From positions 4,218,501 through 4,282,500 of the forward strand of contig CM034143.1 in the NCBI GenBank assembly GCA_019914995.1: a DNA stretch of 64,000 bases, written 5' to 3'. Source of the stretch: Acanthochlamys bracteata. Taxonomy: Eukaryota; Streptophyta; Magnoliopsida; Pandanales; Velloziaceae. The position numbers were made by a program, and so were the translations under genes. Below are positions 1-64,000 of the stretch, one piece after another. The notes under the pieces are model-generated. The model made no database searches. It was not told the DNA's origin and saw only the letters and a program-made list of their open reading frames with translations. Positions within the stretch are counted from its first letter, which is position 1. Every line of letters starts with the position of its first letter.

Positions 1-3653
<3,653 letters not shown>

Positions 3654-4424
3654 TATTGTTATTTCAATTCAGATAAGCAAGGTTGCCTTAAATTCTGGTC
3701 AGATCTGAATATTATGTTCAGAAATTCTCAGGGACATATTAAGAATATTCATCTTTTAAAGAAATTGTTGAGTCCGATTTTAATGAGGACATAACTTTGA
3801 GCCATAAGTGTTTTGTTGATATGTTTCATAATTTCATCTGTGCTATACTTCTGTTTGCATGGTTGGCATCAAAAAGAGTTTATAAAGGTTTTTGTTGGCT
3901 TGGTTTTACACTAAGAATTTGAGCACCAGTGTTGACATAGCAGAATTAAATCTACACTGGTTGGCTCAGGTAGAGTTGATTCTTGCCAACCTTTTAAATG
4001 TTGACAGGAACATATCATAATTCATGAATGGAAAGTATGCATACAGGTACCCAAGATTAGTGAAGCTTTTATATATTTTATTGTATATTAGTACTTTCTT
4101 GTGTACACCTATTTGTATTATGCAGTATGAATGGGATGAGATGCGTACTACCTTGAAAATCATTTTGGATACCCGAACTCGTATCATTTCTTTGTAATAC
4201 ACCACATACATTCTAACACATCATCACGAGCCATACATCTTGCCGGATTCTAATTGTACAATAAAATGAATGGTATAAGCTGGGGTACCTTCTCCAGTCA
4301 CTAGTATCACACAGGATGAGATGTATAAGTGTATGAAGACTTACTTAGAGAGGCACTGAGGGGGACTTACATGTAGTTCATCTGTTTTTTCATTCACTAC
4401 CATTGGAATAAAAAAAATTGTGAA
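3654..4424. other. Convergent intergenic region between CBL and the LRR gene
   Basis: It holds the 3' untranslated regions of two genes that point at each other. No further coding potential or repeat was recognised. Confidence 0.5.
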
Positions 4425-6755
4425 TCAGCTTTCTGTGTACAGATATTCAATATTAGACACTTGTACATCATCTTCAGCTTTACTTAAAGAATATTTTTGC
4501 CTCGTTACGATGTAAGTACCTATAAAAGCTGAAAATCCTAGGACGTAACCTGTTGCAAAAGCTATATTGAAGTATGACTTTTCAGATTGATCATCATCAA
4601 CATGCGAGGTAACAAAATATTCAGTGCTATTCTCAGTGCAATTGTTTGGCAATGGCAACCCACACATGTTGATGTTGCCAGTGTATGCTTGTGGAAAACT
4701 CTGAAGCTGTGCACCGTATGGAATTCTTCCTGAAAAGTTGTTATACGACAAGTTCAACCAACCCAAGAAATTCAACTCAACCATGCTTTCAGGAATTCTG
4801 CCTGAGAGTTTGTTTGCTGATAGGTCTAGAGACTCCAGCTGAGATAGTTCTCCAATACCTTCTGGAATCTCTCCGGTGAGTTGGTTCCCTGAAAGATTGA
4901 GAAACCGAAGACCACGAAGGTTTGCTAACTCTTTAGGAATCTCTCCAGAAAAAGCATTGCTACCAAAGTCTATACTTGTTAGAAGTGAAGCAGTGCTGGT
5001 ATATTCCAATTGTTGCCCTTTAATGTTTGTCACAACTCTCTCTATCAGGTAGTCACCGAATTCTTGGTCGTTGCTTATGATCAGTTTTTTGGTGTTTTCC
5101 ACTTTAGTCATGGCCACAAAGTTTCCAAGTGATGCTGGTAGTGTGCCTGAAAAGTTGTTGCTTGCAAGGATCAAGAGTTGGAGAGATGCAAGAGATGACA
5201 AGTTTTCCGGGATGTTGCCAGTAAACTTATTAGACCGGAGACAAAGAAGTTGCAGTGAAGAAAGGTTTTCTCCAATCCATAACGGTACGGTACCTGATAA
5301 CTTGTTATCTCTTAATGTAATACTGACCAACTTGGAGCAATTCTTCAAGGAAGAGGGTATCTCGCCTAAGAGGGAATTGTTTTGTATGTGCAATGACACG
5401 AGTTGATGTAGATATCCCACTGACTCAGGAATTTTCCCTGTGAAGTTGTTGTCTGATAAGTCGAGTACCTTCAACGACGAAGAACTTCTCCAACAGCGAG
5501 GTAGGTCTCCTGATAATAGATTGTCAGAGACACGGAGGACAAGTAATGCATCCATGTGGCAAATAAGATCTGGAATGTTACCGCTGATGTGGTTGTGGGA
5601 AAGCAAAAGTACCATGAGTTTCTCAACCTTGGTAAAGTTTTCAGGAATAGTTCCTGAGAATGAGTTATTGGATAGATCAATAAGCACTAGTGGATTACTG
5701 AACGTTGGCAACGCTCCCTCTAATTCATTACAACTTACATCAAAATGTTGGCCTACGTTCTCAACGATGGAGGGTAAATACCCCTTTATACTGTTGTTCT
5801 TTGCATGTAAAATATTGGTATAGAATTGCGTCGAATCCCAAAACCAAGGAGGAAACTCATCTGAAATTCCAGCTCCTGATATGCAAAGTTCTTCCAACTC
5901 AGTCTGGTTCTGAAGCCAAGATGGAAAGCTAGGACCTAGTTGACATGAACACATGACAATCCTCCTAGCTTTAAACGGAAGAACATAAGTTGCACTTGTT
6001 ATAACTTTCAATTGCTTATTGTAAGAGAGGTGCAAATCTTTCAGCCCTGTCGGAATATGAACTCCTGTCAGAACTCCTGTAAAATCATTGTAAGAGAGAT
6101 CAATGAACTCTAGCTCTGATAACTGGCTTAAACTTTCTGGGATTGTGCCGTTCAATCTGTTGTTCCTCAAATTCAACTTTCTTATACTATAATTTGAGCT
6201 CATGATACATCTAGAGAGACCATCTACAAGTCCCGTGATCTCTCCGAGGATGTTATTATGTGAGAAATCCAACTCCTTCAGATTGCAAAGGTTTCCTATA
6301 CTTCTCGGTACAACTCCACCAAACCTTGCACAGGAGAGGTTGAGGTAAACCAAGACATCAAGAGAGCCTATGAACTCAGGGATGGATAAGCCATTGAAGT
6401 TGTTTTGGCTCAAGTCTAGATATTTCAAGTGTTTCAATTGAGAAAGACAAGGATGCAGCTTACTCACTGGAGGGATGGATGAATTGCTGCTATAGGGATA
6501 CTGGAGATGGAGCTCTGTGACATGATCTGTCGTATTGTCGCATACAACGCCACTCCATGTGCAGAAGTTTTCATCCGTCGACGTCCAAGATGATAGCCAG
6601 TCTTGATCAGTGTTTGCTAGATATGATTTGATAGAGAGCAGGGTTTGCCTCTCAGTATCAGTGCAGAAAGTTTTGTTTGTAGTTTCATGATAAAGGAATG
6701 CAGAAGCTGTACTGATAATGGCCATGAAACTAAGTAGTAGCAGGAGGAGCTCCAT
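4425..6755 (-). CDS. LRR receptor-like protein (RLP), membrane anchored, no kinase
   Basis: An intact intronless gene of 776 codons when started at the ATG at 6755-6753. The open frame runs further upstream, but this ATG places a clean signal peptide (MELLLLLLSFMAIISTASA) at the N-terminus. Domains in order: LRR N-terminal cap with CTDTERQTLLSIKSYL and the FCTWSGVVCDN cysteine pair; a long run of 24-residue extracellular LRRs with the L..L.L..N.F.G.IP pattern; a non-LRR island around residues 570-610 (VVTNIKGQQLEYTSTAS); last LRRs; a C-terminal cap with MCGLPLPNNC; one transmembrane helix near residues 729-750; and a 26-residue cytoplasmic tail. Many N-glycosylation sites are present. RLPs of this type sense microbial or developmental ligands with co-receptor kinases such as SOBIR1/BAK1. 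Ligand unknown. A dead relative lies at 17.8-22.3 kb. Confidence 0.93.
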   Translation of the reverse strand: MELLLLLLSFMAIISTASAFLYHETTNKTFCTDTERQTLLSIKSYLANTDQDWLSSWTSTDENFCTWSGVVCDNTTDHVTELHLQYPYSSNSSIPPVSKLHPCLSQLKHLKYLDLSQNNFNGLSIPEFIGSLDVLVYLNLSCARFGGVVPRSIGNLCNLKELDFSHNNILGEITGLVDGLSRCIMSSNYSIRKLNLRNNRLNGTIPESLSQLSELEFIDLSYNDFTGVLTGVHIPTGLKDLHLSYNKQLKVITSATYVLPFKARRIVMCSCQLGPSFPSWLQNQTELEELCISGAGISDEFPPWFWDSTQFYTNILHAKNNSIKGYLPSIVENVGQHFDVSCNELEGALPTFSNPLVLIDLSNNSFSGTIPENFTKVEKLMVLLLSHNHISGNIPDLICHMDALLVLRVSDNLLSGDLPRCWRSSSSLKVLDLSDNNFTGKIPESVGYLHQLVSLHIQNNSLLGEIPSSLKNCSKLVSITLRDNKLSGTVPLWIGENLSSLQLLCLRSNKFTGNIPENLSSLASLQLLILASNNFSGTLPASLGNFVAMTKVENTKKLIISNDQEFGDYLIERVVTNIKGQQLEYTSTASLLTSIDFGSNAFSGEIPKELANLRGLRFLNLSGNQLTGEIPEGIGELSQLESLDLSANKLSGRIPESMVELNFLGWLNLSYNNFSGRIPYGAQLQSFPQAYTGNINMCGLPLPNNCTENSTEYFVTSHVDDDQSEKSYFNIAFATGYVLGFSAFIGTYIVTRQKYSLSKAEDDVQVSNIEYLYTES

Positions 6756-7329
6756 TGTCAGGTAGGTATTCTTTTTTCTGGTTTGATAAGAGAAGAATTT
6801 TGTAGATGAAAAAGAAGATTGCATGCGTTGCATAAAATAATAGGGTTTGATATGACTCACAAACCGAAGAGAACTTTATATGGCAACTCGAAGAAAGCAA
6901 AAATTTTCAAATTGATCGCCGGAGATAAAAAATGAATGAAGTCGGTTAATGCTTGCTTTCCGATGAAGTCGAATAACTTCAAATTCTAATTTATTAGCGT
7001 TGGGTAGGTCAAAATTCATATTTGAATTCTATATTCAAATCTTGACACACTGGAAGAAATTAACATCTTCAATCAATGTCTAGAAAACGAAAACAAAAGA
7101 GAGCTGGATGCTTAAGAATATGTGTGAACAAGAACTCGTTGAGGTAGCAAAGTCAGCGAGAATGAGATAAAAGGGTCAAAATATGTTAGTAAGAGTACTA
7201 TCTCAAATCTTATTTACCTTTTCTATACTCATATAAGAACATATATACAATCCTCATACATAATAAGCAATAAAGTTCTAAATAAAAAAAATATTATGAT
7301 ATAACTAAAATATTTAGATATATGTAACA
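6756..7329. other. Upstream region of the RLP gene
   Basis: It contains the 5' leader and promoter of the minus-strand RLP gene, followed by AT-rich sequence. No clear TATA element or repeat could be assigned with confidence. Confidence 0.4.
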
Positions 7330-10060
7330 CTCACGTCAATAATGTTCAAGTTATTGCAAAGATATCATCGATACCTAACTTATTTAATGAGTTATCAAAG
7401 ATTCTATTTGAAACTGTTTTTTTTAATCAATTTGTCTTGTAATTGTACTTCTGAATTCATAAGAGGTAGCTCAATTAATTTCGTCTCCAATTTCTTTTTG
7501 GTGAAATATCGATCAACCTCAACATGCTTAATTCGATCAGACTATGCTTGCTTATGAATAATATTATTATTATCTTATTATCATAAAATAGGCTCATAAA
7601 TTTTCATAGAAAAATCAATTTCTATCAATAATAATCGAAGACATAAAAGTTTATAAATTTTATATGTCAATACATTGTATTCAGTTTCAGTAGTAACCGT
7701 TTTCTATTTCTTACTTTTTTATGTGATTAGATTTTCACTAACAAATATAAATTATCGAAATATGGAACACCCGTTGTCTTATCCCCTACCTAATTTGTAT
7801 CAATATCATCTATATTAGATGGTTATATTTTTTAAATAGTAATATTTTGCTTATTTTGCTTAGTGCTGATTTTTAAATATTTCAAATTTCTATTCATAGT
7901 TTCTATATGATCAACATTTGAAAAATATAAACTGACTCACAATACTCATCACATAGATATATCATTACGTGTATGTGATAAATAAATTAATTTACTTACC
8001 AATTGTTGATGTCTTTACTTAACTGCTGATATTTGATCACAATATTTTTTCAAAATTATGATTCTCAACGAGTGGTGTCTCTGCTCGATTGTAATCAGAC
8101 ATTCGTGTCTCAAATATTAAATCAAAAATATATTTTTGTAATAGAAAAATACCTTATTTAGACCTTGTCATTTTAACGAATAGAAAATGTTTTAATTCGC
8201 TAAATTTTTTTATTTCAAATTAAGAGGCTAAATACTCCTTTAATAATTGAATTTCTTCTTTATTATTACTTGTAACAATGATATCAAAATAAATTTTCAA
8301 AACAGTTATCTTATTATCTTGATTTTAAAAAAATAATATATGATTAGGATTACTCTGTCAGTCGATATGAACTCAAGGTTTGACTGTCAAATCATACTGT
8401 GGAGATTGCTTCAGCAAATACAATATCGTTTTTAACTTACAGATATAGTCAGTTCTATTCGATACACCATATATAGATAAAAGTTTTACATACACTTTTT
8501 TTTTATATTCAGAATGAAGAAATAATTTTTTACATCAAATTGCTGTAAGAGTTAAGTAAGATTTGTTGTTAACCAAAATAATATCATGATGGTATTAACT
8601 TTTACAATTAGTGCATAAGTTTCGTGATATCTACTCCTTATGTTTGTGAGTATTCTTTAGCCATTAATTTTATCTTATAAATCTCGATTGTTTAATATAG
8701 TTTTGTGTTTGAATGTGTATATCCAATAAGTGCAAAAGATTCGTGATAATCTACTCCATAGTATTAATTCTTATGAAGGGTTTCATCTTCTCATTCATAG
8801 CGTGAATTTATTTATGATCGGATAAGACTTAATGTTAATAGAAAGAACCACAACTCCTATCTGATTAATGAAGGCCACATATAAAGAGAACGTCTTGTGA
8901 GATGATAAATGATTAGTAATCGGATGGAGACATCTTCTTATAATGAATATCTTTCAGGAGGTTTCATGACTTTCTCTAAATGGCAACCAATAACTCTTAT
9001 TGATAATGTCAGACTTATCCACAATAATACTTTAAGTCTCAATACTTTAGGATGCAATAGAGAGATTTCTTCCATAATTTTAACTCTTTTTGTTTCTTCT
9101 GTCTTTCCGTTCAAATTTAGTAGTTTCAATATCATCCAGATCTGAGCCGATACGCACGCATTGTCTCGACCTTCCTCAATATATGTGCTGAAATTAATGG
9201 TTGTAAGAAAAATTCAGATCTTTCATAACTTCATCTCTCCATGAAGTTATGCATGTGATGCAAATCTTACAAAATAGATTTTTTATTTTAATCACAAAAG
9301 TACGACGTGTCGGTAAATGATAATAACAATAATCTTTCTACTAAAGACCATAATCAAAAAACACACACAAATTTATCATTTTTATTCTTCATAACGTATA
9401 ACCATGTCATATCTTTACAATCATTTGTAAATGTTATAAACATCTAATGCCAGTAGAGTCATAACCGGAGAGAGTTTCCAAACATTCTAATGAATTAATT
9501 CAACTAAAGGTGTTCTTTTATTAGAAAATAAAAGTAAGGAATTCGATGAATCCTAGCAAGAATATAAGCCTCACATTAAAATTCAGACTCTTTGAGAACA
9601 GATAATAAAGATGGTAATGAACGACGTAAAAAAATATGACCTATTCGTCAATGCTAAAATCAAAATTTAGTCTTCTTGTCAATATCAGATCCACGAAAGC
9701 TTTTATGTCTTTTGAAACTGATATTATCCAAATAATATAAGCCCCTCCTTAGTGCCACGCTTAATAATCTCATAAATTTAGATATCCTAAAATAAACAAA
9801 AATATAGATATAATAAAATAATGTAATTAAATTATTTAATGTATGTCCAATAGATAACAAGTTATTTGATAAAAAGGGATAAGCAGTTCTATAAGATAAA
9901 AAATGTGTCAACATCACTACTTCAGCACTTGTCACTAGATAAGTATTTCCATTAGTATTTGTCAAAATATGTCTAATTAATTGGAGTAGTTGTGATTTGA
10001 AATTTTTTTGACGAAATGTCATATGCTCTGTGATTTCAGAATCTAAATTCATTTGTATCC
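7330..10060 (-). mobile_element. Copia-type LTR retrotransposon fossil
   Basis: On the minus strand the 7340-7760 part resembles the RNase H/3' end of a Ty1/Copia polyprotein, 8340-8480 and 8880-9140 resemble the reverse transcriptase and integrase-side regions, and the far end near 10060 is less clear. Base composition is strongly AT-shifted. The element is badly broken in many places and looks old. I could not define its LTRs, so the ends are approximate. Confidence 0.55.
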
Positions 10061-10260
10061 TTTTTAAAATCTAAATAATATTTAGGGCATAAATTTTGTT
10101 GCATACAGTGCAAAATTTTGAATTAAATGGTGCTTCTCTATAGAATTTTTTTTTTCTTCAATTCGTCCCGCCACTCAGAATATTCAATTAAATTAGAAGT
10201 ATGAATATTGATTATGGCCAAACTTAACTCAATAAATACACCTCAATTCCTCTTTTCTAT

Positions 10261-10985
10261 TTTTTTTTTTTTTTTCAGATCTGTTTGATCCAGACTAGGT
10301 TGACAGTCGGGCCGGACTATCGAGCTATAGAATGATCCTGTCGGGCCGGATTGAATCGTTCGGATTTGGGTTGGTTTGTTCCGTACGAATCAATTGGTAC
10401 AGTTTCGGTTCGGGTTGACTAGTTTAATTTTGGTTGGGTCGGAACGGCGACAAGTGGCGAGCAACAGTGGCAATAAGGTAGTGGCAGATACAGGAGAGAG
10501 GCCGCGAGAAGCAGAGATTAAGTTTTGCGCGAGCAATCCGCGCAGCAAATCATCAGCGATATGCGACGAAACGGCGACCAGACATATAATTTCAAAAGTC
10601 GGGTCTAATGTGTAGCGACAACATAGCGATGGCTTATATGATCGAAATAGATGAAGAGGTTGTTCGAGGTTGAAGATTGTCGACAGTGGCGCCGACGTCG
10701 AACATCTGATGTTTTTTTTTTCTTTCAATGGAGTAGGCAATTTGGCAATCCGGTGCGGCGGTCTACACGACAATACAGCGATGATGGTGCGGCGATGCAA
10801 GGAGATTGACAGAATGATAGTGGGAAATCAGGTAGTGCGGGGGCGGCAACTGAACTGCAATGTTGCTATCGGCGTGGTGATGTTGATCGGAGTTGGATTC
10901 CTGTCAATATGGTGCACCTATCTATCTCCGGAGAAATTAGGTTGGTCGGATTTGGTTACGAACGACTAAGTTTGGTCAAATTAGT
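10261..10985. repeat. GC-rich island of unknown origin, probably transposon-derived
   Basis: This stretch stands out from its AT-rich surroundings by GC content and by repeated words such as GTCGGGCCGGA and GGCGACAAGTGGCGA. It starts after a poly-T tract (about 10260-10276). Both strands have open frames of up to about 136 codons with no recognisable protein, as expected for GC-rich DNA with few stops. The CGGGCCGG-rich start resembles the subterminal part of some plant hAT elements and the untranslated leaders of LTR elements. No terminal repeats or target duplication were found. Confidence 0.35.
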
Positions 10986-13254
10986 CTAATCTAAGGTCGG
11001 CGGCAATGCAACAGTGGTTAGGATTTAATGCTCTAACATCATGATGAAGAAACTATTTTGCTGTTCATATCTTCATGAACAATCTAGAAATGCATAATGT
11101 TGATTTCAGAATGTAACGTGAATTGCTGAGAAAATGCAACATAGAGAAAAATATAGAAGATAATGTGTGTGAGAAGTAAGATACATAATAGTGATACACC
11201 TCTTCAGGTAAAGGATTTCAATTTTCCAGGGTGGAGATAGTCTATGATGAAAGATTAATGAAGTTTCGCACGATGTTTACATCTTAACCTGACTATCCTG
11301 TTCTTTCTTGAATTAGTATTATCTAATTTGAAACATGAATTAGTCGTTACCGATGGAATGAGTCTTTGGACCTAGTCGTGTCCTCCTACTCTGCCTCTGA
11401 CTTAGTTGATTTAGTAAGACACCGTGGACCTATTACGACTAGAATGCAACAGTACCAGGTAAAAGCATGTTCACGGCCATGGATGCTATGGTATTTCAAT
11501 AGCATTGTGATTGCACGACAGCATAGTATTAAAATACAAAGGAATAGGAGCTGGCTTTCAGTACCGTACTCTTACTTAAAGAGTCAATTAATATATAATA
11601 ACTTACCATGTTAAGATATCTTATAATGATCTAAGCATGCAGCAAGGTATATTTCAAAACTAACCGTATCCAAACACTTTGAAGTTATGGCCATAGTATT
11701 TCAAAACTAATCAACCATGCAGCAAGCGTCTCATAGGACGGGTTTTAATTAAATAAAAATGAGTTTAGTATAAGTGAGTATCATAAAAATAAAATTGGAT
11801 AAAAAATAGAATTAGCTAAATATAATTTAGAATATTAATTAAAATACGTAAAATTAAATTTTAATAAAAGTGAAGTTTTGATATATAAGTGAAAGTGAAA
11901 CTCAATATGAAGTGGTTGAATTTAAAATTTGAAGGAATAAATTAAAGTTACTTTAATTAAAACATGGTCTTATAATGTGTTGTTTAAGCTCTAATTTTCT
12001 GATTTTTTTGTTTGTTTTTTTTTTTTTGGAAGAGATAAATACAACCAATCTGTGAATGAATGCTTTAGAATTTTTCATGAATATGTTATTTATTAAGAAT
12101 TTGATTTTTAAGCTTTTTGTAATGTTTTCATTGGTGGAGGTCTACGGTTTCATATATGCCAACTATTATTCAATATTCGTAAGGCGTAATGTAGCGAGAG
12201 ATGCTATATGATTGAGCTAAATCCAATCCTGACCTCTATTTAAAACGCGAGCCGGAGTTACGTTTGTTTGGTTTTTATAAAACACTTGAACTATTATGGT
12301 TGGTTGAGAGCCAAGAATAGCCCGGTGACAGCAACTAGTTTCCCTTTTGAACAAAAGTGCTAAAATTTAAAATATAAAATATTTTTATTTTTTTATTTCA
12401 AAAAAATAAAAATAATAATAAAAGTTTTTTATTACGTAAATATTTTTATATTTTTTAAATTTATATAAATATTTTATATATTTATAAAAAATATATTAAA
12501 ATATAAATAATAAATAAAAATTAGCTTTTGAGAAAAGCTTTTCCATAATCAACGAATCAATGAATAGAGCAATGTTAGAATTGTTTTGATCAGATATACA
12601 CTATCAATGCGTCACATGATTGAATTAAAAAATCATATTATGAATTATTAATTCTTTTGAACTATATTAGCAATCACTTATACACATTAATCTTAAAGTT
12701 CATCGGCTGAAATAACTTTAATAGATAACAGTCTCTATACAGTCGCAACCATCATAAAGACAACCAAGTTTACATAATAAACCCTCTAAAAAAGGAAAAT
12801 CATGGTATGAAGCACTACTTCATTCAACAATAATATATTATAGTAATTCATCTCTAGCACATTGTTAAGATCAGATTATATTGGCCACAACATTAGAGGA
12901 TAACCGTACCTTTATCAGATATTTATTAGGACTCTAACGATCATGGTCTATTACCGTTGTTTGAGGATGAGAACGAGCAACATCAAAGTAGATTCTTGTT
13001 GTTGGAAACTAGAGGATCATTGTGAAGAGGACAACGCTTTTGGATCACAATACTCTTTAAGTGGAATGGAAAGTGACATATAGAAAATCAGTGGCTCTTC
13101 TCTCCAAATTAGATGTACCATCTCATTTCTCTCACAAGGAGATTGGGCTCAAATTCGAACTTAAATGGATTCCTAAAATCATCTCACCTCACAAGGTTTC
13201 TCTTTCTCTTAGTTTGGGCTCTTTGAAAGGCACGAGTAAAAATCGCAATTTAGG
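10986..13254. other. AT-rich intergenic DNA, no gene recognised
   Basis: It has a few short open frames without family resemblance. The 12240-12545 section is an AT-rich stretch, beginning with GTTTGTTTGG, that resembles the AT-rich MITE-like blocks at 38.2, 48.3 and 52.8 kb. Confidence 0.4.
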
Positions 13255-14110
13255 TTAGTGAATCGATTTCGGATCGATCCATTTAATAATTAGGTCAAAT
13301 TTGTTCAACTCTAATCTAATTTATAAATTTATACGAGTCAAAATTATCAATCTTAACCCAATCTATAAATTTGTATGGATCAAAATTGTTAACTCTAACC
13401 TAATCTATTAATAACTGAATCAAATTCGAATCGACCTATTTAATTATAATTAAAATTATTAATTATTAATTTATATTTTAAAGCTTCAGCGAATTTATAA
13501 TATCAGTTTTAATAAAAGTGCACGATATTTTTAGTGACGATATATAATGAATACCAATCAAAATATACTTTTTTTAATATCTTCATCAGTTCTTAAAAAA
13601 TTCAAAAAAATTATTTTATTTTTTAAAAATATGTGATAATAGCTAAAATTTTATTATTATAAATACATAATAATAATTTCGATAAAAATTTTGATAAACA
13701 TAGTTATCTAACAAAATTTTGATAAAAATTTTTATACGAAATTCAAATTCGTTATTACAGAAATATCTATATAGTAATACTTTCGATAATATTATAATTC
13801 TCATCCTACACTATTTTACTAAAATATAAAAATAACAATTAATTATAAATATCATATAATTTAATAATTTATAAATTATTATTATCGATTATTTTTATTG
13901 CTACTATTTTAATAAACGAAAAGAAAAAGTCAAATATTATTTCTTTAAGAGATTGTAATTCGAATTAGTAGATCAATTTTGAGTTAATCCGAATTGATCT
14001 ATTTAATAATCAAATTAAATTCGCTTAATTCTAACTCAAACTATATATTTATATAAATTAATTTTTTTAATTTTAAATCTAATTAAATAGACCGTTTTAA
14101 AATTGTGTTT
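13255..14110. repeat. AT-rich repeat block with tandem ~43-bp units
   Basis: From about 13303 to 13410 a unit built around CTAATCTATAAATTTGTAYG and GTCAAAATT is repeated about two and a half times. A related sequence (GATCTATTTAATAATCAAA) recurs near 13995-14030, so the whole block may be one element of roughly 0.85 kb. The family was not identified and no target duplication was seen. Confidence 0.4.
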
Positions 14111-14327
14111 TCGGATCCAACCATAAATTATCGCTCCTGCCCACGAGCGAGCACCTCAGCTGCCTCTTGGCCTTGATGGCCATTTAGGAAATGAGTGGCT
14201 ACCATTATGCGACATCAACATCACTCAGATCATCAGATGTGGTCGTTACAGAGCACAAGCTAAGAGACGCACACCCTTCACAGCCTTTCCATTGCCTCCC
14301 CCAACAAAGTTAAAAAGAAGAGAAGAT
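14111..14327 (+). promoter_or_regulatory. Probable promoter and 5' leader of FKBP16-1
   Basis: GC content rises sharply relative to the repeat block on the left, and the stretch runs directly into the ATG at 14328. No in-frame upstream ATG was preferred over this one. Individual elements were not assigned. Confidence 0.4.
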
Positions 14328-16739
14328 ATGAATACTTGCAGGTTGGTAGGAGCTCTCACTCCCTTCACCCTTACCATTTCTCCCACTACAAGGTGCCTCT
14401 CTCTCTCTCCCTGTGTATGTGCGTCTGCGTAACAAAAGCTGGATTTAGTTTCATGCACTTTTGCATTCTCTAGAGAAAATTTAATAGCAATCCACCTGAC
14501 CTATATATGATCATTTTGTTGGATTAAACAGTTCCATAAAGAAGGGAATTCCTCAGATCAACAGGGTGAGGTGTACCCTCAAATCCGATTGTTTTGAAGC
14601 ATTCAATCAAGCTAAAAGGAGGAAATTATTCGCCGTTCCCGTGTGTCTAACGGTCACATGTTTGTTTGCTGATCCTGCTGTTGCAGCACAATCACAAGAG
14701 ACTGAAGTAATCCGGTAAGGTTTGTTGAGGAACTCAAGAGTATAGTCATCGTTTTGGGCTTCAATTAGCTCATAGTTCATTGTTGTTGCTACTTCAAATC
14801 CCACTGAAGTAGTATGGGAGAATTACTTTTGGTTTCTCATATTCACTGTTTTCACCTGTTTCTAAGAGGATCTTTCTGTTGGCTTGGGAAGAATTCAGAT
14901 ACCAGAAGCTCAATAATGGCGTAAAATTTGAAGGTAGTGATATATCTTGTTCCTCAATCGTAGTAATAATTTTCTAAAAGTGATAATGATAACGGTTATA
15001 AAACTTACTAACAGGACTAACAAATTTAATAGATCCTTACAAGTCAAAGTGAAGAGAGATATTTAAATAGCATTCAATAATTTAAAATTGCTGTAAGTGT
15101 ATGACTTGTTTTTGAATGGCATCTCATATCTCAACTTAACGGTCCTTTTACTTCGGTCATTTTAAAGATATTGTTGAAGGAGAAGGACCAGTTGCTTATG
15201 AAGGAGCTCTTGTTGAACTTAACTATGTCTGCCGACGTTCAAATGGGTACTTTGTTCATAGGTAAGTCAGAAGCCATGCTCCTATGACGACAACGCCATA
15301 CAACAAGCTCAGTAGCACTATCAACTGATTCTGCACCATTTTCTGGCTACGCTCATAATGGATATTGGATATATAACACAGATAAAAGACAATCTAAAAT
15401 CTTGCTACCATTAATAAAAAGAAGTTTTGATTGATTCACACGTTAGTACATCTAATTTCTATAATCCGTTTGGCGGTTGCAGCACAATAGACCAGTTTAG
15501 CGGTGAAAGCAATCCAGTGGTACTTCCTCTTGACAAAGGTGAGGTCAGTATAAGCTTCTGACATGAAAATTATGTCCACTTCTGGCATTTCTAATTTCTT
15601 AAACATTTAAGAAGCATCTATGCTTCATATACTCATGTTAAGTCAAATTTAGATTTACTTCTCTGTTTTCTGCTGTCGTGGGCTAACTTCCGCATTCCCT
15701 TTCTGCAGATTATAGAAGGACTAAAAGATGTTTTAGTTGGCATGAAGGTTGGAGGTAATATTAAGATACAAATTAATTCAAATAACAACGTCAAGTTACA
15801 AATCTGTTTTACAAGGACTGGCCCTTTGGGGACACTAGCAAGGACGTTTAAAGAACATAGCTCCTGCTTTCTAGAACTTATATTGTACAATTTTGTGATA
15901 AAAATTAATCAGATCTAAAAGATCTAGGATGCTTATGTTCAAGTAAACCTAAGCTTGGAGCCTGCCTACAACTTCAGTATTACATGTAGATTATTTGAAA
16001 ATTTCAAATTGAAAGCAACAGTTTTACGGGTGTAAATTTAGAGTTGATGCACCCCACTGAGACTTCTTTAAGTCAATGAAGCATTTGCCCAGATATACTT
16101 GGGAAGTCATTCGTTCTCATTAGTGAAAATGGCACCACAGGCTAGTGATGATATAGATGTTACAAAATCTCTATATATATTTACTTTCTTAAAATCAACT
16201 GCTCTGACAAAATAGTCGTATCGATCGAAAGTGACAACTATTGATTCAGTGTGAAGAGTAAATTATACTAATCTTAATTCATTGTCTATGATTTTCTTGG
16301 TCCATAAGGTTCCTCACAATAGTGTATGTTATAAGATAGATTAGTAATCATCTATGTCATGTACTTTTTATAAAAAATCTTTGGTGTTTAGCAATACCTC
16401 TCCAACAGAGACTGTTTGAGCTCGAAGTTTTACGGTTAAAAAGTTTAACTGATCCTCAGATGTAACCAATCGTTTTGCTTTTCGGCTGTTTTTGCAGGGA
16501 AAAGGAGAGCACTGATTCCCCCTAGCGTTGGGTATGTCAATGAACGTTTGAAACCAATCCCCAACGAGGTACAAATTTTCTTCATATGGTATATATAAAC
16601 TTCTGGTCTTCGTCATAGACCTCAAAGCTTTTGGTTAAATATTGATCAATTTGAACAGTTTGGTCCTCGAAGGAGTCTCCTCTCTCATGCAAAGGAGCCA
16701 TTGATTTTTGAGGTACAACTTTTGAAGGTGCTTTCCTGA
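14328..16739 (+). CDS. FKBP16-1: FKBP-type immunophilin of the thylakoid lumen, FKBP16-1 type
   Basis: Eight exons join in frame: 14328-14392, 14532-14714, 14899-14933, 15178-15261, 15483-15543, 15709-15754, 16498-16568 and 16659-16739 (TGA 16737-16739). The N-terminus is a plastid transit peptide followed by a lumenal signal with KRRK, a hydrophobic stretch and ADPAVAA, which looks like a thylakoid processing site. The FKBP domain follows (YQKLNNGVKFEDIVEGEGP through FEVQLLKVLS). The usual FD pair of the FKBP12 active site is replaced by VH in NGYFVHSTIDQ, and the tryptophan of the pocket floor by leucine (EGLKDVLVGM), so peptidyl-prolyl isomerase activity is probably weak or absent, as for several lumenal FKBPs. 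Assignment to FKBP16-1 rests on remembered similarity to At4g26555 (FSGES, RALIPPSVGY and FGPRRSLLSHA motifs). Confidence 0.93.
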
Positions 16740-17834
16740 TTGATCTACTCATTAGATAGTTCAAGTGGCAGTTTTGGATTTGGAGAAGTTTCAATTTCGT
16801 GCCATTTATGCATGATGTGACTGTTTGAAGGAAAAACAAACACCCTTTGTTTGGGTTAACCAACAAATGTGAATTTTGAATGTAAGAACCGAGCAGAATT
16901 GAAAGCATGCCGTTCATTGAAGTTTTGAAGTTTTAGTCGTGTTTGGCTGTTTTACTTACCGGTGGATGTTTTTCTTTAGGATCAACTTTCATAATCTGAA
17001 AAGAACCTGAGTCTAATAGATTTTGACAATTTATGCACAGAAGAAGATACAGTACAGTTTTGACAAGATCTTCGAGTATTGGTTCTCCATTGAATTAAAC
17101 GAAAGGAAAATGATTCCATCTCGAGAAGAGTCTCTTTCGTATATGACGAAGTTTACATATGCGAACGGGGAATCATTCAAATGAATCATATCGAAACTTC
17201 GATTAGCATTGAATGCTTCCGACTTAGCTCATGTTGCTTGGCTATTTGCAGAATGATAGAAATAGGGAAAAGGTAGTGGTAGGTCATGTGGTGTCATTTT
17301 ACAGAATAATGTGCAGTCCTGCGAGACTCTGTTTCGGTTAGTAATATGATGCTCGAAGTGTTCGTTAGTCCTAGTGAACGTGTGATAAGCTTCTTCTCCA
17401 ATAGATTTTGGAATTTTTACTGATTAATTAACAAATCCAGAAGGATTAACCTAGACCTTGGAGCTCTGCCTACACTTTCGCGTATTTCTCCCAAAAGACG
17501 TACTATGAGATAAACTAACGATCTGTTACAGATAAGAGAGTTTTTCCTAAACTCAAGTACTTGCCCGAATTATTTATTTTAGTTAAGATAGAGAACATTA
17601 GTTCGGTTGAGTGCAATTCTTGAGAGAGTAAAAGGGATCAAAGCAGAGAGGCAATTGCTTTTCGTGTTCAGCTGAGAAGGAGAACTGAGATAAGGTACGT
17701 AATTTGCATCACTTAGCATATACTATATCAGGACATAAAAATAAAGGATACCTTTCTTCCGTAAGTCACGTACATCTGATAAATTTAGAATACACACTAT
17801 AAAGGAAATAATGTGAAGAAGTACATTAACTTTT
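16740..17834. other. Intergenic region downstream of FKBP16-1
   Basis: It includes the 3' untranslated region of FKBP16-1 and about 1 kb of unassigned sequence before the convergent receptor-like pseudogene. Nothing else was recognised. Confidence 0.4.
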
Positions 17835-18239
17835 ACATGGCAATACAAAGAAGCTTTTCAACCGAACATACATTATTATCGCTATCGCCATATACGACCA
17901 ATCATATAGCTGATCAACAACGTGAAAGAAAGCATGTGGCCTGGACCTATTCATAAGAACTATACCAATAAATATCCAAAATCCGAATATGAAGCTGGCT
18001 GGGTGTAAGCCTGATGCGTACCCACAGTTTTTGAGACTTGTCTTCCTTTTGAAATCATTCTTGAGTTGAATTTTGGGATGGCAGATCTTCTAGACATTCT
18101 GCATGACATCCCACGAAGATATAAGTTGTCAAGGTAGGGTGACATGTGAAACGACTGAAGTTGTCCACCAAAGGGAATGCTTCCCGATAAGTTGTTCTGA
18201 GATAAGAGTCAGGTAAGTCAGGGCAGTCAATTGAGTCAA

Positions 18240-18352
18240 GGTGTTCGGTATTTTGACTTCCACATGTTTTGCGAACAGATCAAGTGATCATAGTTTGGTA
18301 TTTTGCCTTCCACATGTTTTGCGAACAGATCAAGTGATCTTAGTTTGGTATT
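18240..18352 (-). repeat. 52-bp tandem duplication in the RLP pseudogene
   Basis: Two nearly identical units contain TTCCACATGTTTTGCGAACA followed by GATCAAGTGATC and TAGTTTGGTATTTTG. The first lies at about 18246-18299 and the second at about 18298-18351. Their position between LRR segments suggests duplication of part of an LRR-coding stretch after or during decay. Confidence 0.8.
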
Positions 18353-18789
18353 TTGTACCAATGGTCGGAGAAAATGATTTTGGCGAGCTTTATTCGGAAT
18401 TGAATTTTGAAAGTGAGTTACTTAAAATGTGAAGTTTGAAACTGATTCAGTTTTTATGTTTACTTGTTATTAAAAGTGAGTTTGGAAGTGGAATGTTAAT
18501 TTTAAATTTTGGAAGTGGACATTTTGGTTGAAAACATTGAATTTAATTTTTGTATTTATTTGACCAAAAATGAGTAAGAAATGTTTTTTTTTTGGGATGA
18601 AGAAAGCGACTTAAAATTGTTAGCACGCCCTTTTTGATAAGCTCAGAAAACTTAAACCATGCACTTGGGATAGCTCTTTTTTGAGTCATTGCAAAGAAAA
18701 AGTCGAAGCTTGTTACAATTAGTACTCAATTTCTTCTCCAGATCAGCTGTTATTTGAATACTCACCCTGTGTAAATCCTTATTGTACAC

Positions 18790-21460
18790 ACTATTTGTTT
18801 GGAAATAAAAATGCATTGCAGTGGGCTTTATATATTGTTAGGCCCATTTTAGCCTTTAATTAAACCTATCTATTAATTAGATTAGTTTTAATTAGTGTTA
18901 TGGCCGGTTGTTGGCGGCCACAAGAGAGTAAGCACAGCCGGTTGCGGTTTTGTGTAAGTGTAGCAGTCGCAAGCAGAAACAATAGTGCTAGACGACGTAT
19001 AAGGATTGCAGTGTATGTTGCAGAAATCTACTAGTATATTAGTCTGTAAATAGCAACAGTGCACATGTGGGTATTATGTGATATGTATTTTTATGAGATT
19101 TCTTTATACTATTTTAGTTGAGTGTGTTTCGTTCCTGGCAAAAGAATATTGATTGTTCTTTCGAGAGAAGTGAATCGTGTAACTCAATTATTGATAGTGG
19201 ATTTTTTTTTATAGTACTCATAGATTTTTATCTCAAGTTGATGAAAATTTTCATATATAATTGTCGTGTTTTATTATATTTTTCAATTATTATATTTTTA
19301 TTTCAAGACCTTTGGTATTTCTACTGTACTTGTGAGGAGCTACTATGATGGCGATGGGATATGATATTGAGAAGTTTAGTGGAAAAATTTTTTCGTTGTG
19401 GAAGATAAAAATGATGGCAATTTTTGATAAGGAGGATACGGATGCGGCTATTGAGGAGAGGCCAGTCGGCATCACTGATGAGAGGTGGAAGAAGATGGAT
19501 CGTAATGCGATTACGAGCATCCATCTAGTACTTATTGATGAAGTGTTGTCGAGTTTTTCTGAAAAGAAAACTTCACAAAAAAAAAATTGTGTAAGTTGTA
19601 GTAGGCAAAATCGATGCACAATAAGATCTTCTTGAAAAGAAGATTGTACACTTTATGGATGACATAGTCACAATCAGTCATCGAGCATATTAATAATTTG
19701 AATATTTTGTTTTTTCTTAGCTTACATCGTTGGAACAGACATTAGAGTCTATGGAGCGAGCAGAGATTCTATTTTAAAGTCTTCCTGATTGTTTGATCAG
19801 CTCGTCATTAACTTGAACAATAATATTGCTACAGATCTTGTGTTGATAAGATGGCAACTGTGGTCCTTGAATAAAAATAAGCGTACAAACAAAGAGGACA
19901 ACAAGTCAAGCACGTAGTAATCAGGTGATTTGCTAGCATTGCGAGGAAGATTAAAGGAATATGACTCAAGTGGGAGCAAATCGAAAAGCAAGAAGAAAGT
20001 AAGATGTTTTCTTTGTGGTAAGCTTGAACACTATAGGGTTGAGTGCACGGAGAACAAAATAGGGATGCCAGTTCATCGAAAAAGATGGATGTGGCAGCCT
20101 GTACCTCTGAGATTGATTTTCTCTAAAGCACGCCGACGCTTGGGCTGATAGGGAGTAGGTTTGGCAGGAAGCAACCTCTAAGTAGCAGCTTATGGAGAGC
20201 TAGAGTTCGAAGTAGTGATGGTTCGAATCAGTTCAATGTAGCTGCTTGTGACATCAACGGTATTGGTGGGAGCTTAACATATCAACGGTAGTAGTGTTTG
20301 TTGAGCCAGATACAAAGTCAGCTAAGCGGAGGCAAGAGATGGGGTGCATAGATGAACTATGGAAAGCTAGAGACAATAGTCTTGTTCATTATGCTGTAGA
20401 CATCGACCGATCATCATGTATCAGTATTGGATCGTTGGTAAAAATACTGTTGACATATAGGGGTACTATTTTGGGTTCACTGTTCCGAAAGATAGCTGTC
20501 AACAAGGGTGATTTATGAAGATCACATATTGTAGACCTTTCAGAAAGTCTAGATTCTCCAACCGGAATGATAAAGAGGAAAAACTTGGCAAAACAAATTT
20601 CGGAGAGAAGTCTCGAGGCATACTAGTCTCGAGACTAAAAATTTATTATCTATCTTGTGTGTTGGCTAGAAGATGAAATAGCAAAACTTGGAACCAAAAT
20701 TCACAGGTATAATGGACAGAGACAGAATAAGATGAGTCAATGAATGGTTTCTTCAAAGCTTCATAAAGTGTAAGTCGATTCTGACATCTTTTTCTTTCAG
20801 TTTATTCTCCAATATAGAAATAGGAAGAATAGTGTGTCGAGAATGAGTGCATCAACAGTGGGAGCTTATGGTTCTAATATGATGGGACATGTTCGAAATT
20901 GTTGTGAAGTAGGAAAATTGCGAGTTAGTTAGAGAGGCAATCAGATCGTAATTATGGTTGATATAATGTGTTATTTGGCGGTGCTTAAAGAATGAAGAGA
21001 AAAGAGATTACAAATTGCTTTTAGTGGGAGTTTATTGAAAATAAAAACACATTGTAGTGGATTTTATATATTATTAGGCCGATTTTAGCCTTTAATTAAA
21101 CCTATCTATTAATTATATTAGTTCGAATTAGGGATAAGGGGGATTGTTGGCACCCGCAAGAGAGTAACTACATCCGCTTGTGGTTTTGTATAGTTATATT
21201 GGCCAACAAGTAAAAGGCAATAGTACTGGACGACATGCAAAGATTATAGTATATGTTGTGAAAATATACTAATACAGTAGTGCTGTAGTAGCAACAGTGC
21301 GCGTATGGAACATTTTATAATATGTGTTTTGTGAGATTTTTTTATACTATTATAGTTGAGTGTGTTTCGCTCCCGATAGACATCATTCGTCATTCCTCCG
21401 ATATGAGTGACTTAATTATTGATATTGAATTTGCATATGGTTTGATTTGAAATTCCAACA
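18790..21460 (+). mobile_element. Copia-type LTR retrotransposon fossil inserted in the RLP pseudogene
   Basis: Two long direct repeats mark the ends: the left at about 18795-19210 and the right at about 21030-21460. They share, for example, TTTTAGCCTTTAATTAAACC and the stretch after GAGTGTGTTTCG. Internal sequence on the plus strand includes a Copia-type gag region (19345-19620) and a CCHC zinc knuckle near 20000-20060. Little of pol was recognised, so the element is shortened as well as broken many times. The two LTRs have clearly diverged from each other, which indicates an old insertion. On both sides the flanking DNA reads as receptor-like pseudogene on the opposite strand. Confidence 0.8.
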
Positions 21461-22439
21461 ATTCCAAGAGACATCCAAGTTGGGCACACTGGGGAAGTTG
21501 GCTTTTGTCGTCACTAATTGGATAATTGAGCAAGGGATTCTGAGATTGTAACGTTCAGTCTATTATTAGTTAGGTGTAAAACCTAGACAGTATTATATAT
21601 CAGTTGCTGTTGGAACATTCTGAAAGTCCATTTGTAAAGTTGTTCATCTTTCCACTAATAATTATTATTTGATAAAATAGCGTTGATAGGTTGCACAGAC
21701 ATGCTAGACTTGTTTGGATCAGTCCACTAATCTTATGTGATGCTAAACTGAGATATTCCAAATTATGAAGCTCTCCAATGCTCTTAGGTATGCTGATGAT
21801 AATATTTTGTGATAAGCGCAGAATCAACAAGCTATGTTGTTGAAAAATGTTAACATGTATGCTAATGCTATCTTGTAAGCTCGTGAGGTGGTTAAAAAAG
21901 ATTGAGAATCATCAGAGACGTCATATTGATCTGGAGAGTTGTAGGATAGATGCAGCTATGGTAGAGAAAGTAGCACATTTACATAATAAAACAAATGCGA
22001 TGAGCCCATTAAAAGGACAATACCAGACATCCAAAATACTACAAAGAAGCGAGTCGAGTGGGGGAAGATATTTTATTGATAGGAGTGTACGGTATAGTGT
22101 AGTAAAGATCAAACTTTTGCAACTTGGACAGATTTCCCAAGTTCATTAACATCCCCATTAAGAATAGAGGCAATTAGGGAAAACTGCTACTCGATTGAGG
22201 GATCCTACATGCTTTATTATTGGTATTTCACTGAAATCATTGTACCATAGGTCCAGTTACCTCAAATGAATCAATTACAATAAATTGAGGAATCCTCGTA
22301 CACACAAAGGAAAAGATGTGAAATAAAACAAAAAGAGAAGGCAAAAAAAGGACAAATATCTTTGTTTTGTAGATAGAAACGACTAGGGTTTTAAATGATA
22401 AAGAAGTCTTACATATCTTGCAAAAATAAGAAAGAAATA

Positions 22440-22785
22440 AACTAGTCTATGATATACCTGTCATAGAGGGAGATTCCGGCAAAGGAGAACGTACATCTGG
22501 TGGGCACAATCAGAGAAAGCAAAGGAGAAAGAAAGAGAAATAGGGAGACAAACGCCGGAGCTAGAGAGTTTGCCGGAGGCTGAATGTTGGTTGTTAAGCA
22601 TGTTCAGGGTGTGATCCATGAAAACAGTAAGAGAGGAGACACTTTGGATTGCATCCGGTGTAGGCTGGGAGCATGGTGCCGTCTTTGACGCCAGGATACT
22701 ATTTGAATGGTGTAAGAGAAGAGACGCTTTTGGATCAATAAAATTAGTATTTACGTAATTCATCTAGTTAGCTTTTTTACTAGTT
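22440..22785 (-). mobile_element. LTR-retroelement fragment with a possible primer-binding site
   Basis: On the minus strand the sequence TGGCGTCAAAGACGG (about 22695-22680) resembles the tRNA-iMet primer-binding site TGGTATCAGAGCCGG that follows a 5' LTR. An open frame runs across it, but it shows no family resemblance. I read this as the left boundary of a different, mostly deleted LTR element. Broken and old. Confidence 0.35.
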
Positions 22786-22839
22786 TGTAGCTATAGTACA
22801 AAACGTATCAACTTTGTATCAAAATAAGGTTCCATGGGA

Positions 22840-24800
22840 AAACACCATGCAACCAATCCTGAGTCTCCAAGAACGCCCGACCCTTTCACCCTCATGGGGA
22901 ATTTCTTCTAAATGCCAGCATCTCCAAGTCCACAATAGATAGAGCGGGAAGAAGTAGAACCTATCATGCGAAGGATGATGTGCCAAATGTACCTGATGGG
23001 GCAGACATTTGGCGTCTCACCACGGCCCTTGAGGTAACACTTCACAAAACAAACAGCAAGACATCTGAACAATCTAATTTTCACAAACTACCTCAAGAAG
23101 GTAACACTTCCAATACAGCTACCCCAAGCAATTCACTGCACAATCATCCACCCTCAACCGGCAAAGAATCCCTACTAAACCAGGGCAGCCTTGAGCCTCA
23201 ATTGACACAAAATCAATTATGGCAGCAACAAGTCGAGCCATCCTGACAGAATATGGCTAGTAGCACCAAACAACCCCCTTGTTCTCGCAAAACCTCTCAA
23301 ACCCTAGCACAGATCAATACGGACAACCTACACCCTAAGACTGATGTCAACCAAAGATAAACCTCGAGAGGCCCAACATAGCACCCTTCCAGAGCTGAGG
23401 CAACTATGGGCATAATTCATAACGAGCCAATTCAGTCACCTCTATTTCATCATACTAATGAACCTTGCTATCCGAGAAACAAAGAAGGCATAAGTTTCCT
23501 TTTTAACGGTAACGGGCCAAATGAGTGGATATACTCGCTTGCGAAATATTTGAAGTACTACCAAACACCATACGAGGATCGAGTGGGTATAGCTACTATG
23601 TATTTACAAGCAAATTGGTGGTACCAAATCTTCAAGCAAGAGAAGCCCTGCAACAACTACCTCAACTATGCAGAATGTAGGACCAAGAAACTCTAATTTA
23701 TCCTTGATGGAGATCAACACTAGGTGCTCCGAAGGGTTGTAATTTTACTGTGACGATAAATTCACAGTAGCCACAAGTTCATTAACAAGTTATATTCAAT
23801 CACAATCATCGATCCATAGGAGAGTGACGCAGAAGATGTGGTTCTGAAGAGGAATCAGCGGAAGATGCCATCTTGTCCTTGAGCCCAATGCAAGGAATGA
23901 CAAGGCCACAAACCATCCGAGCGGTGGGAATGATAAAAAAACACAAGTGTTCATTTTAATGGACTCATGTAGTATGCACAATTTCATGTCAAACCGATTA
24001 GCCAAGCACTTGAGACTAGCCCACACTGCAGTTAAGCACTAAGTGGAGGTTGCTAATGGGCGGCCGTATTCGGTAGCAGTCCTCTGCAAGGAAGGCTCTA
24101 ACAGTGCAAGGTCTGCAAGGAAGACCCTAACGCTTTCCTTTAGGGGAATGGACTAGTGCTGAGTATCCAATGGCTTCGAAAACTTGAAGATGTCATATGC
24201 AAATGGGATATGTCAGACATACGGTTTGCCTTGCATGCGAAGGAGTTCTTGTTGCAAGGAATCAAAGACGGAGGACTGTCCCAACTAACTAGCCTTAATC
24301 CTAAGAGAACTTTATGCTCACTTTGCCTAATTACTCTGGAGCAGACTAAAGCAACAGTCAAGGATAATACAATACCAGCTGACTTACAAGCACTTGTGAA
24401 CCGTTTTGCATATGTCTTCAAGCCTGTTTGAGAACTTCCACCCCAACGAGCATAGGATCACAGCATAACCCTGCTGGCTGGAGCCGCGCCTACCATCATG
24501 AGACCCTACCAATACCCACATGTTCAGAAAGCAAAGATGGCGAGAGACATGTCTGAAATGCTCAGTCAAGGCATAATTCAACCGAGCAGGTTCGCATTTT
24601 CATCACATGTGCTACTAATCAAGCAAATGGATAGATCTTAAAGGTTTTGCATGGATTACCGAGCGCTCTTAGTGAAATCAGTGTTTAAGTACAAATTTTC
24701 CATAGCAGTCATTGATGAATTGTTTGATGAGTTGCACGGAGCTAAGTACTTCTCCAAGTTGGAATCTCGCGATCGAGTTGCCACCAAATTTGTGTCAAGG
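22840..24800 (+). mobile_element. Ty3/gypsy LTR retrotransposon fossil, chromovirus-like
   Basis: In order on the plus strand: a gag-like region (23400-23690), an aspartic-protease-like region (about 23930-24040) and the N-terminal part of a reverse transcriptase (about 24440-24790) with the arrangement typical of chromovirus-type gypsy elements. The rest of pol and both LTRs are not visible. It is truncated and broken many times, hence old. Confidence 0.75.
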
Positions 24801-25597
24801 ATGTAAGTCACTAGGCTTTGTACCTAAGAGAAAGTCACTAGGCTTCTCGCACTAGGGTGGTTTCCACCAGTTTGCACTCGGGTTGCACTGCAACTAAGTT
24901 TACGCAATTTTTCGTTTAGTTTTCAGGAAGACCAATGGTAGAACATGCTTGTCTTGGTCTTGGTCTTCGTTTAGTTTCCAAGTTTTCAGGAAGACCAATA
25001 TAATTTCCACCAGACCTTTTTTTTGCTTTTTTCCCTTATTTCTTCTGTTATGAAATTGAAGTTGTTTATCATTACGTTCCACTTTTCTGCTCTCAGCTTT
25101 TTTAATTTGAACCATATCTCAAACTTCGACCACAAGAAAGCAAGTTATATGATCCCCTTTCAATGTAGAACCTTGCGAGTAAATACCTTGAGTTGATGGA
25201 CCGTCAGAGATCATCTTTACACCAAAAAGTAGGAAACCCATGTTGCTCGGACACGACCAAAATTGCATATGATTCCATTATACACAACTCAGAAAACGCG
25301 ATAAACTTCCTTCAGTCGATCATCCAGATAAATATCATTGTACTGGTCATGTCACACAATGAGCAGATGCTCTTTTACAGGGTCATCTCATTCCCAGCAT
25401 TTGTGTAAGAAACTTAAAGACTATGCCTTGTTACCAGGATTAAGATGAGAATCACTAACCTCCTAACTATACAACATCCTGCTTCATTAGTTACAAAATT
25501 TTTAATTCCTTACAAAGGTTATTTTGAAGCACAGACAAGTACAGTCAGCAACAACAAACAGGCTACATAGGGCATGTATATCGCTGATTAATCAAAA
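24801..25597. other. Unassigned DNA downstream of CLOTHO, with short duplications
   Basis: The words AGTCACTAGGCTT (about 24807 and 24834) and TTTCAGGAAGACCAAT (about 24920 and 24983) are each repeated within about 30-65 bases. Part of it will be the 3' untranslated region of the minus-strand CLOTHO gene. No gene was recognised. Confidence 0.45.
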
Positions 25598-28500
25598 TCA
25601 CATCATCTGCTGATGTAGTTCTGCTGCCTGTTGGGCAAGTTCGATCATCATAGCTTCATCAAAGAACTTGTTGATACTGACATCTTCGCTCATGCCCTAC
25701 ATATTTATAAGTCAAGCGAAGTTCTTAAGCTAATCCAGTATAGAACTAATTAAATCCAGTATCACAGCAATTGCTGAAATGTCAGACTAACAGCAGAAAA
25801 CCTGAATCACAGTTGACTGCTGTTTTGTATCTTACCTTCCTACGTCTTGTTTTGACCATGAATTCACGAGCAAGATGCTGTACTGGTGCCGGTTCAAGAG
25901 GCCGGAGAACTATACTCTTGTCCAGTGGGTCTCCAGGAACTATAGCCCAGTGATCAAAAACAGAGAGGCAAAATGCCTGCCCCTGAGTGTGGTACCTCAG
26001 GTCCGTCTCAAAGCCAAAAGATTCAATCACAGGTAAAAATGCCTAAAAAACAGCAACAACTTCAGTCGAGAGCGTCTGAAAATACAAGCCCCAATAGAAA
26101 GAAGGTGCAAACCTTCACAACGTAAGCAGGAGTGCCAGGCTTGGGCACATCAGCAGTCACATGCCCACGTCTACGGGCCAAAACAGTGTAGATTGCAGAG
26201 ACGCAATCAATTGGTGTTTGGATCTGAAATTACATCAACAAAATTGAGATACAGACCAAATTACTATATAAAGTTCCTTTGCACAAATGACCTCTCCTCT
26301 TTCATAACATGCCCAAAACAGGAATACATCACCTCAACATAGTAAACTGGTTCCATAAGCCTTGGAGTTGCTAATAGAAAAGAAGAATACGCCACTCGTC
26401 GTGCTGTCGGAATTATCTGGCCTCCACCTCGATGCAAAGGCTCCTGAGCTATAGTAGCATTCAGAATTTTAAATTTAACATTTCGCATGGGCTCATCACA
26501 GAGTGGACCTTCACGAGTGCCCCACTGGAAGCTGAGGAGACATTTAAACAACAGTGAGGAGAAAATACAGTGGGAAATTTAACGAGTTCAAACGTCTTAG
26601 ATGTAGTTGTTACCCTTGAACAATTGAGTCCTTCACAGCATGTAACAACCCTTTGTCAACTTCACCAGGAAGAGTATCATCTAGTAGGACATTGGGGCCC
26701 TATATATATATATGCAGTAAGTCATAAAAGTTTCAGGCTAATAAAAAGTAAAGCACGTAAGTTATCAATAAAAGGAAACTAAACAGTTAGATAAAGCCAA
26801 CTAATAAGCATATGTCAGGGAAAACCACCTGCTTGTCAGGTCCAAATGCCCACAAGGACCTTGCTGCAAGCACATCCCAATCATATTTCTGTTGGAAAAA
26901 CTCACTAATTTTCCTCTGCGGCATATCGATGCTTACTGCACCATTTTCAATGTCTTCAGCCAATCCCCTGTCTAGAGGTTCTGCAAGCTGTAAGAATATG
27001 GAGTCAGCATGATTTGATTCAAACTACAATTAAGCCTTGTTCCAGAAACTGCTATCAGACAATGCAAGACAATAATATGAAACCATTAAAAAGAAAAAAG
27101 ATGCCGAGTATTCGTAGAGAATTTACCATCGTAATCTTATTTCTTTTATTTGGGGTTTCAGCAAAGCATTTAATTGATGAAGTTTCTACCACAGTCTCGC
27201 AAAATGTAACAACTGGATCTGCAACCTGCAATAAAGTGAGATGACATTGCACATCAGCACATCATAACATCTGCTTTGACAACACATTTCACAATACACA
27301 CCTTAACTTCAACTTCAGAGTAAAGCTCCCTAAGATCCTTCATTATCGAATCCAGATATATTTCGCCCGTTCCCAAGATAGTATGCTCTCCTGATTCTTC
27401 CACCTTGGTAATAGCCAAAGGATAACTCTTGCTGATTTTGCGGAGGCCCTCAACCATCTTTGGAAGCTCACTGGGATTCAGTGGTTCGGTTGCAGTCTTT
27501 ACTACAGAAAGAGTATTAAACAGAAGTGGTCGAAAGATATAGACCTCTTCCTCCAAATTCAAAGGGCACAAAGTTGCAGTCTTCATGATTGAAGCATCAA
27601 CACCTTCAATAAGAACCCATGACCCAGCAGGTGCTTTGCTAATAGGGATTCGATATCGAGCTTGATATACCCAGAGTTTGGTGACTTCTTTCAAAGTCAT
27701 ATCCTCCTCGTCATCAGGAGAATAACCTTCTCCTAAAACGCGTACCTTCTGACCTGTATGGATAGTACCACTATAAACTCGTCCAAAGGCATCAAAGACA
27801 CTGCAATCAGACTTCGGGTAAAGCTTAGTAACATTAACCATGAGGGGACCAGAAGGATCACAGTCTTTCATGGCCTCAGCAATGTAAGAGTCTTGAGGTC
27901 CTGAATATATCTGCTCTATCTTTTTCCTAGCAGCGTCCTTTGCAGAAGGTATATGCCTAACAAGCATATCAGTAAACCCAGTAGCAGAACCAAAAACAGA
28001 GCTGCAAGCCAACCTCAACAGGGGTCTAACATTGAGCTTATAGGCAGCATTGCTTAGGGTTACACCCAATTCTGCCAAAGTTGACTCCACACTTTTTTTA
28101 TGCTCTCCTATCACTTGGCTGTAAAGCTTATAAAGAGGTTCAAGAATGAATTGGACAAATGATCTTTCACTCCCTCCCATTGGGGGCTTTCTCCTAAAAA
28201 CCCTATCATCAGGATGGTAGTAGATGTCACCCCATAGTCGCATTGCAAACTTTGCATGGTCAAATGGTATACCATGGAGTTTAACATATAATTTAGCAAA
28301 TGATTGTAATGTGAAGGACCAACCAGCACTTGCACTTGCAAAACAAACATTCCCCAATGCAGGATCCACTGTCTGGACGCCTCCAGCAGTACTTGAGAAA
28401 GTTGTGATCAAGTCATTGATGCTGTCCAATGTATGCCGCAGCTTAAAATAAGCATCTGTTGGAGGCAGCTTCAGCTCAGTTATAAGCCTGTCAACCTAGC

Positions 28501-31370
28501 ACAGGGAGCACTCATCAAGTCACTATTTACAAGTTAGTATTGTGAACAACAACAGATAGACTCTCATCACATAAAGAATTGCATTACCTTATTTATTACT
28601 ACAACAATTGGGAGATTCTCTTGTATTGCATGACGAATAGCCCTCTCAGTATTTACCTGGTCAACGAAAACAACAGATATAATCAAACTAAGTCAAATGT
28701 TCTACGTTAACAAAATGCCAGCATGTGAAACAGTTTAGACTAATTTGAAAAACCAAAATGATAGTTCTATGTGTTGATGGTATGCATCGCAACAATTGAA
28801 GTACTAATAAAATTACAGTTACTACCCAGACATCTGCTGCTTTGATATGCATGCAGAAGTTATAAGCTGCATTCAGTTGCATATTGTTTTATTGGGAAGG
28901 CACAAATGACATATTAAATAATCGAAGTAACTCAGTGTAAATTATTATTAAATTAGGATGCAATGTGAGGTACTTCCACCAGAACAACACGTACGAGGAA
29001 AAAGTAAAGATAACAAACAAATAGATGCATGAACTGTTTCCAGGAGCAGAAAGAATAGCTAGGTGAAAAAGGAGACGACTATCTAGGAATGAACTTCGCA
29101 CATCACTGCTCACACCTGATAATAAAATATAAAGCCCATTTCAATGGTTTCGCAATGAATGAAATGGTAGAAATGAATGCTGGAACGAGAAACCTTCATA
29201 TCTTACAAACTACTCTTTCCATCAACAGCAATAGTCTTCACATATTAAACGATTACATTCCATACACTCCCAAAAAAGAAAAAGGTTTGGTTAATCGAGT
29301 GTGGAATTATTTGAATGATGTGCGTAGCTTTCACTTAAATATAACTAACACATCCTGACACACGACCCACCGGAAGTAACTGTTAGGTTATTTTGATATA
29401 ATACAGACAAAGGCAAGCAACAGCAAGGCATGGTTTAGTTTCCAAAGGGCAAGAAAAAATGAAGCAACCACACTAGCCCAATTCAAATACTGGATGTAAC
29501 CATCAGAACCGTTTTAAGGCAAGATTGACCTGCACAGTTATCTATCTTGACTTCACTCAACATGCACGTAGCCATCATCCATCTAACATTCATAACTTTC
29601 ATGCTAGCAGCCAAACAAAAATAAGAGAACTTTCAGATAATTGGTCTGCTTTCATAGTGGATCTTTTCTTTTCAATTTTTAATGTTAAAAACAAGCAGAA
29701 AAATGCATTCTGCTAATGTTTTTCTTTTCAGTGTTATAAAAAATTATGAAGTCAATATTTTATTAAAATCAAAGTCAAAAGCATTTCTAATTATGCTATT
29801 ATTAGAAAGAGGGGTTTCACAGAACAAATATTAGGGCTACATAATCTACAGAATCTCTACAGCACACCAATACATAATTCATATTATGTTGAAAACGAAA
29901 TATACAATTCAACCATTTTTAATTTGAATAATGTTAATCTTAAGATATCCCCAAACACTACATTATAGTGAAAGTAGCGATGCTAATGCCTGCATGTATG
30001 AATAAGAAACCAGTCAGCTGTTAACTCCACCTAGTGACCTACATGTATGAATAAGAAAAATCAACATAGCATCTGGGTAATACAACATAATGGAGACATA
30101 TGATCCACAATTACAAGAGCTAATCCTGAAAGCCTACATATGGCAAAAGATTCTACTATTTTAACATCCACACAAGAATTTTAAACCAAGTTCATGAACA
30201 GCACTATCATTTTCAGCACCAGCACCATAGATGCATGAAATCAGGATGATCAACTGAATGATTGCTGCCCTTACTCCCACCTAAACAACTGATTTGGAAA
30301 CCACCTATGAAAATCTAAAAGTGCATTGAGCTAAGTATCTATGAATTATCAGCATGAAATGCATGCCCTACTTTTATACACTTGAATCAAGTTTCAGTAT
30401 TTAACGACAATTTTTAACTCAATCGGCTCACATGCCTACTTAGAATATTCTGATATTCTAAATGGAAACACCTTTAACTGTGTAATAAAAGACAGCATCA
30501 AATCCAGTAGATGCTAACCATTCAGTCATTACTACCACTAAACATATTGAATAAAACTAAAAAAGTTTAGAAGAGAATGTAGAGTGCTCAAGAGTGTGAG
30601 GAGCTCACCATGACACCCTCAGCAGCATCAACAACAAGAACAGCCCCATCAGAGAGTCTCAAAGCAGCAGTCATCTCATCCGAAAAATTAACATGTCCAG
30701 GTGTATCCATAATGTTACACAAGTATGACTTTGCGCTGCTATCCTCCAGAACAAGCGACATAGGCACAGCCTTAATCGATATTTTGCGCTCCTGCTCGTC
30801 AATCCTAGTATCCGTATACCTCATATGTCTCTCGTTCTCTGAATCAAACGTTGATATCTCATGTGTCTGCTCAACCAACATGTCCATAAACACGGTCTTC
30901 CCATGCTGCAAGTGCCCTACCAACGCAACATTCCTAACAAGAGCAGGGTTGGAAGCCAGACCCAGTAAAAACTCAGTGGACACATAAGTTATGGAATCGC
31001 GATCTTTTGTAGCCACTTCATATTTGATCTGCTTAATCGGTTTAATTATAGGTTGTTCGAGGGGTTGCTCATCTTCGTCCATCACAAGAGCCTCGACGCC
31101 CTCGCCGTAAACTTCTTCGGCAGTAGGGTAATACTTCTTGTCCTCGGCGAGCACGACAGCGTTCTGGTGAGACCCATCATCCCCGTCTTCTTCCTCGTCG
31201 AGGTCCATGAGAGCAGTTGAAGTGGGTCCCGCCGTCGGGGGAGTAGGAGAGCGAGAACGGGAAGGAGAGTTGGAGTTGTCGGAATCGGAGTCAGAAGAGC
31301 CGGCGTCGGACTCATTGTGGATCTCCGGACCGATGTAGTTGCCGAACTCGTCGTAGAGGCTTTCGTCCAT
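25598..31370 (-). CDS. CLO: U5 snRNP-associated GTPase SNU114/EFTUD2 homologue (CLOTHO/GFA1)
   Basis: Ten exons on the minus strand join in frame to about 994 residues, matching the plant family length: 31370-30609, 28656-28588, 28495-27302, 27225-27127, 26987-26829, 26699-26614, 26531-26333, 26223-26113, 26042-25836 and 25696-25598. It is the EF-2-like GTPase of the U5 snRNP, which controls spliceosome activation and disassembly with the Brr2 helicase in the nucleus. The N-terminus ([17 protein letters not shown]) is acidic and Ser/Pro-rich to about residue 110. GTPase motifs: G1 GHLQHGKT at 152-159, G3 DTPGH at 222-226, and G4 NKVD at 276-279, which is split by the second intron. EF-2-like domains II-V follow ([54 protein letters not shown]), ending LHQQMM. 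Intron 1 is about 1.95 kb. No defects seen, so it should be functional. Confidence 0.97.
28657..30608 (-). other. Long first intron of CLOTHO
   Basis: About 1.95 kb of AT-rich intron separates the exon that ends in AEGVM from the exon that starts [12 protein letters not shown]. Short open frames in it show no family resemblance. No transposon ends were recognised. Confidence 0.7.
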
Positions 31371-31382
31371 TTTTCTGATATC

Positions 31383-31413
31383 TAGGGTTTAGTGTGCTGG
31401 AAGATTAGGGTTT
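31383..31413 (-). promoter_or_regulatory. Two telo-box motifs in the CLOTHO 5' leader
   Basis: TAGGGTTT occurs at 31383-31390 and 31406-31413, which is AAACCCTA read on the gene strand. They lie within 45 bases upstream of the ATG. Telo boxes are common near transcription starts of plant genes for translation and RNA processing, where they are bound by TRB/PUR-alpha-type factors. Their role here is inferred from position only. Confidence 0.55.
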
Positions 31414-33554
31414 TAGGAATGGAATGGAAATGATTTCTCTTCCGGTGAAGAGAGACTGAGAAGTGCGAGATAAAAAGACGGGGTGGCGAGGCGTTGTGGT
31501 TACTCCGGGAATTCTTTAGAATTTCTTTTAAAAAGTAGAAATTGGGCTGCAAAATGGGCCATTTAATAGAATGGGCCTTCTTTATTAATATGTAAAAGAG
31601 GAATACTCAAATTATATTTTTATATTTTACTAACACAGTCATTGATAACTCTCGCCTCGCCCTTACAAGCTGTCTGCAGTCAGGATCCGACCGTAATAAA
31701 TAATTATAATCTCATGATCACAAACTAATTCTATTCTTAAAAATTCAGCGCTCAGTTTAAAGTAAAAAAAGAAATCCTAAACCTAGAAACACTTCTTATA
31801 ATGTTAATCATTTAAAAGTTTTCACCTTTTGCATATATGTAACTTGGCCCTATATATAATAATGACAAAAATATAAGATTTAAAGAAGGGCAACTATGAG
31901 TGTAATATTTTATCTTATCATCTCATAAACAAATTCATACATCCATATATTAAAGTAGGGTTGGAAGTGCACCTAGTGCCATTAGAGGACTGATTTCGTT
32001 TTTGCTTTAAGGCAAAAATAATTTGGTTTTAAATTATTACTAGACTAAATAATATATCTATTAAAATAGATCTCATAAATATGAGCTTTCAAACATAAGT
32101 TATGTGTTGTAAAATAAGGTCTTACTGTATTTTGAACTTTTGTTCAGAACAACAACAATTAGTAACTTTTATCTCTTTTGTTTTTCAAAAAATTGTGAGA
32201 CATTAAATATCGAGTTTATTATAAATAGATCATAGCACACTCGATCACCGTTCATCATTTTGAATGTGTATTTAAATTTTTGAAATTGATCTATCTCATT
32301 ATTGTGATGACAAAGTACTGCATCAAAAATCTAATGTCACTGTTCTTTAGCACCAAATTTTTATTATGATATTTTTGAATAAACTGAATTTGTATTAATT
32401 TTTATTAACAATTATACTCATCAAAATTATTGCTAGATTTTGAGAACTTTATAATGTTTGATTTTGGCAGAAAGTGAAAAGAACTAAGAAAACAAGAACT
32501 TTATAAAATCCTCTTATCCAAAAAAAAAAAAAAAAAACATAAAGACATTTAAGATAATGAAAATAACAAATGTTGCATTATTTCCAAATGAAGTAACTAT
32601 GCCCACTCTTATGTGTTTGATGTTCTATAACTTTAGACCTCAGACAAATAAAATAAATATGTATCCCACTCAAAAAAATATATATATATTGAATTTAGGT
32701 TTGAGGATTTTTTTATTTCTAATTGCCATTAAAGTTGCGCGAGCAAAGTTGGACAATGTTTAGGCATTTTTGGGCAGATCCATAAGTAAATTGAATATAA
32801 ACCATGAAAGCTAGAATCTAAGCATCTCTAAGTTCTCTAATTTTCAAATTTTCTAGATTTTTAATATTTCCTTGCTATGTGAATATTATCAAAATAAAGA
32901 TGAATAAAGTATAACATTGTTTTGCTGTTCCGGAGAAGATTTGAATCGTTACCGAGCCTAACCTTCTATCCATTAAAAAAAATATTGTTTTGAGTTTGAA
33001 AAAGGTAGGACGTAACGAGCTGCGAAAACACAAATTCAGTGCATCTTTTAATTTTATTTTTTTAATTTTATTTTTAAAATAATATTTAACAGGAAAAGTG
33101 GTAAAGTCCGAGTAGGAATTTTGAATAACGTTGCTACATTTTTTAGTGTAATACTAATCAGATCTATAAATTAAATAAAAAATTTTTTAAATATTTGAAA
33201 GTATTTTGAAAAAAAAGATTCATAAAAATTATTTTTTAAACTTCTAAAAAAAATTTTATTTTTAATTTAGAAAATATTTTATTTATAATAAAAATAATAA
33301 AATAATCTCATACAAATTTTCTTTATATTTTTAATTTTGAAATTATATACTATAGATAATAATACTTACATACTAACTTTATATACCCTAAAGAAAAAAA
33401 TCTAAATATTATAATATTTTATTGTAGTTATTCTCTGAGCTAGGAAGGCACCACCGATGTTATTATAGCGGAAACGCGCCTGAACTCTTTCTGTGTTCCG
33501 GCCAACTATTCTCACTTTTCTTTTCGTCGCTAATACTTCAATTCACCGAATCAC
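31414..33554. other. Divergent intergenic region between CLOTHO and VPS32
   Basis: It holds the CLOTHO promoter at the left and the VPS32 promoter and first leader exon at the right, separated by AT-rich DNA with an A-tract at about 32520-32537. The stretch 33040-33420 is almost pure A/T and looks like a degraded MITE. No gene was recognised. Confidence 0.45.
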
Positions 33555-33691
33555 GTAAGTAGGTCTTGATTCCTTATTCATATCGAATTCCACCTTCGAT
33601 TTTGATTATCGATCCCGTATTCAATCGGCGGTCAACCTCTGCTGATTTATTTACTAATCGTTTGAAGGTGACAAGGTTTTGTTGCTCGCAG
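33555..33691 (+). other. Probable 5' UTR intron of VPS32
   Basis: A strong donor (CAC/GTAAGT) at 33555 and an acceptor (CTCGCAG) ending at 33691 bracket a T-rich segment about 100 bases upstream of the VPS32 start codon. This is a sequence-only prediction. Confidence 0.5.
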
Positions 33692-33788
33692 GTTAACTTG
33701 GATTAATCGGTCGATTGATTGATTGGTCTATTATTTATTGATAGGTTGGTTTGATTGAATTGATTGATTTTCTGAAGCTAAAGCGAAG

Positions 33789-36700
33789 ATGTTTACCCGG
33801 ATATTCGGGAAACCCAAAGAGCAAGCTAATGCTCTGCAAACCCTCGATAAACTCAACGAGGTACTTTTTTTTAATTTTCTTTTTAAATTTCTGTAATTTG
33901 ATTGTAGTTGATTTGTGTATGTGATGTTCAAGTCTTCAAGATGTGTTTGTCTGGATGAAATTGTTTTGGAAGTGTTTCTTCGTAAGGATCACCAGTTTGT
34001 TAATGCCTTGTTATTTGTGATTATAGTTTCTGCAAGATGCCCGTTTGTAGTTTGACCCTCATGGTACTCGGATTTTATATTTGTATGACTTTAAGCTTCA
34101 CCGATCAAGTTATGTATACAACTTCCAAGTAGTTATTACTTCTTCAAGGATGGCATGCTATTTTTGTTTGGTATGTCAAAGTTATTGGATGCACGGTTGT
34201 AACCTAGGTTTAGCTAATCAAATTAGGGTGTGATTGACCTGAGGTTCTTCATTATGGGGTTTTCTTGTCATGATATTTCCTTGAAGGGACTTATATGTCC
34301 AATATTATATGAACCTTCCTTTGATGGTTTAAGTGTTTAAATAGAGTTCCACAGGATTCCTTAATGTTTTTCTTCAATCTTTCTTTTGAATGCTACCTTG
34401 TTATGAGGTTGGGCTTTTTCATATTTTACATTCAAGTGAGTTCCCTAACATTGTTTTTTTCATATAGTATTATTTTGTGTGTTTTTTCTATTATTTATTA
34501 CATAGTTCAACAGAAATAGTTCAACAGGACAGTCATTGCTAAAATACATCTATGTCAGCATTATCTATCTGGTGCTGTGTACTGAAATTGTAGGCCTTTG
34601 TCTCGTCTTATGAGCAGTTCTATTTTTGTGCTATCTCCCATAAGAAATCGTTTGTATTGAGACATCATTACGTCTACCTTTTATGATCTTAATGCATACC
34701 TAAAGTTTTAAAGATATAGATGATGCTCCTTTCTTTGCTCTAATCAACTGATATGTAGAAGGTTACACCCCTTTTTTCCATTGGTAATGTGGTATACATA
34801 CACCATGTGTTTTAGTGGATAATTTGATGTTTCACAAAAGGTTGAAACTATTGTTAGAGATTCTTTAATCTTACGATCTTGATCACCCTTTGAAAAGTTT
34901 GCTAATCAACTTTTTATTGAGATCAGAATTTTGCAGATGTGTGTTTATGTGATTGCTTTTGAACTTCTTTGTTCACTGTAGACACTTGAGATGCTAGAGA
35001 AGAAGGAAAAAGTTCTCCTGAAAAAGGTAGCTGCGGAGGTTGAAAAGGCTAAGGAGTATACAAGAGCAAAAAACAAAAGAGGTTTGCATCATAGACCATT
35101 CTCCTATGTTCAAAGGTTTGAATTATCTTTTCACTAGTACTACGCGAAATATCTTGTTAACAGAGGTAAATGTATCATGGTATCAGTGTTACGTTATTGC
35201 TTCCAGCTTCCAGTAGAACTGGATTCCAGCACATGTAGTATTGCAGGAATTAATAAGTTTTAAAAGTGTGGAATATCACGTGATTTCTGCGCTTCTTGAG
35301 TTTCGTTGCTCTTATATAACCTTCCCATCTCAATGTTTATTGTGATGAATTGCTTCCCATAAAAGATTGTATGGAGGGATTATCAAAAAAACAAAAAAAA
35401 AAAGATTGTATGAGGATGTTTGGTACCAAGTTGCACTTGTTGAGATTGACCTCCTTAAGCTTGTTGATTTAACATGTACTCATTCCTGAGTATTGTACTT
35501 ATGGCTGCATTTGGTGCAGATTGGTCAACCTTGTCCTTTAGAGTTTTGATTGAACTCCAAAAGTTCCTTCGCAATATTTATTATCATCTCTCTTTTCTGT
35601 TTACTATTATCGATATGTACTTAGTTGATAAATATTTTTTTAGTGGTAACTACTACTTTGTAAGATGTTTTGCAGTCAAAAATTGCGGTATAGAATATGT
35701 AATATTTGTGATTGGAAAAGGAAATTAGTCCATTTCACGAGATCAATTTGAAAATCTACCCAGATAAGAAGTCTATCCGTTCTATGTTATAAATTAGAAA
35801 TTTAGAGCCCAAAGTAATTATTTTGGAATTGGTATCTGCTCTTCATCAATCAGCTTTTAAACAAGGATGGAATGTTCTCTTTTTGGATTAAATCAAACTT
35901 ATTTTTTATATGTCACTTCTATCATTGACAGTAATATTTGTTTGTACTAGCTGCAATACAATGTTTAAAGAGGAAAAGGCTTTACGAACAGCAAGTTGAG
36001 CAGCTTGGGAATTTCCAATTGCGTATACATGATCAGGTGCAGTGTTAGGATACTGAAGCTCCCTTTCACTTGGGGCTTGTTTATCAACCCACAAACTCAC
36101 CTTTTTTTAAACTCACATTTAAACTAAAATAAACATAAAATTTAAAATAAATTTTTTCCGTCAAAAATTATTTTCAAATTTTAATTCTAAAACTCACTTT
36201 TTAATACTAGTTAAATATAAAAACTTATTTTTCATTAAATACTTTTAATTTTAAATTTATTTTTATAAACTCGCTTCCAAAAAGTGAGTTTAACATCAAA
36301 GTAAACGCACCCTTGATGTGTTCATTATCTCCACCTAAATTTTGTGTACCATGCACTTGGACTAATGAATTGGCATGATACAGATGATAATGCTTGAAGG
36401 TGCTAAAGCAACAACGGAAACTGTTGACGCATTGAGAACTGGAGCAGCAGCTATGAAGGCAATGCAAAAAGCAACGTGAGTAGCTAGTTTGGAGACAGAG
36501 ATATCTGCAACATAAAATTTGTTGTTGTTGTTGTGCACCACCATCTACCTTTTACCTTTTTTGTTGTTTGTTCTTGGTAAAATTTTGTTAATTGTAAGTG
36601 TTGTTGCATCAGCAGCCTGTCTTACAGTTTTTTCACAGCATCCTAAAATAGAGCATTTGGTATATTTATGCTGCAGTAATTCCAGGATTAGCGACTGAAC

Positions 36701-37235
36701 TAAGAACAACTTGGTTAAAATGTCACGTGTTCTTTATGTCTGGTTCTTGTTGAATTTCCTTCTGTTGTCACTATGTATATCTTCATAGTGCTTATTATTA
36801 TACTTCTGAAGTAATTGTTTCTAATATTCTATTTGCTTTTCAGCAACATTGACGATGTTGACCAGACAATGGATGAAATTAATGAGCAGACAGAGAATAT
36901 GAAACAGATTCAGGAAGCACTTTCAACTCCTATTGGGATTGCAGCTGATTTTGATGAGGTATATGCAATCCTTCAGCTTCCTACATATTAGTTTACTGGC
37001 TTATTCTTCCACAGTGATAATTTACATGATGTGTGTACCCCAGGATGAATTGGAAGCAGAACTTGAGGAATTGGAAGGTGCAGAATTGGAGGAACAACTT
37101 CTTCAGCCAGCTACAACTGCTCCTGCTGCTCCCGTCCAGGTTCCAGCTGGAAGACAGCCAACTCGGCCAGCTCCACAGAAGAACACAGCTGAGGAGGATG
37201 AACTTGCCGCTTTGCAGGCAGAAATGGCACTGTAG
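33789..37235 (+). CDS. VPS32: ESCRT-III subunit VPS32/SNF7
   Basis: Six exons join in frame to 218 residues, the usual length: 33789-33860, 34982-35081, 35951-36036, 36384-36475, 36844-36958 and 37044-37235 (TAG 37233-37235). SNF7 polymerises on endosomal membranes and drives inward budding and scission of intralumenal vesicles at multivesicular bodies; the VPS4 ATPase disassembles it. The N-terminus MFTRIFGKPKEQ is the conserved basic/amphipathic membrane-binding start; a helical core follows (EMLEKKEKVLLKKVAAEVEK, MLEGAKATTETVDALRTG, IDDVDQTMDEINEQTENM), then an acidic stretch (ELEAELEELEGAELEEQLL), a Pro/Ala linker and a C-terminal helix with EEDELAALQAEMAL, the MIM-like VPS4-binding tail. 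The intron at 36037-36383 contains a PIF/Harbinger-like MITE. No defects seen. Confidence 0.96.
36073..36312. mobile_element. PIF/Harbinger-like (Tourist-type) MITE, family A, copy 1
   Basis: A 240-bp AT-rich element starts GGGCTTGTTTATC and ends GTAAACGCACCC, so its ends are inverted repeats (GGGCTTGTTTA against GGGTGCGTTTA). It is flanked by TTG on both sides (36070-36072 and 36313-36315). It lies in a VPS32 intron. The same family occurs at 59729-59973 and at the right edge of the window. Confidence 0.8.
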
Positions 37236-38220
37236 GCAGGTAATCAGCTACCCACTTTCAGTTAGTCAAGTAATATGGAAGGGTTATTTTTATAAAAGCT
37301 TTCTTTTTTGTTGCATTAAGGTGATTATTCAATGTTCCCCTTTCCCTTCAGGTAATCGGTTATTGGTTATTTCAAATATGATGGTGTAAAGGCTTCTATA
37401 AGATATAACTTAAAACATTTTCATTTATCTTTTTTGCTAAAGTCAAGACACTTCTTGAGCATCAATCTGTATTTCCATGGTTTCTATCTAGCATATGTGG
37501 TTCAGCAGCATTGCTGTCAGAGTGATTTTCCGAAATGGTTCTTACTGAATAGCATGATATTTTGTCTTGCTTGTAACCACAGACTAGTTCAATTCACATT
37601 GAGCTTTTTCTTTTGGTTTATGATTATCTTAATTGCATGCCGTACATTAGACAGCAGCATACAATTTAGCATCACTACAGGTGTAGTCATCTGGGTCTAC
37701 AGGGCAGGGCAGTGGTGCCATGTTGAGATGGGATACACTTTAAATTTTAGTGAAGATGTAAACATTATCTAAAGAGGACATTAAGCATGATGGAATTTTA
37801 GTGTTTTTTCTTCACTTATCACCCCATTTGAAAGGTAGTCTCTTATCAAAATGGTAATACGGTGCAATGATATAAGATTCGTTTTATGAAAGTTATTTTG
37901 ATTTTTTGATATGTTGTGATTAAAATTGGTTTTGTACAGGTCTTCGCAATTTAGAGAAGGGACACTTATTCGAAAATGACTTCTGTAGTATGTGATGGTG
38001 TTCCATGATCCTCCACAGGCATAATTGGAGGTTATAGTGTGTATAATGTTGTGTTATTATTCATTATAAATATTAGAAATGTTTTCAGGATGCTCTTTAC
38101 TTATGTATGCTTTCTCTGAGATTACTTTTCTTCAACTGTCGGATCAGCAGCATGATATTTAGCTTTCAGACTATGAATTTTGTTTGGAATATAGCGGATG
38201 ATGTTTTGCGCTTTCAAATA
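37236..38220. other. VPS32 3' region
   Basis: It contains the 3' untranslated region and downstream DNA of VPS32. A possible further intron with a T-rich acceptor may lie in the UTR. No other gene was recognised. Confidence 0.35.
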
Positions 38221-38227
38221 ATGCATC

Positions 38228-38450
38228 GGGCCGTTTGGCTTTTTAATTTTTTATTTCAAATTATTCAATACATATTTTATAAATATTTAAAAAATTTAGA
38301 AAGTGTAAAAAAATTACACGTAGTAAGATTTTTTATTACATATTTTTATTATATTTTTTAAATAAAAAATAGAATTTATTTTAAAAAAATAAAAATATTT
38401 TTTATTTTAAAAAAAATTTATTTTATATGAACTTTCAAACGTCCTCCGAG
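38228..38450. mobile_element. AT-rich MITE-like block, family B
   Basis: It begins GGGCCGTTTGGCTTTTTAATT and ends in GAACTTTCAAACGTCC, with AT-only sequence between, so the ends are short inverted repeats (CGTTTG/CAAACG). Similar blocks are at about 12240-12545, 48271-48507 and 52751-52993. No target duplication was confirmed. Confidence 0.5.
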
Positions 38451-38639
38451 ATTATTTATGTTTTGCCTCGACTATATGTACTCGCAGAGATCTCAATAAT
38501 TTATTGCGCGGAAGTAGGTTACAACTGTTGGACTAGAATTGTCTCCAATTGTTTGCAAATTTAGTATTCACTATGTGTAATAAATAAAATATCTCATTGT
38601 TAGGCTCTTTATGGAAATCTTTTTTTCAAATGAACGGTA

Positions 38640-39890
38640 TAGTTGGTAAAATTGAACTGGATATCGATTTAAAAAGTTGTTTGAGTCGATGATTTTTGAG
38701 TTGATTTGTTGGGCTGATGGGTTAACCTCTTGGGCTGATAGGTTGACCAACCGGGTCAACGATGTTGCAAATTGTAACTGGCCAACAGTATGATAATTCA
38801 CTCACCCGCATAGGAGAACATGAGCACTTATTGCTGAATTCTTCTTTGTAAACACCTCAATTTTCAATCTTTACAATGATCTCAAATTATTATAAATACC
38901 CTTCATTCTTTTTCAAATCGATCAAATAGAACAAAAATCAACAAAGCAATCAAAAGTTCACCAACGAACAAAATCTTTTTTCTGTTATCTTTCGAGAAAG
39001 AAAATATTAATCATTCAGAGCGGTGGCAATATTTTCGATCCGTTCTTTCTTGATATTTGGATCCTTTTCAAGACTTTTTTTCTTTCGGTAACAATAAAAA
39101 TAACACTGCGATGACCAGCAACAACGAAACTTCTGCATTGGTTAACGCGTGCATCGATTGAAGAGAAACACCTAAAGCACACGTCTCAAGGCAGACCTGC
39201 ATGGAGTGAACGACGAAATCAAACTTCGTACGGTCACGATGAAGAAACTGGCAATGTAGACTGGCGAAATTAGGAAGAAGACGACAAAGAAGAGTTTGTG
39301 TCGCCGGTGAAGCTCCACCGCAGAGTTGATCTGGATCGAATAACTTCTTTTAATCAAACATTTTTTTTCTTTTTAATCAACGCAATCTGATGAATGAAAT
39401 TAATAAACTCATATTTCAGAAAGATGTATCATTCACAAAAAATTTTGCTCCGGCGGAGGTTATGTTTCATCTCCAGTAGTTCGTTCGAGTCGATTGGCTT
39501 GCCTGAGCGATGCCAGAAGGGAGGAGATGGAAGCCGTACAGAAGAAAGGAAAAGCCGAAATTAGAGGGGATGTCGTTGGCCAGAGGAGAAGACGGCCGAA
39601 AATGCGTACGAACGAGTCGAAGAAATAATGAAAAAAGTTTCATTACTAGGAGCCGAAACTAGTAAGTGAAGTAAATAAAAAAAATTTATTTTTCTTTAAA
39701 TAGCTCGAATCGACCTGGGCAAGCGGGTTGATGGGTCAACTCACGACCTGCCTGGATCAACCCAAGTCAATCGGGTAATTGAAATAATCGAACTTTTTAG
39801 GTTCGTACCGATTTATCATCCGAATGGATAGTTTTCAGATTAATCCGGATGGTCTGATCCGGATCTACTAACTTTGATCAAGAGTGTATA
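38640..39890. mobile_element. Putative hAT-like non-autonomous element
   Basis: Both ends are rich in words such as GGGCTGATGGGTTAACC and GGTTGACCAACCGGGTCAAC (38705-38760) and GCGGGTTGATGGGTCAACTC (39720-39745), partly inverted relative to each other. The interior is GC-richer than its surroundings and has no intact coding sequence; AAATACCCTTCATTC followed by a short ATG frame looks like the promoter-side of a plant hAT element. Exact ends and target duplication were not found. Confidence 0.4.
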
Positions 39891-42760
39891 TTTTTTACAA
39901 CAAATAATTTTAAAACTTAAGTATTTTAAAAAATTATTATAAGAGAATATAGTATATTATTAAGAAATTATTATTAGATGAATAGTTACTTCCGAACACT
40001 AAAAACACACTTCAAAGTTTAAACGTGAAGACTATTCATTTATAATTTTAACAGCAGCAGCAGTAGCTTCTAAAATATTTGACTTGCACCTGCAAATCTC
40101 TGCTTTTTTCATAAATATTTGTTTCACTACGTGCTACGTAATTGATGTCACGACAATAGTTTGAATAAGTACGGTTTTTCAATTATCACCCTTTTTTTTT
40201 CAGATTTGAGTTTGTTTAGTTTATAGTATCTTAATTATCAATTGGAATTTATTTTTATTTTCAAAACGATGAACGTGCATATTTTGACTTTTTAATTAAG
40301 TTGTAAAATTAGAAAGAAACATTAAACGCATTTCATAAAGATATATCTCATCAGTCATCACTAATGAAACTTGATAAGTATTGCTAATTAACATTTTCAT
40401 TATCTAGTCATCCAAAATTTCAAACTCTCTCTATACTTTTCAATTATAATGTTTGTACTTTTGAATATATCATAATTAATCACCGTTCAATTTTTGTTTT
40501 CAATATAATTCGTAAGTGTCAAAATAGAAAATAATTTCAACTTCGATTGCAACTATTTCTTTGCTAATTGGCAATATTTGTCATTAAAATTAACTGCATT
40601 GCATTGATATAAATAGTTTACATACAAAATTATATTATTAAACTCACACGTAATTCAATTGTCCACAAAATGTGTTAAGAAAAAAAATAATGAAGTAGAA
40701 GTGTTAATCAAAGAGAATAAGATAATTTTGAAAACGAGAATCAACCATAATACGATAAGAAATAAAATTTTTAAATTTTTTACATCGTAACGTCTTAAAT
40801 TTCACTGATTTTTGTATTATTCATTTTTTGGTCTTATGATGAAGGTCCAAAAAAACACCAAACTCATATAAAATTTATTATATAATATTTATTACAATTT
40901 CGATTGCATTAATGGTTTAAAGTTGATCTAAATCCAAAACTATGAAATTAAGACGTGCGATGCTTGATATGACACAGTGATTGTTTGAAAGTACTTACAA
41001 TTAGAAAAATTAAAAAGAAATTTCTTTTATAATTATAATTTTCAAATCTTTTAAAAATTATAAAATACTAAATAAGATTTATCGAGAAATAAAAATTAAA
41101 ATAGAATAGTAAAAAAAAAAAAAAAAAAAGGTTTTGTCAAACAATCTCTCAATTGTAATGTAGGGGATTTTGATTCTATTATGATATTGTTAAGACCGGT
41201 AAACTCCACAACATTGGCCGACTCATTTGATTCATTTCACACTACGAATGGATCAGATGATCACTTAGAAGTAGCAGTTCCAATCATGTTTGGGATTTCC
41301 TAAAAAAAAGTGCTTATTTTTTATTTCTGAAATAAAAAGCTCATTTCATAAGTGTGGATTGAAAAACTTTTTCTTTGAATAAGCTGATGATGTTGTTTGG
41401 ATGCTAAAGTACTGCTAAGCTAACATGTCCCTTTTCTTGCACATAAAAGTTATTTCTTTTTTATTAAAAAATCACTTCTAATTTATGTTTTATTATAAAA
41501 AGAACACAAAAAAATTAATTCTAACTCATTTTTAACAAAAAAAAACACATCATTTTTAACAATATTATTTTTAACAACTCAATTTTAAAAAATTTACTTC
41601 TAAAGTTACAAAAAAAGGTACCCTAAAAGAGAATTAAACAGATAAAATATCTTTAAATATATATAATATATTAAATAAGTAATTGGTAATATATGTTAAA
41701 TTTGTTAATATTTTTAATAGTGTAATTGTTTTAACTTGAACGTAGTTTTTCTAAAAAATATATAATTTTTAAATTATCTTTTAATAAAATTTCATTTTGA
41801 CATTAATTTTTATTAATTTTTTTGGCCGTGAACGAATAGCATTTCAAAGATTAAGGATAATCTTATTCGAAATTTAGAGACACCACCTCATTTCTTAAAA
41901 TGTCGAATAATAACCATTATTCACCTTGCAGATTATAGATAAGCAGTTTATTTTGAATAAGTAACACTGTCATTACTTTTAAATTTGCTGTGATAAACAA
42001 CTCACAAGCATTTCATTTCATTCAAATTTGGCCTTGTAAGTAATCCAAAATGCCATCTTAATATCCGAAAAATCACATCCGTCGTTTGAAAATTTCCTTA
42101 CATTCATCACCAAGAATTCGTGTGCCAAGAAGAATGAAATTGCCTGTACCAAGAAGGTGAAGTACAATATGGCTCGAGATCGACGACGATGGTGGTCCTA
42201 GGCATAAGTTTACTTCTCAACTTTTTTGTGTGCCCGCGATCGACGACCATGGAGAGAATAAGAAATGTTATGTGAGAGATTTGGTGGTTGGTATGGTTGT
42301 CGAAATTCTGATTTGATCTTAATATTTTATTAACTTATAATTTTATATCGTAGTAAAATTATTATTTAAATCGTAAAATTTTTGTATCATGATTCTACAA
42401 TGATTTGTTTGATTTCAAATAAAAAAATTTCTATCAAATTTAAAATAATTTTCTATAATATTTGGAGAAATCTTCGATATTATAGCAATATGGAAGAATT
42501 TTTTATAAAAATTGGAAAAGTTTACAATTAAGAAATGTTGCTTTAATATTTTAAAGGTATTACTTTTTAAAAAAATTTAGCATTGTGAAAAATCATAGGA
42601 TTTTAGAATCTGATATTAGGTCCCAGAACTATCCTATTCTGATTTGGACAACATCGGCGATCGTTGGAACAAAGTCATTTTGCTTATGAGTAAAATTGTA
42701 CAATAGAAGAAAGTATGAAATAGTTGTAATAGTTGTCATCCAACTAACTATTCAAATATA
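39891..42760. other. AT-rich intergenic DNA, no gene recognised
   Basis: It includes low-complexity A and T tracts (for example 41110-41129). A GC-richer patch at about 42150-42300 repeats ATCGACGAC-GATGG twice (about 42180 and 42240) and might be a gene remnant, but no protein family was recognised. Confidence 0.4.
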
Positions 42761-42949
42761 ATAGGTGTTTGACTAGCAGATAATAATGGGACCCATTAGC
42801 AACTTTTTAGTTATATATTTTTTTGTCATTTTTTGATAAGAAAAGATCAAGATATCCTCCATTTAGTATTAGTCCTAAGATGAATTATCTCTAATACTGG
42901 AAATTGATTCTTATTCAATCTTACAACAGTGATTCTAGATGTCTTCGTG

Positions 42950-44035
42950 AAAGATTTCAAACATATTTTTTGATTGAGAAAAATATTATAAACATTTGTC
43001 CATATATTTAAGAAATATTAAATGAAGCAAAGATATAACATAAATTTATTACAGAAAGTTGGTGAAAATATAAAAAAATAAATTATATTAGTACAGCATC
43101 GCGGGGTGGCACACGATCACAAAAAATCACACAAATTCTATTAATAATTTACATTGTGAAATTTTTTAAAAGTAACTTATAATCCAACTAATATAGAAAG
43201 TGATCTCTTATATAAGACACTCGAGCTTGAGTCTTATTAAGAGAGTTCTTTAAAAAATTTAGTTTAAGGGATGACCTAGTATGAAACTGTGTTGATAAAT
43301 TCAAATTGATCCTGGGCAGTCAACTCTGTGCGACCCAAGTGTGACAATGTACCACCTTGCCACAAACACAAATCGCAAGTGCGATAAGTGCCACCTAAAT
43401 AGGGTTGCATAATGCAAGGTCACAAATACAACTCTTGCAATCCAAGCGCAAACGTTCCAGACTAGAACATGATGGTACTTAGTCGACCTGAGTTCGAGTC
43501 TAAATGAGAGAATGTACAACCATGTGTGACCATATGAGAGCAGAACATGGTTGCACTTGTGACCCTATGTTGTGTGATCATATGCACCCTTGTGTTTGTG
43601 GCAGGATCCCACATGGTCTCATGGGTCGCATTTCAGTCAAAGAGGGGTCGAATATGGTAGCACTTGGATCTAACATCACATATTCACACTACATCACCAT
43701 TTAGAATAAATTAAAAAAATTAGAAATTCTCTTATTGAAACTAAAATTCAGACATTTTACATGAGAGACACTATTGTTACCAATTTGATTACAAAATATT
43801 TTCGAAAGATTTCACAATATTTATTATTAATAATTTTTGCTACCTTGTGCGGAACTGTTTGAGTGAATTTTTTCATATATTTCACTATATTTTCACCAAC
43901 TTTCTCTAATAAATTTCTATTATATCAGACCTCTATTTGGTATTTATATTTCTTTATACATGTAGATAAATTTTATAATATCTTTTGAATGAAACGTGCC
44001 AGAAATCTTTTCAAATGCATTCAGAACAAATTTAG
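42950..44035. mobile_element. Foldback element with long inverted arms (MULE-like?)
   Basis: Two imperfect inverted arms of roughly 340 bases (about 42950-43290 and 43690-44030) flank about 400 bases of GC-richer DNA. The 19-mer GAAAGTTGGTGAAAATATA at 43054-43072 is found exactly inverted at 43886-43904, and many shorter matches continue the arm. The inner part carries further inverted words around CCACAAACACAA. No transposase was seen and the true termini are unclear, so the superfamily is open. One arm and the centre also occur at about 59300-60080. Confidence 0.6.
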
Positions 44036-44439
44036 TGCTGCTATATGCAAGTGTTTCCTAACAAAGTCGACTTTATATTCTTGGAAGAGGCATGATTGTA
44101 GTCAATTTCTGTAATACAGTATAATTTGTAATATCTTCAATTACAAGCTGCCAAAAAAACAAGTAAAAAATTAATCTACTACAAAAGTCTATTCAAAGTA
44201 ACAAATGATGGGAATATTTGCTTGTTAGAAGGTGAAAATTAATTTAAGACAATTAAATAATACTATACAAGCTATGGGAGCTTATCTACCAAAGCATCTA
44301 AATATTGATGATATGAACATTGACGGCAGAAACTTTAGTCCAGCAGTTCCTCCAGGAAAATATGACAATACATAGTAAGACAGCACCAGAACCTGTATAG
44401 AGTACATCCGTTAGCTACTCCTGACTTAACTACTGAATA

Positions 44440-44760
44440 CACTACTACAAATTGGATCTTTACCGATCTCAAAATTTAGTCGGTATTGGCATCAAAATCA
44501 GTCGGTAATACCAATTACCGACTGAAAATATGATAGTCGGTCATCCGTTGGCAATGACTGGTCGCTAAACGATTTACCGACTACACAATAAATTCAGTCG
44601 GTAATGAACAGTAAATTACCGACTAAATTTAAAATAATCGGTAATATCAGTTTATCGACTGATTTTGTCAGTCGGTAATTTTAGTTTACCGACTAAAATT
44701 TTCAGTAGATAAATTCTGAATTAGCGACTGAAATTCAGTAGGTAATTTTAATTTACCCAC
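44440..44760. repeat. Left subterminal repeat array of the CACTA element
   Basis: At least ten copies of a 10-12-base motif around TCAGTCGGTAAT or its reverse complement ATTACCGACTGA lie within 320 bases, in both orientations. In this superfamily such arrays bind the transposase. Confidence 0.85.
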
Positions 44761-45495
44761 TAAATTTTTAATCATTAAATTTGCCTAATAAAATTATAAT
44801 TAATATTTATTAAATGATAACAAAATCATTTATATTCATTAAAAATATATAGAACATTCACCAAGATTTACAATTACATATCCATTAAAGTCATCATCAA
44901 ATTAAATATACCAATTCATCAACCACAAAAATTTTCTCATAATTAAGTACAAATTTTTTCTCATCATTAAGTACTCCAAACAAGCTCTTTGTCTGGTCAA
45001 GGTACACTTCAAACAGACTCTTAGTCTTATTGTTGAGTACTCCATATGGTCATTGGCTTTGAAAATCATTATCTGGATACCTCTTGTCACACTCTTGTAG
45101 TTATCTCAATTTGCCGGAGATTGGAGGGACAAGAATTGCTTGGAGATTCCAACAGTACTTCAGATTAGGGAGCACCAAAACAGAGAAACAACGTGAGTTC
45201 TAGCTCCTGTACTAAAGCTGCATAAACAAAGACCGAACTCATCTAGCTGTCTGAAAATGGCAATGCAAGAACCAGCAACATCTATATATCTGAAAATTTT
45301 GATACGAGGATCAGCATATGAGATAACGAAAAATGGCTAAGATAAAACGAATAGCACCATGATTCATATACTTCATGCACACACCAGAAACTCAAACTTC
45401 CAATATGCAATTCCAGATAACAGAACAACCAATGAAGGCAATGCAGCTAACGCCAAGAAAGATACCAAATACAATGAGGATACTCTAACAAATAC

Positions 45496-45572
45496 CTCTT
45501 CTGTTCAGCTGCATAGAGCTTCGCTGCCATGGGACCAAGCTCTTCCTCTTGAGACGACCATGATGGGCTCCT
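45496..45572 (-). pseudogene. Captured exon fragment of a T-complex protein 11-like gene (second part)
   Basis: On the minus strand it reads RSPSWSSQEEELGPMAAKL and then YAAEQKR before a splice-donor-like AG/GTATT. It resembles the segment RSPS.SS.EEDL..RLEAKL.AAEQKR of plant TCP11-domain proteins. It follows, in the right order, the first captured exon at 46422-46541 in the same element. Confidence 0.75.
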
Positions 45573-46421
45573 AAATTCAATTCTGTCAAAGAAGAACTTC
45601 AAATCAAGTCTAAGCACTTTAATTCAATTCTACATTGATTCAGCAGTAACTTAGACTCATACATGAAGCCATATAAGATGGAATAAACATCCCGACTTCA
45701 AGAATGACTCAAGCTTAACCAGTCCCAACTTCCAAGAGGTTAAAGGAAATAGAAGTGATTCAAGCTATAAAATCCAAAGTAAGGCTCCAACAGGTAGAAA
45801 TTTTAAGCTAGGCAGAAGCTTTGCATAGAAAATTAGATGGATGAGGATCAAGATCTGAAAAACCTCCTAAACATAAATTTGAGCTTTTAGAAAAACGTTT
45901 TACTTTCATCTTTTGCAAACCAAAATAATAACAAGATCAAATCAGGAACTAAGGAAAGTACTTTTTTCTCTAAACTACTTGTTATTAAAATAAAAAATCT
46001 ACTAGAGGAACTGAGGAAATAGCTAACACAATCACAGGTGAAGATCGACCAGATTTCGATGTAATTAAGAAAAATCACAAGCTACACTGAAATTCAGGTT
46101 TGCAAACTATGCACAAGATCATAACGTAAAAAACTGAGTAACTCCCACAACTAAAACATGAGAAGAGGAAAACGACAGATTGCAAAACACCACTTAATCA
46201 CAAAAAATAAACTAACATGCAAATCTCTCAACAAATAGTTCTCAATCACGCTCGAAAGATCTCCTACAGCTATACTATACAAAATCAATCAAACCTAGAA
46301 TCAAGGAGTGCCTATTGAAGAAGGGAAACGGAAACAGTAGCCATAACAAAGCAATCACTATTTGTAGATAAATCGAGAACCAAAACCAAACATTAGAATC
46401 AAAATTCCAGCCCTAAATCAC

Positions 46422-46541
46422 CTGTCGTCTGAGATCAACGTCTCTAAGCTTAGCTTCGATCTCCTCAGCGCTGAGCAGCGGCGGGCTGCTCCGTCTTTCG
46501 ATTAACCTCCGGCGAATTCTCCGGGGAACCTCTCCCGGCAT
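46422..46541 (-). pseudogene. Captured first exon of a T-complex protein 11-like gene
   Basis: Forty codons starting at an ATG and ending in a good donor (CAG/GTGATT): MPGEVPRRIRRRLIERRSS, then PPLLSAEEIEAKLRDVDLRR and Q. Plant TCP11-domain proteins have P.R.LRRRLLE and EEIEAKLREADLRRQQFYE at the matching place. GC-rich leader-like sequence follows upstream to about 46985. It is only a piece of the parent gene, held inside the CACTA element. Confidence 0.8.
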
Positions 46542-46984
46542 TGATCCAACTGAAAAATCCAATGCAATTGTCTAGGGTTCAACTACTGAAGCTATAAGGT
46601 CACTTCATTCCCCAAATCAGAAACCAAACCAAATCAAATCAAAGCAAATAAAAAGAAAGGTTGGACTACTAGCTTGCTTCAGTTGGGGGCAAAAGTAAGC
46701 ATTCACCAGCAGCAGTTAGGAACACAGAGACTGCAGAAAGCGAGAGCCGGTCTGCTTCCTCTCTTCACCAGAACAAACAAAACCAAAAAAAATAAATTAA
46801 GGAGCAGGTAATCACTGTTGAGTAGGGAAGTATAGAATTAATTTATGAGGAGGATGTTGGCTACAGCAAGAATTGCTTACTTTCTTCGCCGGTCGTAGAT
46901 GAAACCTGCAGTCATGCGCCGGAGAAGGAAGCTAGGTTTTCGGCGAGCAAGAGCAAGTGAGAAAGAAATAAGAGTAGTACTGAT

Positions 46985-47408
46985 CGAACTGGTCAACTAG
47001 ACCTTACTAAAACTGATAAATACCGAATGATTAAAACATTCAGTCGGTAAACTTATCGACTAAAAATAAATTCAGTCGATAAAGTTACCGACTAAAAGTA
47101 TTTTCGGTCGGTAATTAATATAAATTACCGACTGAATTTATTTCAGTCGATAAAATTATCAACTGAAAGTAAATTCAGTCGGTAAATTTACCGACTAAAA
47201 GTATTTACAGTCGGTAATTAATATGAATTATCGATTAAATTATATTTCAGTCGATAAATAAACTGATTTACCGACCGATAGTCTAGTCAGTCGGTAAATA
47301 CAAAAAAAATATCGACTAAATTTTTTTCGGTCGGTATTGATAGATTTGCCGATTGTATTATTTCAGTTGGTATATTTTTAGTCACTGAAAATTATTTTCG
47401 TAGTAGTG
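46985..47408. repeat. Right subterminal repeat array of the CACTA element
   Basis: More than ten copies of the same motif as at the left end (TTCAGTCGGTAA, TTACCGACTGA and variants) lie in the last 420 bases before the terminal TAGTAGTG. Confidence 0.85.
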
Positions 47409-48270
47409 ATATGTATCAACTGAAACCAAATATATATGCGAATAATCACATTCCTGAGAAAACACATAATACGATCTCCATAAAAATATATAGGTTAACA
47501 TCTGTAAGATCAGATATGGTGCCCAAATTAATATAAGGAGATAACTAAGAAAAAGAAAAGCAACAAACGCAACTCAATATCTAGGACAAAAAATACGAGA
47601 CTTGATATATAGGAGGACTACACATTCAAACATAACCGAAGTATATGGTGCCCACCATGCTACCAGTAAAGCCTAGTGTGAAGGGAAGCCGCTGAGACAA
47701 ACCATACCAAGAAAATTGATAAGCAAAGATATACCCGGTGGTTCTTAAATCTTATGAACCTACAAAACATTACAGGGTGTACACATACTAAGAGATGCCA
47801 GAATTTCTTTAAACAGACGAGTTCTGTAATGCTAATGAAAGAAACAATCAAGAGGATCTAGTAAAGAATGTGTTTTTATCATTCTCTTGTCCAGGTATCA
47901 AATAAATTAACTTGCATAATTAGAACGAGTACTCTATCAACATGATCAAACCTAATTGTGTTTTGATTTGCTGGACTAATGAAGGCAGCATCTTGTATCT
48001 CTCTTACCTGTTTCTCAGCACCACGTCCGCATACTACTGTACTGAAAATCCACACAAGTACAGAAAATGTGGAACGTGTATAAGAACAGCGTCTTGTTAG
48101 TATCTAACTCAGGCATGTTCGTGGGTCTGGAATGATTGTTAGAACAAAGAGCTATCTTATCCATGGTGATAAGATCAAAGAATACAACATTCAAGCTTAA
48201 TACTTCAGTTCTCAGGGAGGAAGCTGGTTTACAACCAATTAAACATCATAAGCGAAACAAAGAAGATTAC

Positions 48271-48507
48271 GGGTGCGTTTTAAAATACTTATAAAATAAA
48301 ATTTTTTTAAAATAAAAAATATTTTTATTTTTTTAAAAAATAAATTCTATTTTTTTACTTTCAAAATAATAATAAAAATATGTAATAAAAAGATCTCATT
48401 ACGTAAAATTTTTCTATACTTATAAATTTTTAAATAAATTTTCTAAATATTTATAAAATATATATTAAAAAATATAAAATTAAAAATTAAAAAACACCGC
48501 TAGCACC
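48271..48507. mobile_element. AT-rich MITE-like block, family B, in the SFT2 pseudogene
   Basis: It begins GGGTGCGTTTTAAAATAC and ends ACACCGCTAGCACC, with almost only A and T between. It is absent from the intact SFT2 arm. A large deletion of SFT2 intron-2 sequence coincides with it, so it marks a rearranged junction and no target duplication is visible. Confidence 0.6.
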
Positions 48508-49607
48508 TCTTTTGTGTTCCACATGTAAGTTTTGTGTTCTCTATAAATAATATATGGATGGGACAACGAAAGGATTACCTCTTTTGAAAACATGTGAAGC
48601 AACTGATTGTTTGGTCCCTTGAGAGCAAAGAATGAGCCAATAATAAAGACACAACAAAGGGTAAAGGCAATTGCAAACAGCAGCAGCTCGAAGTACATGA
48701 GAGACTTCCCAGAAATAACATTCCTGGTAGAAGACCGAAAGCTCCCAGGCAGTTCTTTCACACCTTTGGAAAAACTATATAAATTAAGAAAGTGAATATC
48801 AAATGTGGTTATATCATTTTCAACTGCCACCAAAATTTGTCATTGTTATGTCTTCTGTGCAAAAAGAAAGCAACCAGTTTGTTACTGTTAAAAGGGATGA
48901 CGCAGCTTATATCTGAGCCCAGCAAAGCATAGTATTTGCAACTGAGCCAATTCCATAGTACAATCCTGCAATGCATAACTAGTCTATAGATGAAAAGAAT
49001 GGTAAACCCATTGAGATATTATTCACTTGTGGGGCAGAATCTAGCATCATAAAACATGATTTGAAATGAAGTTTTCAGAAGGACATAAAAAACATTGGAC
49101 ATGAAAGAAATATAGGTATCTGCCATGAAAAAGAGGCAACTTTCTTTTATAGTTTGTTCGATAATGAAAAGTTGTCCAAAACTATAAACTCATAAAGCAT
49201 ACAATAATCGCTAATACCTCTTTTTGAATGATACTAATAAGACCTAAAGAATGTAGTTGGAAATTCATTGGGTGTAGCAGGCTTGTATTGGATAGCACCT
49301 TAATAGTTTTTTTTCAATATCTTCATCTGTGATAAGTTCCAAACTAAGTTAACAAATAGGACTTTCAAGAGCTCATCATCTATCAAATAGGACTTCTGTA
49401 GGACCTTTATTAAACTTGCGAGTTTCCAAAATCTAAAATCATCAATATCATGTTAAAAAGTGAGGCACTGGGCTACTGTGAGAAACCATAAATTAGCACC
49501 ACCAAGTACATGCGCCATAGCAGGAAGTTGAATTGGAAATTATCAGCTTGAGCGTGGGGAAAGAGTGGAATCATGATGTTACTTGAGATTGGAGTCATGA
49601 TTCCAGG

Positions 49608-50168
49608 TAATGATTTCTGTATTGGAGATTAAATAATTGTATTTTCTATTAAAAAAAGTTTGGAGTAAATAAGGTAAGTGTGTTTTATGATATCTTTGTT
49701 AGTTTTAGTAAGCTTTCCTTTTATGATGATCATTTATTAATTTAATAAACATGCTTTCCTTCTCCAAAGAAAAAAAAGATTTCTCAGGTTGAAAAATATG
49801 GCAAGAAAAAAAGGATTTATCTATAATATCAACAATTTAATAATTCTTTCTAAAAACAATTTAACGAATATGGTAATGTTTTATATATATAAGGAATTGC
49901 GTTGAAAAACTTTATCTCCTCTACCAACAGAGAACCTGCATGCAAGTCGGGTGTTTCTTTTTGTGGAGGTTCGGCTATTGATGATCAACGAGATTAATTA
50001 AAAGGTGAGAGAATTTATTTAAAAAACTTAATCTTCTCATGCTATCTATTTGCTTGTGTTTAGGCTATCTAATTCTTGAATTAGTTATCTACAGCTTTAA
50101 TCTTTTACATGTTGAATATGTGCAGATAGTTCTTCAGACTACCGGCAGATATTAATATATTGGCTTTC
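49608..50168 (+). promoter_or_regulatory. Upstream region of the MADS-box gene
   Basis: AT-rich DNA between the left duplication arm and the MADS gene. A TATA-like run (TTATATATATAAGG) lies at about 49881-49894, about 280 bases before the ATG. A possible leader intron is bounded by AAAG/GTGAGA near 50005 and TGTGCAG near 50125. Both are predictions from sequence only. Confidence 0.45.
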
Positions 50169-51248
50169 ATGGCACGTCACAAGCTTCAACTCAAGTACGT
50201 AGAGAACAAGAAGGAAAGAACAACCAAATTTAAGAAGAGAATATCAGGCCTAAGGAAAATGGCTTCCAATTTATCGACCCTCTGCGGTATTGAAGTTTTA
50301 CTGATTTGTTTTGGAGTCAACGGAGAAGTTGAGACATACCCAGAAGACAAGAGCAATCTCAAGAGTGTTATCAGTAGGTACCAGAACATAACCGATGAAC
50401 GGAAGAACAAACACAAGTGTAATTTGTCAAGCTCTCTTACTAAAGAGATTGAAAACATGAAGTCTGCCTTGCTAGCTAATCTGAGTTCAATTGTTGAGCT
50501 GATCGATAAAAGGATCCCTTTAGTCATGGATCGTATCCGTGACGAATACGAGAAATTGCATCAAATGAATCCTTCAGCATTAAGCGTCCCGATCTACTAT
50601 TTTCCACCTATGAGTACTTACACTGGCGATGAGTTAGGAGGGAACGGATTAAGGAACAATGGGAGGTTGCAGAATTTCTTGCCGGACGATTACTCAACTA
50701 GCTCATCAGTCATGGATTTGCCGATGTTGCCTGCTGCTGATGAAAGCCAGTCTTTATGCGAACAGATTTATGATCCAATACCATTAATGCAGTACGATCC
50801 TTACACTGGACAAATGTTTTATAATGATCAGCAACAACTAGTCGCTGCAGCACAGTTTCATAATATTCTCGACAATGGTGAACAACGAATTGTCTCCTAT
50901 GATTCAGGATTCATCAACAGTAACAATAAGTTGCCGTCGTTTTGCAGAGAACTTGACACTGCAGATACTGTTTTTGTTGATGCATATACAGAGGGTGCTA
51001 ATGCTAGTACAACTAACATAGTGATCAACAACGTTGATCCGCTTCAATCAAGGAGTACTCCATTCGAAGAACCTTTTGATAGTAGGATTCTGCGGGATAA
51101 TGGAAGTTCGCTGCTAGACTGTTTGGTTCCTGCATCTTTAACTGATTTCAACTTTCAAGTGAAGAACAATAATGTTGATTTGCTACGTAATTCATCAGAT
51201 CAATCTAAGCATGATCAAGAGAGGCACGAAGATCATCAGCATCATTAA
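50169..51248 (+). CDS. Type I MADS-box transcription factor (AGAMOUS-like, M-gamma/M-beta type)
   Basis: A single-exon gene of 359 codons. The frame is open upstream to 50160, but the first ATG is at 50169 and starts directly with the MADS domain (MARHKLQLKYVENKKERTTK, FKKRISGLRKMASNLSTLCG, IEVLLICFGVNGEVETYPED). Residues 1-60 are the DNA-binding and dimerisation domain. There is no K-box, and the lack of introns and the LSTLCGIEV signature place it in type I, as in PHERES1/AGL80 relatives active in the female gametophyte and endosperm. The C-terminal two thirds are low complexity, rich in Asn, Gln, Asp and Ser, ending KHDQERHEDHQHH. The frame is intact. A broken relative is at 63415-63578. 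The gene sits in the spacer between the two duplication arms. Confidence 0.9.
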   Translation: MARHKLQLKYVENKKERTTKFKKRISGLRKMASNLSTLCGIEVLLICFGVNGEVETYPEDKSNLKSVISRYQNITDERKNKHKCNLSSSLTKEIENMKSALLANLSSIVELIDKRIPLVMDRIRDEYEKLHQMNPSALSVPIYYFPPMSTYTGDELGGNGLRNNGRLQNFLPDDYSTSSSVMDLPMLPAADESQSLCEQIYDPIPLMQYDPYTGQMFYNDQQQLVAAAQFHNILDNGEQRIVSYDSGFINSNNKLPSFCRELDTADTVFVDAYTEGANASTTNIVINNVDPLQSRSTPFEEPFDSRILRDNGSSLLDCLVPASLTDFNFQVKNNNVDLLRNSSDQSKHDQERHEDHQHH

Positions 51249-52313
51249 CCTCCAGGAGATTCGAGACTCTTGAAAATATTTTGTAATAAGTAGATTTGTG
51301 GGTTTAGAACTTTGTTTTACCAAATTCTTTAATTTTTAGGTAGGCGGTTTTTTTAAAAATTTTGAACATTATATTATTTTATTTTTTGGGTACTTGCTGC
51401 ATATTTGATTCTATAACAATATGTTCGTTGAATTAAAAATGTACACGGTGTCTCCTGCATAAAAACATAGGTATGCACAAGAATTTCTCAAGTATCTGGT
51501 ATACTACATAAATTTGTGAATCTTAGCTTTCAACTTTAATGATCGGTACTAAAATTAGTGTTGAATCGATACATACTGTTGCAGACATCTTGTAAAAAGG
51601 AGCAACAATGATGATATCAATAGACATGACATTAATGTTGATAAAATATAATATCAGAGAATTTAATTTAGATAAAATATCTGAAGTATTTGATTTATAT
51701 ATTAAAAAGTTCAATCCAAATTTGAGAGGCAGCGAGTAGTGTTTGAACGAAAAAATTGTTGAGTTTATTTTTTTAGCTTGAGTGTAGATATGCATAATAA
51801 AAAATAATGTAAAGATATTTTGATTTTTAGTATCCAAATATGATTAAAAAATATAATCTTGACAATATGATTAGAAAAAATGAATTCAAGATGGATACGG
51901 CCTAATTAAAGAAACTCTAGAAATTTTGTACATAAGATGTGTCTATCATATATATGCTAAGTTGTTCATAAGTATGTTGATTGAATGATTGCATATGACC
52001 GAATGGTATTCGTAAGTAACTTTTTTGTTTATGATTTCTCATCCCATTTAAAAACTAATTATTGACTTCAATTTTCTTTTATAAATTTTGCTAGTAGAAT
52101 ACCAACTACCAAGCGCCCAGTGTTCGTTTTTTTTCCTTCTTGCGTAATTATTTATTATTAAACAAAAGGAAAGCTCATAACTTTGGAAAGGAAAGGAAAC
52201 CGTTACTTTCCCAACTTCCATTTTCTTCCCCCGCTCCTTCCGTCGATCTCCAAAAAATTCCCTCTCGTTCATTTTCTAATTCTAATCGTTCTCACACTTC
52301 AACGCCGGCGTTA
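51249..52313 (+). promoter_or_regulatory. Intergenic region with the SFT2 promoter
   Basis: It contains the MADS 3' end and the SFT2 promoter and leader. The last 120 bases are C/T-rich (CTTCCCCCGCTCCTTCCGTC near 52228), typical of a plant leader, and run into the ATG at 52314. No element was assigned. Confidence 0.45.
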
Positions 52314-53220
52314 ATGCTGGCGTGGTTCTCCAGCGGCGGAGGCGGCAATCGGCCGGGTTATGCCGCTGCGAAGAATGCGGCCCCGCCGTCTCTTCTCGAT
52401 GATTGGAACTCGTACGCCTCAGCACGTTCAGCTGAGGAGAACGATGCAGATGCCGGAGCTGGCCTAGGGATCGATCTCGAGGCTGCTGTTCGATCCGCCA
52501 ATAATAAGGTCTCTGGAACATTCAGCTCGTGAGTACCCTAAGTCGTTCCCATTTTCTAAGTTCTTTACTACTAGAAGAGAACATTTGATAAGAGAAGGTA
52601 TCATATGACATGCGTGAGTACAATAGTAATTGTTTTCAGAGTAGGTTAACCAAATTTGTAAATTTTCTGATGGATGTTTTACGGGTACTTGCAAGTATTT
52701 TGAAATGTGGATTATAATGGTTAAATGTAGTATTTACTTGTATTGGATTAAGGGGATGTTTGGGAGTGCTTAAAAAGGAGCTTTTCTGTGACGAGGGGTA
52801 TTTTGAGAATTCTTAAAAAATAAACTCTATTTTTTATTTTAAAAAATAATAAAAATAAATAATAATAAGATCTTACTATATATAATTTTTTTATATTTTT
52901 TAAATTAAAAGAAAATTTATGTAGAATATTGTAGAAGGTTTATTGGGACGCGTGAAATAAAAAGCTGGAATGATAAGGAATTGAAAATCCCTCCCAAACA
53001 CCACCGAAGTTAGTTTATCTTCCACTACAAAAAATCTTGGATTGACTTCTTATCTTTATACTGTTGCAGAGTTCAGTATGCTGCTTTTTATTTTTATAAA
53101 AAAATTATTTATTTATTTATCTTGTGGAGACATTTTGTTGACATTTTTGTTAGTGTTGTTTTGAATGCTCTAGGTGTTTATTGTACCAGTTAGCTACTAT
53201 ACCTGAATATTTGTAGAGAA

Positions 53221-53307
<87 letters not shown>

Positions 53308-56300
53308 ATAACAGCACTGCTGGTGATTTGAACCCTTGATTTCGCCTTTGGAGAAGGGTACCTTACCACTCAGTCGATGAGTGCTTGGTGTAGAGAAAGG
53401 AATTGCTAATAGTGTTACCTAGAAATGAAAGCTCTTTTAAAAATGTTTAGAAGCATGATGACTTGGGAGCTTTCAGACGTGCCTTTGAATGCAATGTTGA
53501 AACTAGTGTAATATTTTTGTACATGATAACATACACAAATGCATTAGGATGTTTCACAAAGGTAAACTCTTAACATTTTGGAGCCAATTTCAATATAAAT
53601 GGGTATGTAATGGGAAGGATTCTTGGAGATAAACTTTCACAAAAGGAATAAGGAATGATAGTTCGTGAGAAAATATAAAAGATGGTGTTCACTTGCTATG
53701 CTACCATTAAATCACTATTAGTAATAAGATTGAACAGGTGTGTAACACCTAAGTGTGTATAGATTCGGTTATGCTACTATTTTGAGGCAAAATTGCTACT
53801 CAAATAGGGTATTTCAAAGAGCAGTGCTATTTATTAGGGCTTTTTGATGCTGATGTATATCAGGGTTGATGCATCAATACAATGTGGGATGAAAATTTAT
53901 TAACTTTAGCAGTATTAATCCTTTCCAATTATGTAGACCAACCATACACATCAAGTTTGAAGCTCCTTATGTCTAAAACAACCTTGCTATGCAGTAGTTT
54001 TTCCCTAAAAACTATGAGGCATACAAAGTATCAGCATTAGAAGGTTTTTATGAATTTAATTTATCACTTTTCTTTCTTAAATTCAATCATTTGGGTTCTA
54101 AGTAAGATATTATAATTTTGTTGCATATGAGGAAATTTATTAGAGATTAGTTTACCTGTAATTGTTCAAAAGGTTACCTGGTTCTGATGGAATGTTTGTA
54201 AATTATGAGAATAGGCTCAAAAGAGAATGTAATTGGCTTAGATTTAGAAGGAAGATGGGGGATTGGATGTATATATATGTTAGCTTTCAGCATGGCAATC
54301 TGAACTATTGGCTACCCATGTATTTTTTTTATTTTATTATTATTATTTTTTTGCTTAAGTTTGAATGAGAATTATTTATTGAGTCCCTCTACCTTATAAA
54401 GTTCATAAGCTCTAATCCAAATTGTCATTCTGCACTCCCAAACTCTCCACAAGTTTTGCTTTAAAAATTATAATAGAGGCAAGTTTTGTGATGGGAGAGA
54501 TACATAGTCATGTCGTACCTTGACTTCTTTTCAATAAAAAACAGTTCAGCCTTGTCTACTAAATGGGGTCAGCAGCATAGATCCTTTACCCAATTGTGCC
54601 TTGTTATGAACAAATCTTTAGCCGAGCTAGTTACGCTCGCTTACAGTTAACCAAGTGAACTTAGTGTCAATCACCTTAGACCTAGTTCAAAGTTGGCACT
54701 CCCAGCAACCTCTGCTACCTTTAAGACTACTACTCCTGCCAAAAGATCTCAAGATTCCACTATTTATTAACAAGACGATAATTGAAACTTCTTCTAGACA
54801 CCTTTGAGTCCAAATGGTGAATGATTGTGGGGACCTTTGCACTTCGTCATGCAATTAAGAACCACCTTACCAAAACTGGTGGGACTAAGCTTCCTCTCGC
54901 TTCAATAACCAAATTAATCTCGCAAAACCCTACATTAGCAAGTTGTCCATATCACATCATTTGCCTGGAATCATGACTCCAATCTCTAGCAACTTCATGC
55001 GCATAGACACTCAACCTGTGGAGCTGACTGACACTCTTTCCTCCAACCTTGATACCTCCTTTTCTTCACCCACTCTCAAGCTGATATTTTCCAATTCAAC
55101 TTCATGTTATGGAATGTGCTTGGTGGTGCTAATTTATGGTTTTTCACAGTAGTCCAATGCCTTACTTTTCAACATAATATGATGATTTTAGATTTTGGAA
55201 ACTCGCAATTTTTACAAAGGTCCTAAGAAGTCCTATTTGATTGATTTGAGCTCTTGAAAGTCCTATTTGTTAACTTGGTTTGGAACTTATCATGGATGAA
55301 GAGATTGAAAAAAACTATTAAGGAGCTATCCAACGCAAGCCTGCTACACCCAACGAATTTCCAACTACATTCTTCAGGTCTTATTAGTATTATTCAGAAA
55401 GAGGTATAAGCGATTATTGTATGCTTTTGAGTTTATAGTATTGGACAACCTTTCATTAACGAACAAACTCTAAAAGAAAGTTTTCTCTTTTTCATGTCAG
55501 ATACCTATATTTCTTGCATGTCCAATGTTTTTTATGTCCTGAAAACTTCATTTCAAATCATGTTTTATGATGCTATATTCTGCCCCCCAAGTGAATAATA
55601 TCTCAATGGGTTTAACATTCTTTTTATCTATATGCATTGTAGGATTGTACTCTGGAATTGGCTAAGTTGCAATATTCTGTTTTGCTGGGCTCAGATATAA
55701 GCTGAGTCATCCTTTTTAACTGTAATAAACTGGTTGCTTTCTTTTTGCGCAGAAGACATAACAATGACAACATTTGGTGGTAGTTAGGTGTAGAAAATGA
55801 TATAACGCCATTTGATATTCGCTTTCTTAATTATATAGGTTTTCCAAAGGTGTGAAAGAACTACCTGGGAGCTTTCGGTCTTCTACCAGGAATGTTACTT
55901 CTGGGAAGTCTCTCATGTACTTCGGGCTGCTGCTGTCTAGTGGTTTCTTCTTTATTTTCATTTCATTCAGCATGTTCCTACCAGTCATGGTTCTGATGCC
56001 TCAGAAATTTGCAATTTCCTTTACCCTTGGTTGTGTCTTTATTATTGGCTCATTCTTTGCTCTCAAGGGACCAAAGAATCAGTTGCTGCACATGTTTTCA
56101 AAAGAGGTAATCATTTCTTTGTTCCATCCATTTATTAATTATTGAGAACACAAAGCTTACATTGTCTAATTCTTGGACATTGGCTTCCTTTGATTCTTTG
56201 ACGACAATGCTGAACAACTCTGTTCAATGACACTTGCTATACATAGTGGTTAAAGCTTCAAATTCTTGCTTCTTTAGCTAGCTGCAATTGTTGGAAATTG

Positions 56301-58294
56301 CTTCTGGATTGAACCTTTTAATTTTTTTGGGTTTATTGCAGTTCTTTTCTACCTATTACAATTATCTTTCACCTTAAAACAGCTAAATTGTTCACTCGTG
56401 GTTGCCGCAACTAAAACCACCCTAAATTTGTATCTGTAAGTTAAACACTAACGGAAAATCATAGATACAAAAGCTAGTGGTCACTTGAGCGGTTAAGATT
56501 CAAAAGTCTTTCTTGAACAAGAGGTGACGATTTTTGTTGATTAAATGATAATTTTGTAAAATGGAATGGTTTCATTTGTTCCTAGCCAAGCTGAATAATA
56601 AATAAACTCGTTTTTCCTAGATAGTGACTTCCAATAATGTGCTTCACATTTGATTAACTGATCTGATCATTCAAGGTGAATAACAGATTTGATTATGCTT
56701 TTTATGCATTGTCATGAGCATACTTGTTACAGTTAACCACTGCATTTTGCATTTCTTTAAATGATTTTGTTAACCATTGAAGACTATTTGTATAAGAAAG
56801 CATTTGTAGAAACTTTATCTCCTAAGAGATATGGTATATTATCCTCAAAATTATCCTTATCCATTAGTTGACATGTTTACTAGCCGGTTAGTATCACCGA
56901 AATGGTTACCTGCACGTCATTAGTTGTCCCGAGACTTTACAAGGAAGTTGTGGGACAACTAAATTTGGTTTTGCAATGCTAATACTGCTTAAAAGTCTCA
57001 AGTATGAAGTGTAATATTCGCAGAACTTCAACTTTTGCTAAGGGAAAGGCATAGTCTAAATAATGTATTTCACATTATTGCTTTTATCATTTAACGAGCA
57101 GCCAATGCAGTCTCGGGACGGCTAGCATGAAACATTTTTATGTGTTATAATATACACTAACCAAACCTTTTCGATTATCATTTGTTGGGATGCATCCTAT
57201 TAAGACTCGTTTCATTGAACAGAATTATCAGTACAAACTTCTTTGTTTCAGTTATGATGTTTAATTGGTTGTAAACCAACTTCCTCCTGAGAACTGAAGT
57301 ATTAAATTTGAATGTTGTATTCCTCTAACGCCATGGATAGAAGATAGCAATCATTCCATACCCAAAAACATGTGTGAATTAGAAACTAACAAGATGCTGT
57401 TCTTATACATGTTCCACATTTTCTATACTTGTGTGGATTTTCTGTATGGTAGTTTGCGCACATGGTGCTGAGAAGCAGCTAAGAGAGATAGAAGATGCTG
57501 CCTTCATCAGTCTAGCAAATCAAAACACAATTAGTTTTGATCATGTTGATACTCGTTCTAATTATGCAAGTTAATTTATTTGATACCTGGACAAGAGAAA
57601 AATAAAACACATTCTTCACTAGATCCTCTTGATTGTTTCTTTCATTAGCAATAGCAGAACTCGTCTTTTTAAAGAAATTCTGGCATCTCTTAGTATGTGT
57701 ACACCCTGTAATGTTTTGTAGGTTCATAAGATTTAAGAACCACAGGATATATCTTTGCTTATCAATTTTCTTGGTATGGTTTGTCTCAGCGGCTTCCCCT
57801 CACACTAGGCTTTACTGGTAGCATGGTGGGCACCATATACGTCTCTGTAATTCTACACAGTTACGTTCTATCTGTTTTCTTCTCTGTGCTTCAGGTATTG
57901 GATTAATTTCAGTTATGTTTGAATGCGTAGCCGTCCTATATGTCAAGTCTCTTATCTTTTGTCCTAGATATTGAGTTGTGTTTGTTTCTTTTACTTTTCT
58001 TAGTTAATCTCCTTATATTAATTTGGTCACCATATCTGATCTTACAGATGTTAACGTATATATTTTTATGGTGATCCTATTATGTGTTCCTCAGGAAATT
58101 TGATTACTTGCATATATATTTGGTTCAGTTGATATATATTCAGTAGTTTAGTCAGGAGTAGCTGACGGATGTACTCTATACAGGTTCTGGTGCTGTCTTA
58201 CTATGTATTGTCATATTTCCCTGGAGGATCTGCTGGACTAAAGTTTCTGTCGTCAATGTTCATGTCATCAATATTGAGATGCTTTGGTAGATAA
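52314..58294 (+). CDS. SFT2: SFT2-like vesicle transport protein (Got1/Sft2 family)
   Basis: Four exons join in frame to 232 residues: 52314-52528, 55839-56106, 57790-57894 and 58184-58294 (TAA 58292-58294). SFT2/GOT1 proteins are tetraspanning Golgi membrane proteins that assist fusion of endosome- or ER-derived vesicles with the Golgi. The N-terminus is cytosolic and contains SLLDDWNSYASARS, GIDLEAAVRSANNKVSGTF and the junction FSKGVKELPGSF. Four hydrophobic segments follow: LMYFGLLLSSGFFFIFISF, FAISFTLGCVFIIGSFFAL, LTLGFTGSMVGTIYVSVIL and VLSYYVLSYFPGG. The GP-K-Q turn (KGPKNQLLHM) and the C-terminal ILRCFGR are family hallmarks. The start ATG gives MLAWFSSGG, matching the short W-containing start of plant relatives. 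Intron 1 (3.3 kb) carries a SINE and a MITE-like block. Exons 2-4 are duplicated in inverted orientation at 44-49 kb as a pseudogene. Confidence 0.95.
52751..52993. mobile_element. AT-rich MITE-like block, family B, in SFT2 intron 1
   Basis: It begins GGGGATGTTTGGGAGTGC and ends CCCTCCCAAACACC, so its ends are inverted repeats (GATGTTTGGGA against GGTGTTTGGGA). The interior is AT-rich. No target duplication was verified. Confidence 0.6.
53222..53388 (-). mobile_element. tRNA-derived SINE with a trinucleotide tail
   Basis: On the minus strand it starts CCAAGCACTCATC, has an A-box-like stretch TGAGTGGTAAGG (53372-53361) and a B box GGGTTCAAATC (53335-53325), then runs into a long (ATC)n(ATA)n tail. 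It is flanked by the exact 10-base direct repeat TGTAGAGAAA at 53212-53221 and 53389-53398, the target duplication of a retroposed insertion. The body without the tail is only about 80 bases, so it is a very short SINE or a retroposed tRNA-like sequence. It lies antisense in SFT2 intron 1. Confidence 0.88.
53224..53307 (+). repeat. Compound microsatellite (TAT)18(GAT)10
   Basis: Eighteen TAT units (53224-53277) are followed without interruption by ten GAT units (53278-53307). This is the expanded tail of the SINE described at 53222-53388. Confidence 0.97.
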
Positions 58295-58553
58295 GCTCAC
58301 ATAGCTTGTATATTATTTATTATTATTTTTTAATTGTCTTAAAAAAATTTTGACCTTCTTTAAACAAGCAAAAATTTCCCATCATTTGCTACTCTCAAAT
58401 AGACTTTTGTGGTAGATTAATTTTTTACTTGTATTTTTGGCGGCTTGTAATTTAAGAGATTACAAATTATACTTTATTACTATAATGAATTAAAATTATG
58501 CTGCTTCCAAGAATATAAGTCTGAGTTTGTTGATAAACACTTGCATAGAGAAG

Positions 58554-58841
58554 TAAACATGTAAAAATGGGCTAAGTCAAACGGGCTAGTTTGCGGCCTG
58601 GTAAGTCGGCCCGGTCATTGGTTTGCCTGATTTAGTGAATAGTGATAGGATCGGGTCGGCCTCGATCCTACGGGATGGGCCGATATAGTCAGCCTTTTGG
58701 ACGGCCCGTCTATTCGGGTATTGTTCATATTAATCTGTCAATATTTACTATTGATCAAATTAGTATTAACGGTTGATTATATTAAATTTTAATTAAAAAA
58801 TATTTTTATAATATTAAAAAATAATTTTTAATAATAAAAAT

Positions 58842-58874
<33 letters not shown>

Positions 58875-59021
58875 ATAAAATAAAAATATAAATCCGGTAA
58901 ATAAGTTGTGCCGAGTCGTGAGAAATGAAATTGGGTTGGACTGGTTCGGCACGGGTGCTTTACTCAAATCGGGTCAGTCTGGTCCGGTCTATTAAACTTT
59001 TCGCCAATTTTTGCACCTATA
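58554..59021. mobile_element. Short non-autonomous hAT-like element
   Basis: About 468 bases with ends TAAACATGTAAAAATGGGC and GCCAATTTTTGCACCTATA, imperfect inverted repeats of the TAGGGGTGTAAATGGGC type found in plant hAT elements. Subterminal parts are rich in CGGCCCGGT and GGGTCGG words. The flanks TAGAGAAG (58546-58553) and TGGACAAG (59022-59029) agree at six of eight positions, as for an aged 8-bp target duplication. The inverted paralogous arm lacks it, although the absence there covers a somewhat larger stretch. Confidence 0.65.
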
Positions 59022-59099
59022 TGGACAAGCATGAATTTGTTTAGGAAGGGTGTTAAAATAATATCATAACATAGTTGGTTGTCAGAATGGATTTTGCAG

Positions 59100-60080
59100 A
59101 GGCGTAAAACCATGGATTTTTTTTAATTAAATAAACTTTCCCTCTCACTTTGTTTTTTAAGCTATTTTTTCAAAATAAGTTTTTAAGTTATCTTTTGGTG
59201 AGAGAATATCAAAATATCGTTCACTTAGTTTTTAACCCTAATATAAACTTTCTAAAAGATTCAAAGTTGATTTTTATTTTATGTTGCAGCGTGATTTTGA
59301 ATGCATTTTGAAAAGATTTTCAACACGTTTTATTCAAAAAATATTATAAATGTCTTTCTATATGTTTAAAAAAATATTAATACCAAATAAAAATCAGTTA
59401 TAATAAAAGTTTATTAGAAAAAGTTGGTAAAAATACACTGAAATTTATGAAAAATTCATTACACAATTCTGCACAAGATAGCAAAATTTAATTAATAATA
59501 CATATTGTAAAATTTTTCAAAATATTTGTAATCTAATTGGTAACAATAGCAGCCTTTCATATAAGATACTTGAATTTGAGTTTCAATGAGAAAATTTATT
59601 CTAAATGATGACCTAGTGTGGATATGTGCTGTTAGATCCATGTACGATCATATTGGACCCTCTTTGACTCTATTGTACCCTGCCACAGACACAAGGGTGC
59701 ATATGATCGCACAACAAGTGCAACCTTAGGGCTTGTTTACCTACCCCTTCAAACTCATTTTTTTTAAAACTCATTTACAATACAAAAATACATTACAAAA
59801 TTAAAATAAATTATTTTTATTAAAAAAATTATTTTTTAAAATTTAATTTTAAAACTTATTTATAATATAAGATAATTATAAAATTTTATTTTTTATTAAA
59901 TATTTTTAATTTTTAATTTTATTTTTTAAATTCACTTTCGAAAAATTGAGTTTACACCGCGGTTAACACGCCCTTAGTCACTATCATATGGTCACACATG
60001 GTCGTACATTCTTTCACTTGACTCAAACTCAGGTTGACTAAGTACAACCACGCTCTAGTTTGGAAAGGTTGCACTTGGCT
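59100..60080 (+). repeat. Foldback-element arm and centre, second copy
   Basis: From about 59200 the sequence matches the arm of the foldback element at 42.95-44.03 kb (for example AAAGTTGGTAAAAATA near 59420) and continues into its centre (CCACAGACACAAGGGTGCATATGATC near 59690, given here only as a short core CACAAGGGTGCATATGATC). The second inverted arm was not found after 60080, so this copy is one-sided. Confidence 0.6.
59729..59973. mobile_element. PIF/Harbinger-like MITE, family A, copy 2
   Basis: A 245-bp AT-rich element starts GGGCTTGTTTACC and ends GGTTAACACGCCC; the ends are inverted repeats. It is flanked by TTA (59726-59728 and 59974-59976), the preferred target duplication of PIF/Harbinger elements. 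The paralogous position near 43.55 kb lacks it. Confidence 0.85.
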
Positions 60081-62947
60081 AAATACAACCACGTTCAATG
60101 TCTTCAGAGGAAGGTTCTCGAGTGTTGGTCCAGTGATGGACTCGGTTCCAAGGTGACCACTCCTGAAAGGATTTCAGAACATAAATGGTTCCTCTTGTGG
60201 TATTGGACATATAGAGAACTCAAGTACTTGATGCGGATAATTTAGAGTCATGGTACGCAAAACAGAATAATTATTACTGACACGCTAAGAGGATTGATTC
60301 TATAATATTTGTTCAAATCAGGTGTTCAACTCCTGGCTTCTGATGGTTCACAGGAAGGAATTGAATAACATAAGAAACCTACTTTTGTGATGAAGCACAA
60401 TTTAAGAGCTCATGTCCTTGTAGTTGCTGATGTACTTGATTCAGGTGATTCATATTCATGAGTTGAAGATCAGGGTATTGACATTGTTTACTGATGCTGC
60501 GAGTAAATATTAGCACGTCTGTAAAGCAACCTGGCTAATTGAATGACTGTTCTGTCAAGCTCTTTTCAACTTGCAGATTGTCCCCTCTTCAAGCAGGTTT
60601 CAGATAATAACTGCTAGAAGGATACTTTTTGGTGCAATTGCACTCAAATGGAGCTAGAGATATAGGTTCGGCCTTTTAAACATCATGATTTTGAATAATT
60701 ACTGTTCTCCGTTTGATTGCTTTTATTTTGGTTCCTGGCCTCTGAATTAAGATACTAAAGATAGATTGCTGAACACCTGATTTCCGGCATTTTGTGGGAT
60801 CCTTTAAAAAGCTTAAAAGATCAAACTTATGCTTGTCTTTCTTCCCCTTACTTGCTGGACAGGCATGTACGAGACATCTTTAAATAATTTCATGGGCTGC
60901 TTGGTGTCATTTGGCGATGTAAAGGAGTTCCCTGATTAAGATTGACAGCTCATGGCGATCTGTGTTTAGCAGCTTTTAAAGTCCTGCAGAATTTGGCGTC
61001 CGAACTTCTTTCCCTCTTATGCGTCGTAAATCTACTTTGCTGCTCCCACCTATGCTGCAAACAGTGCGCAAATCAGAGGAAGAAATTCATATATGGTTTT
61101 TTACTTTGGAGACTTTTGGAGCTTTGATTTCGATCCAAACCATGACTAAGCTAGTTCCTATAGTAGGCTGGCATTCTTATAATGCTAATAAGAGCAGAAG
61201 GCATCAACATTTCTTGGCAAATAATTATACAGCTACGATTATAAAGAAGCACCCGCTATGTTGCGATAAATTATGAGCTTAATTGACATCCAAGATTACA
61301 TGCAGAGATTTAAGAGAAGAGCTTTCTATTAGCACAAAAAACATGTAAAAAGTGTTCTTCGTTCAATGTATTTCTTTTGTTCATCTGGAAGTTTCTTCAA
61401 TCACATTTTGTTGAGAATCTAACTAAGATTGTGTTTTGGAATTTATCGCATAAGTAAAAGCATTTATGTCATGAAATACACTTCCAATATACAACAACAA
61501 TCGTCCTCCTAAATCATCCTAGGAAATCACACATAGGATGAAATAAAATACAAAGACCGTAGATAAAGATCTATCTAGAGAAGTTACGACTTCCTACTAT
61601 CGCTGCAGTTGCAAATCTTCATCCGTAAAAAAACTCGCACTCAAAACTTTGGATTCCTTTTAGAAGTCAGTGCGTGCGTCTTCATTTTCCATAACTTATA
61701 GCAGTAAATTTTATGTTGCCGAGTAGTAAACCTAACTTGAAAAGCACTAAGAAAAAACTTGCCCACTTCAACCTTTCAAAGATAGGAAACAGAAAACAAC
61801 ATATTGAGTGACTTCACAAACGAAGCCATCATCTCCCAAAAAATTTTGTTGGTGTTAGAATAACACAATAACGAGATAATCCTCTAAATTGCTGCATAGC
61901 TTTTTTTCAACAACCTTAACAATTATGATGTTCTAATCCTTAAACACAAAACAAAACTCAGTCGAGGAGCAATTATATACAAGCAATTGATATGCTAAAT
62001 GTATATAAAGTTAGACACACACACGGGAAGAAAAATAAATAAAGCAATTTTCCATAAAATTTCATTCACCAGTAAACTTTTGTAGAACCTGCATAAATTT
62101 GCCCTACACAAGATTTATATTTTCTAGCAAAAAAACTAACAGATTAAACGCACTAGAATCAACACCGCAAGAAAAAGAAACAAATCTGAATCCCATGGCG
62201 TGAGTAGTGCAGGTAGAAGAAGGAAACAACCGAACCAAGAAAGAAGCAATCGGATCAAAAAAATAGTTTATGGATAATGAGTCTTTGAAGTGAAGTAGGA
62301 GAGATATAAACTTGAAGAAGAAAAAAGGAAGATAGGATTTTCACTGAAGTTGTTATTAGGCTTGGGTCTCACGCATGACTTTTTTTTCTTTTATTTTTTT
62401 CAGTTGGAAATTTTTAGAAGATTTTACCACCGTTGCTTATATGTTTTTTCATTTTTCTTAGAAAATTTAACTTTTGTTCTTCTTTTTTGTTTATCTCGTA
62501 GAAAAATAAATAAAAATCTAGGTGAATATTTCATTTTCAAAAAGATAATAATAAATACAATAAATAAATAATTAAAAAACCTATTGAATTTTGAATTTGA
62601 ACCCAGATGACCACATCCATCTCAGCAATGCTAATAAAAATTCTAGCAAGCGGCAATCAAGACCAATGCATGCACTAGCAAAAACAACAAAACATTAATC
62701 AATTACCGAGTAAATCAATATATATTTAAAATCTATATTAATCAAATACATCTGAAGCATTTTAGTTAACAGCTCTTCCCATAAGAAAATTACAGATAAA
62801 ACAACATATATATAACAACTGTGTACAGCAAAAAGATCATAAATGTTACAAATTGCTCAGCAATTGCTAGTTAAGGTAAGGTACAAACTGCCCCCTATAA
62901 ACTGTCAAGGTTTTTAATTATATCAGTATTATACAACAGAATACCCC
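60081..62947. other. Non-coding region, no gene recognised
   Basis: Several short frames at 60942-61276 show no family resemblance. Sequence complexity at 60.1-61.3 kb is higher than in AT-rich spacers, so an untranslated or decayed gene is possible. From 61.4 to 62.6 kb it is A-rich on the plus strand. Nothing can be assigned. Confidence 0.4.
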
Positions 62948-63414
62948 CACTACTTAAAAATTGGTCAATTAACATAAACTAGCCAAGTTGGGTTAGTTAA
63001 CTGCTGTGCTAAAAACTACCTAAAGGACGAATCAATACAATCAATATATGAGAATGGCGCTACTTAGCATCGCTATAGCGTCAGATCCAGCTGCAAATTG
63101 TAGTGAGGTGTTTTTTAGAGCTGGCATAAACTCACCAGTGAAATATTTTGGAGCAATTTCACTAAACTCCAACATGGTGTAATCCATTGGATATGGTAAT
63201 GGACTCGCTTGCGGAAAGGTGAGTGTTACTGATATCACTGCCGGTGACATCAGATCTAAATATAAAAGTTGATCAGTAATTAATTTATCGATTAAAATTT
63301 ATTGATTTTTTTACCGATCAATAATTTTTCAATCGGTAATTATATTTAGTGACTGAATTATGAATATTGTCGATTAATTTAGTCAGTCATTAATTTTAAT
63401 ATTTCTAATAGTGG
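62948..63414 (-). mobile_element. Small CACTA-like element (ends only)
   Basis: On the minus strand it begins CACTATTAGAAATATT at 63414 and may end TTTTTAAGTAGTG at 62948. The 63260-63400 part has degenerate CGGTAAT/ATTACCGAT motifs like the subterminal arrays of the CACTA element at 44.4 kb. The flanks (GTC and GGG on the minus strand) do not form a matching 3-bp duplication, so the left end is uncertain. An unassigned open frame on the minus strand (63250-63041, containing DYTMLEFSEIAPKYFTGEF) lies inside. Confidence 0.5.
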
Positions 63415-63578
63415 ACCCTCCCTGATGGATGAAACCATACAAGCTGAACCTGTACGTTGAAGAGGGTTGAAAGATTATGCACCATCTTCTTTAGCCCCTC
63501 TATCCTCTTTCCAAAAGTGACTCTTCTAGCCTTCTCATCCTCTTTGAATTGCTTATCCACATAACAATGGCGACTAAT
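63415..63578 (-). pseudogene. Type I MADS-box gene fragment cut by a CACTA-like end
   Basis: On the minus strand it reads SRHCYVDKQFKEDEKARRV, then TFGKRIEGLKKMVHNLSTLF and NVQVQLVWFHPSGRV, a type I MADS domain similar to the gene at 50169 (KKRISGLRKMASNLSTLCG). The expected start codon is ATT (63578-63576) instead of ATG. Reading stops just after GRV, where sequence beginning CACTATTAG starts and adds two codons and a stop. No continuation of the MADS protein was recognised beyond. It is a broken gene or a truncated copy. Confidence 0.8.
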
Positions 63579-63832
63579 TGCTGCAAGAATAAAGCAATGT
63601 AAGATACTTCCTATGGGTATAGTTAAGTTAAGATAAACACTAAATCTATAAGAAGAAATCTCATAGAGTAACTTTAAAGCTTAATTTCCGTTCAATGTAG
63701 TCAAGATTCTGTATTGTTTCCAAAAGCTTATGCCTAACACTTAGCCTTGAAGCACAAAATTGTCAGTACAAGTAATAGAAGCTTTTATCGGGAAAAAAAG
63801 ATAATAAAAGCCTGATTATGATTACGACATAA

Positions 63833-64000
63833 AGAGCGTGTTTACCAACACCTTAAAATTTCACTTTTTTTAAACTCATTTTCAACATAAAAATATACAA
63901 AAATTAAAATAATTTTTTTTATCAATAAAATTTTTTTAAATTTAAATTTAAAACTTACTATAAATATATAATTAATATAAAATATTATTTTTTATTAAAT
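63833..64000. mobile_element. PIF/Harbinger-like MITE, family A, copy 3 (cut by window edge)
   Basis: It begins GAGCGTGTTTACCAACACC and continues with AAACTCATTTTCAACATAAA and AT-rich sequence colinear with the copies at 36.1 and 59.7 kb. The right end lies outside the window. Confidence 0.65.

What the first reader, a model, noticed from the sequence alone, without database searches (positions are those of the whole stretch)
44440..47408. Pack-CACTA: a CACTA transposon that captured two exons of a T-complex protein 11-like gene
Seen: exact CACTA termini, subterminal arrays and an ATA duplication enclose 120 bases coding for MPGEVPRRIRRRLIERRSS and SAEEIEAKLRDVDLRRQ with a good splice donor, and 0.9 kb further a second fragment with RSPSWSSQEEELG and YAAEQKR. 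Known: plant TCP11-domain proteins carry these motifs in this order, and CACTA elements can transduplicate gene pieces. Inferred: exon order and intron-like spacing were kept, so genomic DNA rather than cDNA was captured. If transcribed it could make a chimeric or regulatory RNA against the parent TCP11 gene.
Basis: partly seen in the sequence, partly recalled or inferred. Interest (0 to 1): 0.78.

Follow-up and report, generated by a model that had tools for sequence, protein, structure and literature searches.

The report
CACTA transposon carrying captured gene pieces
A 3-kb plant jumping gene that seems to have picked up the broken front end of another gene landed in an intron of a decayed gene copy; the twin copy nearby still shows the site as it was before, and the arrangement is a clear but ordinary example of a known kind.

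Summary
Window 44440-47408 (2969 bp) is a non-autonomous CACTA element: exact 9-bp inverted ends, ATA target duplication, motif arrays inside both ends. The host is an SFT2/Got1-like pseudogene copy; the element sits in its last intron, 47 bp before the last exon.

Inside, on the minus strand, lie two TCP11-like coding fragments (46571-46422 and 45572-45496), each ending at a GT, with 849 bp of intron-like DNA between them. This fits captured genomic DNA, not cDNA. The TCP11 name rests on recall: no plant database is held here and Pfam gave no hit. The fragments are decayed: a stop precedes the first in frame, and only 1 of 13 AG sites tested gives an open in-register join.

Kind: Pack-CACTA, a new member of a known kind; soybean Tgm-Express1 is a close parallel. 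A chimeric or regulatory RNA is possible but unsupported. One curiosity: the first fragment and the SFT2-like last exon are in phase.

The parts
44440..47408 (-). non-autonomous CACTA element, 2969 bp; minus is the strand of the captured fragments and of the host pseudogene
   Evidence: empty site in the paralogous arm
44437..44439 (.). target site duplication ATA, left copy
47409..47411 (.). target site duplication ATA, right copy
44440..44448 (+). left terminal inverted repeat CACTACTAC
47400..47408 (-). right terminal inverted repeat GTAGTAGTG
44440..44780 (.). left subterminal array: 10 TCGGTA/TACCGA motifs
47009..47408 (.). right subterminal array: 11 TCGGTA/TACCGA motifs, partly a tandem duplication of 100 nt (87%, spacing 103)
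46422..46571 (-). TCP11-like fragment 1 (TIALDFSVGSMPGEV...DLRRQ), preceded by in-frame TAG, followed by GTGATT
   Evidence: TCP11 likeness by recalled probe only
45573..46421 (-). intron-like spacer of 849 bp between the two fragments
45496..45572 (-). TCP11-like fragment 2 (RSPSWSSQEEELG...AAEQK), followed by GTATTT
   Evidence: recalled probe
44282..44392 (-). last exon of the SFT2/Got1-like pseudogene copy (arm A) whose last intron holds the element
47629..47694 (-). penultimate exon of the SFT2-like copy, 3' part and donor lost
48579..48770 (-). internal exon of the SFT2-like copy (Pfam Got1, below cut-off), with a 24-codon in-frame deletion relative to arm B
58137..58139 (+). empty site (single ATA) in the last intron of the paralogous SFT2-like gene, arm B

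Best explanation
A non-autonomous CACTA element of the Pack-CACTA type. An ancestor enclosed a stretch of genomic DNA from the 5' part of a plant gene, most likely a TCP11-like gene: first coding exon, intron 1, second exon and the start of intron 2. The element was then moved in trans by a CACTA transposase and inserted, with an ATA duplication, into the last intron of a truncated, inverted SFT2/Got1-like gene copy. Shown: boundaries, duplication, empty site, host gene copy, no transposase family in Pfam, two coding-looking fragments each followed by GT. Inferred: TCP11 as source, genomic capture, trans-mobilisation, and fusion of neighbouring elements as the capture route. The captured pieces are most likely passive, decaying cargo.
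For: Exact ends and duplication; subterminal arrays; empty site in the inverted paralogue; no Pfam match in 6 frames except one below its cut-off (Rotamase_3, E 0.011, 16.7 bits against 22.5); both fragments on the minus strand, each followed by GT, with 849 bp of non-coding DNA between them; with a recalled TCP11-like probe they are the two best of 2887 six-frame peptides of at least 15 aa in the window, scores 116 and 70, third best 47, against a maximum of 53 for 40 shuffled probes. Capture of exons plus introns by a CACTA element is described in PMC1947982 (passages); the neighbouring-insertion model in PMC8903248 section 9.
Against: The parent gene and other copies of the element were not found; the window holds no other copy. 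The residues just before RSPSW do not match the recalled family, so the 5' part of exon 2 is missing or decayed. The origin of about 0.7 kb left and 0.4 kb right of the fragments is unknown.
Confidence: 0.88

Rival explanations
1. A CACTA element whose internal DNA comes from another gene, or from its own degenerated genes; the likeness to TCP11 is misjudged.
For: No Pfam or database hit for the fragments (both fragments; fragment 1 only; a pattern from fragment 1); the recalled probe may be biased because it was typed after reading the fragments.
Against: Two separate fragments match the probe in order and on the same strand, and each match ends at a GT.
Confidence: 0.06
2. The place is a native gene (a TCP11-like gene or pseudogene) and the CACTA-like ends are accidental.
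For: CACTA ends with a duplication arise by chance in 4 of 60 simulated windows.
Against: The inverted paralogue lacks exactly 44440-47408 plus one ATA; the subterminal arrays sit just inside both ends.
Confidence: 0.01
3. The element is expressed as part of a chimeric or regulatory transcript: TCP11-like exons joined to the SFT2-like last exon, or small RNAs against the parent TCP11 gene.
For: Captured fragments and host copy share the minus strand; fragment 1 ends in phase 0 and the host's last exon begins in phase 0, giving an open 40+36 codon chimera from MPGEV; Tgm-Express1 exons are spliced in this way (PMC1947982 passages).
Against: No exon 1 was found in arm A; the copy has a 24-codon deletion and lost a donor. 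The captured frame has an in-frame stop upstream, and of 13 AG sites within 200 nt before fragment 2 only 1 gives an open in-register join (AG sites further off were not tested). No expression data.
Confidence: 0.05

Closest known systems
Pack-CACTA elements of Arabidopsis (Catoni et al. 2019, not held; known here through PMC8903248 passages and sections 9 and 15, and PMC13317346 passages)
   Same: CACTA ends, duplicated target, no recognised transposase, gene-derived DNA inside.
   Different: Ends read CACTACTAC, whereas PMC8903248 used CACTACAA as query for Arabidopsis; 3-bp duplication, whereas PMC8903248 reports 5 nt for its rice and maize CACTA sets; no second copy known.
Tgm-Express1, soybean CACTA element in intron 2 of F3H1 (PMC1947982, passages)
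   Same: CACTA element with exon and intron pieces of host genes, sitting in an intron of another gene.
   Different: Tgm-Express1 is 5.7 kb with five gene fragments and demonstrated chimeric transcripts; here one source gene is recognisable, the host is a pseudogene copy and no transcript is known.
CACTA elements with captured gene fragments in Chenopodium (PMC8978399, passages)
   Same: Host gene fragments inside CACTA elements, subterminal repeats, 3-bp duplication.
   Different: The capture cases in the passages seen lie upstream of a 'TAD' conserved domain of the element (read by me as transposase-associated); this element shows no transposase family.

Membership tests
CACTA superfamily | inverted ends beginning CACTA | tested here: met
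   9 bp exact, CACTACTAC
CACTA superfamily | 3-bp target site duplication (PMC8978399) | tested here: met
   ATA on both sides, single ATA in the empty paralogous site; the 5-nt duplication stated in PMC8903248 is not met (GAATA against ATATG)
CACTA superfamily | subterminal direct and inverted repeats over several hundred bp | tested here: met
   10 and 11 motifs in 341 and 400 bp, direct and inverted repeats
Pack-TYPE element (PMC8903248, section 15) | 300-15,000 bp between ends | tested here: met
   2969 bp
Pack-TYPE element (PMC8903248, section 15) | no match to a transposase | tested here: met
Pack-TYPE element (PMC8903248, section 15) | BLAST match over 50 bp, E below 1e-5, to a host coding sequence | not testable with these tools
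   no plant coding sequences or host genome held; only a recalled protein probe
Pack-TYPE element (PMC8903248, section 15) | not a singleton in the genome | not testable with these tools
   no genome held; no second copy in the window
plant TCP11-like gene (source of the fragments) | Tcp11 domain, PF05794 | tested here: inconclusive
   no hit for either fragment; the fragments are N-terminal and, as recalled, outside the domain
plant TCP11-like gene (source of the fragments) | N-terminal motifs in order (recalled) | tested here: inconclusive

The most novel reading that the evidence does not exclude
The element has made a young chimeric gene: a captured TCP11-like leader and exon 1 drive a minus-strand transcript that is spliced past the element's left end into the SFT2-like last exon 47 bp beyond it, in frame, giving a peptide of about 76 residues that joins a TCP11-like N-terminus to an SFT2-like membrane tail.
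Probability: 0.03. Interest if true: 0.5.

Novelty: new member of a known kind. Interest (0 to 1): 0.25.

Why it matters
It is a clean case: insertion into one arm of an inverted duplication leaves an empty site in the same window, so boundaries, target duplication and the likely order of events (duplication first, insertion later) can be read without a second genome. With the parent gene in hand it would show exactly which genomic segment a CACTA element captured, splice sites included. If expressed it would add to the shown cases of exon shuffling by CACTA elements, such as Tgm-Express1. As it stands it is ordinary for a plant genome.

Tried and rejected
Search of the window's own genome: none is held. 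Pfam on 6 frames of the element and the two fragments: no TCP11, no transposase; the Rotamase_3 match is below its cut-off and was discounted. Relatives of fragment 1 (fragment 2 was not sent) in viral contigs and genome contigs: 252 and 588 pattern matches, none confirmed by tblastn. A degenerate DNA pattern for 14 residues of fragment 1, widened by recall: 0 in both collections and 1 in the window at up to 3 mismatches, the fragment itself. PDB by sequence with fragment 1: one insignificant match, E 0.99. Pfam Tcp11 in one plasmid record and the 14 control genomes that go with such a search: 0 of 1 and 0 of 14, so no yardstick there. Literature listings: 20 of 86 papers seen; 25 of 27; 20 of 694; 15 of 58; 10 of 406; no title or abstract start seen there links TCP11 with CACTA capture; more than that was not checked. 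No paper prints any of four motif words typed from recall. cDNA capture was rejected because intron-like DNA and GT sites are present. A native gene was rejected by the empty site. For the relic at 63270-63413 a left end was looked for by eye in 62400-64000; CACTACTT at about 62949 was considered and dropped for want of a duplication and an array.

Full report
What is there. The stretch 44440-47408 is 2969 bp long, begins CACTACTAC and ends GTAGTAGTG, and is flanked by ATA on both sides. Ends plus duplication alone are only suggestive: 4 of 60 simulated windows contain such a pair. Just inside the ends lie arrays of TCGGTA/TACCGA, 10 in the left 341 bp and 11 in the right 400 bp, while the 2228 bp between them contain none even of the looser form. 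Part of the right array is a tandem duplication (two copies of 100 nt, 87%, spacing 103).

The empty site. A self-comparison of the window shows an inverted partial duplication, 43442-49614 against 54956-60078, in 8 matching blocks. The alignment stops at 44439 (partner 58137) and resumes at 47409 (partner 58139). Joined flanks with one ATA align through the partner without a break at that point. The element is therefore a real insertion, its boundaries are exact, and the 3-bp duplication is confirmed. In 5 of the 8 blocks, 173 of 2259 ungapped sites differ, K2P 0.081; the 3 blocks left out (77.5, 84.8 and 88.6%) include the least similar, so this is an underestimate for the arms as a whole. 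With recalled plant rates of 4e-9 to 1.3e-8 per site per year the script gives 10 to 3 million years for the duplication, a rough figure, and an upper bound for the insertion if it followed the duplication. Precise loss from the other arm is possible but less simple.

The host. The duplicated DNA is an SFT2/Got1-like gene: Pfam Got1 E 7.6e-13 (49.4 bits, cut-off 24.6) in arm B and 3.6e-4 (21.5 bits, below the cut-off) in arm A. Arm A shows 48770-48579 with a 24-codon in-frame deletion, 47694-47629 without the 3' part and donor, and the last exon from 44392; the probe found no exon 1 there. Arm A is a truncated pseudogene copy on the minus strand, and the element sits in its last intron, 47 bp before the last exon.

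The cargo. On the minus strand, fragment 1 reads TIALDFSVGSMPGEVPRRIRRRLIERRSSPPLLSAEEIEAKLRDVDLRRQ (46571-46422) and is followed by GTGATT; a TAG lies directly before it in frame. Fragment 2, RSPSWSSQEEELGPMAAKLYAAEQK(R), is 45572-45496 and is followed by GTATTT. They are 849 bp apart. Of 13 AG sites from 200 nt before fragment 2 to its start, 7 are in register with its frame, and only 1 of these, with 8 pyrimidines among 15, gives an open join; the other 6 in-register and all 6 shifted sites meet stops. AG sites further off were not tested. A faithful TCP11-like product is thus unlikely.

Is it TCP11? No plant sequences are held by these tools. Pfam gave no hit for the fragments; as I recall, the Pfam domain of the family lies further towards the C-terminus, so this is not a fair test. 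Scans of viral and prokaryote collections with fragment 1 or a pattern from it were negative, which says little about a plant gene. The probe was typed after I had read the fragments, so the scores are a lead, not a test. On recall, homology begins at IALDF, upstream of the methionine, so MPGEV is unlikely to be the parental start.

How it works. Most likely the element is moved in trans by a CACTA transposase that recognises the ends and arrays; Pfam sees no transposase family in it. Capture probably went through two neighbouring elements mobilised as one, the model set out in PMC8903248 section 9 and PMC13317346 (passages); nothing in the window tests this. Intron-like DNA after both fragments argues for capture of genomic DNA. 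The cargo is most likely inert and decaying.

Possible expression. Cargo and host copy share a strand. Fragment 1 ends in phase 0 and the host's last exon starts in phase 0, so direct splicing gives an open chimera of 40 codons from MPGEV plus 36 codons of the SFT2-like end; a matching phase has about one chance in three. The region upstream on the minus strand (about 46990-46900) is pyrimidine-rich, like a plant 5' leader (sequence; inference). In soybean Tgm-Express1, a CACTA element in an intron of F3H1, captured exons are spliced into many chimeric transcripts (PMC1947982, passages). No expression data are available for this locus.

Verdict. Observation confirmed and strengthened; interpretation right in kind, with the TCP11 name unproven and the regulatory idea untested. 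A new member of a known kind, of modest interest.

Noticed in passing
43442-49614 and 54956-60078: Inverted partial duplication of an SFT2/Got1-like gene; the minus-strand copy is a truncated pseudogene.
   Followed up: yes
50130-51248: MADS-box open reading frame (Pfam SRF-TF E 3.3e-14) in the spacer between the arms of the duplication, outside the duplicated DNA.
   Followed up: no
63270-63413: Relic resembling a CACTA right end: three TCGRTA/TAYCGA motifs and a terminal CTAATAGTG; no matching left end or duplication seen.
   Followed up: partly
44918-45044: Short direct repeats inside the element, left of the fragments, of unknown origin (families D9 and D14).
   Followed up: no
18799-19135 and 21035-21373: Direct repeat of about 340 bp, 78.6% identical.
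   Followed up: no
36069-36292 and 59725-59954: Direct repeat of about 230 bp, 78% identical; the second copy lies in arm B in a stretch of about 260 bp (59717-59980) that has no counterpart in arm A, so it may itself be a small insertion.
   Followed up: no
4425-6875 and 27254-31388: Open reading frames of an LRR receptor-like gene and of an EFTUD2-type U5 snRNP GTPase, both minus strand; with the MADS gene they suggest plant nuclear DNA (inference; organism not identified).
   Followed up: no
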